Virus record (IMG/VR): IMGVR_UViG_3300044695_005266
Location: 1-64,000 of that record
Reading direction: 5' to 3' (one strand)
DNA: 64,000 bases
Source: a virus
The notes under the pieces are model-generated. The model made no database searches. It was not told the DNA's origin and saw nothing but the letters and a program-made list of their open reading frames with translations. Of this stretch, positions 1-64,000 are shown piece after piece (position 1 is the stretch's first letter; each line of letters opens with the position of its first letter). A program made the translations under genes and the position numbers.

Positions 1-2
1 GA

Positions 3-146
3 GCGTTAAAGGCCGAGACGACCACTAACAACACCGTCATAATGGCATCACCCGAAGCGATCCGCGATGCCGTCCGAAGGCTCTCGCCCACGGTATCGGG
101 CCAACTATCGGCACCGAGCACCACGCCGAGCCTGCCCGAACCATAG
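3..146 (+). CDS. Possible 3' end of a rightward gene cut by the window edge
   Basis: Frame 3 is open from the first base to a TAG at 144-146. It would encode about 47 residues that are Ser, Thr and Pro rich and end in SLPEP. An internal ATG at 42 could give a short protein by itself. I recognise no family. Its support is only that it is open and stops before the leftward terminator hairpin at 207-224, which suits two converging transcripts. It could be non-coding. Confidence 0.22.
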   Translation, partial: ALKAETTTNNTVIMASPEAIRDAVRRLSPTVSGQLSAPSTTPSLPEP

Positions 147-200
147 CAGGACAGAGGCGGGATGGCTTATTGAGAATGAAGCCGTCAGAGAGAAGGTGTC

Positions 201-226
201 CGAAAACGCGGGAAAACACCCGCGTC
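201..226 (-). terminator. Rho-independent-like terminator of the leftward operon
   Basis: Read leftward, the sequence forms a perfect 6-bp stem CGCGGG/CCCGCG (207-212 with 219-224) around the loop TGTTTT, followed by TTTT. The T run lies only on the leftward transcript, so it should end the operon that starts at 3791. The stem is short and the T run has only four bases. Confidence 0.5.
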
Positions 227-312
227 CGTCATACTAAATGAGAATCAAAACGCGAGCACGGGCATCCTAGAGCGTCCGAATCCGAGCCAATCAGCCACGA
301 ACTCGCCCCCGC

Positions 313-600
313 TCACATCCCCGCCAGCCAATCCGATACGACGAGCGGGCACGACGGCATGGACAAGGACATGACGACAGCATGGCGAGGCGGCAGGCGC
401 GGCGCATCCAGCCCACGGCGGCACGGCGGAAGGTAGACGAAGGCGGCGAGGCGCATCCGCCCAAGTCGGAGGTCTGGTATATTCAACTGCCTCGCTCTGA
501 TACGTGGAACCTTCCCGTGAGGCTTCGCTTTGGTGGCTTGCTCTAGGAGTTCCCTGCGCGTGGGTTGCCTTTTGGCTTTGTCAGGTGGGCGTGGAGCCAT
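313..600 (-). CDS. Hypothetical 95-residue protein, last gene of the leftward operon
   Basis: The open frame starts at an ATG inside the 3' end of the upstream gene, overlapping it by 58 bases. It begins MAPRPPDKAKRQPTRRELLE, is strongly basic in its first half and more hydrophobic near the C-terminus. I recognise no domain. Support comes from its position at the end of a tightly coupled operon and from the hairpin terminator about 90 bases beyond its stop. The long overlap and unusual composition keep the call weak. A shorter product from the ATG near 456 is possible. Confidence 0.38.
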   Translation of the reverse strand: MAPRPPDKAKRQPTRRELLEQATKAKPHGKVPRIRARQLNIPDLRLGRMRLAAFVYLPPCRRGLDAPRLPPRHAVVMSLSMPSCPLVVSDWLAGM

Positions 601-914
601 GCGTCACATTTGGCGCAGCGGGTGTTCAGTGGGACTCCGTGGGTGCATAGTCCCTTTGGCGGGACGGCCCGTGCCTCTTGTTTTCTGCGGGCCTCGTCTG
701 CCATGTCTTGAGCGGATTCTTGGAGGCTGTTATGGCAGGCTTTGAAAACGGCATTCATGTCGCCTTTCTCTTGTGCCATGATGATTGCCATGAATGCTGT
801 GCCTGTGGCTCTGGAGGCGATGTTGAGGGTTCTGTGGTCTTTTACGAATGGGGCGAGCACTTTGTCGAGTTGGGAGCAGAGTGCGCGGTAGTCTGTGTAG
901 TCTTGGTCGGTCAT
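543..914 (-). CDS. Small protein with C-terminal zinc-binding Cys/His cluster
   Basis: This 123-residue protein starts MTDQDYTDYRALCSQLDKVL. It has a helical N-terminal part (about 1-80) and a C-terminal cluster CTHGVPLNTRCAKCDAWLHA, a CxH-x8-CxxC arrangement that suggests a zinc knuckle. It lies 18 bases downstream of the methyltransferase gene in the same operon. The upstream bases are A-rich with no clear Shine-Dalgarno sequence. No function can be assigned. Nucleic-acid binding would be a guess from the zinc motif alone. Confidence 0.78.
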   Translation of the reverse strand: MTDQDYTDYRALCSQLDKVLAPFVKDHRTLNIASRATGTAFMAIIMAQEKGDMNAVFKACHNSLQESAQDMADEARRKQEARAVPPKGLCTHGVPLNTRCAKCDAWLHAHLTKPKGNPRAGNS

Positions 915-932
915 ATTTTTGTGGGGTTTTTC

Positions 933-2264
933 CTATGGGGTTGTGGTTTGGTTGGTGATTCTTTGGAGTGCTGTTTGGAAGTGGCGTGGGTCGAGTTCGA
1001 TTCCGATGAAGTTGAAGCCTTCTTGGAGAGCGGCGATGCCTGTTGAGCCTGAACCCATCCACGGGTCGAGGATGGTTCCTTGAGGTGGGGTGATGAGGCG
1101 GGCGAGGTAGCGCATGAGTTGGAGGGGTTTGACTGTTGGGTGGGTGTTTTTGCCGCCTGAAGTTCTGCCTGCGCCTGCTCTTGGGCTATTGAGTCCTGCG
1201 CTGTTTTCTTGTCTATCGGTGATTTCGCCTGCTGGTGTGTGGGCGATGTGGTCGAGTCCTTCGTCTCTTTCTGAGCGGGAGGCTTTTGGGCAGTAGAAGA
1301 ATCTGGCGGCGGAGCCTTGGTCGCCGTAGCTGATTTCTTCTCTGTCGAGTTGGCCGAGGGTTCCTGCCATGCTGGTTGTTTGGTGCGGGATGCGTCTGGT
1401 GTTGCCTTTGCCTGATTGGGTGTCAGGGAACAGGTCAAGGACTTGCTGGCTACCGTCATGGATGATGTTGGCGGGCCAGCGGCCTTGGTGGTTTGCTGGC
1501 CCTTGTCTTTCCTTGGGCTTACCTGTTCTGAACATGGTGGCGTTCGGGCGATCATGTCCTTCCGCGCAGGCTCCCCTTGGCAAGTCCTGTTTCTCGCCGC
1601 TTTGGGTGATAACGTCTGGAGTGCTCACCCTACATCCGTCTATGTTGATGCCTCCTGTGGCGTTTGTCAGGATGTTGTGGGCCACGGTGCCGTTCAGGGG
1701 TTTTCTGGCGAGGGTGATCGGTTCCATTGCGGGCTTGAGGGCGGTGCCCCATCCGTCCCATGCCTTTGCTTCTTCGGTGGCGGGGGCGGTGGTGTTGTAT
1801 TCGGGCTTAAACGAGTTCTCGGCTCGGCCTTGGGCGGTGCCGTTCCATTCGGGGTTTTGTTTTCCCATACCTGCGGTGATGCCTGTGATTTCCCTCTCTG
1901 CTCCTGCTGCCTTGTCCAGAGCTTTTCCAATGTCCAGCGACTTAGGAAACCCACTGCCATACACCCATGCGATCATGTCGCGGATCTCGAACCCTGCGTC
2001 CTCGATTCGGACTGCCATACGGTGTTGTGTTCGGGTTCCTGCGAAGCTGAGAAGGTGCGCCCCGCTCCTGAGTGAGTTGAGAACTGCCGTCCATTGTTCC
2101 TGTGTGGGAACATCGTAGTCCCATTTCTTTCCCATGAAGCTGAGTCCGTAGGGTGGGTCGGTGACGCAGGCGTGGCAGTCTCGGATCTCTTTCAGGGCAT
2201 CGAGGTTGTTGGCATGATACAGGGTGGCGGTGAGTCCGTTCTTTTCGATGACGTGCTTTGTCAT
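933..2264 (-). CDS. DNA methyltransferase, β-class N4-cytosine/N6-adenine type
   Basis: It transfers a methyl group from S-adenosylmethionine to the exocyclic amino group of adenine or cytosine in DNA. The catalytic motif TDPPYGL lies near residue 35. The SAM-binding motif DPWMGSGSTG is near the C-terminus, followed by IGIELDPRHF. That order, DPPY before the FxGxG-like motif, is the β class (CcrM-like). Between them are about 330 residues that would hold the target-recognition region. I chose the start at 2264 (MTKHVIEKNG). The frame stays open further upstream but gives an Arg-rich stretch overlapping the preceding gene. The protein is about 443 residues. It is probably a solitary phage methylase that protects the genome from restriction, since no nuclease gene adjoins it. 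The target base and sequence cannot be read from here. Confidence 0.92.
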   Translation of the reverse strand: MTKHVIEKNGLTATLYHANNLDALKEIRDCHACVTDPPYGLSFMGKKWDYDVPTQEQWTAVLNSLRSGAHLLSFAGTRTQHRMAVRIEDAGFEIRDMIAWVYGSGFPKSLDIGKALDKAAGAEREITGITAGMGKQNPEWNGTAQGRAENSFKPEYNTTAPATEEAKAWDGWGTALKPAMEPITLARKPLNGTVAHNILTNATGGINIDGCRVSTPDVITQSGEKQDLPRGACAEGHDRPNATMFRTGKPKERQGPANHQGRWPANIIHDGSQQVLDLFPDTQSGKGNTRRIPHQTTSMAGTLGQLDREEISYGDQGSAARFFYCPKASRSERDEGLDHIAHTPAGEITDRQENSAGLNSPRAGAGRTSGGKNTHPTVKPLQLMRYLARLITPPQGTILDPWMGSGSTGIAALQEGFNFIGIELDPRHFQTALQRITNQTTTP

Positions 2265-2280
2265 GGTCTGTTGTTTGCGC

Positions 2281-2907
2281 TCATAATTTTGTTTCCTCCT
2301 TCGTAAATGCCGTCTCCTGCGCGTTACGGCTGACTTCCGCATGGAATGTATTTTCGCACATCACCCGATAGTCCAATGGCAGCGCGTGGTTGGTGAAAGA
2401 ATCGTCTTTCCATTGGATGCGGTTGTTTGGCTGTGCGGCGATCTGTCCCGTTCCATCTTCGAGCAACAGGATATGATAACACTTGTGCTCTGGCGGATAG
2501 AGGCTCCATCCGTTATCCGTGTGGTCGAGAGTGAACCAGTAGCTCGCGGGGACTTCCTGCCCGTCGCGCATCCTGAACGTGCAAGCCATGTCGCGGAGGT
2601 ATTCGTATGCCGTCACGGAAAACTCCCATCCGTGACTATCCCACATTTGCAACTCATGCAGCGGGTGCATCGCAGTGCCATTCTCTGGCAACTCATGCCG
2701 TAGCATATTCAGCGGAATCCTTGCCCATTGCGCCCCGCTTTCGCACAAGATGGAAAACATCAGTGCTCGACTCGGCACGCTGGTAATCCCGAAAATCACG
2801 CACTTCTCGTAAATATCCGCCTGTGTTTTATCCATGCCTGTCAGGATGGCGCGAGATACCAGCCCGTAGCGGTGAACTGGAACGGATGCGTTTTGTGTGT
2901 GGTGCAT
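2281..2907 (-). CDS. Conserved-looking hypothetical protein, 208 residues
   Basis: The protein is globular in composition, rich in Trp, His, Tyr and Met, with no signal peptide, membrane segment or repeat. It ends 17 bases upstream of the methyltransferase start. The ATG at 2907 is used here, but a start at 2835 (MDKTQADIYEK) is equally possible because neither has a clear Shine-Dalgarno sequence. I do not recognise the family. Its place directly before the methylase in one operon hints at shared timing, not at a function. Confidence 0.82.
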   Translation of the reverse strand: MHHTQNASVPVHRYGLVSRAILTGMDKTQADIYEKCVIFGITSVPSRALMFSILCESGAQWARIPLNMLRHELPENGTAMHPLHELQMWDSHGWEFSVTAYEYLRDMACTFRMRDGQEVPASYWFTLDHTDNGWSLYPPEHKCYHILLLEDGTGQIAAQPNNRIQWKDDSFTNHALPLDYRVMCENTFHAEVSRNAQETAFTKEETKL

Positions 2908-2969
2908 ATTTTAGAACTGTTTTCCGCCCGCTATTTTTCGAGCTTCGTGGGTGTGATCGAGATGGGTTT

Positions 2970-3134
2970 TCATTGAAGTAGGTGGGGATAGTGCATCTCT
3001 GCCCACGCCCGCGCTTCATTCTCCGCAAACTCGACAACCGCTTTAGACGGCAGCGCGCCTAGCGTCATAATGCCGATGCGCTCGTCCACTCGATAGGCGA
3101 TTTCTCGGCGGAGTTGTTCGGGTGTTTCGATCAT
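2970..3134 (-). CDS. Small hypothetical protein, 54 residues
   Basis: It starts MIETPEQLRREIAYRVDERI and ends HYPHLLQ. The ATG overlaps the stop of the upstream gene as ATGA, the junction used throughout this operon, which is the main support for it being real. It is predicted to be mostly α-helical and has no recognisable domain. Confidence 0.72.
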   Translation of the reverse strand: MIETPEQLRREIAYRVDERIGIMTLGALPSKAVVEFAENEARAWAEMHYPHLLQ

Positions 3135-3394
3135 TGCCCATCCTCCCTCGATAGCCGTCCTATCTCTGCCATTTCTCCAGTGACTTCGCTGCTTGTGGCG
3201 CGGACGAATAGAGACATTGCGATGTGGTTAATGGTGGCGAGTTTGGCTTTCAGCGCATCCCGTTCGGCGGTTACTGCGGCGAGTTCGGTTTCGAGTTCCT
3301 CCATGACCTCTGCGCGAACAACCTCGAAAGACAGTTCCCGCACAAGATACGGCTCAGTCAATCGGGCGGCATCTGTTTGTGGTGTAGTGCTCAT
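3131..3394 (-). CDS. Coiled-coil hypothetical protein, 87 residues
   Basis: The chosen start at 3394 (MSTTPQTDAAR) overlaps the upstream stop as ATGA. The frame is open further upstream but the extension would overlap the zinc-ribbon gene. Residues about 30-60 (VMEELETELAAVTAERDALK) form a heptad-like coiled coil. The protein may oligomerise. Function is unknown. Confidence 0.78.
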   Translation of the reverse strand: MSTTPQTDAARLTEPYLVRELSFEVVRAEVMEELETELAAVTAERDALKAKLATINHIAMSLFVRATSSEVTGEMAEIGRLSREDGQ

Positions 3395-3534
3395 TTGGCC
3401 CCCTTGTTGCGCTCGTAGCAGGCGCGACAGCGGTAGGTGCGGCGGCTCGGCCTGCCGCACACGGCGCAGCGGCCAGCGGCCCTCTGCTTCGTGATCCAGC
3501 GTTGCTGGCGGGTTTCTTTTTTGGGTTTCTTCAT
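3391..3534 (-). CDS. Small zinc-ribbon protein, 47 residues
   Basis: The sequence contains CAVCGRPSRRTYRCRACYE, two CxxC knuckles separated by 10 residues, in a very basic context (MKKPKKETRQQRW at the N-terminus). It is joined by ATGA overlaps at both ends to its neighbours, which supports expression. A four-cysteine zinc ribbon with many Lys and Arg suggests nucleic-acid binding, but the role is unknown. Confidence 0.74.
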   Translation of the reverse strand: MKKPKKETRQQRWITKQRAAGRCAVCGRPSRRTYRCRACYERNKGAK

Positions 3535-3791
3535 AGAAGTTCGTTTGGGATTTTCACGCGCTCCCGATACTCGATGCTCATGCCTTTATCGTTGGCTCGT
3601 ATCAGAACGTCATGGTTCAGTTGTTCAGCGGCAATCACGCGCTCATAAAGCCCGTCCAAGACAAACCCCTTCCGCTCCTTGAGATCCTTGGCGTTGAAGT
3701 AAAACAGGTTGGTGATCTTTCGACATTGCAGCGCGGATGCAAAGCGGCGTCCGATTTCGAGGAGTTTGGTGTATGGGTTCTTTCGTTTCAT
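3531..3791 (-). CDS. First gene of the leftward operon, hypothetical, 86 residues
   Basis: It starts MKRKNPYTKLLEIGRRF and contains mixed charged and hydrophobic residues without recognisable motifs. It is the promoter-proximal gene of the leftward operon. The control region between it and the divergent HTH gene carries a leftward TTGACT and a tandem repeat. Its position next to a regulator could mean a regulatory or early role, but nothing in the sequence shows this. Confidence 0.8.
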   Translation of the reverse strand: MKRKNPYTKLLEIGRRFASALQCRKITNLFYFNAKDLKERKGFVLDGLYERVIAAEQLNHDVLIRANDKGMSIEYRERVKIPNELL

Positions 3792-3834
3792 AGGGTGTTT
3801 CGCACCGTCATACCTGCTGTCATACCTAAGTCAA
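3792..3834 (-). promoter_or_regulatory. Leftward promoter with tandem operator-like repeat
   Basis: Read leftward, TTGACT (3834-3829) is a candidate -35 box. Immediately downstream lie two perfect 9-bp direct repeats, GTCATACCT on the + strand at 3807-3815 and 3819-3827, spaced 12 bp apart. They cover the spacer and the expected -10 position, where a repressor would block transcription of the operon beginning at 3791. The -10 box itself is poor. The divergent HTH protein at 4041 is an obvious candidate binder (inference). Confidence 0.45.
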
Positions 3835-3999
3835 TCTCTTTTTTAATTTCTTGCACAATAATTTTGCAGGGAGTATCCGCCGCGCACTCCGTAGTGGGCA
3901 TCTTTGTGGAAGCACCAGCGGATAGCGGCCCGCGTTGTTCATGGGGGTGGTCAGCGTGGGCCGCGCTCCCCTGTCCGATACGAAAGTTTGAGAAAGTTC

Positions 4000-4028
4000 T
4001 TGCACGGGATGAAACCGTTGGTTACAAA
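4000..4028 (+). promoter_or_regulatory. Possible promoter of the HTH regulator gene
   Basis: TTGCAC (4000-4005) is separated by exactly 17 bases from TACAAA (4023-4028). Transcription would start a few bases before the ATG at 4041, leaving almost no leader and no Shine-Dalgarno sequence. Both boxes match the σ70 consensus only moderately. The rest of 3835-3999 shows nothing I can name. Confidence 0.32.
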
Positions 4029-4040
4029 CGGAAATCACCC

Positions 4041-4220
4041 ATGACCGCCACCAAATACAAGGCTGAACGCCATAGACGAGGAACGCAACAGGAGGTCGCC
4101 GATGCGCTCGGCGTGGATCGAGTATCCATAACCCGTAGAGAAACTGGTGCTCGGCCAGTATCGAAGGAGGCGTGGCTTGCGCTCCTTTCATTACCAATCA
4201 GGGAGGCATACATCAAATGA
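4041..4220 (+). CDS. Small XRE-like helix-turn-helix regulator, 59 residues
   Basis: The protein starts MTATKYKAERHRRGTQQEVA. It contains an HTH of the Cro/C1/XRE type: TQQEVADALGVDRVSITRRE, with the recognition helix around residues 26-34. At 59 residues it is little more than the DNA-binding domain, as in small phage Cro-like regulators. It lies at the head of the rightward replication operon, divergent from the leftward operon and next to the tandem GTCATACCT repeats. Its stop overlaps the start of the initiator gene as ATGA. A role as early-gene repressor or switch is inferred from fold and position. The frame is open upstream, but the N-terminal extension looks non-coding. Confidence 0.74.
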   Translation: MTATKYKAERHRRGTQQEVADALGVDRVSITRRETGARPVSKEAWLALLSLPIREAYIK

Positions 4221-4999
4221 GCCTCGAATATCTTACCGCAGTCTGGCGCGATCCATACTACACCGAGAAGGACAAGACGAAGCTGCTCGTCGCTCTGGCG
4301 ATAGCAGACTTTGCGGATGCGGGCGGGCTGGCCTACCCCGGCGTCGAAAGGCTCGCCCAAAAGTCCCGCTCGACACCCCGTTTTGTGCAGATTGTCTGCC
4401 GCGAACTCGAAAAGGACAAAAAACTGGAAATCCTTATCGGTAAAGGCAGAAATGGCACCAATCTTTACCGCCTTTTAGGGGTGAAGCCAGATCACCCCAC
4501 TAACGGCTCCGTCCCTGTAAATGGGGGTGAAGCTGGATCAGGGCGAAATCAGATCAGGGCGAAACGGGGTGGCAGTGGAAGTGGCAGTGGAACTGACAGT
4601 GGAAGTGGCAGTCCAGATCACCCGATCCGTAAGGAACCATCAGGAACCGTAAAGAACCACCAAGAACCAGCGTCGGCTTCGCCGTCTGTTTTTCCAATCG
4701 CGCTGGATACCGAAGCATTCAAGATTGCTTGGAACGACTACATCATTTTTCGCGCTGCTTCCAGATTCGTCAAACTCCAACCCCAAAGCGTTAGCGCGAA
4801 GCTCAAGGAAATGGCGGAGTGGGGCGAATCAGCCGCGATTGAAGCAATCCGAACCACAATATCGAACGGCTGGAAAGGACTCTTCGCTCCGAAATCAGTT
4901 CCAGTCAAAAACCCTCGCCACGGCGAATACCCTGAAGATTTCGGGGGCGACAAACTGATCGTGAAAATCGATCCCAACGCACCAGACGAACCCTTTTAA
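4217..4999 (+). CDS. Replication initiator-like protein with N-terminal winged helix
   Basis: The first about 90 residues (MSLEYLTAVWRDPYYTEKDK onward) resemble the winged-helix domain of phage replication proteins, with the helix segment YPGVERLAQKSRSTPRFVQI. A Gly/Ser/Asp-rich linker (about 105-150, including GSGSGSGTDSGSGS) separates it from a C-terminal helical domain (about 165-235). The linker is encoded by 12-bp tandem DNA repeats, recalling λ O, where the origin lies inside the initiator gene. The next gene is a helicase-loader-like ATPase, as in λ O/P and DnaD/DnaC pairs. The role as origin-binding initiator is inferred from architecture and neighbours. I do not claim a specific family name. 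Confidence 0.78.
   Translation: MSLEYLTAVWRDPYYTEKDKTKLLVALAIADFADAGGLAYPGVERLAQKSRSTPRFVQIVCRELEKDKKLEILIGKGRNGTNLYRLLGVKPDHPTNGSVPVNGGEAGSGRNQIRAKRGGSGSGSGTDSGSGSPDHPIRKEPSGTVKNHQEPASASPSVFPIALDTEAFKIAWNDYIIFRAASRFVKLQPQSVSAKLKEMAEWGESAAIEAIRTTISNGWKGLFAPKSVPVKNPRHGEYPEDFGGDKLIVKIDPNAPDEPF
4571..4612 (+). repeat. 12-bp tandem repeats inside the initiator gene, candidate origin iterons
   Basis: Three and a half copies of a 12-base unit close to GGCAGTGGAAGT start at 4571, 4583, 4595 and 4607, with one or two changes per copy. Just upstream, GATCAGGGCGAAA occurs twice (about 4536-4565). The repeats encode a flexible Gly-Ser linker, so they could also be simple linker DNA. The alternative, initiator-binding iterons, is suggested by the λ-type layout. 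Confidence 0.5.
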
Positions 5000-5001
5000 C
5001 C

Positions 5002-5724
5002 ATGAACCCATTCGACAACATTGAAAGCGAAGTGGCGGCAATGCTCGCCAAGATCACACCCATGTCTCCAGAGCAGGCGCGGGAGCGAGACTTCAACACC
5101 TTCATCCTTCCCGTTCTTGTTGAGGCGGGATTCGACAAGCGAGCGTGCAAAGACGACTTGCTCAACAGCGGCATGGATTCCCGCAACCACGCGCAGCGCA
5201 AAGCGGCGAGGGAATGCCTCGACTTCCTCAAGGACACAGGCGCGGTGGTCGCGCTGGTTGGCCCGCGAGGGACAGGCAAGACGAGCATCGCCGCGCAGAT
5301 CGTGCAGAAGTGGGCGTGGGCCGATCACCTTGGCTACATGGCGGGCAAGGGCGTGGGCCGACGCCGCATGGTCATTTACGAGAAAACCACGGGCCTGATC
5401 TCGAAGCTGAAGGCGATGTATGCGGACTTCGGGACAATCGAAATGGACAGGATGGAGCGGAGGCTGAACGCTCTGGTGAAGGCCGAACTGCTGATCCTCG
5501 ACGAACTGCATGAAGTTTCAGAGGACTCGAAACACAAGGATCGCATCCTGACGGACATCGTGGACAGACGATACGCAGCGCAGCGGGACACGATCCTCAT
5601 CAGCAACCAGACTTCCAAGGAGTTCAAGGCCACGATCAACCCCTCGATCATGAGTCGGATGCAGGAGCACGGAGGAGTGATCCCGTGCGAGTGGGCATCG
5701 TTTCGAGAACAGACTGCCGTATGA
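5002..5724 (+). CDS. AAA+ ATPase, DnaC/IstB-like helicase loader
   Basis: This 240-residue protein carries Walker A GPRGTGKTS at about 87-95 and Walker B LLILDELHE with the acidic pair at 167-168. Residues about 194-212 (DTILISNQTSKEFKATINP) contain sensor-1-like ISNQ, and SRMQEHGG near 216-223 supplies a possible arginine finger. These are the features and size of DnaC/IstB-type helicase loaders, which use ATP to open the replicative helicase ring onto DNA. It follows the initiator by two bases. The probable partner, DnaB, is encoded far away at 54276. IstB-type transposition helpers share this fold, but no transposase is present. Confidence 0.87.
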   Translation: MNPFDNIESEVAAMLAKITPMSPEQARERDFNTFILPVLVEAGFDKRACKDDLLNSGMDSRNHAQRKAARECLDFLKDTGAVVALVGPRGTGKTSIAAQIVQKWAWADHLGYMAGKGVGRRRMVIYEKTTGLISKLKAMYADFGTIEMDRMERRLNALVKAELLILDELHEVSEDSKHKDRILTDIVDRRYAAQRDTILISNQTSKEFKATINPSIMSRMQEHGGVIPCEWASFREQTAV

Positions 5725-5763
5725 ACACTTATGGCTTTTTTCGGTAACAGTATATGAGGATAG

Positions 5764-5801
5764 GATGTAGAACGAGTTCTACATCGCGCCCGTTCTACAT
5801 C
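5764..5801. promoter_or_regulatory. Inverted and direct repeat of TTCTACATC, operator-like
   Basis: A perfect 9-bp inverted repeat (GATGTAGAA at 5764-5772 and TTCTACATC at 5777-5785, 4-base spacer) is followed by a third copy of TTCTACATC at 5793-5801. Further on, ACGTT/AACGT (near 5824-5838) forms a smaller inverted repeat. It lies between the replication genes and the promoter of the virion block, with no T run after it. A regulator-binding site fits better than a terminator. Confidence 0.48.
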
Positions 5802-5855
5802 GAACGCCCCCGACGCCCCAAGGACGTTCTTGTAACGTAGGGACGTAAATCCATC

Positions 5856-5886
5856 TTGACATTCTCCCCTAGATACCAGCTATTTA
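5856..5886 (+). promoter_or_regulatory. Promoter for the virion gene block
   Basis: TTGACA (5856-5861) matches the σ70 -35 consensus exactly. A likely -10 is TATTTA (5881-5886), with a long 19-base spacer, or CTATTT with 18. Transcription would begin about one base before the ATG at 5894, so the first message would be leaderless. This is the last promoter-like signal before the long run of morphogenesis genes. Confidence 0.5.
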
Positions 5887-5893
5887 CATTGCA

Positions 5894-6043
5894 ATGACTG
5901 CAATCCAACTACCTATCGGCGCACTCGCTGGCCCTGATCTCGAAACCGAGATCACGGATCAGTTGCTCATCGAGCAGGGTGACGCGCTGCTTGCTGCTCT
6001 GGAAGCGGAGCATGAGCGCAAGGAAGTCGAGTTCGTGATCTAG
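5894..6043 (+). CDS. Small acidic hypothetical protein, 49 residues
   Basis: It starts MTAIQLPIGALAGPDLETEI and ends in a helical stretch rich in Glu, Ala and Leu. Its ATG sits at the predicted transcription start of the preceding promoter and there is no Shine-Dalgarno sequence. No domain is recognisable. As the first gene of the virion block it could be regulatory or structural, but neither is shown. Confidence 0.6.
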   Translation: MTAIQLPIGALAGPDLETEITDQLLIEQGDALLAALEAEHERKEVEFVI

Positions 6044-6084
6044 GCTTGACCTGAACGAACTCGAAAACGCACGCCCGTCCCCAA

Positions 6085-6549
6085 ATGACGGGAATGGACG
6101 TAGCGAAGTTGATGAAACCAGAGACGGCGCGAGTGATCGTGGCGGACTTGGATATGTTCGATCCGCGAGGCATCATCCTGATCTCGTATGCCACGGCACA
6201 CGGCGGGACGGATCTGGCGAAACTTCGGGCCGCGCATGAGTGCGCCCATGCAATCCAGTGGGTTCAAGGCCGAGCGGCATTCGTGTTCTGGCGCATGATG
6301 AGTCCGCTGGTGTGGCCGCTCCTCGGCGTATCGTTGGCACTGGCGGGCTTGATCTCGCGCACGCATACGCTTCCCGCCCTTTCGTTCTGCGCGGTGGTGG
6401 CTGTCCTGCGATATTACGCGACGATGTGGCTGGAGAAGGATGCGTGGAAAATCGCGTTCGAGTGGCTGAAAGCGTATGGAGTTCTTGACGACGAGAAAAA
6501 GGCGAGGCAGGATGCAGAGGCGATGCTGAACTCCTACCGCACCCGATGA
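6085..6549 (+). CDS. Membrane zinc metallopeptidase, YugP-like
   Basis: The protein has HECAHAIQ at residues 51-58, an HExxH zinc site preceded by RAA as in the YugP (neutral zinc metallopeptidase 2) family. A hydrophobic segment with two likely membrane passes follows (about 68-110). The C-terminal part, EKDAWKIAFEWLKAYGVLDD, resembles the YugP segment that supplies the third zinc ligand. At 154 residues it is shorter than cellular YugP (over 200) and lacks the usual first membrane helix. The gene overlaps the terminase start by four bases. It could process a virion or host membrane protein. The family is recognised from motif layout and the role is unknown. Confidence 0.72.
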   Translation: MTGMDVAKLMKPETARVIVADLDMFDPRGIILISYATAHGGTDLAKLRAAHECAHAIQWVQGRAAFVFWRMMSPLVWPLLGVSLALAGLISRTHTLPALSFCAVVAVLRYYATMWLEKDAWKIAFEWLKAYGVLDDEKKARQDAEAMLNSYRTR

Positions 6550-8837
6550 TCCGCTGCCTGATACCAGACCGTCTCTACATCGCAGATCAGGAAGGATGCA
6601 AATGCACCCGCCCTCAGTATCAGGAAAAGACAGCGGCACGGATTCACGCCTGCAAACACCCCTGCCACATGGAGAAGTTCGGGCAACTCGCCCCGTCAGA
6701 TCGCCGATACCTTGGCGGGGAGGAGGCGGGCGAACTCTACCTGAACCTGATTGACGCGAAGGAACCGCTCTTTCAGCGAAACAGTTTCGAGTATTTCCTA
6801 CGGTTCGCACGGGATCACTGGCTCGACCAGAGGCCAATCTTCATCCACTGCAACAAAGGCCAGAGCAGAGCACCGACGCTCGCGCTCCTGTTCATGGCGA
6901 AATGTTTGAAGGTGATTCCGAACACCAGCTACGACGATGCGTGGGACGAGTTTCAAAAGTGCTACGGAGAATACAAACCGAACTCAGGCATCGAGCAATG
7001 GATGCGCGAGAACTGGAAATCCATTCAGGAAAAACCCGTGGCCTACTCAGGCGGAGCGCGGAGGAAGTTCGACCAATACACCCCGCCAGACACCAGCAAC
7101 ATCAGCGCAGAGGAAGCGGTGGCACTGATTCAAGGCGCACCCATCGTCCACTTCTCAACGATGGTGACAATCGAGAACAAGAAGCACGAAAGGGAGAAGC
7201 CCGTAGCCAACATCCTGCAAATGCGCGTGGACGAAGCCTACGGGCTATGTATGCAACGAGGCATCGCCCCTCGACTGCAAATGTTGAAGCCCCGCCAGAC
7301 AGGATGCTCCACGATATGCGGACACCTTTGCTATCACCACGCGAGAACGCATCATGTGGACGGACTGATCATCGCGGACGAGGGAAGCCGCACGATGAAA
7401 GTCTGGCAGATCTTCACGGAGTATTCCGACCACGATTCCTTCCCGTGGGACTCGACGTTCAAATACGACACGAAGAAAGCGAGCATCGCGTATGCGGACG
7501 GGCAAGTGGGCCAATGGGAATACGACACCGCGAACGACCCGAAGGCGGGAATCTCTGGCACCCGTCAGGTCATCTGGTATTCCGAAGCCGCCCGTTACGC
7601 GAAGCACGGAGCAAGAACGGACGTGAAAGTGATCACCGCATCGCTCGCATCACTCGCCCAAGTGCCGCACTCGCTCGCCATTGCGGAGAGCACGGCGGAA
7701 GGCGCGACAGGGTGGTTCTACAACAACTGGCAGAAAGCGGTGACGCTGGAGGACTTTCGCAACGGCATCCACGGGAACGGTTGGATCAAAATCTTCGCAG
7801 CATGGTTCGAGTTCGCCGAGCACACACTTCCGCGGGCCGCGCACACCGAACACTATTTCCACACCGACTACACAAGCAGAGAGAAGCGCGGCATCCAGCT
7901 TTACGGATGGGATGCGAACCAACTCGCGTGGCGGCGGCACACCATCGAGAACGGATGCGACGGCGACGAATCGATCTTCGATCAGGATTATCCTGAGAAC
8001 GACATGGACTGCTTCTTGTCATCAGGCCGACCACGATTCGACGATGATGGAGTGACGCGCCTCGAAATGATGGCGGACGCGGAACACGGATTCGCGGATC
8101 TCGGCGTGCTGACAGGCGACACGCAGAGCGTCATGTTCACGCCAGACAAAACAAACCCGTGGCTATGGCTGAAGGAAAAGCCGATAGCAGGATGCTCCTA
8201 CCTTGCGTTCATCGATCCTTGCACGGGAGAACAGAGCAGGGGCGCGAAAGATCCCGACTCGCACGCAGCGGGAGTGATTCGCATGGCATACATTGACGAA
8301 GGTGGAAGGTTCTACCCTGACGAGTTGGTGGCGACGATTGACGTTCGGAACGGGTGCCGATGGGACGACAGCATGATAGCGCAGCGGGTAGTGCTCATGG
8401 CGAATTACTTTGGCGGGTGCATGATTGTTCCAGAGACAGGGAACGGACTTGGAGTTCTTGTGAAGTTGCGGGACTACGGAGCGGTCATCTACCAAAGGCA
8501 AAAGGAGGATGCGCTGATCCCGGGCAAGTTCATCCCGACGATGGGATGGGAAACCAATCAAGCCACACGCGAACTTTGGGTAGGTGCGATGGCCGACGCG
8601 ATACGCGAGCAGGAGAAAGCGTTCAACTGCTGCTACAAACCAGCCGTGAAAGAAATGCGGACATTCGTGATCGACGATAGGGGCAAAGCACAGGCCAAAG
8701 GAGGAGCGCACGACGACTGGATTGCAGGCATCGGGATCGCGCTCGCGTGCCGCAAGTTCGCACGGGTGTATATGCCAAAAAGTTCGTTCACAGACTTCCG
8801 CGAAAAAAACAAACGGCAGAGCGCGTTTTCGTATTGA
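6546..8837 (+). CDS. terL: Terminase large subunit fused to an N-terminal dual-specificity phosphatase-like domain
   Basis: Residues about 1-150 look like a dual-specificity phosphatase: the P-loop IHCNKGQSRAP has HC-x5-R with Cys102 and Arg108, and Asp70 in NLIDAKEP is placed like the general acid. From about 185 the protein is a terminase motor. KPRQTGCST (248-256) is an adenine/Walker A-type RQxGxS motif lacking the usual lysine in the GK position, and the Walker B-like strand ends YSE (345-347). The C-terminal RNase H-fold nuclease shows IDPCTG (Asp557), PETGNG (Glu630) and HDDW (Asp723/724). It packages DNA into the procapsid through the portal at 26702. No small terminase was recognised nearby. 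The phosphatase fusion is unusual and appears catalytically intact. Confidence 0.92.
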   Translation: MIRCLIPDRLYIADQEGCKCTRPQYQEKTAARIHACKHPCHMEKFGQLAPSDRRYLGGEEAGELYLNLIDAKEPLFQRNSFEYFLRFARDHWLDQRPIFIHCNKGQSRAPTLALLFMAKCLKVIPNTSYDDAWDEFQKCYGEYKPNSGIEQWMRENWKSIQEKPVAYSGGARRKFDQYTPPDTSNISAEEAVALIQGAPIVHFSTMVTIENKKHEREKPVANILQMRVDEAYGLCMQRGIAPRLQMLKPRQTGCSTICGHLCYHHARTHHVDGLIIADEGSRTMKVWQIFTEYSDHDSFPWDSTFKYDTKKASIAYADGQVGQWEYDTANDPKAGISGTRQVIWYSEAARYAKHGARTDVKVITASLASLAQVPHSLAIAESTAEGATGWFYNNWQKAVTLEDFRNGIHGNGWIKIFAAWFEFAEHTLPRAAHTEHYFHTDYTSREKRGIQLYGWDANQLAWRRHTIENGCDGDESIFDQDYPENDMDCFLSSGRPRFDDDGVTRLEMMADAEHGFADLGVLTGDTQSVMFTPDKTNPWLWLKEKPIAGCSYLAFIDPCTGEQSRGAKDPDSHAAGVIRMAYIDEGGRFYPDELVATIDVRNGCRWDDSMIAQRVVLMANYFGGCMIVPETGNGLGVLVKLRDYGAVIYQRQKEDALIPGKFIPTMGWETNQATRELWVGAMADAIREQEKAFNCCYKPAVKEMRTFVIDDRGKAQAKGGAHDDWIAGIGIALACRKFARVYMPKSSFTDFREKNKRQSAFSY

Positions 8838-8869
8838 CTCCGCGCTTTCGTTGAAGGAGGCGCAGCGGC

Positions 8870-10705
8870 ATGGCTTACCGCACCGACACTCTTCAGAACG
8901 AAAAACAGGGCGAAGCTCGCGCAAAGGGCGAGATCAAACACGCGAAAGTCCTACGAGACGAAACAGGAAAGACGATTCCAGCGGCGAACCTCAAAGCCGA
9001 AATCGCGCAATTCTACAAGGACATCGAGAAGCATCCCGCATCCACCAGTTTCCGCATGGGCCTCCCTGACAAGAAAAACTTGAAGGCAATCAGTTCCGCA
9101 TCGCCACAGCAGTTGGAGCAATGGACGAACACATTCGCGCAACGGAAGGCGGACTACGAGCAACAGATCAAGGCAATCGCGCCCGCCGCGCAGCCGAAGG
9201 CAGTCGTCCCGCCCGCATCCGCCGTGCCAACGCCGAGCAACACGACGACGAACCCACGGGCGGCATCCGCGCCAGTAGCAGCGGCCACGATAGAACGACT
9301 TGGAAACAAGGCAAAAGCTCTCTCTGGATATGCGGAAAAGTCGGCTGGAGCAGCGGCGGCATTGAAAGCCGCACGCGACAAACTGCCAGCAACGTCACGA
9401 CAAAAAAACCAGACACAAGCAGCAAAACCAACAGACAACACGGCGGCATCCGTTGGAATGGGCGCACCAATAGGAGGCATAGCGACAGGCGCGGCGATGA
9501 AAATGGCGCAGCAGGCAACGCAGCAACCAGACACGCTATCAGACAAGGCCGACGCGCTCATTCAGAAGTTCGACAACCAGACCACACAGGCAACAAAGGA
9601 TGCGAATAAAGCAGTTCAAAGCCAAGTATCGCAAGCAGCATCCCCTCTGAATCAACTTCAACCCTTCGACGAAGTGAAAGCGATGGAGTATCAGATGCGC
9701 CGCGGAGGATACCAGATACAGGAGGGCGGACTCAAAAAGGACGGCGCAGGCTACCACGTCATTGACGAGCAGGGGCGCAAGCTCATGGTCGCACCCACGC
9801 AAGCGATGCGGCGGGCTGTAATGGAGAAGATGAGTGGGATAGACAAGCTCGACAACACCCTCAAGGCAGGCCAGACGATGAGCGACATAGGCCGCGCAAA
9901 CATGGGACTCGCCCCGCAACAGACCGCGCAGGCAGGCGGAGTTCAAACCACGGATTTTCGCCCCGTGAACACCGAGCAGAACCCGCGAGGGAAAGTTTTT
10001 ATGGACGCTCTGGCGAACGAGTTTAAGGAGCAGACGTATCGTGAGCTTGACGCAAAGGCCAACGGCACCCAGCTCGACCCGAAGATGCAGACACGCGAAT
10101 ACGCGCACGCGATGGCAGCGGCGGCGGACGCGCAGAGCAGGCAGGTTCAACCAGCACCACTCGCGGCATCCGCGCCAAATCCAGCGGGGACAGTTCGCCG
10201 AGTTCTCACCGACCCAAAATACGGCGGAACAGGAGTCGGTTATGCAACCGAAACGCCAAAGGCAAACGTCACGCCAGAGCAATACGCCAACCGCCCACAG
10301 GCACCGCAGCCTTCCACGGGAAACCCCGCAGTTGTTGGAACCAACAGCGCAGGAGTAGCGGCAACGCCTAATGTAGCGGCACCGAAAAGCGAAGCCGCAG
10401 ATCCGTTTTCGCCGCTCGTTCCAGCATCGCCAAACTTCGTCGGCCCCGCAACCCCCCCACAACAGCTTACGAACCTTCAATCACAGACAGGATTGCAGAC
10501 ACAAGCAAACGAAACCGAGAACGCACAGAAAGCGCAGGCGCAAGCGACGGCGGATCAAACGCGGAAAACTCAGCAGGAAATCGAGGACGAAAAGAAAAGA
10601 CTCAGCCAAGCACAAATTGCAAACAAACCCGCTCTCGTTCAAAACGTAGCAGCCGCAAACGATAGCGAGGTCTATAAAGGCTTACGCACAGCTTCAGGAC
10701 AGTAA
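8870..10705 (+). CDS. Ala/Gln/Pro-rich hypothetical virion-region protein, 611 residues
   Basis: It starts MAYRTDTLQNEKQGEARAKG after a purine-rich GAAGGAGG. Long stretches are low complexity (Ala, Gln, Thr, Pro), with helical charged parts at about 1-100 and 530-600. A more ordered patch lies near 265-330 (YQMRRGGYQIQEGGLKKDG). It sits between terminase and the 5326-residue protein. The composition fits a scaffold, an internal virion protein or a chaperone-like partner, but I recognise no family. It does not look like an HK97-fold capsid protein. Confidence 0.78.
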   Translation: MAYRTDTLQNEKQGEARAKGEIKHAKVLRDETGKTIPAANLKAEIAQFYKDIEKHPASTSFRMGLPDKKNLKAISSASPQQLEQWTNTFAQRKADYEQQIKAIAPAAQPKAVVPPASAVPTPSNTTTNPRAASAPVAAATIERLGNKAKALSGYAEKSAGAAAALKAARDKLPATSRQKNQTQAAKPTDNTAASVGMGAPIGGIATGAAMKMAQQATQQPDTLSDKADALIQKFDNQTTQATKDANKAVQSQVSQAASPLNQLQPFDEVKAMEYQMRRGGYQIQEGGLKKDGAGYHVIDEQGRKLMVAPTQAMRRAVMEKMSGIDKLDNTLKAGQTMSDIGRANMGLAPQQTAQAGGVQTTDFRPVNTEQNPRGKVFMDALANEFKEQTYRELDAKANGTQLDPKMQTREYAHAMAAAADAQSRQVQPAPLAASAPNPAGTVRRVLTDPKYGGTGVGYATETPKANVTPEQYANRPQAPQPSTGNPAVVGTNSAGVAATPNVAAPKSEAADPFSPLVPASPNFVGPATPPQQLTNLQSQTGLQTQANETENAQKAQAQATADQTRKTQQEIEDEKKRLSQAQIANKPALVQNVAAANDSEVYKGLRTASGQ

Positions 10706-10719
10706 CCCTTTAGAAAAAC

Positions 10720-13700
10720 ATGGCATCACCATACGACGACCTTTTGACAGCGGAGGGGCCAGCGGGAGACTCCGCACGCTCACTCGCAGAACAAGACACG
10801 CAAGTTCAGGCAGGGGAAACCTACGCTGATACTTCAAAGCGCACAGAATACGAAGCGGCAGCGCAGGCCCGCATCCAAGTCCGCAAGGGCAAGGAACTCG
10901 CCTCACGCGGGCTTGTGCCCTACACCGACGCGCAGGGCGGAGTAAGCGCGGTCACGGACAAAGGCGGGGCGGCACTCACGAAATACGACCCGAAGAACCA
11001 GATCGCGTATGACTCGACAGGCAACCCTCAAAAGGTGGACTTTGACCAGTTCGGAAACCCGCAGACAAGCGACCCCTTCGCGGGCCTCGCGCCGACGCTC
11101 GACGAAAAGACGGGCGAGAAGTATCTGATTGCGCCGGGGCTACCGTGGAGGCACGTAGGCACGGATGCACAGGTGAAGAAAAAGGTGGAGTTCGCCAAAG
11201 AGGACAAGATGCTTGGCGAGGCTTCATCCACACTCGGACGAAAGCTGAACATAGACGAGAAGCAGCTAAACATCATCGAGAAGAACAAGAAGGAAGCCGC
11301 GCAACGTCTCGCCACAATGGGCATCGGCATCGAGAGCGAAGATGGTAGCCTGCCAAGCGGCGAGCAACTAGCCGCAAAGATCAACGCCCACTTTGATTCC
11401 GAAATGCAGTCAGGCACCGCGACGAAGAAAGGGTTCTTCGGACTCGGCGGTGAAACCGACGAAGCGAAAGCCGAGCAGCAACAGATAGGGCAAAAACGCG
11501 CATCCGCTCTTGCGATTGCAGGCGAATACGCCAAGCACTACAACGACGGCAGGGCGATACAGCAAGGACAGGACGCGACACTTGCAAGACGGACGCAGAT
11601 CGAGGCAGAAAGACTCAGGCGCGACGAGGAACTGCTACGGGATCAGGGCATGGGTGGATTACTCGGAGCGGAGGAACCCGCGCAGCCAACACAAACAAAG
11701 CAACCAGCGGCGGGACTGATTAAAGAGGGCAATATCGATCTCAATAATCGTCCCATCGTGAAGAACGAAGATGGAACGATCAGCACGGTTCGTTCGATTG
11801 GCGTAGAAGTAGGCGGGAAGGAAGTTCTGATCCCAACCGTCAGTGATGACGGAAGGGTGATGAGCAACGAGGAGGCGGTAAAAACATTCAAGCAGACAGG
11901 GAAGCACCTTGGAGTATTCGACACGCCAGAGAGCGCAAACGCCTACGCCGAGAAACTTCACAAAGAGCAAAACGTTCAATACACAGCAAAGGCAGCGGAG
12001 CAATCCAAACAGGATACGAAGCGCGGCATGGCGGCAATGGATGCCGTGAAGAAACTGCCACCGCTCGACATCGGCGACAAGATGAGCGACATTGGAAGCA
12101 ACCCTCAACAGTTGGTTCCGTTCCTTTCTGGCGCATCGGAAATCAAGCATCTGGTTCAGGTCAAACTCGCGGCGAACAGGCTGGAGGAGTCGGCCAAAAC
12201 AAACTCAGATCCAAGCGCGGACGATCTTTCGCTGGTCAAAGCATTCGTGGAGAACAGCCAGCGCGACACGACCTTTGGATACAAGGTTATGTCCGTGCTT
12301 TCCGCGCTGCCAGCATTCGCGGGAGAACTCGCGGCGACAGGCGGCATCTACACGGCGGCACAAAAGGCAACGCTCAAACTCGGCGCAAAGGCTTTGGAGA
12401 AGTTCGGCAGCGAGGCGGGCGCGAAACTCTTGGCACAACTCACAGAGCGGGCAATGGAGAAAGCGGCGGGCCTCGCCGTGAAAGGAACCATTGCAAAGAC
12501 GGGCGCGATGAAAGCGGTGGAACTCGGCGCACGCAGCGCGGCTGCAATCGCTGGATCGCTGGCGCAAACCATACCAGCGGCGGGCCTGAACATCGCAGCG
12601 GAAACCGTGGAGAGAATGATCCCAAACATATCATTCAGCGAGGACGACAAGGGGAAGATCAACTACCTGCTCGAAAACGCTGGCGACGACTTCACTTCCG
12701 CTCTCCAGAAATCATTCAAGAGTCAGTTCACAGAAGTTGCATCGGAAAAGACAGGCGGGATGCTCGCGTTCATCCCCGGCGCAGACAAACTGAAGCTACT
12801 CAAAGCAGGAGTGATGCGGCGTTGGTTCGGAATCAACCCAACAGCATCCCCTTCAACCTTTGCAAAAATGGTGCAGCGGGCAGGCTGGCATGGAATCATT
12901 GGGGAGGTATTCGAGGAGCGCGTGGGCGACGTGATGAAGGCGGGCCTTGGACTCCAAGAATGGAAGCACGTAATCCCGACATGGGAACAGTTTTTTGTGG
13001 AAGTCGCAGCGTTCGGTGTCCCGTCAGCGGCGGGCACAGCCTACGGCGCATACCGCAACAAGAAGTATCAGGCCGCGGTCAAGGACATGGCGAACCAGTA
13101 TCAGGAGCGCGAGCACGCGATTGGGCAAGTGGAGCCACCAGCAGGGGCCGAACCAGATCCAACATCGGAAGTTATCAGCACTATGATGCAGGGGAAGAAC
13201 GCGCAGACGGCATCCTTCCTCGTCGGCCAGCATCCAGAATCCGCAAAGCAGACTTCCCGCATCATCGCCGAGACAATCCCGATGGACGTAGAGGACAGGC
13301 AAGACGCGACAGAGTTCATGTCCACGGCAGGCCCGCACACGTTTATCGCGCAGCATATCGGCAACCAAATGGTGTCGCAAGGTGTGATGACGGAAGCGGC
13401 GAACGAAATAGACTCCACACTGGAAGATGGCGGAGTCGAACAGCCAGAGCGCAGGGCAGCAATCGTGAACAATGCCGTTGGCTCAACCGCAATGGCGATG
13501 ACAGTCAGGCAAGTGACGAGCGGAGCACCGATTACGAACAAGCTCGCCTACGAGTCCATGAAGGAGGCTGGAATCTTCACAGAGGAAACCGACGCAGCGG
13601 GCACGGTCACACGCTCGCTCGACAGGCGGGCAATCCAGCTTTTACCAACCAGCATCGCAGAGCGTATATCTAACAACTTTTCCGAGTTGAAGGTAAGTAA

Positions 13701-16700
13701 CACTCAGGACAGAACTCCGCTCACCGCGCACAAAGCCGCGATACAGTCAGGGCGCAGTCTCGTTCACACGATGGCGCAGAGGCTTTCCGTATGGGAAGCC
13801 CCGCCCCCTCGTGACGCAGACCTTCCCGACCTTCCCGACGACGAGGTTACACCGCCCGCGAACCCAATGGATGCCGAGCACGCCAATGTCGCCAATCTGG
13901 TTCAGGGAGTGATAACCAAGCACGCGGACAGACTGCGAGTTCTAGGGCACCCCGACAAGGCCACAGACGAGAAAGGCACCCGCAAGGGCAAGTCAGGGTT
14001 ACGCAACTTTGGCGGAATCATTCACCTTGACGCAGAGGCGTTATACGAAAGCACGAAAAATCTCACGCCAGAGGAGCGTGCGGCATTTATCGAGAAAGCG
14101 ACGGAGGAAGAAATTGACCACGCGGAAACCGTGGCATGGGCCTACGACAGAACCGCTACTCCAGAAGAACGCAAAAGGCGGCAGGCCAAGGTAAAGAAAC
14201 TACTCAAGACCGAAGCTGGAATAGCGAAGGGACTGCAAGACGCCCGCAACGATTGGGGCACGCTCACTGACGAAGAGAAGTCGTTTGAAGTCTGGCGTGC
14301 AATTATGCAGATGGCGCGTGATCCGAACAGCAGAACACCGCTGACGGAGAGCACTTGGCAGATGATCGAGGAGTTTGTCGAATGGCTCAGGGGCCGTGTC
14401 GGAAATCTTTCTACCAACGCCAAGGAGTTGATGGGCGAACTGGAAACTTGGCTCGCCGAGCACAAAGCCGAACTGGACAAGGACAAGGGCAATGCCGACG
14501 CCGAAAAAGAGAGGGCGGACAAGGAGAAGGCCGAACAGGAGAAAGCCGAACAGGAAAAAGCCGACGCCGAGAAAGCCGAAAAGGAAAAAGCTGAGAAGGA
14601 CAAGGCGGACTCCGAAAAGGCCGAACAGGAGAAGGCTGAAAAGGAGAAGGCGGATAAAGAAAAAGCTGAGAAGGAAAAAGCCGAAAAAGACAAAGCCGAC
14701 GCCGAAAAGGACAAGCCGAATCCTCCGAAGGACGAAGATCAAAAGCCGCCGAAGGACGAGGAAAAGGACAAGCCGAAACCACCAGAGGCGGGAGGAAAGA
14801 GAAAAGTGGAGGGAGCAAAAGATTGGGAGAACGCTGGCATCGATCTATTTGCCGCCGCCCCAACAAAATTATCGCTTGCTGCCGCTAAACCAGAAAGCAA
14901 GTTCGGAACCAACGTGGGAGATTTGATAATCGCCGCCCAAGCAGGCACGCTAGACCTGAAGAATCCAGAGGTTCTGGCGAAACTCAACGGAATAGGGGAG
15001 GGAATACTGAGCGAAGCAGAGGAGAACCCAAGTGTTAGAACCCCTGAGGGATTCACGGCGAGATTCTTAGCGTTCTTGAAGAAGTTCGGAAAAGAAGATG
15101 CCCTGACAGGGCGGGTAGTCCACATAGTTTGGGGGCTGGCTGACGAAACCCTGCCAGAAGTATCCAGAACTGAGTTTGAGACAATACTTGAAGATCTTCG
15201 CAACCCGAAGGAGAAAACCTACCGCTGGATCACTCCCGAAATGGAGAAGGCGGGATGGAAGGAAAAGTTCATCAACACGGGACTCATCCCGCAGCATCAA
15301 ATCACGACGCCAGAGGGGATGGTTTTTACCGCCGTGGAGGACGAAGCGCACCCCGGCTTCGGAGGCTACAACTTCCTCGTCACGGATAGGAACTTTGCGC
15401 CCGAAAAAGAAGCTGACCTTGAGGACGGATCGACAGCATGGGTGAAGGACGGGAACAAGTATGCTTTCAAGCAGATCGAATCGGCACGGAAATACGCCAA
15501 CCAAAAGGAAGCGGAGAAACCCCCACGGGAATACAGCAAATACGAACCACTGCCGCCAACAGCAGAGGGATATTTCCCTACCACGCAAAGCAACGACGAA
15601 TCACTCCCGAATGACTTCCCCGGCAAAGCGGAAAGCCCCAAGCTCGCCAATGTAGCGGCAGCGGAGGATCTCATTGCTCAAGTGAAGCTGGAGTTCGGCC
15701 CGCTCTGGAGCAGGGTAGGAATCACCGTAGCTGAAGGAGATCCAAACGCAAAGGCATTGGCCTACGTGAAAGGAAACGGATTCAAGGAAATCTTCGTAGT
15801 CACACCGAAACTCCTCTACGCGCTCATGGACAGCGCACACCCCACCGCGCTCGCCAGAAACATCATGTATCACGAAACGATACACGCGATGTTCAACAAA
15901 GTGATCTTCATGGAAGTCAGGGCCATGTCGCCAAGCCAACGCGAATCATTGGCGAAGAAACTCGAAATCGAACTCTCGGCAGGAACCGATGAGGATCAGC
16001 AGCAGGAACTCTTTCTCGCTTACCACGCCAGAATACTCAACGACCTTGGAAAAGAGTTGCATCACCTACACCCACGCGAAGCGAAGCTTGCGGACGAACT
16101 CTACCAGAGCGGGCGCGGCAATCTACTCGGCGCGGGCAACCTTGCACATGAAGTGTTCAGGCAGGCCATTCAGAACCGTGTCTTTGGAAGGTTCGATGAG
16201 GCATGGCATACAGGCATATTCACATCGCAAATATCCAGCATTTTAACCCGCGTTCTCGCGTGGATCAAACGCATCTTCACGGGCAAGGAACTCCGCAAAA
16301 GCCCGCTGTTCGAGAACTACGTTGGCCGAGTCGAGCGTGTCCTCTTGAAGAATGGGTATGACCGCATCATAACGACTTCCGAAGATTACTCAGAGGCGAT
16401 CAAGGAAAGGCTTTTGGCTGGAATCAAGATCACCACTCCCGAACTTCAGTTGATGGGTTCTGGCCTGAACATGAACAAAACCGAACTGCTGTATTGGGCG
16501 CAGCGCGGAGTGTTCAGGGCCGCACAGGTAATATCTCAGCATCCAATACTTCCCACGGAACTGATCGTGGACAGGCTATCGCAACTGGACAAGGACTCGC
16601 CAGAGATCACACAGGACGCATCACGGGAGACGAATCTGAAGCCAGTAGTGGCGTATTACGCGAGCAGGCTCGCAAACGCGGCGGGAGAGAAAATACAGTG

Positions 16701-19700
16701 CGCCATCGTTTCCGACGACCTGATGCCGCACTTGGAGCGGGACAACCGCGAGCAACTGACCCACGCATATTCAGAGGACTTGGGGCAGAAGGAACTACTG
16801 GAAAGCATCGGCGTAACGTCCGCGCCGTCCATGAACTCCTTGGAGGAGAATCAGATCAAGCACACACACAAGTCGCTGATTTACTCGACCAACGAAACCG
16901 CGATTGCCGACACGGAACCAGAGCAGACAGTTAAGATCGGCTCCGTGGAGTTCAAATCGCGGAACATGAACTTCATCAACGCGCTCAACCTACTGGACGA
17001 ACAACTTCACTCGGCGGGTTCAGCGGTTCTTGTGCTGCCGTCCGTGGACGGAACCACGCCCGAAGAACGCCTCGCGGCCTACCAGAGCGAAGATTGGAAA
17101 AACTTCTCCAGTATCCTCTATCGGAATTACGGTGTAGCGAGCCACGTTACAGTCAGCGATGCACTGCTGAATACCGACTCGCCACCCCTTGACATTATCT
17201 ACATAAAGAGGAAAACTGGTTCAGCTTCGATTAGGACACCACACAAGGAAGCACCACCCATAATTTCGACAGTCGCAGAACTCAGACAGAAACTATACGA
17301 TCATGAGCACCCAACTACAAAAGCACCCAAAGCTGGCGGCAATGCTGGAGGAACACGGAATGACCGTGATGAACCGCCTAAGCCACCAACTAGAGGAAAC
17401 CCGAAAGATGGTAATGGCGGACGAGATAACGGAGACGACAATAGCGGAGGAAGTGATGGGTTGCCTCCCAAGGAGGGCGGTGGAGAAACTGGCGGCGGCA
17501 GTGAATCGGGGGGTAAGCGTGGAGGTATTTCAGTCGATCTTGGGAGACGAACTCACGAATCTGGACTCGATGTAGAGACGCTGGTTCAGCCAGACGAGGG
17601 CGACGACTTCCAATCTCTGTATAGGGGAGAGTCCACCGTTAATCCCGGCAAAACACTCACGCCGAAAAACCTTGTCCAAAAACAAAAGAATGTTCTCGAA
17701 CAGGTAAAGGAAGAGGTTGGAGACATAGACGAGTTCGTGATCAAGGAACTTGGATACAAAGACCGAGCGGAACTCGGAAAACGGCTCATGTCCGAGCAAG
17801 TGGACGCGGTTGCGCTTTCGATATGGAACCACCGCAGGGGCATAGCAACCATCAACGGGGATCAGACAGGGATCGGAAAAGGGCGCGTTTTGGCGGCACT
17901 GATGAAGTGGTGCTTGAGGAACGACCTGACTCCGATCTTTATGACGGAGAAGCCGAACCTGTTCATGGATATGCTGCGCGATGCGAACAACATCGGCGCG
18001 TTTTTTGAGGGAGATACCGACAGGATTGAACCGTTTATCATAGCGAACGATGTCAAGCTCTCCACAGAAATCGAGGGCAAGACACTGCCGTATAATACAC
18101 CCGACGACCAAGTGAAGAACAAGGTGTGGGGAATTGCAAAGGACGGGCAACTTCCGAAGGGATACAACGTAATCTTCGTCAATTATTCACAGATAGACCA
18201 AGAAATACTCCCGCCAGAACACTACGAGTTTCCAGACCCGAACACGCCAGTAACATTACTTTCGTCAGAGGACAGGGCGATTCGGAAGGACACAATTAGG
18301 ACGCAGGCTTTACGGGCACTTGCGCCCAAGGCGATGTTGCTGATGGACGAGTCGCACTTTGCGGCAGGAGAATCGGCAAGCGAATCAGAGGATGGCAAGC
18401 GGGTGGACAAGATGCTCGGCATCATGGATAAGATGAGCGGAGTATATTACTCCTCCGCCACCTACGCCAAACGCGCCTCCTCAATTCCGCTCTACTATCG
18501 CACGGCAATCTCACGGAGCGGCATCGAGGCAAAGAAGATCGGAGAAATCATGCACGTAGGCGGGGCACCGCTACAACAGGAAGTGGCCTCAATGCTCGCG
18601 GAAAGCTCGATGTTCAGAAGGGAGCGAAGTATGCGCGGTGTCTCGTTCGGCATTAAACAGACCGAGCAATACAGGGAGCGCGACAGGGAGATCGGAAACC
18701 AATTCTCAGACATGGTTCAGGAAGTCGCCAGATACCAGAACAACCTAAAGGAAAACCTGAGCAAACTAGAGGCGGCGATGCAGGAAAAAGGGATGTGTCA
18801 GCAAAAGGACTCCGCCGACAAACCGATGGGTAAAAAAGTAAAGCTGAGTTCATATAATTTTGGAAGATCGTTTTTCCACGTAATCGAAACGCTCCTGTTC
18901 TCCATGAAAGCCGACGCCGTTGCGGACGACGCAATCGAGCGCGTGAAGAACGGAAATAAAAAGAACCCGCTCACAGAAGAACAGTTGCACTTGATGAACC
19001 AGATCGAGGCGGCAGCGATGAAGCGCGGAGGAGATCCGTTGAAAGAAAGGTTTTCAAAATACGGCACGACTGAACCGTTCCACGCGCAGGACATTCCAGA
19101 GGGAGACATGAACCTGCTCTACGCCTCAATGACGAGGCCAGAGGAAATGGAATACCGAACGCACAGGGATAGCCAAAGACCGCAAAAGGTAGTCATAGCG
19201 ATTAACCAGACGGGCGAGGCAACGCTGGAAGCTCTGAAAGAAATGGGACTGGATAAAACCTACAACTCGGCACTGGAGCGGTATATGAACAAGATCGCGG
19301 AGGGGATAGCGGTCAAGTGGGAAGGAGGCTCAACCAAGAAAAACCTCCTCGGCCCCAACGCCGCCTCTTTGTTGTGGGACACATTGCCAAACCTGCATGG
19401 CGAGAACGTATCGGATATGCCCGAATACAAGAAGTTGCTTTCGGACGCACGCGCCGACTACGAGAAACTTGTTGGACTTGTGCGAAGCAACGAAGAACTC
19501 AAGAAACTACCCGTCTCGCCGATAGACCACATCACAGACAGGCTGAAAAAGGCAAGTATCGAGTTCGGCGAATATACAAGTCGCACCAACCAGTTAAAGG
19601 AGGGCGTTATTATAGACAGACCCGACGACGAGAGTTCGCCAAAAAACAGAGGGCGGATGAACAAGAAGTTCAACAACGAGGATCTGGACGTGATGATCAT

Positions 19701-22700
19701 TAACGCATCGGGTGCGGTTGGTATCTCCCTTCATTCATCGCGGGACGACTCTATAAATCTAAAGCAGCGCGTCATGTTCATCATGTCGCCTATCACTGAG
19801 ATCAACGGGTTTCAGCAGATCATCGGACGCATCATGCGAACTGGAATGGTGCAGCGGCCAGAATACCTACTCATCCAGACAACGCTACCGCACGAAACCC
19901 GAAAGGCATCATTCCTACGGGCGAAGCTGTCCAAGCTGAACGCATCCACTACCAGCAACAAGGACACGGCGATGACAGGCTCCGTGGAACTACCAGACTT
20001 CTTCAACCAAATCGGCGACGATGTTGCGCTGGAGACGCTACTGGAGCACCCGCAGGTTCTTGCCGAAATGCCCCTAAAGTTTCCGCCGAATATGTTGCCG
20101 CCAATGAAGGCGGCATTACTCAATCAGTATTACAAAGCAAAATCAACATGGGAAGGCGGGTTTGTCAGAACCTTCAGCGGATGGATGAGCACCGTGTCGC
20201 CCGACACGATGGACGCATTCTGGAGCGATTTCGGCGAGCGATTCAAAGGCAGGCTGCGCGGGCTTATCGAGAACGGGGAAGATCCATTCGCCACGAACGA
20301 GAGGGACTTTCAAGCCGAGTTGGTTGCGGCAAACACAATCTTCGACGAAGTGGACGCTGACGTATCCTTCGGGCAAAAAGCTGTCATTGAAAAACTGAAG
20401 GTCAAAGAGGGCGGCGAGCCGATGAGCACGGACGACGCATACGAAGAGGCAAACAAGAACGCCCGCCGCTGGCTCGAAAAACCGAAGGAGAAATACAGCG
20501 GAACCAAACCACTCGACCCGAACGAACGGCGCAGGCGCGACGAAGAAAACTTGCGGCAGGACAGGCGAACCGAAGTGGACAAGATTCTCGACGAATGGGA
20601 AAACAAGAAATCGGACGAAATCAAAGTCGCACAGGATTCCGCACGCGCACGCTTCGAGAAGAAGTGGAAAGCGGTTCTCGGAAGGCGCGAGGAACGCGAC
20701 AAACAAATCCGCAATGGAAAGCCGAACGAACTCCAGCAGCTACTCGGTCAAACCATAAAAGAAAAAACCGAGGCTGAATACAAAGAGGAGATCGACGCGC
20801 TCAATAAAGAGGAGGAGACGGAGCACGAACGCGATCTGGCGCACGCCTTAGTCGTGGCGGAGAGGGGTGTCGCAAGACCCTACGAGAAGGCCCGCGAAAA
20901 CATCATCACGGCACTCAACATCGTCGCATCACCAAGGCACGCCAATACATTCCAAGTAGGAATCGGCGCGGGCGAGGACGCCGAGCGAGTTCTTGCGATA
21001 TGCACCGACATCCTGCTCCGTCCTGATAGCCCTACAAGTTCAGCGGATCACCTTCTCATTTTCCGCGTGAATGATGGGCGCAACAAGGGAATGGTGAAAG
21101 TTCCACTTTCTCAGCTTGCCAGCATCATCCGTTGGCAACCCAACAGCCCGCAGTTCGGCGGCAACTACGACTTCCAATCTGATTGGGACAAGACCATGCG
21201 GAGGGAGCGGATTCGCTACGTGGTAACGGGCAACGCGATTGGCGGCTACAAGGCACTGCTCGACAGAAAGGTGAAAGGCAAAATGTCCTTCATCACGTTC
21301 ACCCGAAATGACGGGGAGATCTCGAAAGGCATTCTATTGCCAGCAAACTTCACAGGATTCACGGAGAGGAAAATAACAACAGGCTCCGAAATGCGGCAAG
21401 CATTGGAAATCAGAAGGGCCACGCTCGCGCTTGCAGAAGCGCAAGGCTCGATGGTTTTCGACCCATATCGCAGGACGGTGAAAATATCAGTATCCGCAAA
21501 AGCGACAAACACCGCCGCCCAATCCATCATAAACGATAGGGCACTCCTCACGCACCTAATCAACACCAGTGGAAGTCGGACATGGAACGTATCGCCAAGA
21601 AAGCCAGCAACGGCCACATTCCACATCACCAACGCAATCTCCGTGTTCGACGCACTTGCGAGACTGAAGATCACGGTGAACGAACCCACCGCGCCGGGGG
21701 CCGACCTCACATCCTATCCATCGCAAGACACCGATCCAGACGATGACGGGCCAGACGGCGGAGGCGGAGGGAGATCGCCGAACCTCAACGCCGCCACTCC
21801 GAACAAGCAGGCTGGCCCCGCCGCCGACGCGAGCAGGAAGGACGTAACCACAGCCATGATCGCCAGACTCAAAAAGCTGTTCGACATGAGCGAAGGGGAG
21901 CCAACCCAAACATCGGGCGCGTGGTTCTCGGCGGAAATCACCGACGAGCACGGGGAGATAACAGCACGCGGACTCACGGTGAAGATTCCAAACGAAAAGC
22001 TGCAAGGTGACGTGACGGAAGCAGACGCCGAAATTACAGGAGACTTCAAAAGCGAATCATCCGTCCCGCCGCAGTCCAAGGCAACGAGAGCAACTGGCGT
22101 GGCGAACGGAGTCGAAGCGCAGGGGCACTACGAACTCATCGAGGCTGACGACCTGAAGAAACTCATTCAGCGGGAAGTCGGCGATGCACAGAACCGCGAC
22201 AGAACCACGAACGAAGCGTCCAAGCGGCAAATTGAAATGATTCGGCAAAAGCCAGACCCAAGTATGCTCACCGAAAACTCCGTGTCATTGACGGGAGCAC
22301 CAAGCATTGACGACGAAGCAATCTTGGCAGGCAACGGGCGGGCGGACGGTGTGACGCAAGCATGGGACACAAACCCGACAGGCATTAAGCCATACCGCGA
22401 AAGCATTGAAGAGTCCGCGAAACGATTGGGCCTGCAAAGCAAGCTGGCAGGAATGAAGCAACCCGTCTTGGTGTTCAGAGTCACAGGCTACAAGAACGGC
22501 ACACGCCGCGACTTCATCACGCAATCCAATCCGAAAAGCATCGGCCTGAACGAGAACACGGTTGAGGAGGCACTGAACGATTACGAAGCACTTGCCGCAA
22601 CGCCGAACATCGTAGAGTTCACCGAGGGCGGAGATCTCACGGCGCAATCATTGCAGATGGTGGCAAGCGTGATGGAGAAGAAACTTCGCCCGCTCAAGGA

Positions 22701-25700
22701 GGACTCGAAAGGCAAGTTCAACTTGGCGGACGGCACACGCCGCGTGCAGGCGGCGATGCTCGCTGGCATGGCGCGGAAGGCGGGACTCAAGTATGGCGAA
22801 CTCGCGCAGGTCATGGAGAGCGAAAACGGCAAGCGTGCGATTTCCACCATCCTAGCGAGGGCGGGACGACTCGCGGGCCTCGACTCCGACCTTTCACTCG
22901 CAAGCCCAATCATGGCGGCACTGGCGGCATTCCAGCGCGGAATAGCGGCGGTGAAGGGAGAGCAATACAAGAGTCTGGAGGAATGGTTCAGCAACAGAAA
23001 GATGGAGTTGATCAAGGACGACCTGAGTGCAGAGGGAGAAGCCTTGCTCTCGTTGTTCTCGCGCTCGCAGAGATCCGCCAAGGAACTTGCCACCGTTTTA
23101 GACGCATATTTAGTGCTGGCAAAAGAAGAACAAAATCAGCGTGACTTGGATAAAGAAACGGGCGATATGTTCGGAAATGAACGCGCCAAAGTCAGTCCCT
23201 TCACCCTCCTCTCAAAAATCACGAACACCGCGAGTGCCGAGAACGGCGAACTCTTTACTGAGGGAGGCAGCAGCAAGCCTGAAAATCCCGCTCCCGCCGC
23301 CGAGGACAAAGTAGAACCTCCCGCCGAGGAAAAGCCTGAACCTCCGAAAGAGGAAGAAAAGCAGACCCCGCTCAAGGAGCAGCCAGAGGACACAGACGGA
23401 TCGATTCCTGAAGAACCAGATTTCGGCGCGGACACCGAGGAAGGAATGATCGGCAGACGGCCAATCAAAGTCAGCGACAAACCGACACCCGAATACAAAG
23501 GGCAAACAGTAGGCACACGCGAGGCGCAAAAATCACTCGAAGCAATCGGCGCAGCGGTAGGCAAAACGGTTCCGTTCCAAGTCGGCAGAGTAAAAGGGAA
23601 ACAGAGCGGCACGTTCAAGGAGCATCCCGAAGTGGTCAGGATGCGGACAGCACTCAGCCTCGACGTGGCCGCGCATGAGACAGGGCATCTTCTCGCCAAG
23701 GTTCTCTACAAAACCCTGCGAATCGGTTCACAGAAAGGCGTTGTGCCAAACAACGTATTGCGCGAACTAAAAAAACTCGGCGAAGATTTATACGGCGGAG
23801 CGAAGCCAATCGGCAGCTACACCAGCGAGGGATTCGCTGAGTTCTGGAGACTTTACTTCACCACGGACAACGCTGAAGCAGAGGCACCCAACGCATACAA
23901 GTATTTTACGGAAACCGTTCTCCCGCTGTTCGCAGAAGTGGAGAGCGCAGTGAAGCAGGCCCGCGAAGCATTCACACAATACCGCGCACAAGGAGTCAGG
24001 AATAAAGCATCGGCGGACGTGGTTGATCCGAATAGCTCGGCAAACAAGCTGAAGCGTTTCAAGCAGTCCATGTCTCGGCCTGAACTGATCAGGAAGTGGG
24101 TGGACGAACTCGAACCGATACGCCAGATGGTAGCGGAGGCGGAAGGAAAGCTAGGCGACTCACTCCCGATTGACAGCAACCCATACGCAATGGCGAGCGC
24201 ACTGCGCGGCACGGCAAAACTTGTGGCAGCGTATATGAATGAGAAGGCGATGCGCGACTTCGCTGGAAACATTACAGGGCAGGGACTCTCGGAAATCATG
24301 GCAATCGTGAAGGGCAACGAGTCCGACTTCATGCTGTTCCTTTGGGCGCACCACGCGCTTGAAAGATGGGATGCGAACAAGAACCCCGGCCTCACGCGGG
24401 CGGAGGCACAGTTCCTCGTTGATGAACTCGGCAAAGATCCGAACTTCAACATCGCAGCGGACAAATACTGGAACTGGAACCGTGGCTTGATGAACTACGT
24501 GCGGGAGGCAAGCCCAAGCATCGCCCCGCTGATCGACAGCATCACGTCACGCTGGAAGAAATACATCCCGCTCTCCCGCTGGTTTGAGCCGGGCGAAGTT
24601 CGCACCGCCATCCAAAGCGCACAAACAGGCGCAAGCACGGCACTCAAGAGCATCACCCGTTTCGGCTCAGGGCGCGAGATACTGGAGCCAATGCCAGTGA
24701 TTCTGAACAACGCCGAGAAATGGATCGAACTCGCTCACAAGCGGGTGATTCTGGATGCTGTGATGAATCTCAGGAAGATTGAAGGACTCGGCTTTCAAAT
24801 CGAGGAAGTGCCGCGTGGCCTGAAAATGAACTCGCTCACCGTGGGCGACATTCGCGATCAGTTGGAGAAGATGGGCATGGATACCTCCACCGTGGAGGAC
24901 GACGACATTCTCAACTACTTCACGCCGATGTCGAAGCCGAAGGGGAAAGACCCGATCATTTCCCACTCCGTAGAAGTGATGAATCCCGAAACAGGGAAGA
25001 AGGAACTCAAGACAAAGTGGTTCTTCGTGGAGCCTCGCATCTTCGACGCACTGGAGGGCATTGACCTTTACAGGCTGCCAAAAGCACTGAACCTATTGCT
25101 CGGTTTCCCTGCCAGAATGTTCCGACTTGGAACCACGGGACTCCGCGCATCGTTCAGCTTCTTCACCAACCCCGCCCGCGACTTGCCGACATTGCTCATG
25201 CAGTCCGACAGCAAGGCTAGTGCGCTCACACTGTTCGGATCATGGGTTCGCAGTTTCGGCGCACTATGGAACCCGAACAGACTTCGCGGACAGAATCATC
25301 CGCTCATAGATATGTTCGACAGGTTGGGCCTGCAAGTAGGCCAGCCGCTCGGACAGGACATCGATCCCTACAAGCAGCACCAATCCAAGAGTCTTTCAGG
25401 GCGCATGGTTCACAGGGCGCACAACGCAATCGAGACGCTTCAAAAACTGTTCTCCGTCAGCGAATCCGCCCCGCGCATTGCCGAAATGGAGCAGATTGCG
25501 AAAGACGTAGGTTGGGATTGGAAAGCAGGCGCACCGATAACCACCAAGCAGATGTATGCGATCATGCTCGCGGCCAAGAGATCCACGGTGGACTTCTCGG
25601 CGGCAGGCTCCTACGCGAAGGCTGTCAATCAGGCCATCCCGTTCTTCAACGCGACCATTCAGGGTGCCAGAAGTTTCGGCAGGGCATTCCACAAGAACCC

Positions 25701-26700
25701 GCTCAAGACAGTCCTTCGCGGACTCACCGCGCTCACCATTCCCGCATTGCTTCTCTGGTGGAAATACAAGGACGACGATTGGTATAAAGACATGACATGG
25801 CGGGAAAAGTATCTGTATTTCAACATCCCCGTGGGCGATCAGTTGATCCAGATACCGCGCCCGCAGGAGTGGGGTAATTTCTTCTCAGCCGTGCCAGAGG
25901 CAATTCTGGACTCGCTCTACCGCAAAGATCCAGAGGCGGCATCGCAAGTGATGAAGCACGTATTCGTAACGCTCAATCCAGTGGATCTCCCGCCGTTATT
26001 CAACACGCTCAAGGAGCAGCTTGAGAACAGGGTGGCATTCTTCGACAGGCCGATTGTTCCGAAGTCACTGGTGAACGCACCAGCGGGCGAGCAGCGCGGC
26101 AGGCACGACACCGCGCTCGCGGACACGCTCGGCGATATATTCCCGAACTCTGTCAGCCCGCTCCGCGTAGATGCCGCGATTCGTTCTATGACGGGCGGAG
26201 TGATTGGCGACTTCTCGCGGGACGCGCAGACCATCGGCCATCTGATCGGACTAGGGAACACAGAGAAGCAGCCAAGCGCATCGGACATTCCAGTGTTGGG
26301 CAGGATGTTTAGAAGGGGCGGCACCGACTCAAGTTCATCGCTCTCGGTGAATAACTTCTACGCTGAACTTGACAAAGCGAATAGGAGAAAGGAGTCGATC
26401 ACTCAGCCAGAAATGCAGAACGACAGAAAGCGCAGGCTCATGCTCGAAGATGCACAAAAGGCGATCAAAGTATTAACCATCGCACGCGCATCCGCCAAAA
26501 CCCCTGAAGCCGAACGGAAACTAAACCAGAAGATCAGGGAGATAGCGCAGACCGCGATCCGAATTGCGCCAAAGCCGACAGACAACAAGCCCAAAAAATA
26601 CGAAGAGGCCAAACGAAACCCCGCTCCAAAGGCAAAGGGTGAAGTCTTGAGGCCGCAACCTTTCAAACAATTCAACAGGGAGTTCACATCTTTCTACTAA
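10720..26700 (+). CDS. Giant polyvalent protein, 5326 residues: two zincins, strawberry-notch/DarB-like helicase, DdrB/ParB-like domain
   Basis: One uninterrupted frame. In order: charged N-terminus with a conserved phage segment (about 338-425, IGVEVGGKEVLIP); Ala-rich helices (about 525-635); a Lys/Glu/Ala helix (about 1254-1357); a zinc peptidase-like domain with HETIH at 1718-1722 and a later AHE (1809-1811); and a segment before 2250 that resembles the tail of an N6-methyltransferase without its catalytic motif. An SF2 helicase of strawberry-notch/DarB type follows (about 2299-3090), with GDQTGIGKG (about 2380-2388), DESH (2543-2546) and QQIIGRIMRTG (about 3032-3042). Next are a DdrB/ParB-like nuclease domain with GNGRADG (3871-3877), a second zincin HETGH (4319-4323) with SEGFAEF (4369-4375), and a C-terminus like large-polyvalent-protein domain 38 (about 4780-5200). 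Such proteins are thought to be packaged and injected to counter host defences. The exact role here is inferred. Confidence 0.92.
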   Translation: MASPYDDLLTAEGPAGDSARSLAEQDTQVQAGETYADTSKRTEYEAAAQARIQVRKGKELASRGLVPYTDAQGGVSAVTDKGGAALTKYDPKNQIAYDSTGNPQKVDFDQFGNPQTSDPFAGLAPTLDEKTGEKYLIAPGLPWRHVGTDAQVKKKVEFAKEDKMLGEASSTLGRKLNIDEKQLNIIEKNKKEAAQRLATMGIGIESEDGSLPSGEQLAAKINAHFDSEMQSGTATKKGFFGLGGETDEAKAEQQQIGQKRASALAIAGEYAKHYNDGRAIQQGQDATLARRTQIEAERLRRDEELLRDQGMGGLLGAEEPAQPTQTKQPAAGLIKEGNIDLNNRPIVKNEDGTISTVRSIGVEVGGKEVLIPTVSDDGRVMSNEEAVKTFKQTGKHLGVFDTPESANAYAEKLHKEQNVQYTAKAAEQSKQDTKRGMAAMDAVKKLPPLDIGDKMSDIGSNPQQLVPFLSGASEIKHLVQVKLAANRLEESAKTNSDPSADDLSLVKAFVENSQRDTTFGYKVMSVLSALPAFAGELAATGGIYTAAQKATLKLGAKALEKFGSEAGAKLLAQLTERAMEKAAGLAVKGTIAKTGAMKAVELGARSAAAIAGSLAQTIPAAGLNIAAETVERMIPNISFSEDDKGKINYLLENAGDDFTSALQKSFKSQFTEVASEKTGGMLAFIPGADKLKLLKAGVMRRWFGINPTASPSTFAKMVQRAGWHGIIGEVFEERVGDVMKAGLGLQEWKHVIPTWEQFFVEVAAFGVPSAAGTAYGAYRNKKYQAAVKDMANQYQEREHAIGQVEPPAGAEPDPTSEVISTMMQGKNAQTASFLVGQHPESAKQTSRIIAETIPMDVEDRQDATEFMSTAGPHTFIAQHIGNQMVSQGVMTEAANEIDSTLEDGGVEQPERRAAIVNNAVGSTAMAMTVRQVTSGAPITNKLAYESMKEAGIFTEETDAAGTVTRSLDRRAIQLLPTSIAERISNNFSELKVSNTQDRTPLTAHKAAIQSGRSLVHTMAQRLSVWEAPPPRDADLPDLPDDEVTPPANPMDAEHANVANLVQGVITKHADRLRVLGHPDKATDEKGTRKGKSGLRNFGGIIHLDAEALYESTKNLTPEERAAFIEKATEEEIDHAETVAWAYDRTATPEERKRRQAKVKKLLKTEAGIAKGLQDARNDWGTLTDEEKSFEVWRAIMQMARDPNSRTPLTESTWQMIEEFVEWLRGRVGNLSTNAKELMGELETWLAEHKAELDKDKGNADAEKERADKEKAEQEKAEQEKADAEKAEKEKAEKDKADSEKAEQEKAEKEKADKEKAEKEKAEKDKADAEKDKPNPPKDEDQKPPKDEEKDKPKPPEAGGKRKVEGAKDWENAGIDLFAAAPTKLSLAAAKPESKFGTNVGDLIIAAQAGTLDLKNPEVLAKLNGIGEGILSEAEENPSVRTPEGFTARFLAFLKKFGKEDALTGRVVHIVWGLADETLPEVSRTEFETILEDLRNPKEKTYRWITPEMEKAGWKEKFINTGLIPQHQITTPEGMVFTAVEDEAHPGFGGYNFLVTDRNFAPEKEADLEDGSTAWVKDGNKYAFKQIESARKYANQKEAEKPPREYSKYEPLPPTAEGYFPTTQSNDESLPNDFPGKAESPKLANVAAAEDLIAQVKLEFGPLWSRVGITVAEGDPNAKALAYVKGNGFKEIFVVTPKLLYALMDSAHPTALARNIMYHETIHAMFNKVIFMEVRAMSPSQRESLAKKLEIELSAGTDEDQQQELFLAYHARILNDLGKELHHLHPREAKLADELYQSGRGNLLGAGNLAHEVFRQAIQNRVFGRFDEAWHTGIFTSQISSILTRVLAWIKRIFTGKELRKSPLFENYVGRVERVLLKNGYDRIITTSEDYSEAIKERLLAGIKITTPELQLMGSGLNMNKTELLYWAQRGVFRAAQVISQHPILPTELIVDRLSQLDKDSPEITQDASRETNLKPVVAYYASRLANAAGEKIQCAIVSDDLMPHLERDNREQLTHAYSEDLGQKELLESIGVTSAPSMNSLEENQIKHTHKSLIYSTNETAIADTEPEQTVKIGSVEFKSRNMNFINALNLLDEQLHSAGSAVLVLPSVDGTTPEERLAAYQSEDWKNFSSILYRNYGVASHVTVSDALLNTDSPPLDIIYIKRKTGSASIRTPHKEAPPIISTVAELRQKLYDHEHPTTKAPKAGGNAGGTRNDRDEPPKPPTRGNPKDGNGGRDNGDDNSGGSDGLPPKEGGGETGGGSESGGKRGGISVDLGRRTHESGLDVETLVQPDEGDDFQSLYRGESTVNPGKTLTPKNLVQKQKNVLEQVKEEVGDIDEFVIKELGYKDRAELGKRLMSEQVDAVALSIWNHRRGIATINGDQTGIGKGRVLAALMKWCLRNDLTPIFMTEKPNLFMDMLRDANNIGAFFEGDTDRIEPFIIANDVKLSTEIEGKTLPYNTPDDQVKNKVWGIAKDGQLPKGYNVIFVNYSQIDQEILPPEHYEFPDPNTPVTLLSSEDRAIRKDTIRTQALRALAPKAMLLMDESHFAAGESASESEDGKRVDKMLGIMDKMSGVYYSSATYAKRASSIPLYYRTAISRSGIEAKKIGEIMHVGGAPLQQEVASMLAESSMFRRERSMRGVSFGIKQTEQYRERDREIGNQFSDMVQEVARYQNNLKENLSKLEAAMQEKGMCQQKDSADKPMGKKVKLSSYNFGRSFFHVIETLLFSMKADAVADDAIERVKNGNKKNPLTEEQLHLMNQIEAAAMKRGGDPLKERFSKYGTTEPFHAQDIPEGDMNLLYASMTRPEEMEYRTHRDSQRPQKVVIAINQTGEATLEALKEMGLDKTYNSALERYMNKIAEGIAVKWEGGSTKKNLLGPNAASLLWDTLPNLHGENVSDMPEYKKLLSDARADYEKLVGLVRSNEELKKLPVSPIDHITDRLKKASIEFGEYTSRTNQLKEGVIIDRPDDESSPKNRGRMNKKFNNEDLDVMIINASGAVGISLHSSRDDSINLKQRVMFIMSPITEINGFQQIIGRIMRTGMVQRPEYLLIQTTLPHETRKASFLRAKLSKLNASTTSNKDTAMTGSVELPDFFNQIGDDVALETLLEHPQVLAEMPLKFPPNMLPPMKAALLNQYYKAKSTWEGGFVRTFSGWMSTVSPDTMDAFWSDFGERFKGRLRGLIENGEDPFATNERDFQAELVAANTIFDEVDADVSFGQKAVIEKLKVKEGGEPMSTDDAYEEANKNARRWLEKPKEKYSGTKPLDPNERRRRDEENLRQDRRTEVDKILDEWENKKSDEIKVAQDSARARFEKKWKAVLGRREERDKQIRNGKPNELQQLLGQTIKEKTEAEYKEEIDALNKEEETEHERDLAHALVVAERGVARPYEKARENIITALNIVASPRHANTFQVGIGAGEDAERVLAICTDILLRPDSPTSSADHLLIFRVNDGRNKGMVKVPLSQLASIIRWQPNSPQFGGNYDFQSDWDKTMRRERIRYVVTGNAIGGYKALLDRKVKGKMSFITFTRNDGEISKGILLPANFTGFTERKITTGSEMRQALEIRRATLALAEAQGSMVFDPYRRTVKISVSAKATNTAAQSIINDRALLTHLINTSGSRTWNVSPRKPATATFHITNAISVFDALARLKITVNEPTAPGADLTSYPSQDTDPDDDGPDGGGGGRSPNLNAATPNKQAGPAADASRKDVTTAMIARLKKLFDMSEGEPTQTSGAWFSAEITDEHGEITARGLTVKIPNEKLQGDVTEADAEITGDFKSESSVPPQSKATRATGVANGVEAQGHYELIEADDLKKLIQREVGDAQNRDRTTNEASKRQIEMIRQKPDPSMLTENSVSLTGAPSIDDEAILAGNGRADGVTQAWDTNPTGIKPYRESIEESAKRLGLQSKLAGMKQPVLVFRVTGYKNGTRRDFITQSNPKSIGLNENTVEEALNDYEALAATPNIVEFTEGGDLTAQSLQMVASVMEKKLRPLKEDSKGKFNLADGTRRVQAAMLAGMARKAGLKYGELAQVMESENGKRAISTILARAGRLAGLDSDLSLASPIMAALAAFQRGIAAVKGEQYKSLEEWFSNRKMELIKDDLSAEGEALLSLFSRSQRSAKELATVLDAYLVLAKEEQNQRDLDKETGDMFGNERAKVSPFTLLSKITNTASAENGELFTEGGSSKPENPAPAAEDKVEPPAEEKPEPPKEEEKQTPLKEQPEDTDGSIPEEPDFGADTEEGMIGRRPIKVSDKPTPEYKGQTVGTREAQKSLEAIGAAVGKTVPFQVGRVKGKQSGTFKEHPEVVRMRTALSLDVAAHETGHLLAKVLYKTLRIGSQKGVVPNNVLRELKKLGEDLYGGAKPIGSYTSEGFAEFWRLYFTTDNAEAEAPNAYKYFTETVLPLFAEVESAVKQAREAFTQYRAQGVRNKASADVVDPNSSANKLKRFKQSMSRPELIRKWVDELEPIRQMVAEAEGKLGDSLPIDSNPYAMASALRGTAKLVAAYMNEKAMRDFAGNITGQGLSEIMAIVKGNESDFMLFLWAHHALERWDANKNPGLTRAEAQFLVDELGKDPNFNIAADKYWNWNRGLMNYVREASPSIAPLIDSITSRWKKYIPLSRWFEPGEVRTAIQSAQTGASTALKSITRFGSGREILEPMPVILNNAEKWIELAHKRVILDAVMNLRKIEGLGFQIEEVPRGLKMNSLTVGDIRDQLEKMGMDTSTVEDDDILNYFTPMSKPKGKDPIISHSVEVMNPETGKKELKTKWFFVEPRIFDALEGIDLYRLPKALNLLLGFPARMFRLGTTGLRASFSFFTNPARDLPTLLMQSDSKASALTLFGSWVRSFGALWNPNRLRGQNHPLIDMFDRLGLQVGQPLGQDIDPYKQHQSKSLSGRMVHRAHNAIETLQKLFSVSESAPRIAEMEQIAKDVGWDWKAGAPITTKQMYAIMLAAKRSTVDFSAAGSYAKAVNQAIPFFNATIQGARSFGRAFHKNPLKTVLRGLTALTIPALLLWWKYKDDDWYKDMTWREKYLYFNIPVGDQLIQIPRPQEWGNFFSAVPEAILDSLYRKDPEAASQVMKHVFVTLNPVDLPPLFNTLKEQLENRVAFFDRPIVPKSLVNAPAGEQRGRHDTALADTLGDIFPNSVSPLRVDAAIRSMTGGVIGDFSRDAQTIGHLIGLGNTEKQPSASDIPVLGRMFRRGGTDSSSSLSVNNFYAELDKANRRKESITQPEMQNDRKRRLMLEDAQKAIKVLTIARASAKTPEAERKLNQKIREIAQTAIRIAPKPTDNKPKKYEEAKRNPAPKAKGEVLRPQPFKQFNREFTSFY
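14485..14712 (+). repeat. Low-complexity Lys/Glu/Ala coding repeat in the giant gene
   Basis: About 75 codons consist of imperfect copies of a GAGAAGGCCGAA-like 12-base unit encoding EKAE and EKAD tetrapeptides. The product would be a long charged single helix resembling that of TolA. It separates the N-terminal part of the giant protein from its first zincin domain and probably acts as a rigid spacer. Repeat number may vary between isolates. Confidence 0.7.
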
Positions 26701-26701
26701 A

Positions 26702-28912
26702 ATGCCCGATATTTCCACAGGACAAGACTTCGACGTAACGCCACAGCCGCAAGCACCCGTTGCGCTCCAGAACACCCACCTAAAGCTCGACGCCGAAAAA
26801 AAGGAGGAACTGGAGCGACGTTGCGTGACGCGCATCGGCGAACTCCAAAAGGAAAGCGGTGTGCTGGAAGATGGTTCAGTGGAAACCGATTCATGGATGG
26901 GACACAGAAAGAAGTATCAGGACATCTTCGACAGCGACTTTGACTGGCGCAAATTGCAGTTTGGCGGAGTCTTTGACGTATCCAACCTCACGCTCGGCAC
27001 CGCACAACGCTACGTGCGCGAGACACACGCCAAAGCAGCCGACGACCTACTCGGCACACGCCCTTTCTTTGCAGCTGTAAAGACGGACACAGGCGACGAC
27101 GCCACCGCACGGGCCGTGGAGGAGTTGATTCAGCAGAAGGTGGACAGGAGCGACATTCAACTCGAACTCCGCTCCTGCATCCGCAGCGCAATCGTCCGCA
27201 ACGAGTGCGTGGTGAAGATCCGTTATGTCAGACGCTCGACACCGTATCTCGGCAGCGCAACCGTGATGGTGGATCAGAGCGGCCAGCCCGTTTATACGCC
27301 GAACGGACTTCTCATCTACGAGAACGACGACTTCCTTCCTGATCCAGCCGTGGAGGAAATGTTCAGGCTGAAGAAAGACCCGCTCTTTTCCATGCGACAA
27401 GGGGAGTTTGACTACCAGAACTTCGACTCGCTCCAGCAGGAGTTGATTCAATACGAGGGCGTGGAAGTGCGCGAACTCGACTACCGTTCCTTCCTCTGCC
27501 CGTTACGGTGCCCGTCCATCCACGAAGCGGACATGGTGGTTCAGCTTTACGACGACACGCCACAGCACGCGAAGGAAATCTACGGGCAATTCGAGGGGTT
27601 CGACGAATACTTTACCAACTACGGCACGAACGAAACATCAGGCGAACGTCAGGCAAAGACGACACAGGGCGAGCAGGACTATCACCAGCCGTCCTCCATA
27701 GACATCTACCGCCCGTTCGCCGAGTGCTACGTGCGTGCGGATGTGGACGGAGACGGCATCGAGGAGGAAATCTTCGTAGTCATGGACATGACGAACAAGA
27801 AAATGGTGTTCTGCGAGTATCTGGCGAACATCATGCCGAAGCGTCCCTTTGAGGTCATCCCCGGCATTGATCGGGTGCCGAACCGTTGGTATGGCGAGGG
27901 AGTCATTCAAGCGGTGCTCGACCAATGCACCTACATTGACGCGCAGTTCAATCGTTTCAACGTGAAGGACGGAAAGGAAAGCTCGATAGACTTCCGCGAT
28001 CCAAATGCCGTGAAGGAATGGCGCATGGGGGCACAAGTGGAGTTCGGATCGAACAAGGTGTATGACGTGGAGCCGGGCTACGATAAGGACAACCGCCCGC
28101 CCCTCTGGAGGGTGAACCTTCAGGAGAAGTCGGAGATTGGCATGGAGTTGATGAAGGAAGCGCAGCAGCAGACCAACCTCATGTTCGGCATCATCGGCGC
28201 GAAGGATGCCAGTTCGAGCGACCTGAACCAAAGCCGCACGGCCACGGGCATCCTGAACATCGAACGCACCGCGAATCTTCTCATCAAGAACACGGAGATC
28301 CAACAGCAGCACGCACTCATCCGCATCATGGAGCAAGTGACGACGCTGGTGCTGGAGAACCTGCGCGACACAGAACTCCTGCTCACGAAAGACGGGAAGC
28401 AACTTCTCACGATCAATCGGGACGAGGCGCGGACAATCAGCCGCGAGATTCGACTTCTCCTCACACGCTCACGAAGCAGCGAACTTCTCTCGACCAACCA
28501 GCAGGCACTCGCCTTCTTCAAGGACTTCCACGCAATCAAAGGCACGCCCGCAATCATGGTGGCGAAACTTGGGCGTCCGCTATACCTGAATATGCTGAAG
28601 GCACTCGAAGTCGCAGACCCCGACGAACTCTGCCCGAACGTCACCGACGAGGAGATTGCACAGTGGCAAGAACAACAGGCCGCAGGACAGCAGGCGGAAC
28701 TCAAACGCACGACCCGCGAAATGATTTCCTACAAGGACTGCCCGCCGAGCATCCAAGCGCAATGGGAACAGGACAGCGGATGGACACCAGCGACACCAGA
28801 GGAACGCATGGCGCATTTCATGTTGCAGAATCCCCCGAAAGAAACGCCAGCGGAGGCGAAGAAAGACAAGCCTGCATATCCCAACCCAACCCCATCATAC
28901 CCGAACCTATGA
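26702..28912 (+). CDS. Portal protein, P22-like head-to-tail connector
   Basis: The 736-residue protein matches the portal family typified by P22 gp1 in length and layout. It has a helical N-terminus, the clip/stem core with PNRWYGEGVIQAVLDQCTYI (about 397-416), the long stem helices around QQQTNLMFGI and a Gln-rich C-terminal barrel. Twelve copies would form the ring at one capsid vertex that docks the terminase, threads DNA and holds the adaptor encoded at 37419. It starts one base after the giant gene's stop and overlaps the next gene as ATGA. Portal without a recognisable coat or scaffold gene nearby is odd. Confidence 0.92.
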   Translation: MPDISTGQDFDVTPQPQAPVALQNTHLKLDAEKKEELERRCVTRIGELQKESGVLEDGSVETDSWMGHRKKYQDIFDSDFDWRKLQFGGVFDVSNLTLGTAQRYVRETHAKAADDLLGTRPFFAAVKTDTGDDATARAVEELIQQKVDRSDIQLELRSCIRSAIVRNECVVKIRYVRRSTPYLGSATVMVDQSGQPVYTPNGLLIYENDDFLPDPAVEEMFRLKKDPLFSMRQGEFDYQNFDSLQQELIQYEGVEVRELDYRSFLCPLRCPSIHEADMVVQLYDDTPQHAKEIYGQFEGFDEYFTNYGTNETSGERQAKTTQGEQDYHQPSSIDIYRPFAECYVRADVDGDGIEEEIFVVMDMTNKKMVFCEYLANIMPKRPFEVIPGIDRVPNRWYGEGVIQAVLDQCTYIDAQFNRFNVKDGKESSIDFRDPNAVKEWRMGAQVEFGSNKVYDVEPGYDKDNRPPLWRVNLQEKSEIGMELMKEAQQQTNLMFGIIGAKDASSSDLNQSRTATGILNIERTANLLIKNTEIQQQHALIRIMEQVTTLVLENLRDTELLLTKDGKQLLTINRDEARTISREIRLLLTRSRSSELLSTNQQALAFFKDFHAIKGTPAIMVAKLGRPLYLNMLKALEVADPDELCPNVTDEEIAQWQEQQAAGQQAELKRTTREMISYKDCPPSIQAQWEQDSGWTPATPEERMAHFMLQNPPKETPAEAKKDKPAYPNPTPSYPNL

Positions 28913-29202
28913 CCGACGCTGAATCAGCAAACCAGAAGATCGCCGTAGAGGGAATGTCGAAGGTGACAAAGCTGCTTTCGTGTCCTGAGTTTGGCTGGTT
29001 TATGCGGGAGTGTGTCATCAGCAAAATGACCGAATTGGATGCCGTGATTCACGACAAAAATAAAAGTGCCGAAGAACGCAATTCTGCGCTTGACGCATGG
29101 CACTCGTTGAAGGAGGCGCGTGAGTGGCCTGACCGAACACGCAATATGTTCGGCGCAATACTAGGTCACAAGCCGAGCGAACCACACAACTTTTCAGAAT
29201 AA
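28909..29202 (+). CDS. Small helical hypothetical protein, 97 residues
   Basis: It starts MTDAESANQKIAVEGMSKVT and overlaps the portal stop as ATGA. The middle (FMRECVISKMTELDAVIHDK) is predicted helical with many charges. A head-completion or scaffold-like role would suit its place directly after the portal, but no family is recognised. Confidence 0.78.
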   Translation: MTDAESANQKIAVEGMSKVTKLLSCPEFGWFMRECVISKMTELDAVIHDKNKSAEERNSALDAWHSLKEAREWPDRTRNMFGAILGHKPSEPHNFSE

Positions 29203-29223
29203 CCAGAGAACCAAAATACCAAC

Positions 29224-29808
29224 ATGAACAGTATCGATCAACAGAAGGCAGAAACCGTCAAAACGCAGCAGGGAGTAATCTCCCCGCTGGAAACATCCAT
29301 CGCCACACTCTCCCGCGCCCTCGTAGGGCCGGATGGAGTCGTGAAACTTCAGGTGAACTCATCAGGGGAGATTGCGGGGCCGAGCGGTGTCACACCGATC
29401 CTGAAGAGCATGGCAATCAAGGAACTGTCCGAGGTCGTCACGGCAACCAACGTCATCACCGCAGCCGAATCCGGCAGCGTGTTCTATCTGAGCAGCGCAA
29501 CCGAGTTCGTTTCGACGCTTCCCGCCGCAGCCATCGGACTGAAGTTCACCTTCATTGTCAGCGCAGCACCATCGGGTGACAGCTACACGATTGTATCAGC
29601 AAGCTCCGCGAACATCATCAAGGGGGTGCAAGTTGCCGCCGAACATTTAGGCACGGGCGACAGCGGCACGGCGGACGACACCATTACCTTCGTGGCCGGG
29701 CAGGCCGTCGCTGGCGACAAGGTGGAAGTTGTTTCGGACGGCACAAGCTGGTTCGCCTACGCCACCAGCAAGCTCAAGGCAGGCATCACATTCACGCAGG
29801 CTTCATAA
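29224..29808 (+). CDS. Probable capsid decoration or head-fibre protein, 194 residues
   Basis: After a helical N-terminus (1-30) the sequence is β-rich: VFYLSSATEFVSTLPAAAIG and DTITFVAGQAVAGDKVEVVS, with small residues and few charges. Such Gly/Ala/Thr-rich β-sandwich proteins with a VAGDKVEVVSDG-like end occur in phage virion modules as decoration or fibre proteins. Its place after the portal agrees. It is too small and wrongly built for an HK97-fold capsid protein as far as I can judge. Confidence 0.7.
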   Translation: MNSIDQQKAETVKTQQGVISPLETSIATLSRALVGPDGVVKLQVNSSGEIAGPSGVTPILKSMAIKELSEVVTATNVITAAESGSVFYLSSATEFVSTLPAAAIGLKFTFIVSAAPSGDSYTIVSASSANIIKGVQVAAEHLGTGDSGTADDTITFVAGQAVAGDKVEVVSDGTSWFAYATSKLKAGITFTQAS

Positions 29809-29811
29809 CCC

Positions 29812-30102
29812 ATGGAACCCGTCATCAAAGGGCCAGAGGGCACCGCACCAAAAATCACGTCCGCCGTGGTTGCGGTGCCGCGCTCTGGCACCCGCTCCAC
29901 CTATCTAAAAACGGCAGGGCAAACCCAAGCCATACCAGTCGGCGCGTTCAACTGGACTGTCACGATCCTCACGGGCACGGCAACCTTTGACGGGGTAGCC
30001 GTGCCAGCGGGCTTCTCAGCGGGAGACGAGGGAGCCTTGCTGTCCGCGCTCACGGTGGTAATGGACACGCCCGGCACCGCTTTTATGAGTTGGATGACTT
30101 AA
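29812..30102 (+). CDS. Small β-rich virion-region protein, 96 residues
   Basis: It starts MEPVIKGPEGTAPKITSAVV three bases after the preceding stop. The composition (Gly, Thr, Ala, Val) and alternating hydrophobic pattern suggest a small β-sandwich. It shares position and style with the decoration-like protein before it and the jelly-roll-like protein after it. No family is recognised. Confidence 0.72.
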   Translation: MEPVIKGPEGTAPKITSAVVAVPRSGTRSTYLKTAGQTQAIPVGAFNWTVTILTGTATFDGVAVPAGFSAGDEGALLSALTVVMDTPGTAFMSWMT

Positions 30103-30105
30103 CCC

Positions 30106-30951
30106 ATGAAAAGTTCCTACGTTCCATCTTCCGTTCTCGGCACCACCATCGAGCCGTCTGAAATGACGCTCGGCGCGGGCGTCGGCACGGGCATCCTCGC
30201 CCGCCCCATCTTCGCCACGACCGTTGCAGACGGGGGTGCCACGACCACCACGCTCACAGTTACAAGCGCAAGCAAGCAGGAACTTACGGGGAGCACATAC
30301 CACTTTTTCAAAGTTCCGGATGTTTCCACGCTGGCCCAAGGATGGGCGACCCTCTTCGTGAACATCAGCACGGGAATACTGAACATTTACGCCAGCGACG
30401 GATCGACTAAATTAGCCGAGGTAGAGGCTGGCGAATCTGCAACGATTATCTGCCGTGATACCGCTGGCGGGACAGGCACAGCAGGATGGGACGTAGTAGG
30501 ACAAAGCAGGTGGTTGTTAGCCACGGCTGTAAGCCTCACTACCGTCAATAACACAGAGACGGATTTTACTTGGGAAAATCTGGACGGGAAAATGCGGTCT
30601 GCGCTTTCAGGGGCGGTATTCACTGCTCCCGCAAAAGGCTATTACACATTTCGATTGTCTCTTCGATATGAAGGAACGTCGGGCTACTCCACAGGGGGCG
30701 ACGGCAGTTTTACCGTAAAACTCACTGACAATGCGAACTCCGCCATCGTAACCATCCGCAGCGGAGGAACCCTATTCGACTACTGGCTTGGCGTCGGGAG
30801 TGTAGCTGCCAGCGAGACTATTGAGCGCACTATTCTCTTAGACCAAGGAGCCACGGTGAAAATACGCTCCATCTTCACGGACGGAGGAAACGGAGCGGGC
30901 CTCTATTTTTACAGCGGAACCTGCCAACTCAAAATCACCAAAGAACAATGA
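30106..30951 (+). CDS. Virion protein with C-terminal C1q/TNF-like jelly roll, 281 residues
   Basis: The N-terminal part (about 1-130) is β-rich with Gly, Thr and Ser. The C-terminal about 140 residues follow the C1q-like pattern: GAVFTAPAKGYYTFRLSLRY, an internal VKLTDNAN strand pair, and the end GLYFYSGTCQLKI. Such domains trimerise and are common in phage fibre tips and head fibres. A role in surface binding is inferred. It overlaps the next gene by four bases. Confidence 0.73.
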   Translation: MKSSYVPSSVLGTTIEPSEMTLGAGVGTGILARPIFATTVADGGATTTTLTVTSASKQELTGSTYHFFKVPDVSTLAQGWATLFVNISTGILNIYASDGSTKLAEVEAGESATIICRDTAGGTGTAGWDVVGQSRWLLATAVSLTTVNNTETDFTWENLDGKMRSALSGAVFTAPAKGYYTFRLSLRYEGTSGYSTGGDGSFTVKLTDNANSAIVTIRSGGTLFDYWLGVGSVAASETIERTILLDQGATVKIRSIFTDGGNGAGLYFYSGTCQLKITKEQ

Positions 30952-31223
30952 GACTAACGCCCGAACAATACGCCGAACAATGCAAGCGCACCGCGCTCAT
31001 TAAGTCACTCAAAACGGCCTACACCAATTTCAGCGACGGCGGCAAATGGGCTTTCGGGAACGCCTACGATACCGTAGTCAATCACATCCGCCGTGGCGAC
31101 ATCGCCGCTGCCAAGCTGACCGTCCAAATGATTCAGATTCCAGCCGAAGTGCCGGGAACTTCATCGGAAGAACTGGCAACGTGGACGGTGAAGAAAACTG
31201 AAATCCTCGCGCTGTTTCCATGA
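30948..31223 (+). CDS. Hypothetical protein, 91 residues
   Basis: It starts MRLTPEQYAEQCKRTALIKS with ATGA coupling to both neighbours. It is a mostly helical small protein without membrane segment or motif. Similar 'short helical protein before lysis genes' arrangements are common in phages, but no function can be given. Confidence 0.75.
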   Translation: MRLTPEQYAEQCKRTALIKSLKTAYTNFSDGGKWAFGNAYDTVVNHIRRGDIAAAKLTVQMIQIPAEVPGTSSEELATWTVKKTEILALFP

Positions 31224-31450
31224 CACTCGAAAACGCCTTGCTCATAGCCGTAAGTTCCGTGACAGGCGCGCTATGTTTTCTTGCAAGGATTCTTTGGCAT
31301 CGCAGCGAACAATGCGAGACTGACCGTAAGGAGCTTAGAAGCGAAATCGAATCAGTGAAAACTCAAGCAGGCGAGAACCACGGTATGCTAATGGCATACA
31401 GGATGTGCCCGAACAAGCCGTGCCCCTTCAAGGAAACCACAAAGCTATGA
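31220..31450 (+). CDS. Single-span membrane protein with coiled coil, lysis cassette
   Basis: Residues about 5-25 (NALLIAVSSVTGALCFLARI) form one membrane span, followed by a charged coiled coil (ECETDRKELRSEIESVKTQA-like region, about 30-52) and a Cys-containing tail. That layout resembles an inner-membrane spanin subunit or an accessory holin. It is the first of four overlapping genes ending with the endolysin. Confidence 0.74.
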   Translation: MTLENALLIAVSSVTGALCFLARILWHRSEQCETDRKELRSEIESVKTQAGENHGMLMAYRMCPNKPCPFKETTKL

Positions 31451-31632
31451 ACAAAACAAAGTTTATCTCGCTCGTCCTTGCGTTTGCCGCAATCCCGCTT
31501 TCCGTGGATGCTACAATTATCAAACTTCCAATCATTCCTGCGTCCGTGTCTATGTATTGGCCGCTAATCATTGCAGTTGCTTCCGCCCTTCATAAGTGGG
31601 CATCAACAATACAAGAGAAACCAAAGCCATGA
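31447..31632 (+). CDS. Small two-span membrane protein, candidate holin
   Basis: The start at 31447 (MNKTKFISLVLAFAAIPLSV) overlaps the preceding stop as ATGA. It has two hydrophobic stretches (about 5-22 and 33-52, MYWPLIIAVASALHKW) and a short charged C-terminus, 61 residues in all. Size, two spans and position before the endolysin suit a class II holin. The first stretch could also be a signal peptide. Confidence 0.72.
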   Translation: MNKTKFISLVLAFAAIPLSVDATIIKLPIIPASVSMYWPLIIAVASALHKWASTIQEKPKP

Positions 31633-31832
31633 GGCCAAAGTATTCTGCTTACTTTATCCTGCTTGCGCTTTTCGCCGTCCTTGCGTCTATTTACCTCACA
31701 AGCTGTTCCGCTATTCCGTATCGCGTATCGCTCCACTACGGCGGTGCTAGTGCGTCGTATGACGGCAAGCGCGTTCTTCTCGACGTAAATGGCGATGAAA
31801 TTGGGAAATCATTAAAAGGATATGCCAAGTGA
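31629..31832 (+). CDS. Small lipoprotein, candidate outer-membrane spanin
   Basis: An N-terminal hydrophobic stretch ends in the lipobox-like IYLTSC, with the lipidation cysteine at about residue 26, followed by a short mature part (to residue 67). A lipoprotein within a lysis cassette is typical of an o-spanin, which implies a Gram-negative host. The partner would be the product at 31220 or 31447. It overlaps both neighbours. Confidence 0.72.
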   Translation: MRPKYSAYFILLALFAVLASIYLTSCSAIPYRVSLHYGGASASYDGKRVLLDVNGDEIGKSLKGYAK

Positions 31833-32346
31833 TGAAATACGTTTGGCGATTCTTACGCCAGAACAAGCACGGGATGCTCTGGCTAGGATAGCCGAAAAGG
31901 AAATAGGCGTGCGCGAGATTGGCGGAAACAATCGCGGGCCAAGGGTGCGCGAATATCAGTTGGCGACTTGGACTGAGCCTGGCGTTTGGCCTTGGTGTGC
32001 GGCGTTCATCTGCTGGATTATCCGCGAGTGGCTAAAATCGCCAAGCGTTCAACAGATCGTAAAGTTTCACCGACCCCGAACAACTGGCGCGTTCGACTTT
32101 ATTCGATGGGCAAAAGACGAGGGATTGAAAGTGCTCGGTGAAAATGAGCCGTGCCGCCGTGGAGACATTGTGGTTTTTGACTTCTCACATATTGGACTTG
32201 TGACGGCTGATAGCGAGCGCGGAGAGATTGAGAGCGTGGACGGAAACACGAACGGAAAGGGAGAGCGCGATTCAGAAATCGGAGATGGAGTTTGGAGAAA
32301 GTATCGCCCGCGATCTGATGCCAAGGCTTTTATCCGTCTAGTATGA
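31822..32346 (+). CDS. CHAP-domain endolysin
   Basis: The 174-residue protein shows the CHAP (NlpC/P60 superfamily) pattern: EIGVREIGGNNRGPRVREY, the catalytic cysteine in WPWCAAFICW (Cys59), the histidine in FSHIGLV (His123) and a polar third residue in SVDGNTNG (Asp140 or Asn142). Such enzymes cleave peptide bonds in peptidoglycan as amidase or endopeptidase at the end of infection. There is no signal peptide, so it needs the holin. It overlaps the lipoprotein gene by 11 bases. Confidence 0.87.
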   Translation: MPSDEIRLAILTPEQARDALARIAEKEIGVREIGGNNRGPRVREYQLATWTEPGVWPWCAAFICWIIREWLKSPSVQQIVKFHRPRTTGAFDFIRWAKDEGLKVLGENEPCRRGDIVVFDFSHIGLVTADSERGEIESVDGNTNGKGERDSEIGDGVWRKYRPRSDAKAFIRLV

Positions 32347-32358
32347 ATCTTATGTCCA

Positions 32359-32387
32359 TTGATATTCCGTGATTGCTTTATTCTAAA
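32359..32387 (+). promoter_or_regulatory. Promoter before the tail-fibre genes
   Basis: TTGATA (32359-32364), a 17-base spacer and TCTAAA (32382-32387) lie in an AT-rich gap after the endolysin. The start codon at 32407 would follow a leader of only about 13 bases without a Shine-Dalgarno sequence. Confidence 0.5.
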
Positions 32388-32406
32388 AACCAACTAAAAC
32401 ACGCTC

Positions 32407-33462
32407 ATGTCATGCTGTAACACCTGCGGATCAACACAAGGCTGCAACTGCCAATACACAGTCGTATTGCCCGACAACCCCGTTGAAGCATACACCTGCG
32501 CCAATATCAATCTCACCGGGATCGGCGTTTATGATTCGCAGAACGGCAACGAGTTTGACTTTCGCGGAATCACCAGCGGCAACAACTCCCTTCTCGTCAC
32601 GCTCGATGCGGGCAACAACACAATCCTGCTCACGTTCAACATCCAGCAGATTATTGACGATCTACCCGATGCCACGACAACCCAGCGCGGGGTGCTTGAG
32701 ACAGCAACCGATGCAGAGGCAATCGGAAAAGCACTCGACAACAAGATTCTCACACCAAGCAATCTTGCCGCAATCGGTGCGACAACTACCTTCTCTGGAC
32801 TGATAGAGATTGCCACAAATGCAGAGGCATTAACGGGAGCATCAACAAGCCTTGCAATTACTCCCGCGAATCTCGCCTACGTCAATGCCGCGCAACTCAC
32901 GACACGGGTATTCGCTGATGCGGTAGCGCGAGCGGCGGCGGTTGCTGATTTCATCGGTCAGTTCGGGTGTCAGTCGGATACCACACAGCCGTATTACGCA
33001 TGGGGTCTTGGGGCTGGCGAATGGGGGGAAATGCTTTCTGAGACAGGGTTGAATACGGCCACCTTCACAATGACAGGCGGGCAAATAGACCTGTCCAACA
33101 ACAGCAATCTATACGTTGGTAACGGGGTGGATACTTCCTACATTTCGGTTGTTAGCGGAGCGAAGATAGCAATAGGAGCAGGAGCAATTCTTGATCTTTC
33201 GTTGAGCTCCTTGCTGCAAATATCAAGCGCATCAGTTCCAGCAAACAGCGTTATCACCACTTCTGGCTTAGCAGGTAATCCAAGCAGCAAGCTCATCAAC
33301 ACCTTCATCAGCACCAGCAACACGCAAGCGGGCTACACGGCATTTGCGAATGGGGCAACCCTACGAACCTGCGACACCGCAACCGTAACGCTTCCTCAAC
33401 TGGCGCAGATTGTCGGCACACTCATTGAAGATTTGAAAGCGGTTAAACTACCAGCCACGTAA
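32407..33462 (+). CDS. Tail-fibre-like protein with Cys-rich N-terminus, 351 residues
   Basis: The N-terminus MSCCNTCGSTQGCNC holds six cysteines in 15 residues. A β-rich stretch follows, and then two tail-fibre repeats (TTQRGVLETATDAEAIGKAL and TTFSGLIEIATNAEALTGAS) of the type found in many fibre shafts, about 95-160. The C-terminal half is β-rich. It likely forms part of the receptor-binding apparatus. The cysteine cluster recurs in the next gene, suggesting a common attachment point or metal site in the tail. Confidence 0.78.
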   Translation: MSCCNTCGSTQGCNCQYTVVLPDNPVEAYTCANINLTGIGVYDSQNGNEFDFRGITSGNNSLLVTLDAGNNTILLTFNIQQIIDDLPDATTTQRGVLETATDAEAIGKALDNKILTPSNLAAIGATTTFSGLIEIATNAEALTGASTSLAITPANLAYVNAAQLTTRVFADAVARAAAVADFIGQFGCQSDTTQPYYAWGLGAGEWGEMLSETGLNTATFTMTGGQIDLSNNSNLYVGNGVDTSYISVVSGAKIAIGAGAILDLSLSSLLQISSASVPANSVITTSGLAGNPSSKLINTFISTSNTQAGYTAFANGATLRTCDTATVTLPQLAQIVGTLIEDLKAVKLPAT

Positions 33463-33465
33463 CCT

Positions 33466-34518
33466 ATGTCATGCTCCTGCACTTCTAATCCCTGCTCCTG
33501 CTCTCCTTGTTCTCCGGCTAACACGGTATATCAAGGAACCTGCACCGATCCCGGTTCCGCCACATCCCTGCGACACGTTCTAGGACTCGATAGCCAGTTC
33601 TGCGAACGTCGCTTGCTTCCCGGCGACGGCGGCTATCTCGTCGCCCGCGAAACAGGCAGCGGCGGCTGGCTGATTAGCTTTACCACGGAGCCAGTGGTTC
33701 CGCTTTCAAATGTTACCGCCGTCCAAAGTCAGACTTTCGGGCAGTTCATTGTGCAGGGCAGCGACAACATCATGCGGACGCTGACTGGGCCAGCGATTGC
33801 TAACCTGTATCCTCGCACCAATGCAGCAGGGCAGATCACGTTTGAAGTGCTGCCGAACGCCACGGTTCCTGATCCGCTGGTGGTGAATGACCTTACGGTT
33901 GTCACGAATGCACAGATTGCGGACTTGCAGATTACGGGGACAGCAACGGCAACGGGGCTTGCCACGGGAACTCTGACTCAGTTTCTTGGGCTAAATGCTT
34001 CCAACGAAGTTATAAAAGGCACGATTGCCGACACAGGTTCTCAGTGTGCTTCGTTTTACGAAACTGCATCCTCTCCTGCTGGTGTCGGGGTGACTCCGAA
34101 CGCATCTGCCACATCAGGCAATCCGTTGATCATCGGCAGCTGTTTGTTTGATAGTTCTACGGTTGGCGGCACTACGCCAACGCTGATCACTATTGACAAC
34201 CCCAATACACTACGATGCGCGGTTGCCGGGGTGTATGTGATAGATTTTGGAGGCATGATAGCGAATACCGCTGGCGGGGCCAACAACAACGGCAAGCCGA
34301 ACATCTCTCTTTCCGTCAACGGGATTATCGTCAATTCCGGCAACGCTTCAAACAACAACTGCCAGCGCGGAGCTTATCAGAATATAGTAAGCGTATGGGG
34401 GCAGGAGATGCGCAGGCTTGCCGCCAATAGCACGATTCAGCTTATTCTCGGATCGAATACCACGGCTGCATCCAAGGTGTATGAAGTCCGCTGCAACTTC
34501 ACCCGACTAGGGGCGTGA
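33466..34518 (+). CDS. Second Cys-rich tail protein with C1q-like C-terminus, 350 residues
   Basis: It begins MSCSCTSNPCSCSPCSPANT, a cysteine cluster like that of the preceding protein but with different spacing. The middle is β-rich (DLTVVTNAQIADLQITGTAT). The C-terminal about 140 residues resemble a C1q/TNF jelly roll (CAVAGVYVIDFGGMI, ISLSVNGIIVNSG). It is probably a fibre or appendage that trimerises at its tip. It lies three bases after its neighbour and just before the nozzle-like gene. Confidence 0.76.
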   Translation: MSCSCTSNPCSCSPCSPANTVYQGTCTDPGSATSLRHVLGLDSQFCERRLLPGDGGYLVARETGSGGWLISFTTEPVVPLSNVTAVQSQTFGQFIVQGSDNIMRTLTGPAIANLYPRTNAAGQITFEVLPNATVPDPLVVNDLTVVTNAQIADLQITGTATATGLATGTLTQFLGLNASNEVIKGTIADTGSQCASFYETASSPAGVGVTPNASATSGNPLIIGSCLFDSSTVGGTTPTLITIDNPNTLRCAVAGVYVIDFGGMIANTAGGANNNGKPNISLSVNGIIVNSGNASNNNCQRGAYQNIVSVWGQEMRRLAANSTIQLILGSNTTAASKVYEVRCNFTRLGA

Positions 34519-34522
34519 ACCG

Positions 34523-36889
34523 ATGCCCGCGACATATCACTATGACGGGCATCAGCAGCTAAAGGGAGTATTCGGCGGATCGCCGGATTCCGTTCCTGCA
34601 AACTTTGCGCATCAGGCGATCAACCGATTCTTCCGCGAGGACTACAACCGCGCAAGACCGTCAATTCAGAACATCGAGCTAGAGTTTGAAAACGATGATG
34701 AACGGGTATGGTTTCAAGGCGCGAACGGGCAGGGCGCAACATTCTACAACGGCTATCCGTCATACCTGACAAGCAAGCTGATCGCGAGTGTCGGCGGCAG
34801 GATTTACACGATTGAAGTGAACGGCAGGCGCGGAGTAGTGACGAAGTTGTTTGACGGCAACTCCCGGCAGTTCATGCACACTTGGTTTGCGCAGGGATTT
34901 CAATGGCTCGTCATTCAAGATGGGATTCATCCTCCGCTGTTTTGGGATGGGACAAATGCACCAAGGCGATCTGATCTCGCCAAGAACGAGATGCCGATTG
35001 GCAGCGTCATGTCATTCATCCACGGCAGGTTCGTGGTTGCCAGTTCAGACGGCAAGAACAGCATCTACGTTGGCGACATCGCATACGGAGCAACTCTTAC
35101 CCGACCCGACGACATTCTCAGCTTCACCGAGCAAACGTATTGGGCGGAAGGCGGCAGCTTTGGCACTCCTGTATTTGTAGGTAACATCATGGGGATGTAT
35201 GCAATGCCGTTTCTCGATACGGGCACAGGGCAGAATGAATTAGTTATCGGTTGCACCAACGGATTTACGTCACTCGATTTATCCAAACCACGAGATCAGT
35301 GGATCAATACATCGGTGCAGCGGGTTGCGCTTATCGGCACAGGGCTTTCGTCGTCTCACGGATTTGCAGGGCTGAACGGCGATATGTTCTATCGCTCTCA
35401 GGCGGGCATTGCGAGCTACCGTAACTCGCGCATTGAGTATTCGCAGCGATGGAATCAAACGCCAGTATCAAACGAGGTCAATTACTGGCTGGAACCCGAT
35501 AGAAAGGATTACCTTGAGTTCGTGCCGATGGTGAGTTGGCAGAACATGGTGCTGTGCGGAACGTCGCCGCTTATCGGCTCACCGAACAACGCAGCATTTG
35601 GGAAGCACCGATATTGTCGCGGCATGGTAGTGTTCGATGCGGAAGCAATGAGCACCGCTGGCAGGGACGGCACTCCGGCATGGCACGGGATGTGGAGCGG
35701 CGTAAGACCCTGGGCATTTGCGCAGGGATACATCGGCAACGCCAACCGTTGCTTTGCGTTTTCGTATGATCGTGACGGAAAGAATCGGCTCTACGAGTTC
35801 ACGCTTTCGGATGGTGACGATTTATTTGAAGGGCAACGAAAGAAGATCGAGAGCAGTTACACGACTTCCATGTATGGAAATGTGGAGTCTATCACCAACG
35901 CATTTGCGCCGAAGATTATTAACGGTGGAGTCATTGAGCTTTCAATGATTCGCGGGGCATCCAGCTTCACCGTAGAGTATCGGCCCGATGGTTCGCCTTG
36001 CTGGGTTTTCGTGGATCAGGGAAGCCCCGGATGCGATTGCCCTACAAGAGAAACCTGCGAGGAAAATCCAGAACGCCCGCTGACTGCATCACCGCAATGG
36101 GCGCGGAAGTATCTGCAACAGGTTCCTTCTAACAAATGTGTGCCGGGATCAATCCAGCCCGCGAACAACTTTCATCATTGTCAGGTAAAGGTGAATGCAA
36201 TCGGCAGCTTCACGGTGGATCGCATGAACATCCGTTTCGAGGTTCGCCCTGATGGGCAGATTTCGGAGTGTATGGGCAACAACTGCGCCCCGATTGACTG
36301 CTGCCCGAATGAGGGTGACTACGCCTACTCGATTGCTCCTGTTGGCGAGAACAATGAAATCCCGAATCCTCCTGAGATTCCTGATGTAAGATTCGTCGCT
36401 ACAAGGACGGCGCGTGTGTGCTGCTCGGACTTCCCGTTAATCTGCGCAATCGCAGAAGGAAGCGCGAACTCGCTAATCAGCCAAAAAGATGCCGACACGA
36501 AGGCGCAGGAGGCGGCTACAACCAACGCCTATGCGACATTGCAATGTCCAGAATGCGAGACGCTGACGCTATCGGATACCTACGTTGTCTCCGGCGATAT
36601 TGTGGATTACAGCGGGTTCTTTGCGGCAGGAGAATACCTTGGATCAGTTGGGCAACCGATTCGACTGATCAACGTGCTCACTGATGCGCTGATAGTCGGC
36701 GGGATAGTGGACGAAACCGGAACTTTAGTGATCAACCAGTCATACGATTATCCCGATGGAACCTACGACACTGGAACCAACATTTACACGGATGCGGGAG
36801 CAGGCAGCGCGAGGATTCAACTACAAATCGGGTGCAGCTTTTTCGGAAATCCTACGTGGCCGGAAGTAGAACCTTATTACGGAAGCTAG
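34523..36889 (+). CDS. Tail nozzle/hub-type structural protein, 788 residues
   Basis: A long β-rich protein without membrane segments. Its N-terminal part (NFAHQAINRFFREDYNRARP, about 27-46) and the many FHGRFVVAS/VYVGDI-like blades resemble the β-propeller nozzle proteins of short-tailed phages (T7 gp12, P22 gp10). From about 495 it carries cysteine clusters (GCDCPTRETC, CAPIDCCPN, CC near 633). The genes before (fibres) and after (adaptor) agree with a tail role. It probably forms the distal tail tube and anchors the Cys-rich fibre proteins (inference). Confidence 0.78.
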   Translation: MPATYHYDGHQQLKGVFGGSPDSVPANFAHQAINRFFREDYNRARPSIQNIELEFENDDERVWFQGANGQGATFYNGYPSYLTSKLIASVGGRIYTIEVNGRRGVVTKLFDGNSRQFMHTWFAQGFQWLVIQDGIHPPLFWDGTNAPRRSDLAKNEMPIGSVMSFIHGRFVVASSDGKNSIYVGDIAYGATLTRPDDILSFTEQTYWAEGGSFGTPVFVGNIMGMYAMPFLDTGTGQNELVIGCTNGFTSLDLSKPRDQWINTSVQRVALIGTGLSSSHGFAGLNGDMFYRSQAGIASYRNSRIEYSQRWNQTPVSNEVNYWLEPDRKDYLEFVPMVSWQNMVLCGTSPLIGSPNNAAFGKHRYCRGMVVFDAEAMSTAGRDGTPAWHGMWSGVRPWAFAQGYIGNANRCFAFSYDRDGKNRLYEFTLSDGDDLFEGQRKKIESSYTTSMYGNVESITNAFAPKIINGGVIELSMIRGASSFTVEYRPDGSPCWVFVDQGSPGCDCPTRETCEENPERPLTASPQWARKYLQQVPSNKCVPGSIQPANNFHHCQVKVNAIGSFTVDRMNIRFEVRPDGQISECMGNNCAPIDCCPNEGDYAYSIAPVGENNEIPNPPEIPDVRFVATRTARVCCSDFPLICAIAEGSANSLISQKDADTKAQEAATTNAYATLQCPECETLTLSDTYVVSGDIVDYSGFFAAGEYLGSVGQPIRLINVLTDALIVGGIVDETGTLVINQSYDYPDGTYDTGTNIYTDAGAGSARIQLQIGCSFFGNPTWPEVEPYYGS

Positions 36890-36915
36890 ACATTCATTAA
36901 AAATCAACGTATAAA
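36887..36915 (+). promoter_or_regulatory. Strong σ70-type promoter giving a leaderless message
   Basis: TAGACA (36887-36892) and TATAAA (36910-36915) each match the consensus at five of six positions with an ideal 17-base spacer. Transcription would start at or within a base of the ATG at 36922, so the message would be leaderless. It overlaps the stop codon of the nozzle gene. Confidence 0.62.
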
Positions 36916-36921
36916 GAATAT

Positions 36922-37422
36922 ATGCCCACCAACACACAGATTGTAGCGACTCTTGGATGGACGGATGCGCCACCTGATCTCTCTTGTATTCCCGGCGATC
37001 TGAATGAACTCGGCAGGGTGATGTCGCAGTTCTTTAACGTCAATTCTACTACCAGCGAAATTGACACGGGTTCACAAAACTCCATTGCGCAACAGGCACT
37101 TGAACAATCCGCGATTGCCCTCGCTACCGCACAGCAGGCGATTGCCGTTCAACCGCAACTTAGAAGCAGCGGTGAACCTATTCCGTTGGCTACGGGAACA
37201 TTCAATGAGCTTTCAATCTCATGGTCGCCAGCAATGCCCGACACGAACTACATGGTGATCGGAACATTCTACGGAGACACAGGAAATCTTGGAGCTTCCA
37301 AGCCAACATTCCGTGTCATTACCGGAACGAGAACCACGACATCTTGCAGGCTCGGAATGGAGGATATTCCGGCTGGTAAAAACTTTGCCTTCGCCTACCT
37401 GATTCGTTCGCTTACTACGTGA
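36922..37422 (+). CDS. Small tail-region protein, 166 residues
   Basis: It starts MPTNTQIVATLGWTDAPPDL. The middle is an Ala/Gln-rich helix (SIAQQALEQSAIALATAQQA, about 54-73) and the C-terminal half is β-rich. That arrangement suggests a trimeric or hexameric accessory protein. It lies between nozzle-type and adaptor genes. No family is recognised. Confidence 0.76.
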   Translation: MPTNTQIVATLGWTDAPPDLSCIPGDLNELGRVMSQFFNVNSTTSEIDTGSQNSIAQQALEQSAIALATAQQAIAVQPQLRSSGEPIPLATGTFNELSISWSPAMPDTNYMVIGTFYGDTGNLGASKPTFRVITGTRTTTSCRLGMEDIPAGKNFAFAYLIRSLTT

Positions 37423-38390
37423 AAACTCAACGCACCATAGTCCGTGACATCATAGAGGACATCGCGCCAATGGTGCTCGACAGCGGCGTATGCCCGACGA
37501 CACCGGAAGGGATTGAAATCGTTCTATCGTTTCTGAACAAAGCCTGCTTTGAACTGCATACGCGCATTGATTCAGAGGGAACACTTTTCGAGTGGTATGT
37601 TCCAGTGGAGAGCGGTTGCTTTGCGCTTCCGCAGGATTGCCGTGAAGCCCGTCAAATCGGCATCAACGGCTTGCCATTGCGCCAGCGCAGCGAGTTCTTC
37701 ATCGGCAAGGTTGCGACAGGCGGCAGCTACGGCGGGTGCGCCCCATACGAGTGCCGCGATCTCGGTGACTTCTACATCCCGAAATATCTACCCAAGACAC
37801 AGGGCATCAGGATTGCGCTGGTAGCGACGGAAGATGCCGATGCAGGGAAAGAGGTTATAATCGAAATCACGAACGAACACGGGGTTCCTGTGCGTCAGAC
37901 GTTGACGCTGTTGCGCGATGCGCTTCCCGTGGTGATGGATTCCGTTGCATTCGACGTAACCTTTTTTAAGAAGCCTAAGACAACTGGGCCTGTCTTGCTT
38001 CAACTGCACTACGACAACGGGCAACGGTTCAACTTCTGTTCGTATCTACCCGACACAGAGGAAGGGCTGTTCCGCAGAAAGCAACTTCCGCAAATGTGGT
38101 GGGGCTGCAACCTTGTTCGCATCCTCGGCAAAACAAGATTTGTGAAGATTGATTCCGTGGATCAGATTCTTCCGTTCAATCATCCAGTGGCAATCGGGTG
38201 GGCGTGTTCAGCGATTGCGGCATGGCGAAGGCGGGATGACGAGACGAACGTGAAGCATATGAACCTTGCGCTGGAATCGCTGAAATCGCAGATGCGCGAT
38301 GCCGACAGCGCGAGCAACGAGAAGCAGGTAAAGATTCGCAGCAACTTCAACAACCCGTCACTCGCCGGAAACTACAAACGCTGGTCATGA
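37419..38390 (+). CDS. Head-to-tail adaptor (tail tubular protein A-like), 323 residues
   Basis: It starts with GTG at 37419, overlapping the previous stop as GTGA. The N-terminal helical bundle (about 1-60) is followed by LPQDCREARQIGINGLPLRQ, a loop typical of T7 gp11/P22 gp4-type adaptors. The C-terminus contains helices around AIGWACSAIAAWRRRDDETN, as in proteins that dock under the portal. In the virion it would join the portal to the nozzle. The assignment rests on pattern and context. Confidence 0.76.
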   Translation: MKTQRTIVRDIIEDIAPMVLDSGVCPTTPEGIEIVLSFLNKACFELHTRIDSEGTLFEWYVPVESGCFALPQDCREARQIGINGLPLRQRSEFFIGKVATGGSYGGCAPYECRDLGDFYIPKYLPKTQGIRIALVATEDADAGKEVIIEITNEHGVPVRQTLTLLRDALPVVMDSVAFDVTFFKKPKTTGPVLLQLHYDNGQRFNFCSYLPDTEEGLFRRKQLPQMWWGCNLVRILGKTRFVKIDSVDQILPFNHPVAIGWACSAIAAWRRRDDETNVKHMNLALESLKSQMRDADSASNEKQVKIRSNFNNPSLAGNYKRWS

Positions 38391-38920
38391 AGAAGCCATT
38401 TATCATTCTCGCCATGCCTCGCTCGATGACAGCGTGGACTTCCTGCTTCCTGACAATCGGCAACGTGTTTTGTCAGCATGAGATTCTTCGTAAGGACAGG
38501 CGCACGGATGTTGTGGTTCAATCCATCCTCGGCCAGCCTTACAAGTATAGCGGGGCAGCGTGTCCAGGGTCGCTGATGGTGTGGCAGGAGTTGGTTCATC
38601 GAATGCCTGATGCCAACTACATCTACATTCGCCGTTCTCCGGCACAGTCGTTGAAGTCATTGGCGAAGGTTGCGCAAGTGACAGAGGATATGATGGAGGA
38701 AGGGTATGAACAACTCAATCAGAAGGCGCGGGAGTTCATGCAATTCGTGGAGCCGAAGGTGATAGACTTTGCAGAGCTTGCTACAATGAAGGGGATGCGG
38801 AAGTTGTGGAATTGGGTTTGCCCCGAAGAACATTTACCGGATCAACATTTGGTCAAGATGCACTCGCTGCACATCGAACAGAGAAGGGAAATAATTCATG
38901 CACAAGTATTGGGAAAATAA
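38387..38920 (+). CDS. Sulfotransferase-like protein, 177 residues
   Basis: The N-terminus FIILAMPRSMTAWTS (residues 5-19) has the PRS-x-T-x-W motif that binds the 5'-phosphosulfate of PAPS. IRRSPAQSLKS (81-91) corresponds to the 3'-phosphate-binding R-x-x-x-S-x-x-S element. The length is short for the family. Sulfotransferase-like proteins occur in several phages, but the acceptor is unknown. It is coupled to the adaptor gene by ATGA and to the citrate-synthase-like gene by a 23-base overlap, so the pair may act together. Confidence 0.75.
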   Translation: MKKPFIILAMPRSMTAWTSCFLTIGNVFCQHEILRKDRRTDVVVQSILGQPYKYSGAACPGSLMVWQELVHRMPDANYIYIRRSPAQSLKSLAKVAQVTEDMMEEGYEQLNQKAREFMQFVEPKVIDFAELATMKGMRKLWNWVCPEEHLPDQHLVKMHSLHIEQRREIIHAQVLGK

Positions 38921-39455
38921 CGAATCACTCACTGAACCCGAAATGCGCCTGCTCGGTGCGCTTTACCATGCTCACGCGCAATGCGTGTTCCGCGAGAACT
39001 GTTCCACGATGGCACTTCAACAGGCTGCATTCGGCAGTCGCAATGTGGTCAATGGCTACATCGCTGCACTCGCAACGCTTGGCGAGGTTCACGGGCCGAT
39101 TGTTGAGGCTTGCAAGGTTCTGACGGGCGAAAGAACCAACGGCGACAGGGTTGCGGGTTTCGGCAACAGCTTCATCAAGGGTGAGCCGGATGCCGCATTT
39201 GCGAAGGTGCATGAGTTGCTGAAAGAACAAGCACCGCATCTCGTTGATCGGATTGAAAAGATTCAAGAGAACTTACTGCTTTCGGGGAAGAACCTGTTCC
39301 CGAATCCAGCGTGTTACACGGCGGCGGTTGCGCTGGCACTTGGGATGCCTGCAATCGTCGCTCCTTCGCTATTCGTGCAGGCGCGTATCGAGCCTTGGAC
39401 GGTGCTGTTTTATCAAGTCATTAAATCAAATACTAATATGAAGGAGGGAATATAA
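38898..39455 (+). CDS. Citrate-synthase-like protein lacking catalytic residues
   Basis: The 185 residues follow the C-terminal half of citrate synthase in order: VVNGYIAALATLGEVHGPIVEA (the HGxxxE helix, His65), GFGNSFIKG-EPDA (87-99), and KNLFPNPACYTAAVALALGM with LFVQARIEPW (131-167). In cellular enzymes the second block is GFGH and the third has NVDF. Here the histidine is Asn90 and the aspartate is replaced by Ala138, so two of three catalytic residues are gone. It is probably a pseudoenzyme or a structural reuse of the fold, not a citrate-making enzyme. Finding it in a tail gene block is unexpected. Confidence 0.7.
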   Translation: MHKYWENNESLTEPEMRLLGALYHAHAQCVFRENCSTMALQQAAFGSRNVVNGYIAALATLGEVHGPIVEACKVLTGERTNGDRVAGFGNSFIKGEPDAAFAKVHELLKEQAPHLVDRIEKIQENLLLSGKNLFPNPACYTAAVALALGMPAIVAPSLFVQARIEPWTVLFYQVIKSNTNMKEGI

Positions 39456-40333
39456 TGGGCGCGATTATCGCCGGGGCCGTTATCGCAGCAGGGGGCGCAG
39501 CCTATGCCGCCAACGAATCATCCAAGGCATCCAAAGAGGCTCAATCCGGCATGGCTGAACTCGCCAAAAAGGGTAGGCTGGACGATCCAGAATTGGTGGA
39601 TTGGATGAACGCTGGTCGGTTTGCCACAGATCAGAATCAGCAGAATTGGGGAAGAACCATGCGGCTTGCTGGCGGGGTGAACCGATTCCAGCAGAATCAG
39701 GCGTTGAAGGGCTACGAGAAGTTTCAGCCTTACTTCCGCCAGAATCAGGAACTCATCGGGCGCAACGCTGCATCCTTTGCCCGTGGTGAGCTACCAAGTG
39801 ATGTAGTTGGCAGCATCGGCAGGGCGGCAGCACAGCGCGGCATCCAAGGCGGGTTCGGCATGAGTCAAGGCGCAGGTGGCGGCGGCACAGCATTGGGCGG
39901 ATTAAATCTGCGCAACCTTGGACTCGCATCACTCGACCTAAGTAAATGGGGAACGCAATTCGCGCAGGAGACGAACAAAGCGGGTGCATCCATGATGCCG
40001 GGACTCTTTGATCCAAGTAGCCAGTTCCTCAACCCCGCTCTCGCCTTAAACGGGATGCAGTTCAACGCGAACGCAATCAATCAGACGAATCAACTGAATG
40101 CGGGCTACGAGAACGCGATGGGCATGGGCATGATTGCGAATCAGCAACAGTCGTCGTTGCAGCAGGGGCAGATGGTGCAAGGCGCAAGCAACACAGTTGC
40201 AGGATTGATGGGTCAGTATGCACAGATGCAGCAGGCGCAACAGATGCAGAACAACTACAACAACAACGCCAACAGTTCGTCCCCTGATTTGAGGCAGTAT
40301 AACATAAATACCAGAGAACAGATAACCTCATAA
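39455..40333 (+). CDS. Internal virion/ejection-type protein, 292 residues
   Basis: It starts with a Gly/Ala-rich hydrophobic stretch (MGAIIAGAVIAAGGAAYAAN), then a helical, Gln/Asn-rich body, and ends in a Gln/Met/Asn tail (about 225-280). This resembles small ejection proteins of short-tailed phages, which are stored in the head and form a channel through the cell envelope. The two genes after it share this style. Family membership is inferred. Confidence 0.72.
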   Translation: MGAIIAGAVIAAGGAAYAANESSKASKEAQSGMAELAKKGRLDDPELVDWMNAGRFATDQNQQNWGRTMRLAGGVNRFQQNQALKGYEKFQPYFRQNQELIGRNAASFARGELPSDVVGSIGRAAAQRGIQGGFGMSQGAGGGGTALGGLNLRNLGLASLDLSKWGTQFAQETNKAGASMMPGLFDPSSQFLNPALALNGMQFNANAINQTNQLNAGYENAMGMGMIANQQQSSLQQGQMVQGASNTVAGLMGQYAQMQQAQQMQNNYNNNANSSSPDLRQYNINTREQITS

Positions 40334-40334
40334 T

Positions 40335-41639
40335 ATGCCACTAGGAATACCAGAAGGAAACCCGATGGCGATTGCCGCAATGGGCGAACGCTACGGGGAT
40401 CGTCTTGTCGGCCAGCTTGCACAGGCTGGCGGCATGATCGAGAACGGATTGAAGGCTGTAACCACGATGAAGGAGTTACAGAGTCTCGGTCAGAACCTTT
40501 CGCAGATTTCGCCGGAATCACCGGACTACCAGCAACAGTTGATGCAGTTGGGTGCAGCGCATCCGTTCGCCATGCAAGACCCGCGAGGTCAGGCTTTGGT
40601 CAGCATGGGCAACCAGCAACATCTACAATGGAAGAATCAGCAATTTGCAATGCGGCAGGCTGATCGACAGGAGGAGCGGGCGGATCGGCGCGACGAGGCA
40701 TCATATACAAGACAGGGAAAACGAGATGCTTCATTGCACGACTTCCGTATGGCGGAAATTAATCAGCGATGGGGCGGTGGGGGCGAAGGGGGTATTGATT
40801 TTAGCGGAGGATTGCCAACAAAAACTACGCCCGTATCCGGTTTTTCTGATGATACTTTAGGGGGAGCTTCGGCGGCGAATATGGGCGATCCGTCTATGGT
40901 TCAACCAGAGCCTTCTCTTTTTATTGATGCAACAGCAGCGGAACCTACTAGCCCGCCAGCCGGGTTTTCGGCCAGAGGGCAAGCGATGGGCGATCCGAAC
41001 AACAAGGAGCTTCAAGATGCATACAGGGAGCGCGGAAGGATTATTCAACAAGCGTATGGAGGCAGACCGCTTTCAAGAAAGGAGGTTGCCCAACTTGTAG
41101 TTGCGCCAGTAAATAAGGAGCTTGCGGCAGGGACTTCGGCCGAGGGCAAAGTAGTAGCGCAAGATAAGAGCCTTGCCGCTAGAAAACAATCCGAAACTGA
41201 TAAGCGGGAGTATGATAAATGGAAGCTGCAAACGCTACAAGAAGCCAGCGTGAAAGCAGCGGCAACAATGCAAGAGGCCAAAAAGGAATCGGCACGCATT
41301 CTTGCTGGCGGCAAGTTCACCGATTTCCAGAAGGGGGAGATGAGACCATTGCAGAAAGAAATGGAGGACTCGATTGAAATTGCTAATTTATTACTTTTGA
41401 AGTTACGGGCAGCCGAAGCTAGCGGTGAAGAATTGGCCGAAACTCAGTCGCAGGCGACGCAAGCCAGAATTGCGGCGAATGAGGCCACAGAGCGTTACAA
41501 GAATTGGATGAAAGAGAATGGCGGCGGCAGCGCGGCAAGCTCGGATAAGGTTCGTGTCGTCGGCCCTGATGGAAAGAAATACAATTTACCAAAGTCTCAA
41601 CTTGAAGATGCTATCCGGCAGGGATACAAGCAGGAATGA
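40335..41639 (+). CDS. Helical internal virion-type protein, 434 residues
   Basis: Mostly charged α-helix: about 10-130 with Gln/Met-rich segments and RQEERADRRDEAS, and a second coiled-coil region at about 275-400. A Gly/Pro-rich linker lies near 145-215. It is placed between the ejection-like protein and the second giant protein and overlaps the latter by four bases (ATGA). A role as ejection or internal core protein is inferred. No motif identifies it. Confidence 0.74.
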   Translation: MPLGIPEGNPMAIAAMGERYGDRLVGQLAQAGGMIENGLKAVTTMKELQSLGQNLSQISPESPDYQQQLMQLGAAHPFAMQDPRGQALVSMGNQQHLQWKNQQFAMRQADRQEERADRRDEASYTRQGKRDASLHDFRMAEINQRWGGGGEGGIDFSGGLPTKTTPVSGFSDDTLGGASAANMGDPSMVQPEPSLFIDATAAEPTSPPAGFSARGQAMGDPNNKELQDAYRERGRIIQQAYGGRPLSRKEVAQLVVAPVNKELAAGTSAEGKVVAQDKSLAARKQSETDKREYDKWKLQTLQEASVKAAATMQEAKKESARILAGGKFTDFQKGEMRPLQKEMEDSIEIANLLLLKLRAAEASGEELAETQSQATQARIAANEATERYKNWMKENGGGSAASSDKVRVVGPDGKKYNLPKSQLEDAIRQGYKQE

Positions 41640-44600
41640 CTTTAAACCTAGAGCCTGTTCTTGATTTAGAACCGATTGACGATAAAGGTTCTAAGCTGGA
41701 TTTGGAGCCTATTGACGAATCCCCGAAAGAATCCATAACCCCGTCACAGGATTACGGTGGTGCGGGGACAGCACCAGCATCCGATCCATATCCCGCACCC
41801 CCTGCATGGATGGCTACGCCCGATATTCCGGAAGCACCGCCAGAAGTCGCGCAGCAGGCACGGTATGCGCAGGAAATGGCAAGGCATGGAATAGACTCAA
41901 TTACGCTCGCGTCAAAGTGGGATTGGAGCGATCAATATACACCGGAGCAGAAGTTCTTAGAACAGAACAGGCGCAGGGCCGTAGCCTCGATTGAACGGGA
42001 TGATCTCAAGGAGAAGCTGAAAACCCCTGACCGATTACCGCAGGAACCCTTCAACCCTACATCTGCGCTCTCACCTGAGTATCGCGCTACGGCACAAACA
42101 GAGGGGCGCGTGCGGGAGCTAGATGCGCAGATTTCGGCGTTGTCCGAATCCGCGAAAAGCCCTGCCGTCTTGGACTACGAGAAACGCGCACGCGACAAGG
42201 AGAAGGAGCAGATGGAGCTAGAGCAAATGCGGGAGCGCATTAAAAAAGAGGTCTATGGTGAAGGCCCGAATCCGGTATTTAGCACAGTTCTCAGGACTGG
42301 CGGTGCGCTTGCGGGACAACTTGGTGGTGCGTTCGCGTTTTTCACGGGCAACAAAGAAGATGGGTCTATCGCGTATAACTTGGCTAATGTAGAAAAGAGC
42401 ATCCGAGATGCGACTGGCGTTGACGAAAGCACGGCGGGACGGGTTGCCGGGGCAATCGGTGACACGTTAGGGCTGATTGTCGGCCCGACAGGAAAGAGCG
42501 GACTAGCGAGAACGGCTTTCGGATTATCAACGGCAGCAAGGGCGGCGGCTCATGCTTACGGCAACGCGCTTTCATCTGGCGAAACCAAGGGGCAAGCGCT
42601 GAAATCGGCATTGATGACGGCGGTGGAAATGGCGGCGTTTCTTGGGCTGGCTCACAAGGCAAAGGCCGGGATCACAAGTATCACAGGGTCATTGAAACCC
42701 ACAGCCGCTCCCGCTGCTTTGGCAGCAGAGGAAATGCTGAAATCGGGTGTAGCGAATATGGCTGCAAGCGGTGCATTGCGATTCGCGCATGGAGAAGGAT
42801 TCGCGCCTACACTGGAATCAGCGGTGACGGATTGGACTTTTGCCGCGCATGGCGGGATGAACGCATTCGGTCAACGTCGGTCAAGCATTGCGGCTGTTGC
42901 AAAGGCTGACGCTATGCGCGGAACTCTGTTTCCAGAGGGGGCTACCGAAGTAAAAACCAGAGATTCCGTTGTTCATACCGCGACAACCAGCGAATTGTTT
43001 TCAGCTTTAGTCAATAGACAAAGCGAACTTGCAAACAAGCCTACTCGCACAAAAGCAGAGGAAAAAGAACTAAAAGAGCTTGATGCGGTTGATGGAGATC
43101 ACTTGGCGATCAAGAAGATACTTGATGCCAAAGCGAAAGAGGCAGGGATACAGCGTGTCAGAGATACAGACAGGACGGAGTTTGAGCAGGCGATAAAGGA
43201 GAAAATTACAGAACTGGAATCCCGCGAACTTGACGGACAGGAGGAAAGGCTATTGGAGACGCTGAAATCACAGCCAATAGAAGCCATTGCTACGATGTAT
43301 GGCAAGAGGTTGTCGGAACCCGTATCCAGCCAAGCAGGGATGCAGCAGCAGCCGATCAACGTGAATGTTTCACCTGCACCCGCTGCACCAACTGCTGCAA
43401 AACCAGCAGAAGCGATACGGGTTGATCTTGGTGATTCTGCTATTGCTGAGATAAATCCAGCGACAGCGGAAATAAGGTATTCATCCACAGCCGATCCGAA
43501 TGCGTTTGGAAGATTGGAAACCAGCGAGGGTCTAAATGGTGAGATTATTGTAGAGAATCATCATTTGGATGAAGGATTGCGCGGAAAAGGATTCGGAGGA
43601 AAAGCCATACAGAAATTACAGGAAATAACAGGGAGAACAATTATTTCCGATGAGCGTCCATCGGCTAACGCAAGGGCGATGTGGGACAGGCTTGGAGCAA
43701 AGCGGGAGCGCGTTAAATTGACGGAGGACGAAAGCCAGATGCGCTATGTTCTTCGTCCCGAAAAACCAGCATCACCCGCACCCGAAAACCTTCCGCCAAA
43801 AGTTGAAACCGCAATCCGCGAAGGCACAGCAACCCCGGATCAGCTTCAAAGCGCAACCGAGCAACCCTTGCTATTCGACACACCAAAGCAGAAGCGGGAT
43901 GCGTTTGTGCTGCGCGATGCTTTGCGGCAGAAGATTGACGAGGTTGAAGCTGGCGAATACAGCGAGAACCAGGACAGGAATCACGCGAGACTCACGGAAA
44001 TGTTGGGTAAAGTGGAAAAGCAGATCGCGGATAATGCGAAGCCAGCGGATAAACCGGATGTGGTGGAGGCTGTGCCGGAATCGGCTGAACCCGCTGCCGA
44101 GGTTAGGGGTTCTGTATTTGAAACTACCGTAAGAACGCATGAGGGAGAGGCAAAAAAGATGTTTGCCGTTCAGCGCGGCGAAAATCGAGGCATGGGAGAT
44201 AGGGTTTTCAATACACGGGAGCAGGCAGAAGCGTTCTCCAAAGAGCAGGAAGCGGACATAAAGCGTGCTGCCGACAAGAAGATAGCTATCGAAAAAGAAG
44301 CAGCCGATAAAGCGAGGGCAGAGGCTGAAAGACCTAGAACCGATATAGAGATTTACACCGACGGTATGCCGCCAATGCAGCGCGGAAAGATTTCCGCAAC
44401 GCTGTCTGAATACGGAGGAAAGAGGGCTGGCGGAAAGACGTATGACGGGACAAGGGCGCAAGTAACCAAGCAGTTATTAGAGGCTGGCTATGTCCCGAAA
44501 TCGGTTGAGGTTTCTGCCGTTAAGGAGTTGTCCGGCAATCGCATGAACAAGATGGATCAGCGCGAGCAAGATGCGTATGAAGCCAAAAGAAAAAAGGCAG

Positions 44601-47600
44601 GAACGAAAACCGAGTATAGGCTTGAAAAGGGCGATGGAGATAGCGTTTTTACTGTCACAAAAGCAGAGCATGATTATGCGGTTCATCTAAAGAGCAAGGA
44701 ACCAACTGCTGAAAAACCAGCATCACCTGCAAAAGCGGAACCCGCACCCGTTGCGAAGGATGTGCCAGCCAAGGCGGAAGAACAAAAGTTTAGATACTAC
44801 GCCGAAGTAAAGAAGTCTCAAATGCCGCTCATAGAAGATGCGGAAACTGGCATAAAAAAGAGATACGAAGATGCAGTTGGAAAGAAACTCACGGGCGACG
44901 AGGTTTTCAATTTAGCGACTCGCATTGCCGATTCAATCGAATCCACTGGAAAGAAATCTCCGCACATTCAAGACCTACTGGACTCGGCTACGGATCAGCA
45001 AATCAAACGGGCATACGAATCTCTGAATAAGCAAGCAGAACCCGCACCCGTGCTACGCAAGGGGGAGAATCAGGGTGACTTGCTCAAGGGAAGATCGGAT
45101 GACGCTTTCAACCTAGTAGGCGAAAAGCAGGCTGAACCTAAACCAGCGGAACCCGCAGGCCCGACAAAGGAGAAAATGGCAGATGCCGCGATGCGGGCTT
45201 ACGGTAGCTACGAGAGGGCTATCGAATCGCTCAAGGTGCAGATGGAGGGCAAAATATCGGCAGAATCGAAGCAGCGGGTCAAGATAACCATCAACGAACT
45301 AGAGCGCAGACGAGATAACGAATTACGCGCCGAAATGGAGAAGGAGCAGATGGACGCTGTTCGTGAACAGGAAGATAGTGGCGGCAACGAACTACTGTCC
45401 GTTATCAGGAAGCTAGGCGGGTTGCCGTTGATCGGGAAAGAGACGGTGCTAGGTGGCGAGTTTAAGCGTGTTTTCGAGATGCCGCGAGGCAAGCATCTGC
45501 GCATGAAGTGGACGAGCAAGATGCAAGGCAAGTCGCTGGATGCCATTCGCCAGGAGTTGGAGGGGCATGGGTTCTACTTTGAAACGCCAGCGGAGATGCT
45601 AGAAGCAATCGGTAGGGCGATGCGCGGTGAACGGATTGTCGGTAGCGAGAAGCCGATGGAGGGTGGACAGGAGGATTTCTTCAATCGTCAATCCATATCC
45701 GACAAAGCTCCGGCATCCCCGATGCACGTTAATGCGGTGCAACGTATCGCCACTACGCTGATAGCCAGGTTCAAGGGTGCTGCCAAGACTACGGTTGTAG
45801 CTGATGGAGAGCAGTTGCCGGAAGCCGTGAAAGCCAAAGCGCGGGAGCAGGGCATTGCTTTGAATCGCATTGGCGGGGCTGTGCATGACGGCAAGGTGTA
45901 TCTGAACGCCGCTGGACTTGAATCGCCTAAACGTGCTGCCGAGATATTCTTTCACGAACAAGCGGGTCATATGGGCGTTGACGGGCTGCTGGATGGCATA
46001 TCGGCTAAGAGTTCATCGCGGCTGATGGAGGTATTAAAGCGCGAGTTTCCGGCTGAATCGAAGTATGTCGCTGAACGCTACGTCGAGGGCGAGCATCTGG
46101 CGGAAACGCTTGCTCGTATCATGGAGAAGTTCGGGCCGGAATCCGATGCAACCCCGCAAGCGCAATCGCGCTATCGCAGAGTTGTGGATTTCATTCGCAC
46201 GATTCTCGCAAAATCCGGCATCAAGAATTGGAGCAAAAACGACATCGAAGCCCTGTTGCGCCGTGGCATTGAAAAGGTTCGCAGGGGTGAAGGGAAGGCG
46301 GATAAGGGGGATACGAAGCTGAGCATTGAAGATGAAGAATATACACTTTCGGGCGACCTAAACGATCCATACACAAAACGAGAAATTGTTGCAGAAAAAA
46401 AGCGAATCGCAGAAAAGTCAGACAAGGAACTACTTGAAAGCATACAAGGGCAAGCCGCTCTATTTAAGCTAAGGAGTCAGGACTTAAAGGCAGGAAGCGA
46501 AGTTGTATTTCCTGCGTCAACTTCCGTTACGCCATTTACGAGAGCAAGGATGGGACTGCATTACGAAGAAGCCATGAGGAGGGGGCTGGATGTGCCGCAA
46601 TCCAGTGGATTAAACAAATACATCGGATTCAAAGAGCAGGGCATGGACAGAATCGGAGGTTCGCGGGACAACATCCGTTTCGCTATTAACGATGAACCCG
46701 GTGGTCGTTCTGCATGGGAAGCCAAGCGCGATGCCTTCCGTAAGAACAAGGAAAAGACAAAAGAGGATGACTTGTTTGCCGCTGCGCCAAAAGCGGAACC
46801 GATCCTCATGTCGAGCAAGAACGCCTTTCAAGCGGAAGAAGCGCGGAAGCGCGGCGAATCACCGATTGAATCGGACTTCTACCGCTCAAATCCAGAGGTA
46901 GCCGAAGCAGCGCGTGTAGCGATGGACAAGAACCCTGATGCCGTGGATACGGTGATTAGGCATCTGCTAGAGGAAGGGCGGGACACGCGCAAAATCTCCA
47001 TACAGGAAGAAGCGATGTTGGTTCATCGCGGGTTCGATCTGAAACGTCAGGTTGCGGGGGCTGAACGGATGATTGAAAACAAAAACAGCACACCAGCGCA
47101 AAAGGCAATGGCCGAGGACAGTATTATAGATGCACAGACGAAGATGATTGAGCTTGCAACTGCCATGCACGCATCAGGCGAGGTATGGGGCGCGTTCGGT
47201 TCATTCCGTCAGCGGATATTCCAAGATGACTTTTCTCCGGCTTCGATGGTGCGCAAGCTGGAAAAGGCGAAGAACGATAAGTTGACCGATGCAGAAATTG
47301 CAGAGGTCGAGATTGAGGCGAAGAACATTGAGATGATTCGCGTTGATTTTGAAAAGGCGGAAAGGGCTGCCGTGGACATTCAGCGGGACGATGCCGCACA
47401 GGATGCGTTCGACAAAGCCTCTAGGTATCATCCGAAGGTGCTGGAATATGCAGAGGGTATCGTTGCCAAGTGGGAAGCGGAAGCCGTGAAAGCGCGGAAA
47501 GATTTACGCGAGGCAATGGGTATGGTGTCTGCCAACCCGCTATCGCTCAAGGTTGCCGCTGCCTTGTTCAAGATTGCGCGGGCTAAGATTGCTCGCGGAT

Positions 47601-50539
47601 CGCTGAACGCCGCTGAGTTCACAGCGGAAATGGTTGCTGAGTTCGGTGATTCGGTGAAAACAGCAATACAACCTGCATGGGATCAAGCGATGAAGGCTAT
47701 CGGCAAGCTGGATGCGAATAAGGAGCGCAAGAAAACACCGAAGCAGAAGAAAGCAGAGAAAACCGCAATGGACGAAGCGGAATCCATCGAGGACGGTATC
47801 AAGGCTGTTGCGAAAGACCCGAAATCGCTGAATGACGGCTTTGACTCATACGTGAAGAAGCTGGCGAACGAGTATGTTCGGATGGGCGAAACCACTGTTG
47901 CCGGGGTAATCGCCAAGCTGCACAAGTTTTTCGATCCAATGCTGCCGGGCTTGACCGACAATGCTTTGAAGGAGGCATGGACAAAGTTCGGCAAAGGTAA
48001 AGAGGCTACAACCGATCCAACGAAGATGCTGCAAAGCCAGCTGCGCTACGAAGCGTTGTTGGAGCGCAAGATTTCCGATTTAGAGAAGCTGAAAAGCCCA
48101 CCGCGCACCGCCAATGAGCGCGTGAAACAGACGGAACGAGCAGGGCGATTGCTGGCAGAGATCGCGGAACTCAAGAAGAAGCTACCGCCTGATGAGGGCA
48201 ATGCCGCTGGACGGCTGCAATCCTCACTGGATGCGATGGAGACTCGCGTTCGTAACCGCATCGCGGAACTGCGCTACGAGATCGCTAAGGGCGAACGCAC
48301 GCTGAAACAAAAGGGTGTGCCGCCGACAAGCCCAAATCTGGAAGCCTTACGCGCTGAACTCGCGGAAGTGGATGCGGCTCATCTTGCGGTGTTTGGCAAG
48401 CGTCAGATGACCGAGGAACAGAGGCAAAAAGCTGCAATCCGCTTGGCTGAACATTTGGAGAAAAAGGCTATGGCGGAACTCGCCAACGCCAAGAAGGGTA
48501 TCTTCGCGCAACCTGCTGCAAAAGGAGTCAGCCGATTCGTTGAGGTTGAGGCGATACGCAAAAGGGCGGAAGCTGCGCGGGCTGAGACGAAGGCGTTGAA
48601 GGGAATGGATGCGGCGATACAGGAGGCGAAGAAAACTGCTGCCTTGGAGTCTGAAATCAAGAAGTTGGAATCCACGCTTGCCGAAGGAAAGTTTGCGCCG
48701 AAGGAAAAGGAATCCGATCCTACCGTGGAGACGGAAGCCGTCACAAACCTGCGAGCCAAACGGGATGCACTCGCTGCTGAACTGGCAGAGAAGCGCAAGG
48801 CTGCGCGTCCTGTGCCAGATGCGGAGTTGCGGGAGTTAAATCGGCTGGAAAGCGAACTAGCATCGCTGATGGTCGGCAGGGCTAAACCGCAGAAGAAGAT
48901 GACAGTGGACACGGAGCAACAGGCGTTCGCACGGGAGCAGCTTGCAGCTAAACGCGCTGAACTGGCAGAGATTCGGGCTAACGATGATATGCTCAAGATC
49001 GCCAACAGGAAAGCGGCAATCCTTCGCCAAATGGCAGACCTGGCGGATCGCACGGCTCGCGGTGACTTTGAACCGCGCAAGAAAAAGCCCGCACTCGATA
49101 TATCCAAAGACCCGGATACGATGAGACTAGCGGCAGAGCTAACAAAGAAAAAAGCTGATTTCGCAAGGCGCGTAGAGAAATACAGACTAGCGAATCTGAC
49201 ATCCGTGCAGCGCGGGCTTATCAATCTCGGTAAGACTTGGGATGCTACCCGCAACCTTTTCCTCTCATTCGATTTCAGCGCATTCCTACAAACGGCAGCG
49301 GCGGCGGCAGCGCACCCGTTGGAAGCCGGGAAAGCACTTGGTAAAGGAGTCAAGGCGTTTGCCTTCACTCTGTTCTCAGATCGTTACGCGCATGAGTTAC
49401 AAGAGCGGGCGCGTCAGGAGCCGTTATACAAGAACGGAACATTCAAGAAGATGGGGCTGGAAATCAGCGAGACGATGGGCGAAGCGCGGGAAGAAAATAT
49501 GGTGAACGTGTTGGAGCGATTAGCTGACGTTCAGACGCGCTGGAAGGATATGCCGGAAGCCGTGAAGAAGCTGATCGGGATGCGCGGTGTTCGGAATATC
49601 GTTAGCGGGCCAATGGATATGTTGAAGTATGCTGGTTGGAGAAGCGGCATCGGGCGCGGACTCAAGGCGAGCAATGTAGCGTTCGGTGCTATCGCTGGTC
49701 ACATGAGGCTGGTTGTAGCAAAGTCGCTTCTGCGCCGTTGGTTTCCGGACGGAAACGCGACAGACGCACAGCTTAAACTGCTTGGGAAATTGGCGAATAC
49801 CTTCTCAGGAAAAGGCGGAATCAAGAACGGTGGTGCGCTGAATCGGATTTTCTTTGCGCCTAATTATTACCTCTCAATTATGAAGGGGCTTTCTGCATGG
49901 GATATGAGGGAAGCGGCTATCGCTGGCGAAGGAAAGGTGGTGGCGGCTATGGCGGAAGAATACGTTCGCGCAATCGCTACTATCGTTACCGTTGGCAGCA
50001 TCGCGTATCTACTCGGAGACAGGAATGAGCAGGACATCAATCCGCTGGATAGCGATTTCGGCAAGTTCGTCGGCAAGCACGGCACTCGGACAGACCTATC
50101 AATGGGGCGCGGGGCTTACGTCACGCAGGCTGCGAGATACCTTACTGGCTATACGAAAGAGGATGGAAAATATGTCAAGCGCGACAGGAATACAGGGCTT
50201 GCGCTGTTCCTCGCTGGAAGGTTTAGCCGTGAAATCAAAATGGCTACGGCTATCCTGGACGGGAAATCCTACGACAAAAAGCTGGAAGGGCCGTTGGATT
50301 ACTTAAAAGAGTCGTCGCTTCCGCTCGCTTGGCGTGATCTCGATAAGGTGCTGGAAAAAGAGGGCATCACCCGTGGCGCATTTCTGCAAATGCTCAATCT
50401 TCTCGGCATCACTTCTCGCATCAAAGACGAGAAAAAGAGCAGCGGATCAATCAACAACATGGACAGCAAAATAAAACGAGAGATTACAGGTGAAATCGGC
50501 CTTGGCAAAGGCTCAATACTTCGTCAAAGGGTTGATTGA
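41636..50539 (+). CDS. Second giant polyvalent protein, 2967 residues, with GNAT-like and zincin domains
   Basis: In order: an acidic N-terminus with LEP repeats; a Gly/Ala-rich hydrophobic region (about 215-410) like that of internal virion proteins; and a GNAT acetyltransferase-like domain (about 590-705) with the acetyl-CoA loop RGKGFGGKA (649-657) and a following SANARAMWDRLGAKRE. Charged linkers follow, and then a zincin with FFHEQAGHMG (HExxGH at 1440-1445) and EGEHLAE (1484-1490) as likely third ligand. A coiled coil of about 700 residues (1790-2520) and a helical C-terminus with a hydrophobic span near 2785 (IVTVGSIAYLL) complete it. It ends the virion block, in the position where podoviruses keep ejection proteins. 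Entry into the host with the DNA is inferred. Confidence 0.9.
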   Translation: MTLNLEPVLDLEPIDDKGSKLDLEPIDESPKESITPSQDYGGAGTAPASDPYPAPPAWMATPDIPEAPPEVAQQARYAQEMARHGIDSITLASKWDWSDQYTPEQKFLEQNRRRAVASIERDDLKEKLKTPDRLPQEPFNPTSALSPEYRATAQTEGRVRELDAQISALSESAKSPAVLDYEKRARDKEKEQMELEQMRERIKKEVYGEGPNPVFSTVLRTGGALAGQLGGAFAFFTGNKEDGSIAYNLANVEKSIRDATGVDESTAGRVAGAIGDTLGLIVGPTGKSGLARTAFGLSTAARAAAHAYGNALSSGETKGQALKSALMTAVEMAAFLGLAHKAKAGITSITGSLKPTAAPAALAAEEMLKSGVANMAASGALRFAHGEGFAPTLESAVTDWTFAAHGGMNAFGQRRSSIAAVAKADAMRGTLFPEGATEVKTRDSVVHTATTSELFSALVNRQSELANKPTRTKAEEKELKELDAVDGDHLAIKKILDAKAKEAGIQRVRDTDRTEFEQAIKEKITELESRELDGQEERLLETLKSQPIEAIATMYGKRLSEPVSSQAGMQQQPINVNVSPAPAAPTAAKPAEAIRVDLGDSAIAEINPATAEIRYSSTADPNAFGRLETSEGLNGEIIVENHHLDEGLRGKGFGGKAIQKLQEITGRTIISDERPSANARAMWDRLGAKRERVKLTEDESQMRYVLRPEKPASPAPENLPPKVETAIREGTATPDQLQSATEQPLLFDTPKQKRDAFVLRDALRQKIDEVEAGEYSENQDRNHARLTEMLGKVEKQIADNAKPADKPDVVEAVPESAEPAAEVRGSVFETTVRTHEGEAKKMFAVQRGENRGMGDRVFNTREQAEAFSKEQEADIKRAADKKIAIEKEAADKARAEAERPRTDIEIYTDGMPPMQRGKISATLSEYGGKRAGGKTYDGTRAQVTKQLLEAGYVPKSVEVSAVKELSGNRMNKMDQREQDAYEAKRKKAGTKTEYRLEKGDGDSVFTVTKAEHDYAVHLKSKEPTAEKPASPAKAEPAPVAKDVPAKAEEQKFRYYAEVKKSQMPLIEDAETGIKKRYEDAVGKKLTGDEVFNLATRIADSIESTGKKSPHIQDLLDSATDQQIKRAYESLNKQAEPAPVLRKGENQGDLLKGRSDDAFNLVGEKQAEPKPAEPAGPTKEKMADAAMRAYGSYERAIESLKVQMEGKISAESKQRVKITINELERRRDNELRAEMEKEQMDAVREQEDSGGNELLSVIRKLGGLPLIGKETVLGGEFKRVFEMPRGKHLRMKWTSKMQGKSLDAIRQELEGHGFYFETPAEMLEAIGRAMRGERIVGSEKPMEGGQEDFFNRQSISDKAPASPMHVNAVQRIATTLIARFKGAAKTTVVADGEQLPEAVKAKAREQGIALNRIGGAVHDGKVYLNAAGLESPKRAAEIFFHEQAGHMGVDGLLDGISAKSSSRLMEVLKREFPAESKYVAERYVEGEHLAETLARIMEKFGPESDATPQAQSRYRRVVDFIRTILAKSGIKNWSKNDIEALLRRGIEKVRRGEGKADKGDTKLSIEDEEYTLSGDLNDPYTKREIVAEKKRIAEKSDKELLESIQGQAALFKLRSQDLKAGSEVVFPASTSVTPFTRARMGLHYEEAMRRGLDVPQSSGLNKYIGFKEQGMDRIGGSRDNIRFAINDEPGGRSAWEAKRDAFRKNKEKTKEDDLFAAAPKAEPILMSSKNAFQAEEARKRGESPIESDFYRSNPEVAEAARVAMDKNPDAVDTVIRHLLEEGRDTRKISIQEEAMLVHRGFDLKRQVAGAERMIENKNSTPAQKAMAEDSIIDAQTKMIELATAMHASGEVWGAFGSFRQRIFQDDFSPASMVRKLEKAKNDKLTDAEIAEVEIEAKNIEMIRVDFEKAERAAVDIQRDDAAQDAFDKASRYHPKVLEYAEGIVAKWEAEAVKARKDLREAMGMVSANPLSLKVAAALFKIARAKIARGSLNAAEFTAEMVAEFGDSVKTAIQPAWDQAMKAIGKLDANKERKKTPKQKKAEKTAMDEAESIEDGIKAVAKDPKSLNDGFDSYVKKLANEYVRMGETTVAGVIAKLHKFFDPMLPGLTDNALKEAWTKFGKGKEATTDPTKMLQSQLRYEALLERKISDLEKLKSPPRTANERVKQTERAGRLLAEIAELKKKLPPDEGNAAGRLQSSLDAMETRVRNRIAELRYEIAKGERTLKQKGVPPTSPNLEALRAELAEVDAAHLAVFGKRQMTEEQRQKAAIRLAEHLEKKAMAELANAKKGIFAQPAAKGVSRFVEVEAIRKRAEAARAETKALKGMDAAIQEAKKTAALESEIKKLESTLAEGKFAPKEKESDPTVETEAVTNLRAKRDALAAELAEKRKAARPVPDAELRELNRLESELASLMVGRAKPQKKMTVDTEQQAFAREQLAAKRAELAEIRANDDMLKIANRKAAILRQMADLADRTARGDFEPRKKKPALDISKDPDTMRLAAELTKKKADFARRVEKYRLANLTSVQRGLINLGKTWDATRNLFLSFDFSAFLQTAAAAAAHPLEAGKALGKGVKAFAFTLFSDRYAHELQERARQEPLYKNGTFKKMGLEISETMGEAREENMVNVLERLADVQTRWKDMPEAVKKLIGMRGVRNIVSGPMDMLKYAGWRSGIGRGLKASNVAFGAIAGHMRLVVAKSLLRRWFPDGNATDAQLKLLGKLANTFSGKGGIKNGGALNRIFFAPNYYLSIMKGLSAWDMREAAIAGEGKVVAAMAEEYVRAIATIVTVGSIAYLLGDRNEQDINPLDSDFGKFVGKHGTRTDLSMGRGAYVTQAARYLTGYTKEDGKYVKRDRNTGLALFLAGRFSREIKMATAILDGKSYDKKLEGPLDYLKESSLPLAWRDLDKVLEKEGITRGAFLQMLNLLGITSRIKDEKKSSGSINNMDSKIKREITGEIGLGKGSILRQRVD

Positions 50540-50597
50540 TATACCCGATTATCAAGGTATCGTTATTAAGTTTTTAAGTCTTTTTGCATTTTTCCTA

Positions 50598-50626
50598 TTG
50601 ACGAGATTTCGGGGTTCTGCTTTAAG
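50598..50626 (+). promoter_or_regulatory. Promoter of the DNA-metabolism operon
   Basis: TTGACG (50598-50603), a 17-base spacer and TTTAAG (50621-50626) follow a very T-rich stretch after the giant gene's stop. Transcription should start near 50633, within two bases of GTG at 50635. ATACC/GGTAT (about 50550-50570) followed by T-rich sequence could be a weak terminator of the virion block. Confidence 0.52.
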
Positions 50627-50634
50627 TGGAATCC

Positions 50635-50790
50635 GTGAAAACGACTGACAAAAAACCGAAGGAAAAAGAGGTCAATAAGACCCTCAACATTGATGCTTCC
50701 CTGCATCAGCGTATCCGCATTGCGGCTGCGCAAGAGGGGACATCTATCAAGCAATGGATCAAGTTCGCCTTGGAAGCGATGCTGCCATGA
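50635..50790 (+). CDS. Ribbon-helix-helix DNA-binding protein, 51 residues
   Basis: After a Lys-rich tail the sequence NKTLNIDASLHQRIRIAAAQ followed by EGTSIKQWIKFALEAML is a clear ribbon-helix-helix (Arc/HicB-type): β-strand, helix, turn, helix. I used GTG at 50635 because it lies at the predicted transcription start. GTG at 50626 overlaps the -10 box. As the first gene of the operon with a leaderless start it may autoregulate (inference). It overlaps the next gene as ATGA. Confidence 0.76.
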   Translation: MKTTDKKPKEKEVNKTLNIDASLHQRIRIAAAQEGTSIKQWIKFALEAMLP

Positions 50791-50924
50791 AAACCGTTGA
50801 ACAGCTAGCCCGCGAAGCTAATCAAGCACTCGCGCAATACCGCCGAGTGCGCAACATCACAACCCTGCTTCTGATAGCCGTTATCCTTAGCGGCATCATG
50901 GTGGCAATCATCTACTCACTATGA
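50787..50924 (+). CDS. Single-span membrane peptide, 45 residues
   Basis: It starts MKTVEQLAREANQALAQYRR and ends with one membrane span (NITTLLLIAVILSGIMVAII). It is ATGA-coupled at both ends. It could be a toxin-like or superinfection-type peptide paired with the RHH protein, but this is speculation. The reading frame is supported by couplings and composition. Confidence 0.68.
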   Translation: MKTVEQLAREANQALAQYRRVRNITTLLLIAVILSGIMVAIIYSL

Positions 50925-51136
50925 ACGATCCGCATCAAGCTGCTGCCGATGAAGTGTGGAACGCATTTCCTCCTGATCTGGCGAAAAAAATGAACTACGA
51001 CGATTTCAGCATTGGATTCAAGCTAGGTCGTGTCTCGATGAAAGCCTGCTACGACAAAGCTGAACTCCTGCAACCCGGCGACGAGCCGAAACCCTTTAAC
51101 CCAAACAACACAACAACAACCAAAACACAACAATGA
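50921..51136 (+). CDS. Small hypothetical protein, 71 residues
   Basis: It starts MNDPHQAAADEVWNAFPPDL. The last residues NNTTTTKTQQ are low complexity because that DNA is also the C/A-rich leader of the next gene. No domain is recognised. It overlaps both neighbours by four bases. Confidence 0.74.
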   Translation: MNDPHQAAADEVWNAFPPDLAKKMNYDDFSIGFKLGRVSMKACYDKAELLQPGDEPKPFNPNNTTTTKTQQ

Positions 51137-51717
51137 GCAACCTAGTATTACGTAACGTCAGACTGAGCTTCCCTGCAATCTGGAAGCCGAAAGCCGCGCA
51201 AGGTGGCGGCACACCCAAGTTCAGCGCATCCCTGCTGCTGGACAAAGCAACCAACGCCAAGGACATTGCCGCCGTCAAAGCTGCAATGACGGAAGTCGGC
51301 AAAGCCAAATGGCCTACCGGAATCCCCAAGGGCTGCACCCCCTGTCTCAAGGAAGGCAACAGCAAAGACTATGACGGCTACGACGACAGTAATATGTTCG
51401 TCTCCGCTTCATCCGACAAACGCCCCGTGATCGTGGACACTGATCCAACGGTTGCGCTGGTCGAGGAAGATGGGAAACCGTATGCCGGATGCGTCATCAA
51501 CGCCAGTATCCGCCTGTGGGCACAAGATAATCAGTTCGGCAAAAGGATAAACGCCCAACTCACGGGCATCCAGTTTGTCGAGGATGGCGAGGCGTTCGGT
51601 GACGCACCACTCAATCCGGTGGATGTGTTCGGCGCGGTTGAGGGGAAGCCCTCTGCCAAGTCCACTCCAAAACCCGAAGCAACAACTGCTACTGCTGACG
51701 ACGACATTCCTTGGTAG
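51133..51717 (+). CDS. ssDNA-binding protein, DUF2815 family
   Basis: The N-terminus LVLRNVRLSFPAIWKPKAAQ, the FSASLLLDK strand and PVDVFGAVEG at the end of the fold match the DUF2815 family, phage single-stranded DNA-binding proteins with an OB fold like T7 gp2.5. The tail ends in DDDIPW, an acidic tip like that of bacterial SSB, which recruits partner proteins. It would coat single strands made by the RecE-like nuclease and helicase encoded downstream. It is followed by an unusual 180-base non-coding gap. Confidence 0.87.
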   Translation: MSNLVLRNVRLSFPAIWKPKAAQGGGTPKFSASLLLDKATNAKDIAAVKAAMTEVGKAKWPTGIPKGCTPCLKEGNSKDYDGYDDSNMFVSASSDKRPVIVDTDPTVALVEEDGKPYAGCVINASIRLWAQDNQFGKRINAQLTGIQFVEDGEAFGDAPLNPVDVFGAVEGKPSAKSTPKPEATTATADDDIPW

Positions 51718-51734
51718 CAGCAACAACACTTTAG

Positions 51735-51885
51735 CGGGGTTGGACTCGCTGAACGGGCTAACTCGGCCTGCATACCCGAAGAGGGACAGAGTGACGGCGG
51801 GATAGACCGCATACGGAAACGTCAGCCGGGCATAACGGGTAGCAACCGTAGGCTATGGGCGTGACAGCAGGAGAGACTGCACAAC
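51735..51885 (+). ncRNA. Candidate structured RNA between the SSB and nuclease genes
   Basis: A 180-base gap in an otherwise overlapping operon holds consecutive stem-loops. Stem A is GTTGG/CTAAC (51739-51743 with 51758-51762). Stem B is GACG-GCGG with CCGC-bulge-CGTC (51793-51800 with 51807-51810 and 51820-51823). Stem C is a three-part stem GCC, CATA-ACGG with CCGT, TATG and GGC (51825-51838 with 51846-51860). Stem D is GCAG/CTGC (51867-51880) with AGGAG in its loop. I recognise no known riboswitch or ribozyme. It may control translation of the nuclease downstream. Confidence 0.5.
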
Positions 51886-51896
51886 TTTTACATATT

Positions 51897-52691
51897 ATGA
51901 CTATTACCAACGGAATACACAAAGGATTAGCAGACCCGACCTACCGCGCAATCGAAGGACTCTCGCAATCCGCGATGAAGTCTCTCATGCGCTCGCCGGG
52001 ACATTTCCGGCATCAACAGGAGAACCCCCGTGAAGGCACTCCTGCTATGATTATGGGGCGACTCTTTCACCACTTAGCCTTAACGCCTGACGTAGCCCCG
52101 TGGTGGGCGATTAAACCTGATGGGATGTCGTTCGCCACAAAGGAGGGCAAGGCATGGCGGGCAGAGCAGATAGGGGAAATCGTGAGTCAAGATCAATGGG
52201 AACAGAGTAAGGGCATGGCTATGGCCGTGCGCCAGCATCCCGCTCTACCGATTTTCGAGGCAACCGAAGTCTCGATATTCGGGGAGATGGACGGGGTGAA
52301 GGTCAAGGCACGGCTGGATGCGCTGGCTGGTGACATTTGGGATTTGAAGTCCACCGATGACGCTAGGCCCGAAGGATTCGGCAAATCCATCTTTACCTAC
52401 GGCTACTACATCCAAGCTGCCTTCTACCTTGATCTCTACAACGAGTTCGCGGAGAAAAAGGCTGAGTCGTTCTACTTTGTAGCCGTTGAGTCTGAACCGC
52501 CGCACGGTTGCCGGATTTACCGCCTGTCCGATGATGCCGTGGAGCAGGGGCGCAACGAATACCGTCGCTTGTTGCAAGTGTTCAAGTTCTGCGCGGCTCA
52601 CAACTCCTGGCCGATATACCCTGACGAGGTATCGGAAATCGGGTTGCCGAGTTGGGCTATCAAAACCTTTAACGTCAATCCATTCCAATGA
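51897..52691 (+). CDS. RecE-like exonuclease (exonuclease VIII family)
   Basis: The protein has the RecE C-terminal nuclease pattern: GLSQSAMKSLMRSPGHFRHQ near the N-terminus (21-40), MGRLFHHLAL (53-62), and the PDDEXK core with Asp141 (RLD), Asp149-x-Lys151 (WDLKST) and YIQAAFY (171-177). It would chew one strand of double-stranded DNA for annealing-type recombination with the SSB upstream and the RusA-like enzyme downstream. No RecT-like annealase was found. The start is taken at 51897. The frame also allows ATG 51855, which lies inside the structured region. Confidence 0.87.
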   Translation: MTITNGIHKGLADPTYRAIEGLSQSAMKSLMRSPGHFRHQQENPREGTPAMIMGRLFHHLALTPDVAPWWAIKPDGMSFATKEGKAWRAEQIGEIVSQDQWEQSKGMAMAVRQHPALPIFEATEVSIFGEMDGVKVKARLDALAGDIWDLKSTDDARPEGFGKSIFTYGYYIQAAFYLDLYNEFAEKKAESFYFVAVESEPPHGCRIYRLSDDAVEQGRNEYRRLLQVFKFCAAHNSWPIYPDEVSEIGLPSWAIKTFNVNPFQ

Positions 52692-52834
52692 ACAACCCCG
52701 ACACCGATTGCCGCAAATGTGGTGCGCCGATGAACCTTGTCGCCACATCAAACTTCACGATTACAGGGTATCTCTGCGAGAAGTGCGACCATTGGAATGA
52801 CTTGAAGCGCAGGAAACCGAGGAAGAAGAAATGA
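52688..52834 (+). CDS. Small zinc-ribbon protein, 48 residues
   Basis: CRKCG near the N-terminus and CEKC about 22 residues later form a four-cysteine zinc ribbon, followed by a basic tail (NDLKRRKPRKKK). ATGA overlaps link it to the nuclease gene and to the next gene. A nucleic-acid-binding accessory role is plausible, unproven. Confidence 0.76.
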   Translation: MNNPDTDCRKCGAPMNLVATSNFTITGYLCEKCDHWNDLKRRKPRKKK

Positions 52835-53058
52835 CCGCTACACATCTAGACGGACTCGACAAGTGCGACCTGCACAAGCGCACGCCATACGGCATCACGA
52901 ATGTCCGCATGACACAATTCAGCATTGCGCGACACTACGGGGGAATCACGTTCAACGGTGACACGTTCATCTACTTCCCCGACACGGATGAGCTTGTCCG
53001 GGATGACGTTCTCAAGTGGAAGAAGAAATCACAGAAGAAACCAAGGAAGCAGAAATAG
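52831..53058 (+). CDS. Hypothetical protein with basic tail, 75 residues
   Basis: It starts MTATHLDGLDKCDLHKRTPY. The core is β-like (GGITFNGDTFIYFPDTDELV) and the C-terminus is Lys-rich (KWKKKSQKKPRKQK). It is ATGA-coupled to the zinc-ribbon gene. The basic tail is shared in style with that neighbour. Function unknown. Confidence 0.74.
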   Translation: MTATHLDGLDKCDLHKRTPYGITNVRMTQFSIARHYGGITFNGDTFIYFPDTDELVRDDVLKWKKKSQKKPRKQK

Positions 53059-53061
53059 CAG

Positions 53062-53090
53062 TTGACTTGTAAACTTGTAAACATTAACAG
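53062..53090 (+). promoter_or_regulatory. Possible promoter with tandem TTGTAAAC
   Basis: TTGACT (53062-53067) is followed directly by two copies of TTGTAAAC (53067-53074 and 53075-53082). The start codon is at 53093 with no Shine-Dalgarno sequence. A -10 box is not obvious (TAACAG at 53085-53090 is poor). The same TGTAAAC core recurs inside the initiator gene, so the repeats may be initiator or regulator sites. Confidence 0.38.
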
Positions 53091-53092
53091 TC

Positions 53093-53968
53093 ATGGGTAT
53101 GTATGCAAAACTGATGAGCAGAATCACCGAATCCTCCTTAATGGAGGAAGCCGTTCCCGTTCGCTATGTCTTTATGATGATGCTGGCTATGGCCGATCCT
53201 CAAGGATACGTGATAGGGACTGATGTGGCGATTGCCCGCAGGATGAACATATCGGTAAAGGAGTTGCAGGATGCGCTTGTGCCGCTGATGTCGCCCGACG
53301 AAAGCTCCAATTCAAAGGAACAAGATGGTCGTCGCGTGATACTGTCTGACTGCGAGCGGGGATACTACTGCGTAAACTATTGCAAGTATCGGGATACGCG
53401 CAACGAAGAAGATAGGAGGGAATACATGAGGGACTATATGCGTAAACGCCGGAGCGGTAACGATGTAGCTGATGTAAACTCTTGTAAACTCGGTAAGCTG
53501 CCGTTAGCCCAAGTAGAAGCAGAAGAAAAAGAAGGAAGAAGTAAGAAGGAAGAAGTCGGTCAAACTTTGTCAAACGATGTCAAAGACCGTCAAACTGCAA
53601 CTCGCAAACCCGCGATGCTTCCTGATGCCGATTGGATTGCTGGACTGCAACGGATGGATGCCTATCGCGGCATCAACATTCCCGCTGAACTGCAAAAGGC
53701 TCAAGTTTGGTGTGAAGCGAAGCGTCGTAAATGTTCCCGTCCTTTCTTTGTGAATTGGATCAATCGTGCGTGCGCGGATCGGTCTGTCACGACGAACTTC
53801 CAGTTACAGAAACCCGCGAAATCCCGTGGACAGTGTATCGGGGAAGCAGGACAACGCTATGCCCTGTTGGAGAATTACAACGATTGGCCTAAACGTCCTG
53901 ACGGGACGAATCAGACTCCCGATGAAGTCGGGGATGCGGATTGGAAGAAACAACTACCTGCGCTATGA
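53093..53968 (+). CDS. Second replication initiator-like protein, 291 residues
   Basis: The N-terminal about 100 residues (MGMYAKLMSRITESSLMEEA, then YVIGTDVAIARRMNISVKEL) form the winged-helix domain typical of phage replication initiators. A charged low-complexity linker (about 140-165) follows, and then a C-terminal helical domain (WIAGLQRMDAYRGINIPAEL and FFVNWINRA). The linker DNA carries four 10-bp repeats and a purine tract. The helicase gene follows after one small gene, the P22-like order of initiator then DnaB. Role and origin location are inferred from this layout. Confidence 0.79.
   Translation: MGMYAKLMSRITESSLMEEAVPVRYVFMMMLAMADPQGYVIGTDVAIARRMNISVKELQDALVPLMSPDESSNSKEQDGRRVILSDCERGYYCVNYCKYRDTRNEEDRREYMRDYMRKRRSGNDVADVNSCKLGKLPLAQVEAEEKEGRSKKEEVGQTLSNDVKDRQTATRKPAMLPDADWIAGLQRMDAYRGINIPAELQKAQVWCEAKRRKCSRPFFVNWINRACADRSVTTNFQLQKPAKSRGQCIGEAGQRYALLENYNDWPKRPDGTNQTPDEVGDADWKKQLPAL
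53473..53595 (+). repeat. 10-bp iterons and purine tract inside the initiator gene, candidate origin
   Basis: Four copies of GTCAAAC (third copy GTCAAAG) begin at 53559, 53569, 53579 and 53589, an exact 10-bp period that places them on one helix face. Upstream, TGTAAACTC occurs at 53473 and 53483, also 10 bp apart. Between the two groups about 40 bases are almost only purines on the + strand (about 53514-53555). Iterons in the initiator gene beside an asymmetric tract recall the λ origin inside gene O. Confidence 0.58.
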
Positions 53969-54279
53969 ACTCTCAGAACGAACTCGACTTTTCCGGCCCC
54001 GCGCTGCGCGACAGTGGCATATCCAAGGTTCTCGCCAATAACGAGGAATGGAAGCAACGCTTTTTCACGGCTGCTGCGATGATCGTTCAAGCCCGTGGAA
54101 CAGTTACCAGCGATCTAGTGGTTGAGGCGATAGGCGAGCCGGATGGTAGCCCTAACGTCATTGGTGCGGCTATGCGGTCATTCGCTGTCAGCAACAACCT
54201 GCAAGTGGTTCACTACATGAAAAGCCAGAAGCCCAGGCGTCATGCTGCGATTGTCGCGGTATGGGGGAGAGTGATATGA
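53965..54279 (+). CDS. Small winged-helix-like hypothetical protein, 104 residues
   Basis: The start at 53965 (MNSQNELDFSGPALRDSGIS) overlaps the preceding stop as ATGA. The middle (TAAAMIVQARGTVTSDLVVE) and AAMRSFAVSNNLQVVHYMKS look like a small helical, possibly winged-helix domain. It lies between initiator and helicase and may help in helicase loading, but this is a guess from position. Confidence 0.76.
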   Translation: MNSQNELDFSGPALRDSGISKVLANNEEWKQRFFTAAAMIVQARGTVTSDLVVEAIGEPDGSPNVIGAAMRSFAVSNNLQVVHYMKSQKPRRHAAIVAVWGRVI

Positions 54280-55577
54280 GTGAACAGACTTACCTTCCGG
54301 CAATTCACCGGATGCTCCCTCAATCCGAAGAAGCCGAAAAAGGGGTGCTATCGTGCCTCGTTCTAAGCCCAAACGAGGTAGGTGCGATATGCAGCAAGAT
54401 GGGCATCACTCACAAGCACTTCCTGATTCCCGCTCACTCCCTGTTGTTTCGAGCGGCAACCGCGCTATGGAAAGCAGGGAAGCCCCTGGACTTCATCACC
54501 CTGACGCAGTTCCTCCGCGACAAGGGCAAGCTGGATCAAGCGGGTGGGGCTGCTGCCGTTTCCTCCCTGTTCACGTTCCTGCCAACTGCCGCCAACGCTG
54601 AATACTATCTTGGCTTACTCACGGAAAAGGCGATTGCTCGCGCTTTGATTCATATCGGGACAAAGTATGCGAGCAAGGCGTATGACGAGCAGGGCGGGGT
54701 CAATGCGCTCGCGGCTGAACTGCATAGGGAAGTCTGTGAACTACTAGGGCAGGGGCGGATCAAGGATCAGCCTATCAAGGAAGTCTTGAAGGAGATTTTG
54801 CAGGAGATAGCCAGCGGGAAAGAGGATGAAAGCAATCTGCCGACCTACATCCCGGCACTCGATCAGAACTTGAAGCTCTATCGTTCTGACTTTGTAGCTA
54901 TCAAGGGCGGCACGGGTAGCGGCAAATCCTCTCTAGGGTCACAGATTATCGTGGAGACGGCTATCAGGGGCAGCAACAACTTGTTTTTCCCGCTAGAAAT
55001 GTCAGCGAAGCAATGCCTTAAACGGGCTATCGCGGGCATATCCGGTCACAACATGGAGGCTGCGCGGTTCCAGATGAAGGTTGCGCTCAGGACAGGCGAT
55101 ATGTCAGGGACACAGCAGATGCAACAGGATGTCGCCGGAGCCGTGCAAAAGCTGATGGCGAGTAACCTACGGATGCCGAAGTCGTGCAGGACGCTCAACT
55201 CGATTATCGGGGAGTGCAGAAGCGCGAATGCGGAGAAGCAGCTAGATTATGTCCTCATAGACTACATACAATTATTGCACGTTGAAGGCAATTTCGGGAC
55301 TCGCCAACTCTCCATCGGTCACGCGACACAAACGCTCAAGCAGCTGGCCGACGAACTCAAGTGCATCATCATCACCCCGTCACAGGTGAATAAGGACGGG
55401 GTATCGCGGGAAGCTGCGGACATCGAGAACGACGCCAACTCTGTAATCGCCATTGACTACAACAAGGAGGACGGGACGCGCAAGGTGCGCGTGGAGAAGC
55501 AGCGCGAGGGTGCATCGGGTATCGAGGTTCCGCTGGAATGGAATGGGCCTTTAACCAAGTTTGAACCTATAAAATAA
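54276..55577 (+). CDS. dnaB: Replicative DNA helicase, DnaB-like
   Basis: The 433-residue protein has the DnaB N-terminal domain (LPQSEEAEKGVLSCLVLSPN, then GAAAVSSLFTFLPTAANAEY) and a RecA-type motor. The motor shows Walker A GGTGSGKSS (211-219), LEMSAKQCLKRAI (H1a-like), LDYVLIDYIQLL (Walker B), TQTLKQLADELKCIIITPSQ (H3) and the C-terminal EKQREGASG. It unwinds DNA 5' to 3' as a hexamer at the phage fork. The start at 54276 overlaps the previous gene as ATGA. The DnaC-like ATPase at 5002 is the probable loader. Confidence 0.93.
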   Translation: MSEQTYLPAIHRMLPQSEEAEKGVLSCLVLSPNEVGAICSKMGITHKHFLIPAHSLLFRAATALWKAGKPLDFITLTQFLRDKGKLDQAGGAAAVSSLFTFLPTAANAEYYLGLLTEKAIARALIHIGTKYASKAYDEQGGVNALAAELHREVCELLGQGRIKDQPIKEVLKEILQEIASGKEDESNLPTYIPALDQNLKLYRSDFVAIKGGTGSGKSSLGSQIIVETAIRGSNNLFFPLEMSAKQCLKRAIAGISGHNMEAARFQMKVALRTGDMSGTQQMQQDVAGAVQKLMASNLRMPKSCRTLNSIIGECRSANAEKQLDYVLIDYIQLLHVEGNFGTRQLSIGHATQTLKQLADELKCIIITPSQVNKDGVSREAADIENDANSVIAIDYNKEDGTRKVRVEKQREGASGIEVPLEWNGPLTKFEPIK

Positions 55578-55846
55578 TGAATACATACATCATAGATTGG
55601 GGCGCGGGAGCCACTGGCGGAAGATACGCCTTGGTTCAAGCGGAGACAATTCAAGAAGCAATAGATGCCATTGATGGAGCGGTTGGCTGGCCGTTTAAGA
55701 TTGGAGAGCTAGTAATTCCGATGTGCGAGGGTGCTAGATACGTGGATATTGATCCGCCTAAAAAGCCTTTTTTCGGAAAGAAGCTATCATCAATCAGAAC
55801 AAAATGGGTGGATGATTGGATTAAAGATCAACCGATATTCCCATGA
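55577..55846 (+). CDS. Hypothetical protein, 89 residues
   Basis: It starts one base into the helicase stop (TAATG) with MNTYIIDWGAGATGGRYALV. It is a compact mixed α/β sequence with AETIQEAIDAIDGAVGWPFK and an aromatic C-terminus. No motif is recognised. ATGA coupling to the next gene supports translation. Confidence 0.76.
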   Translation: MNTYIIDWGAGATGGRYALVQAETIQEAIDAIDGAVGWPFKIGELVIPMCEGARYVDIDPPKKPFFGKKLSSIRTKWVDDWIKDQPIFP

Positions 55847-56034
55847 AAATAACCGCCATGTCCGACGCATACGACAACTACGACGACCCTGATCCCGATA
55901 ACCTGCGCCATGAGTTCGGGAAGCCGAAGCGCAAGGGATTCGATTGCGCCGATGGATTTTGCGGGGCTGGCGATTGCCGGAAGTGCAATGGCGCGTATGC
56001 AGAGAAACGGGAGGAAGATGAAAACGCACCTTGA
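55843..56034 (+). CDS. Small acidic Cys-containing protein, 63 residues
   Basis: After an acidic start (MKITAMSDAYDNYDDPDPDN) the sequence CADGFCGAGDCRKC holds four cysteines that could bind one zinc. It overlaps the methyltransferase start by 17 bases. No function is assigned. Confidence 0.72.
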   Translation: MKITAMSDAYDNYDDPDPDNLRHEFGKPKRKGFDCADGFCGAGDCRKCNGAYAEKREEDENAP

Positions 56035-56653
56035 CCTTTTCAGCGGAATCGGAGGATTTGCGATAGCCGCGCAAGCCTGCGGATATACAACAATCGGCTT
56101 TTGCGAAAAAGAGAAATATGCACAACAAATACTCAAAGAACGGTTCGGAGCGGTTCTGGTTGACAGCACAAGCGCGGGACTACCGAAGCGTCACGGGGCG
56201 GGAGCACTTACAGCGGGAGAACGCCATGCAAAACTTGAATGTAGCAGCAGTATATTCCCAACGCTCCACCCCGACATCTTCGACCTCGACGGAGCCGACT
56301 ACGCCGGGGTTGACCTGCTCACAGGGGGATTTCCTTGCCAGCCTTTCAGTGTCGCCGGGAAGCGACGAGGCGCGGAAGATGACCGTGCGCTCTGGCCGGA
56401 AATGCTCAGAGTTATTAACGAAGCAAGACCCCGTTGGCTCATTGGTGAAAACGTTGCTGGAATCGTCACGATGGAACTCGACAATATCCTTTCTTCACTG
56501 GAAGCAATCGGTTACTCCTGCTGGCCGCTTGTTATTCCGGCTTGCGCCGTCGATGCCAGACACAGAAGGGACAGAGTTTGGATTGTGGCCCACGCCGACC
56601 GTTCAGGACAGCGACAAGGCGACGAAGAAGATGCGGAGCGAGCATCAAAATAA
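56018..56653 (+). CDS. C5-cytosine DNA methyltransferase (motifs I-VIII)
   Basis: It would methylate cytosine C5 in DNA. Motif I is DLFSGIGGF (6-14), motif IV is GGFPCQPFSVAG with catalytic Cys107, motif VI is ENVAG (144-148), and motif VIII is RHRRDRVWIV (181-190). At 211 residues it stops after motif VIII, so the target-recognition domain and motifs IX-X are missing from this frame. Relative to canonical members an extra segment (about 45-80) lies before PTLHPDIFDLDG. The start follows GAGGAAG at 56011-56017. Most of the gene overlaps another conserved-looking frame (56118-56948), which may supply the missing part. Confidence 0.88.
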   Translation: MKTHLDLFSGIGGFAIAAQACGYTTIGFCEKEKYAQQILKERFGAVLVDSTSAGLPKRHGAGALTAGERHAKLECSSSIFPTLHPDIFDLDGADYAGVDLLTGGFPCQPFSVAGKRRGAEDDRALWPEMLRVINEARPRWLIGENVAGIVTMELDNILSSLEAIGYSCWPLVIPACAVDARHRRDRVWIVAHADRSGQRQGDEEDAERASK

Positions 56654-56948
56654 CCTGACAGCGGTGGTTTTCAACAGTCCCATGTTTCCGACGCCAACTG
56701 CGAGGGATCACAAGGGCAGCTACACCCCGGAGGCGATGACACGGAAGGACGGCAAAAGCCGGATGGATGGGCTTCCGCAGGCAGCGGCATATCATGCGGA
56801 TGGAAACCCGAATCACAGTGGTTCGCTGAATCCGGCATGGGTCGAGTGGCTCATGGGATACCCCATCGGTCACACCGTTTGCGCGGATTGGGAAACGCCA
56901 TCGTCCCGCAAGTCGCGGAAGAAATCATCCGAGCAATCGCCACAATAG
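56118..56948 (+). CDS. Overlapping-frame protein with WPTPT and NPxWVEWLMG motifs
   Basis: This frame runs for 276 codons, 536 bases of them inside the methyltransferase gene in a different frame. Its sequence looks like a real phage protein. It holds LSVSPGSDEARKMTVRSG, WNSTISFLHWKQSVTPAG and LFRLAPSMPDTEGTEFGLWP, then repeated WPTPT/FPTPTARD elements and the ending LNPAWVEWLMGYPIGHT. The last elements also occur in the variable C-terminal part of phage C5-methyltransferases. It may be a separate recognition or accessory subunit. Start options are 56118 and 56226; the latter has GGGAGA five bases upstream. Confidence 0.68.
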   Translation: MHNKYSKNGSERFWLTAQARDYRSVTGREHLQRENAMQNLNVAAVYSQRSTPTSSTSTEPTTPGLTCSQGDFLASLSVSPGSDEARKMTVRSGRKCSELLTKQDPVGSLVKTLLESSRWNSTISFLHWKQSVTPAGRLLFRLAPSMPDTEGTEFGLWPTPTVQDSDKATKKMRSEHQNNLTAVVFNSPMFPTPTARDHKGSYTPEAMTRKDGKSRMDGLPQAAAYHADGNPNHSGSLNPAWVEWLMGYPIGHTVCADWETPSSRKSRKKSSEQSPQ

Positions 56949-57326
56949 ATGAACCCGCACACGATTAAACGCTTATTCCCGAATGCCTCTGCATCCCTGA
57001 TACAAGCCAACCTACAAGACTATGGACAAGCTCACGTTGATAATCCCCGGACGACTCCCGTTGTGGAATCAAATACTTGCGATGCACCACTGGAAACGAA
57101 AGAAGTTCAAGGACGCGCAGATGGACGATTTCTTGTCCGCGTTATCAGTTGCCGCAAGCGACTTGCAGATGAGGACGGGTTGTGCGAAAAATATGTTTTG
57201 GATTGCTGCCGATACGCTGGCCTCATTCCAGACGACTCGCCGGAACTCTGCAAAATTGAAACGAGCCAAAGGAAAGCCGCGAAAGGCGAAGCGGAGCATA
57301 CGATCATCGAAATAACACGACCATGA
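56949..57326 (+). CDS. RusA-like resolvase, C-terminal catalytic half
   Basis: It starts MNPHTIKRLFPNASASLIQA directly after the previous stop. Residues 72-96 (LADEDGLCEKYVLD, then CCRYAGLIPDD) match the RusA signature D-x-D-N-L-x-K-x-x-x-D with a following GLIxDD. Asp74, Asp76, Lys81 and Asp95/96 are the expected metal-binding and catalytic residues. The family resolves Holliday junctions as a dimer. The usual RusA N-terminal strand (IPGxxPSxN) is absent from this frame but present in the overlapping frame 57022-57315. Residues 1-55 are a different N-terminus. Confidence 0.75.
   Translation: MNPHTIKRLFPNASASLIQANLQDYGQAHVDNPRTTPVVESNTCDAPLETKEVQGRADGRFLVRVISCRKRLADEDGLCEKYVLDCCRYAGLIPDDSPELCKIETSQRKAAKGEAEHTIIEITRP
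57022..57315 (+). CDS. Overlapping-frame RusA-like N-terminal half
   Basis: Wholly inside the preceding gene in another frame, it starts MDKLTLIIPGRLPLWNQILA, which is the expected RusA N-terminal strand and PSxN loop, followed by a basic helix (HWKRKKFKDAQMDDFLSAL). Its later part (about 60-97) is Lys/Arg-rich and shows no RusA signature. Either two short proteins are made, or a shift into the overlapping frame makes a full RusA. I see no canonical slippery heptamer. Confidence 0.55.
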   Translation: MDKLTLIIPGRLPLWNQILAMHHWKRKKFKDAQMDDFLSALSVAASDLQMRTGCAKNMFWIAADTLASFQTTRRNSAKLKRAKGKPRKAKRSIRSSK

Positions 57327-57541
57327 ACACCGACGAACTATTCACCCTGCCCCCGTCACAACCTTCACCCCTGCAATCCGCTCGCAGGGCATTGGCTGAT
57401 GCTGAACGGGATTACGCCGCCGAGCGCGAACGCTGGAAAGAAAACTCGATTGAGCTAGAGCCGTATCGTCGTGCCGTGAACCGATACTCGGAACTCGTTA
57501 AAGCCGAAGAACTTAAAGAACTTAATAACCGCGCTGGGTAA
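57323..57541 (+). CDS. Small helical hypothetical protein, 72 residues
   Basis: It starts MNTDELFTLPPSQPSPLQSA and continues as a charged helix (ARRALADAERDYAAERERWK). It overlaps the RusA-like stop as ATGA. It may form a coiled coil. Function unknown. The 129 bases after it hold only a weak GGGT/ACCC hairpin before CTTTTT. Confidence 0.75.
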   Translation: MNTDELFTLPPSQPSPLQSARRALADAERDYAAERERWKENSIELEPYRRAVNRYSELVKAEELKELNNRAG

Positions 57542-57670
57542 ATTATCCCGCTTGTCTGCTGCTAAAGCCGTTCCTGTCTTTTGAAAAGAGTCACAGGGAT
57601 GAACTAAAGTGGTGGGTAAAGAACAAGTGCATCTGCATCGTGTGATGCGGGTGGCGCGACCCCTTTTTAC

Positions 57671-57973
57671 ATGAAAAAGCCAAAGCAGGAGGGTGATTTC
57701 GTAGCACAGTTTCACGCCTCAAAGCCTAAGCTGTCCGACTTCCTGATCAAGCATGACGTATGCACCTACTACTCGAAAAACTGGACAATCGGCAACCCGT
57801 GGATCGCGTGGTTTGCTCATCCGAAAGATGATCCAGAGCATCGCAGTTTCGTGCAACTTGTGGAGCGGTATTCGATGGAAGCGTGCGCTCGGCGCAACCT
57901 GTGCGCAACTGGACGGGATAGGGAGGATGCGTGCAGGAATCTAGCCAAGCTGAACAACCTGACGTTCCCGTAA
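57671..57973 (+). CDS. Hypothetical protein, 100 residues
   Basis: It starts MKKPKQEGDFVAQFHASKPK. It is Trp- and His-containing, with WTIGNPWIAWFAHPKDDPEH and a C-terminal helix with Cys residues (CARRNLCATGRDREDACRNL). No family is recognised. It overlaps the SWIM-type gene by 43 bases. Confidence 0.75.
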   Translation: MKKPKQEGDFVAQFHASKPKLSDFLIKHDVCTYYSKNWTIGNPWIAWFAHPKDDPEHRSFVQLVERYSMEACARRNLCATGRDREDACRNLAKLNNLTFP

Positions 57974-58194
57974 TACGCATATACGGTCACGGGTTGTTCT
58001 TCGTCCACTCCACGAATAGCGGGAAGGATTATCTCGTTGATCTGTCTGATCCGGAGTGGCCGGATGGACAATGTGACTGCGCCCATTTCCGCTATGTCCT
58101 GTATCCCTTGATCGTGCGCGGGTTCCCGCCTGCGAACAGGGCTTGCAAGCATATCGAAGCTGTGATTCAATCGGGTTTATGGAAAAAGACGTAA
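57931..58194 (+). CDS. SWIM zinc-finger-like protein, 87 residues
   Basis: GTG at 57931 follows GGGAGG at good spacing, one of the clear Shine-Dalgarno sites in this window. The sequence CDCAHF...ACKHIEAV has the CxC-x21-CxH pattern of SWIM zinc fingers, preceded by β-strands (GKDYLVDLSDPEWPDGQ). SWIM domains bind DNA or proteins in recombination factors and transposases. It may serve in recombination with the neighbouring genes. Confidence 0.74.
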   Translation: MQESSQAEQPDVPVIRIYGHGLFFVHSTNSGKDYLVDLSDPEWPDGQCDCAHFRYVLYPLIVRGFPPANRACKHIEAVIQSGLWKKT

Positions 58195-58697
58195 CGCCTG
58201 CCCCCGCCAGATCGGAATACTCGGATGAACAGAAAGACGCGCTCAAGGTTCTCGTTATCGAGATCGGGGTGACGGCAACGAGCAACCGATTAGGCATCCC
58301 CCGCACTACATTGCAATCGTGGGTGGATCGTTACGGCTGGCTCAAGGAGATTCCTAAGCACCTGCTTCCGACTCGCCGGAGGAACAAGATGAAGATGAAG
58401 CCGGGGGACGCGCTTGTGCAGGAGTTCAAGGACTTGGACGGCGATTCTCGGATCAACCTGGCGCGTGGACTGAACAAGGGTGCGCGGGCAATCGGGCAAA
58501 TGAACGGAATCGAAGTCGTGGAAAAAGCTACGGAAGTGAAATCCGTGGTGCAGAGCATCGCCATTACTCATGCTTGGGATTCAACCAGACCCGTGAACAA
58601 GGTGTCACTGTCCATCACGGGTAACGGCAAGGCGATTGAGGGTGCGGTGGAAGCTGAGTGGCAGGAGATTGGGGAAACGAATCTGTTGGAGGATTAA
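58179..58697 (+). CDS. Helix-turn-helix protein, 172 residues
   Basis: I used ATG 58179 (MEKDVTPAPARSEYSDEQKD). Residues about 17-52 form an HTH of the transposase/psq or small-terminase type: IEIGVTATSNRLGIPRTTLQ and SWVDRYGW. A basic segment (TRRRNKMKMK) and a mixed C-terminal domain follow. It could be a transcription regulator or a small terminase subunit, for which no other candidate exists here. It is the last gene of the rightward operon. Confidence 0.74.
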   Translation: MEKDVTPAPARSEYSDEQKDALKVLVIEIGVTATSNRLGIPRTTLQSWVDRYGWLKEIPKHLLPTRRRNKMKMKPGDALVQEFKDLDGDSRINLARGLNKGARAIGQMNGIEVVEKATEVKSVVQSIAITHAWDSTRPVNKVSLSITGNGKAIEGAVEAEWQEIGETNLLED

Positions 58698-58775
58698 AAG
58701 GGAATCGCCCCGCCCATGTCGAGACACGGACGAGGCGACTATCCATCACCACAATGAAAGGTTTATCCGTATTAA

Positions 58776-58925
58776 CTATTCCGGTGCTGCCGGGATTGCT
58801 GGTTGCGCGGGTTCGGGCTGCTCGGTTGTCGGGTTGTCGTCTGCACGGTCACGCTGTTCAAGCTCTCGGCGTATAGCCTCTGCGCGGGCGCGGTTAATGT
58901 CGAGGATGAAGTGGAGAAGGTTCAT
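58776..58925 (-). CDS. Small hypothetical protein, 49 residues, end of the right leftward operon
   Basis: It starts MNLLHFILDINRARAEAIRR and ends in a Pro/Glu/Ala tail. The ATG overlaps the upstream stop as ATGA. It faces the rightward operon end, with 78 bases between the converging genes and no convincing terminator there. Confidence 0.68.
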   Translation of the reverse strand: MNLLHFILDINRARAEAIRRELEQRDRADDNPTTEQPEPAQPAIPAAPE

Positions 58926-59080
58926 GGCTTTGCTTGTTTCATTTCCGCCCTTAGCTGTTTTGTAAGTTTTGCGAAAAAGTCCCGGCTGGTTCTTGCGCTT
59001 TCGTAGCGCATTCGCAGTAACTTAAAAGCCTGCAACTTCCTTGCCTTCTTTCTGGCGGATTTGGTGATTTTCTTTTTCAT
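58922..59080 (-). CDS. Very basic small protein, 52 residues
   Basis: It starts MKKKITKSARKKARKLQAFK after an excellent Shine-Dalgarno GGAGGTGAAG, which fixes the start at 59080 although the frame is open further upstream. It is helical and Lys/Arg-rich, likely nucleic-acid binding, without recognisable family. Confidence 0.74.
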   Translation of the reverse strand: MKKKITKSARKKARKLQAFKLLRMRYESARTSRDFFAKLTKQLRAEMKQAKP

Positions 59081-59292
59081 GACTTCACCTCCCCGCCTAT
59101 GCCTCGCGCTATTGTCGCGGCTGCGATGTCGCGGTTTGTCACTGTCTGCCCCATAAAAATATGCGTTGCAACGTATCGGATTGCCACGATCTCCCCTGCC
59201 AGATTGCGGGTTGTCAGCATATCGGTCACGGTGCATTCCGTTGCGTGCTTGCCTATCGGGGTGAACTTTGTGCCTATCGGGTAGTAGTTCAT
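59077..59292 (-). CDS. Hypothetical protein, 71 residues
   Basis: It starts MNYYPIGTKFTPIGKHATEC and is β-rich (CTVTDMLTTRNLAGEIVAIR), like a small SH3-like barrel. It is coupled by ATGA at both ends. No function can be given. Confidence 0.76.
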   Translation of the reverse strand: MNYYPIGTKFTPIGKHATECTVTDMLTTRNLAGEIVAIRYVATHIFMGQTVTNRDIAAATIARGIGGEVKS

Positions 59293-59990
59293 GCTGCAAC
59301 CTCCTGCAACGCTGCTACGGTGTTCTGCAATTCTTCGACTATCGCTCCTATCGGGGCTGCAACTCTTACCCTGCGCCCCATTTCCACGGCTACGCTGTAA
59401 GGGTGGACGGCAACGCCTACGGGATGCCCGATTGCACGCTTCCTGCGCCCCGCCTTGGGCTTTTTAGCGGTAATCGGTGGTGGGAGTGCCTGTCCCCGCC
59501 TTTCGTCGTGGAGCATCCCGTCTGTAAGTCCAGCAATAAACTGCCGTTTCACGTTCTGCTCGATGCCCGGTGTCTTGGCGAACTCCTGCCATAGTCGGGC
59601 GAAACTTTTGCCGATGGATTCCGCCAGTGAGCGCAAGCCGGGCATAGCGGAAGCGGGGGAGGCTATGCGGATTTCTAGCTTGGCTCCGGCATAGCGGAAG
59701 CTCCCCGCCAGCCCTAGCTGGCTTTCAAATGCCCACTTGATAGCGGAAGCTATATCTCCATCAGCATCCGGCAATTCAATCAGCGGTTGCGCTTCGCCTC
59801 GGATGCAATGGGAAAAGGCGAAGCCGGAAAAAATGTCGCCTGTTGCTTCTGGTGGAGTGGTGAAGTCGTAGCGGGTGCAAAGTTTGGCGAGCTTCGCGGC
59901 TGCGCTTTCGCGCTCTCCATCGGTTCCGCGTTCCGCGAGTGCTGTTAGCTTCGCGTGAAGTGTCCAGTGTTTCGGGGTTGCGGGGTTCAT
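59289..59990 (-). CDS. DUF2786-like protein, 233 residues
   Basis: The N-terminus HAKLTALAERGTDGERESAA followed by AAKLAKLCTRYDF resembles the DUF2786 helical motif (KIxxLLxLAxxxxxxEAxxAxxKAxxLxxxY). The central domain (about 80-150) is α/β with QEFAKTPGIEQNVKRQFIAG, and the C-terminus is basic then hydrophobic. DUF2786 proteins are common in phages with unknown role. It is the largest gene of the proximal part of this operon. Confidence 0.78.
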   Translation of the reverse strand: MNPATPKHWTLHAKLTALAERGTDGERESAAAKLAKLCTRYDFTTPPEATGDIFSGFAFSHCIRGEAQPLIELPDADGDIASAIKWAFESQLGLAGSFRYAGAKLEIRIASPASAMPGLRSLAESIGKSFARLWQEFAKTPGIEQNVKRQFIAGLTDGMLHDERRGQALPPPITAKKPKAGRRKRAIGHPVGVAVHPYSVAVEMGRRVRVAAPIGAIVEELQNTVAALQEVAA

Positions 59991-60277
59991 TGCGCCACCT
60001 CCGCATAATTTTCTGCTGGCATCTTGATCGCTCCGATCCGCAAGTCAGCGCAAACGTCGCCATTGTATTCCCGCGACGTATAAAACGGGGCAAATCCTAC
60101 CCGCGATCCGATCCACTCGTTCCGCGCTCTACTGTCTGCGCTGTGCTCAAGTGGCGGGAAGGGTGCGGCAATGCTGATTTTGATATACTGCCGCATCGAT
60201 CCGGCTCCGATCCGGCATCGTTTCAGCTTCACGCCTAGCATATGCTCAAGCGTTGCCTTGTAGTGGTTCGCGTTCAT
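59987..60277 (-). CDS. Hypothetical protein, 96 residues
   Basis: It starts MNANHYKATLEHMLGVKLKR and is a mixed α/β sequence with IKISIAAPFPPLEHSADSRA and FYTSREYNGDVCADLRIGAI. No motif is recognised. ATGA overlaps on both sides indicate coupled translation. Confidence 0.76.
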   Translation of the reverse strand: MNANHYKATLEHMLGVKLKRCRIGAGSMRQYIKISIAAPFPPLEHSADSRARNEWIGSRVGFAPFYTSREYNGDVCADLRIGAIKMPAENYAEVAQ

Positions 60278-60630
60278 ACTGTTGCTCCTTTCTTCTCGAA
60301 AATGTCTGCCAGTTCTGCCTCGTATTGCGCTGCATCGTCAAAAGTCTCGATGTATCGGGCAAAGGTCGGGTAATGGGGTGCGCTTGCCGTTTGGCGATGC
60401 CAGTGGATCGATTTCTCGCGTGCTGTGCATGAGACTTCGCGGAAGCTAGGGATTCGCCCCGCATAGTTTTTCTGCTTTTCAACTGTTGCCCATGCAACCT
60501 CGTCGCCGGGTTGCCCCGCCCCGCAAAAGCTGAAAACGGTTTCCGCTCCTGCGATGCAACCTCCGCAACTTGTTCCGGCGATTCCCCATAGCTTGCGCTT
60601 GATCCGCCTTGTGAGGATATAGGTGATCAT
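60274..60630 (-). CDS. Hypothetical Cys-containing protein, 118 residues
   Basis: It starts MITYILTRRIKRKLWGIAGT. Cysteines cluster in TSCGGCIAGAETVFSFCGAG, and the C-terminus is an acidic helix (FDDAAQYEAELADIFEKKGA). No family is recognised. Coupled by ATGA on both sides. Confidence 0.76.
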   Translation of the reverse strand: MITYILTRRIKRKLWGIAGTSCGGCIAGAETVFSFCGAGQPGDEVAWATVEKQKNYAGRIPSFREVSCTAREKSIHWHRQTASAPHYPTFARYIETFDDAAQYEAELADIFEKKGATV

Positions 60631-61031
60631 TTGGTCGCTCCTTTCAAGGCTGCGCGTGCGGGCTTCATCACCCCGTTTTCATATTCGTTCAACTCACTGA
60701 ATATGTCGCGGATTTTTCCCGTGGGGCGGTGCTTTTCAAGATACTGCACAGCGGCGGCGAGCGCATCCCGCAACGCTTTGATCTCTGCTCTCTGTGTCTC
60801 TGTATGCGAGAAAAGACTTGCGACAAGCGTGCAAAGTTGATCCTCTGTTTCCGTATCGGTGGCGAATGCGTCCTCTAATACCTCGCGCAAAAGCGTTTCA
60901 TCTGCTCCGGGTATCGCTGCGATCTCCGGCGTGTGACCGGGTGAAGCGGGCGCGGTGTCCCCGCCAGTAACGCGATCTGTTGTGCTGTCTCCGGCGATCT
61001 GCTGGTAGCTTTTCTGTGATGTGGTTTTCAT
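60627..61031 (-). CDS. Hypothetical helical protein, 134 residues
   Basis: It starts MKTTSQKSYQQIAGDSTTDR, with a disordered first third and helices afterwards (ETEDQLCTLVASLFSHTETQ, IKALRDALAAAVQYLEKH). It is preceded by a striking C/A-rich leader with no Shine-Dalgarno sequence. Function unknown. Confidence 0.78.
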   Translation of the reverse strand: MKTTSQKSYQQIAGDSTTDRVTGGDTAPASPGHTPEIAAIPGADETLLREVLEDAFATDTETEDQLCTLVASLFSHTETQRAEIKALRDALAAAVQYLEKHRPTGKIRDIFSELNEYENGVMKPARAALKGATK

Positions 61032-61067
61032 TGTTGTGGTGTTGTTGTGTTGTTGTGTTGTTGTTGT
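61032..61067 (-). promoter_or_regulatory. C/A-rich leader without Shine-Dalgarno sequence
   Basis: Read leftward, the 36 bases before the ATG at 61031 consist of repeated CAACAA and CAACAC units and contain no G. Similar leaders precede the genes starting at 62570, 61474, 62968, 63355 and, on the other strand, 51133. They should be unstructured and may replace the Shine-Dalgarno element. Confidence 0.55.
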
Positions 61068-61259
61068 TTAGTGCTGGGGTGAAAGGGTTTTGTGGTAGGT
61101 CAATGGCCGGATCGCGTTCGGCTGTGCTGGAATCTTCCAAGTGCCGCAAATTACCCGGACGTAATCGCCGCAAAAGTCTGACATTTTCCAGAGCACTCCC
61201 CGCCCATCGCGGAAGTGGGTTGCTGCGGGTGCATAGGTTGCGCGGGTGCTTGTTGTCAT
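61068..61259 (-). CDS. Small hypothetical protein, 63 residues
   Basis: It starts MTTSTRATYAPAATHFRDGR and has a β-like core (LWKMSDFCGDYVRVICGTWK). It is ATGA-coupled to the upstream gene. No family is recognised. Confidence 0.72.
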   Translation of the reverse strand: MTTSTRATYAPAATHFRDGRGVLWKMSDFCGDYVRVICGTWKIPAQPNAIRPLTYHKTLSPQH

Positions 61260-61474
61260 CGGGTTGCCTCCTGTGCTTTGCGCTCTAGTGCATCGGCAAT
61301 CTCGTTCCGAATCTGGCGGCGTTTGCGGGTGTAGCGTTCGGGGGTTCCGCGATATACTCCGAAAAGGAAAGCAAGCCCCGCCTGCGTTATTAGTTCAAGG
61401 GTTGAAACGTGGTTCGTGTCGCTGCTGTTGCGTCGGAAAATGACAGCAAGGTTGCAGAGGTCGTGTGATTTCAT
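61256..61474 (-). CDS. Small hypothetical protein, 72 residues
   Basis: It starts MKSHDLCNLAVIFRRNSSDT, with a moderately hydrophobic centre (LITQAGLAFLFGVYRGTPER) and a basic helical end (RKRRQIRNEIADALERKAQE). It follows a C/A-rich leader and, before it, a strong stem-loop. Function unknown. Confidence 0.74.
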   Translation of the reverse strand: MKSHDLCNLAVIFRRNSSDTNHVSTLELITQAGLAFLFGVYRGTPERYTRKRRQIRNEIADALERKAQEATR

Positions 61475-61518
61475 GGTCGTGGTGGATGTGGTGTTGCTTC
61501 GGTTGCTGGGTTTATCCG

Positions 61519-61572
61519 GCCCCGCTGCCGCCCTTCGCCTCGGTGACCGGGGAAAAGGGCGGGGTGCGGGGC
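61519..61572 (-). terminator. Long GC stem-loop after the 332-residue gene
   Basis: Read leftward, GCCCCGC and CCGCCCTT pair with AAGGGCGG and GCGGGGC, giving a stem of about 15 bp interrupted by a small internal loop. It begins at the stop codon of the gene ending at 61572. No T run follows on either strand, so it may pause or protect RNA rather than terminate. Confidence 0.45.
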
Positions 61573-62570
61573 TAGTATTTCGGGCGATCTTGAAAGGTGA
61601 ACGCGATGCCTTCGGGAAGTGCGGATCGGTCTGCTTCTGCTACTACCTGATCAAACTCGTCGCGGGTGGTCAACTTCTCCGTGCTGCTCCAGTTGAAACT
61701 GATCGTGTTGCTGTGGGTGTAGTAAATGAAGTTGCGGAAGCGCGGGAAATAGCGTTCGGCCATGTAAAGCGCAACTTGCGCGCCGCGTTGCTCCTTCTCG
61801 ATCTTCTTCGCTAGGTCTGCGCGGATTTCTGCCAGCTTCGCGGATTTCTGCGCCTTTGCTTTCGCCTTGTCGCGTGCTGCGACTTGTTCGGGCGTGTAGT
61901 ATCCGGAAGCGCGACGATGCTCGATCTGTGCGCGTTGTTCGGGTGTTACGGTGTCCCACAAGCCACGGGTCGCTGTGCTCTTGAACTTTTTACCTGTCCA
62001 CTGTTCCAGCATTGCGATAGCGGCATCTGCTTCGCCTTTCCATTGTGCAATGAATCCGTGATCCTCTAAGACTGCGCGGAGTTCTAGCTCCGTGCGCGGC
62101 ATTGCTGCGACGATGGCGGCAACTTGTTCGTTGGTTGCGTGGATATGCTCGGCAAAAATTCGGCGGCAATCTTCCGCGCTATTTCCGCTTTTTCCGCTTC
62201 CGCCGTGATACTGCTGCCCTAGTCCGCCACTGAAACCAGCGAACCAGTAGAAAGCATTCGCTGCGCTGTGCATCGGCAAGCCTTCGTGTGTGCAAAGGTG
62301 GAGCGTCACAAAGGGCGCGAGATCGGGGCGAAGTTTCAATATTTGATCGTGACAGCATCCTGCCATTAAATTTACCCATCTGCCGTTTTTGCGCTTCTCG
62401 TCAACGTCTGCGGTGATGCTGAAATCCTCGTGTCCGTTGTTGCATTCGTCATTGAGGCGGATTTTGATCGTGGTGCGCTCGTTTCCGCTGATTATGGTAA
62501 TGCCGTGGCGCAAGTCGTTCGTGGTGGTGGTTGCTTCGGTTGCTGGTGCTGGTGCTGTCGTTGTTTTCAT
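61572..62570 (-). CDS. Hypothetical protein, 332 residues, largest of the right cassette
   Basis: It starts MKTTTAPAPATEATTTTNDL after a C/A-rich leader. An N-terminal β-rich domain (about 20-100, with GHEDFSITADVDEKRKNGRW) is followed by a mixed domain, a basic coiled coil (about 225-265, AARDKAKAKAQKSAKLAEIR) and a C-terminal aromatic domain (RYFPRFRNFIYYTHSNTISF). No family is recognised. The layout looks like a nucleic-acid or protein adaptor. Confidence 0.8.
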   Translation of the reverse strand: MKTTTAPAPATEATTTTNDLRHGITIISGNERTTIKIRLNDECNNGHEDFSITADVDEKRKNGRWVNLMAGCCHDQILKLRPDLAPFVTLHLCTHEGLPMHSAANAFYWFAGFSGGLGQQYHGGSGKSGNSAEDCRRIFAEHIHATNEQVAAIVAAMPRTELELRAVLEDHGFIAQWKGEADAAIAMLEQWTGKKFKSTATRGLWDTVTPEQRAQIEHRRASGYYTPEQVAARDKAKAKAQKSAKLAEIRADLAKKIEKEQRGAQVALYMAERYFPRFRNFIYYTHSNTISFNWSSTEKLTTRDEFDQVVAEADRSALPEGIAFTFQDRPKY

Positions 62571-62618
62571 GTTGTTGCTTTTGTGGTGTTTGGTTTTGTT
62601 GTTGTTGCGCTCCAGGGG

Positions 62619-62753
62619 TTACAAGCTCGCCGCGATGATAGCGGCAAGGGTCAAAAGGGTTAAGATGATCGCCCGGTGGATCGTTTGCGCTCTGCGATAG
62701 CTGGCGAGGTTGTGCCGGATGCGGGGTGCGGTGGTGATGGGTTTTGCGGTCAT
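62619..62753 (-). CDS. Small single-span membrane peptide, 44 residues
   Basis: It starts MTAKPITTAPRIRHNLASYR and ends with one hydrophobic helix (AIILTLLTLAAIIAASL). The ATG overlaps the upstream stop as ATGA. It resembles in size and layout the peptide at 50787. Function unknown. Confidence 0.68.
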   Translation of the reverse strand: MTAKPITTAPRIRHNLASYRRAQTIHRAIILTLLTLAAIIAASL

Positions 62754-62968
62754 TTGTTAAGGTTTACGAGGTTGGCGTTGATCTGCGAAAGGGTGAAACC
62801 GTAGAAGGCGGGCCGTTGGTTCCCGGCTGCATCGTAAAGCGGGATCGGTTGCGCGTGCCATTTTCCATAGCTGGAAGTGCTGCGCGTGATGCGGTAGGTT
62901 CCGTTTGCGTAACCGATATACTCGCCACGGCGGAACGCGCTTTTGTCAATGTTGGAAAGGTCTTTCAT
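62750..62968 (-). CDS. Small hypothetical protein, 72 residues
   Basis: It starts MKDLSNIDKSAFRRGEYIGY and is β-rich with aromatic residues (NGTYRITRSTSSYGKWHAQP). A C/A-rich leader of about 21 bases separates it from the upstream gene. No function can be given. Confidence 0.74.
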   Translation of the reverse strand: MKDLSNIDKSAFRRGEYIGYANGTYRITRSTSSYGKWHAQPIPLYDAAGNQRPAFYGFTLSQINANLVNLNK

Positions 62969-62989
62969 CGGGTGCGGTGGTGCGGTGGT

Positions 62990-63355
62990 TTAGTTGTTCA
63001 AAATTGCGCGGGCGGTGGCGCGGAGTGATTCGGTGTCTCGGTTGAGCTTGCGGCGTTGCTCCTCGGTTGCTGCTGTTGCTGCTGCTGTGATTTGCTTAGC
63101 CTCGCGCATCGCCTGCGCCTTGATCTGTTCAGCGTCGGCTTTCGCGTCTTCGCGGATTTGCTTCGCGTGCTGCGCTGCATGGGCCGGGAGCGCATCGGGG
63201 AAAATGTCGCTTGTGATCGCCTGTATGATTGAGGGGATCGCGTAGTTCAGCCACTCGGCAAGATAGCTGTTATCTGGCAGGGATTTGCAGAATGCGACAA
63301 GTGCGGCGATCTCCTGGCTTTTGGTGGGTGCGGTTGTTTTGGATAGTGTGATCAC
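62990..63355 (-). CDS. Helical hypothetical protein, about 121 residues
   Basis: I chose GTG 63355 because it follows the upstream stop (63381) after a C/A-rich leader, as for other genes here. The frame is open upstream (ATG 63403) but overlaps the neighbour. The C-terminal half (about 60-121) is a long charged coiled coil (QIREDAKADAEQIKAQAMRE), resembling the stalk of F-type ATP synthase b subunits in composition only. Function unknown. Confidence 0.7.
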   Translation of the reverse strand: MITLSKTTAPTKSQEIAALVAFCKSLPDNSYLAEWLNYAIPSIIQAITSDIFPDALPAHAAQHAKQIREDAKADAEQIKAQAMREAKQITAAATAATEEQRRKLNRDTESLRATARAILNN

Positions 63356-63380
63356 GGTGGTGCGGTGTTGGTTTGTTGGT

Positions 63381-63611
63381 TTAGCGGGGGGAAAGGGTTC
63401 CATTTTCAGATTCAAATGCCCAGCCCTTGCGGAATAGGAAAGCGCGGACTTTGCGGGCGTGCTTGCGGCATCGGGCGTGCTCGGCATCGGTGCGGAGTTT
63501 GGCGGGATCGGTCAAACAGTTGTAAAGATAGCATCCTCGCTCACTCTGCAAGGTGCGGTTGCTGATTGCAGGGGTTGAACGTGAGCGGTAGAAAAGCGGT
63601 GGAAGTGTCAT
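63381..63611 (-). CDS. Small basic hypothetical protein, 76 residues
   Basis: I used the ATG at 63611 (MTLPPLFYRSRSTPAISNRT). The longer open frame upstream overlaps the next gene and is Arg-rich shadow sequence. It has Cys and His residues (CYLYNCLTDPAKL, HARCRKHARK) that could bind metal. No family is recognised. Confidence 0.7.
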   Translation of the reverse strand: MTLPPLFYRSRSTPAISNRTLQSERGCYLYNCLTDPAKLRTDAEHARCRKHARKVRAFLFRKGWAFESENGTLSPR

Positions 63612-63631
63612 TGCGTTAAAAGGGTTATGGT

Positions 63632-64000
63632 TTAGAGTTCGGTGATGTCTGCTACTGCGGGAGAGACGGCGTGTGCCTTTTGCACGGCTTCGGCGTAGGT
63701 GCGGCACTTGAAGCGGCGGGTCTTTCCGTTCATGTATTCGGCAACGTAGGTTTTGCGGGTGCTGTCGTTGTTGGGCTGTGCGGTCTGTGCTGCCGTGTTG
63801 CGCTTTTCCATTTCTGCGAGATAGATCGCCTTTTGCGCTGCTATGCGCTCGGCCATCAAATCGGGATCGCGCTCTGCGGGGTCGCCTGGCGTGAGGATGA
63901 CGCAAGCTCCAAGGGCGGCTTGTTGCTGGTTGTGTTTGCGCTGCATAGCAAGCGCGGCGGCGGCGGGCTTCGCGCACTCGATCAAGTGTTGCAAAGTCTC
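63632..64000 (-). CDS. Hypothetical protein, 5' end cut by the window edge
   Basis: The frame is open to the last base of the window, so the gene probably starts outside; TTG at 63994 is the only start-like codon near the edge. The visible 123 codons encode an Ala-rich helical region and a C-terminal part with TYVAEYMNGKTRRFKCRTYA and EAVQKAHAVSPAVADITEL, which may be a small β-α module. No function is assigned. Confidence 0.7.
   Translation of the reverse strand, partial: ETLQHLIECAKPAAAALAMQRKHNQQQAALGACVILTPGDPAERDPDLMAERIAAQKAIYLAEMEKRNTAAQTAQPNNDSTRKTYVAEYMNGKTRRFKCRTYAEAVQKAHAVSPAVADITEL

Follow-up and report, generated by a model that had tools for sequence, protein, structure and literature searches.

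The window analysed here, 64,000 nucleotides drawn from an IMG/VR virus record of 66,766 bases (IMGVR_UViG_3300044695_005266), encodes on its plus strand a half-length citrate-synthase-fold protein of 185 aa (38898..39455) that does not make citrate and is probably half of a two-part phage enzyme or assembly factor, not a TCA-cycle gene. On balance, we favour reading it as one subunit, with the citrate synthase fold, of a two-part phage protein, the other part being the product of an overlapping sulfotransferase-like gene (38387..38920, plus strand). A fold of central metabolism is thus found fixed in phages, unable to make citrate and coupled to a sulfotransferase-like partner. Because the family exceeds the Pfam citrate synthase cut-off, virome surveys may miscount its members as TCA-cycle auxiliary metabolic genes.

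The assignment of the 185-aa protein draws on Pfam, AlphaFold2, Foldseek and a set of 65 relatives. Its ORF opens with an ATG at 38898, downstream of a ribosome-binding-like stretch (AGAAGGGA), and its stop ends at 39455; its overlaps with the neighbouring genes are 23 nt on the upstream side and 1 nt on the downstream side. The protein matches Pfam PF00285 (E 2.5e-8, 33.8 bits for a cut-off of 27), with residues 34-168 aligned on profile positions 183-341 of 357; the match begins at 183, and the ORF is the equivalent of citrate synthase's C-terminal half, the full-length dimer-forming large domain being absent. Single-sequence phmmer searches of the PDB return citrate synthases, from E 2.7e-6, and a 37-sequence family profile reaches 2-methylcitrate synthase at E 3.8e-15. 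An AlphaFold2 model built on the family alignment (pLDDT 92.5, pTM 0.89) has the same fold: Foldseek matches are citryl-CoA lyase, PrpC and citrate synthases (TM on query 0.6-0.79 overall, 0.73-0.79 for 6hxp, 3tqg and 6hxn). Homology to citrate synthase beyond chance and identity of fold are therefore confirmed, a chance resemblance being ruled out by the profile and fold evidence. An earlier sequence-only reading had proposed this fold in a gene at these coordinates and had read its motifs correctly, as the ORF call and the GltA alignment show. Two outcomes that would have overturned that reading, a predicted structure without this fold and homologues with the complete catalytic triad, were both looked for, and neither was seen.

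The residues that would make citrate are gone. In an alignment to E. coli GltA (numbered with the initiator Met), the blocks H65-G-P, G87-F-G-N90, F134-P-N-P-A138 and R163 are collinear with GltA H264, H305, D362 and R387, so that H264 corresponds to His65, H305 to Asn90, D362 to Ala138 and R387 to Arg163. The exchange of the GFGH histidine for Asn90 and of the NVD aspartate for Ala138, both called from the window protein, holds throughout the IMG/VR relatives: the H305 position is Asn in 41, Ser in 22, and Gly and Thr in 1 each (His in 0/65), and the D362 position is Ala in 47, Ser in 17 and Gly in 1 (Asp in 0/65). What remains of the pocket is near-invariant. His65, the counterpart of the catalytic GltA H264, is present in 65/65 relatives, as are Ser36, Asn136, Trp167 and Arg163 (the last matching the substrate-binding R387), while His26, Asn34 and Asp98 each occur in 64/65; the position of GltA R314, after D98-P99, is mostly Ala, Ile or Leu, Arg falling outside its eight commonest residues in the relatives' alignment. 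The family also retains a [VI]-[PA]-G-x-G loop, and we take its V-P-G-x-G form as the counterpart of the citrate synthase CoA adenine loop, a likeness that makes a CoA-type ligand site possible. Comparison of the window protein with two relatives (dN 0.023 and dS 0.33 against L003; dN 0.21 and dS 1.9 against L008) gives a dN/dS of ~0.1, that is, purifying selection. Since the substitutions are found in all relatives, the remaining pocket is near-invariant and dN/dS is ~0.1, the replacement of the His and Asp required for citrate formation is a fixed rewiring and not decay. The description "catalytically dead" therefore stands for citrate synthesis, by residue loss, and does not extend beyond it, the near-invariant pocket permitting another chemistry.

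The relatives come from successive IMG/VR scans that yielded 14, 26, 52 and 223 related stretches, 80 of the last 223 being kept; the set compared consists of 65 distinct full domains. Three of the search patterns included the substituted catalytic positions, a hit needing only one of two patterns, and a control scan with an N-terminal pattern spanning neither catalytic position returned only contigs already known and no exception, though relatives with both catalytic residues intact could remain under-sampled despite this control. In one relative (L055, 4553-5125), the citrate-synthase-like gene lies in two frames, because the gene is disrupted or because of an error in sequencing. No relative was found among 50,697 annotated phage records with the window protein, the L012 protein or a fusion protein as query, nor in BFVD structures with the citrate-synthase-like model; in PHROGs the citrate-synthase-like protein drew no more than a borderline match, to an unrelated profile (E 0.37), and two pattern scans of GTDB species genomes found no relative, weak evidence of absence given how short the patterns are. 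Three candidates were rejected, the first two being weak hits obtained with two other family members: (i), an OLIVR5-like "tail protein" match (E ~0.01) is spurious, the 448-aa tail protein being devoid of the family motifs; (ii), Acinetobacter "phage" prpC matches are annotated as ordinary 2-methylcitrate synthase and, at 23% identity, lie outside the family; (iii), a phiH1 gene adjoining a sulfotransferase-like gene lacks the citrate synthase motifs. The citrate synthase fold and the sulfotransferase superfamily are both already known; in the literature that we searched, we found no account of a virus-only, partnered and rewired citrate-synthase-fold family.

The main clue, omitted from the sequence-only reading, is the overlapping partner. 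Its product is a sulfotransferase-like P-loop protein of 177 aa, so assigned from Pfam matches below the cut-off (Sulfotransfer_4 at 1.7e-4, Sulfotransfer_3 at 9e-4; gathering scores missed with 21.9 against 22.8 bits and 20 against 27 bits), from a match of its family profile to protein-tyrosine sulfotransferase (TPST, E 2e-5) and from linkage. In the window it carries PRSMTAW, resembling a 5'-phosphosulfate loop, and IRR...S, resembling a 3'-phosphate site; these roles (PAPS-binding loop, 3'-phosphate Arg/Ser) are our assumption from what is known of the sulfotransferase superfamily. The cofactor loop keeps its Arg and its Thr/Ser in 27/27 members each, and the 3'-phosphate motif is partly lost in some (Arg in 22/27, Ser in 18/27).

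A sulfotransferase-like gene is adjacent or fused to the citrate-synthase-like gene in 46/65 relatives, coming first in 16 and second in 28, the two being fused into one ORF in the remaining 2. Going by automatically picked start codons, the genes overlap by 1-44 nt in 41 pairs, are fused in 2 and are separated by 1-3 nt in 2 and by 262 nt in 1. All Asn90 proteins (41/41) have the partner, and in the window's branch the citrate-synthase-fold gene always lies beside, overlaps or is fused to a sulfotransferase-like gene. On the tree, whose deep branches are not strongly supported, the citrate-synthase-first order requires three changes. An AlphaFold2 model of a fusion protein (pTM 0.55) has a low-confidence linker, and its domain arrangement is not reliable. 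A search for the sulfotransferase-like protein gave 80 loci, the majority of which lack a citrate-synthase-like gene, and the partner does not need that gene because it often occurs without it, even at the same place in one contig (L205).

Nor is the pairing universal, given that 19/65 relatives, mostly with Ser90, have no adjacent partner, at loci near replication and RNA-polymerase genes. These 19 form one branch (support 88/96), with a T7-type RNA polymerase and DUF932 (both confirmed) and RusA-like and primase genes (read from sequence) as neighbours. The sulfotransferase family profile, run without a positive control, found no match in 16 contigs of this second branch. Two second-branch contigs (L071, 5538-6104; L168, 1498-2151) encode elsewhere a different, common phage sulfotransferase of the PRSGSS/SGRTGSS type.

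In the window's branch, the pair sits in a virion block. Upstream lie a large tail protein of 788 aa (34523..36889, plus strand), nozzle- or tail-tubular-B-like by position and length only, and a 323-aa protein (37419..38390, plus strand), tail-adaptor-like by position only, whose gene shares 4 nt with the sulfotransferase-like gene. Downstream, the start codon of a 292-aa protein (39455..40333, plus strand), with a Gly/Ala-rich N terminus and internal-virion-protein-like by position, overlaps the citrate-synthase-like stop in a TAATG, and the four genes from 37419 to 40333 (37419-38390, sulfotransferase, citrate-synthase-like, 39455-40333) form a chain of overlaps. Pfam and PHROGs give the window's flanking genes no names; their roles are predicted from position and length. 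Where relatives of this branch are divergent, the pair still lies between homologues of 34523-36889 and 39455-40333: in most such lineages the former precede the citrate-synthase-like gene by ~3-4.7 kb, in many the latter follow the pair directly, and homologues of 37419..38390 hold the same place in five contigs (L003, L008, L012, L050, L205). The tail-block placement noted earlier is thus conserved across divergent phages of the window's branch. The slot has other occupants. In L205, with flanking genes homologous to those of the window, it holds the sulfotransferase alone; in L197, a sulfotransferase-like gene with a GNAT acetyltransferase (1482-2021); in L204 (3422-4057) and L246 (3500-4084), a sulfotransferase-like gene with an Asp/Asn beta-hydroxylase, the neighbours being named by PHROGs as a head-closure protein in L204 and virion proteins in L246. 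In T7 the corresponding slot, between the tail tubular and internal virion genes, holds gene 13, and a paper on cobaviruses reports a GNAT at that position, which it compares with T7 gp13 and connects with virion morphogenesis (PMC6775973).

Several other ORFs of the window deserve mention. A 2967-aa ORF (41636-50539) downstream of the internal-virion-like genes probably encodes, judging by its place, an internal virion protein or polyvalent protein of very large size, and a single 5326-aa ORF (10720-26700) lies between the packaging genes and an SU10-type portal gene. The terminase large subunit ORF (6546-8837, 763 aa) matches terminase at residues 230-745 and shows a weak dual-specificity phosphatase match at residues 81-153 (Pfam DSPc, E 6.7e-4, below the cut-off); it would be unusual for a terminase to carry an N-terminal domain resembling a phosphatase. 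A DNA N6/N4 methyltransferase is encoded on the minus strand (933-2342, Pfam 5.3e-23).

In the two-part protein that we favour, the citrate-synthase-like and sulfotransferase-like proteins would form a complex. The citrate synthase domain may have kept a binding site whose ligand could be CoA or some other 3'-phosphoadenosine compound, and might recognise or present an acceptor or cofactor to the sulfotransferase domain; the use of CoA- or 3'-phosphoadenosine-type cofactors by each of the GNAT, sulfotransferase and citrate synthase folds is suggestive only. More speculatively still, the pair could have a late role directed at virion or ejection proteins, or at their assembly, as a component of the gene-13 slot. 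A bolder proposal, which we regard as unlikely, is a virus-only enzyme in which the sulfotransferase and rewired citrate synthase domains form one active unit that handles 3'-phosphoadenosine cofactors (PAPS and CoA) and modifies either a target in the host or the ejection proteins of the virion. If it were true, the podovirus T7 gene-13 slot would serve generally to house enzymes that modify proteins or metabolites, namely GNAT, sulfotransferase, hydroxylase and the citrate synthase fold.

Alternatively, the protein might be a virion morphogenesis factor in which the fold is purely structural, a scaffold like T7 gp13, with neither ligand nor chemistry. The nozzle-like and internal-virion-like surroundings conserved across divergent phages speak for it, as does the presence in the same slot of T7 gene 13, itself a probable scaffold protein; however, the pocket residues are near-invariant, the partnerless branch lies outside the virion genes and the fused or overlapping partner carries an enzyme-like motif, making this explanation improbable to us. 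The structural role put forward at the outset is in any case not general to the family, given that the second branch lies near replication and RNA-polymerase genes, away from virion genes, and that a sulfotransferase-like domain is fused in two lineages. Somewhat less probable again is a stand-alone active enzyme that would perform a new acyl-CoA or carboxylate chemistry through His65 and Arg163 and for which the sulfotransferase would be dispensable. This is consistent with the near-invariant pocket, with citryl-CoA lyase and methylcitrate synthase as the closest folds and with the existence of a branch without an adjacent partner, but the base Asp and the second His are gone from all relatives, the N-terminal half is missing and the sulfotransferase gene is tightly coupled in the window's branch.

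A decoy role towards host metabolism, also raised before, found no support; whether as decoy or as inhibitor, action on the host's citrate synthase or CoA metabolism appears very improbable: fold similarity is all that suggests it, against which the protein lacks the N-terminal half of the enzyme, the gene lies in a late virion block in the window's branch and the coupling to the sulfotransferase would be left unexplained. Last, a captured metabolic gene decaying without function, as half length and lost catalytic residues might suggest, is scarcely credible, being refuted by the selection test and opposed by the replacement of both catalytic residues in all 65 relatives and by the lack of a relative in the GTDB scans.

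The two-part phage protein can be placed against known systems on both of its sides. With citrate synthase and 2-methylcitrate synthase (PF00285; GltA, PrpC), the family has the C-terminal-half fold in common (TM on query 0.78 to PrpC 3tqg), and the H65, GxG, PN and R163 blocks come in the same order; in contrast to GltA and PrpC, (i), the N-terminal half is missing, (ii), the catalytic His and Asp are replaced in all relatives and (iii), there is neither a conserved Arg at the R314 position nor a counterpart of R407'. Because two defining catalytic residues, the counterparts of GltA H305 and D362, were checked and are absent, we do not class the protein as a citrate synthase. Citryl-CoA lyase and the ATP-citrate lyase module (6hxp, 6hxn) are shorter members of the same fold and gave the best Foldseek E-value (1.7e-5), but the phage protein has ~185 aa against ~260, is coupled to a sulfotransferase-like protein and does not reach the NCBIfam citryl-CoA lyase cut-off (16.1 against 212 bits). 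The partner has the PR-S-x-T loop and the R...S motif in common with sulfotransferases (Sulfotransfer_3/4; TPST), whereas it stays below the Pfam cut-offs, is only ~180 aa long and has an invariant His35-(Glu/Asp)36 after the P-loop helix. The T7 gene 13 slot (gp13; cobavirus GNATs) lies at the same place, from tail tubular to internal virion genes, the window roles being assigned by position; gp13 carries PF11090 only, a domain absent from the Pfam scan of the window protein, and the two are unrelated by sequence. The family offers a direct test of gene-13 slot function.
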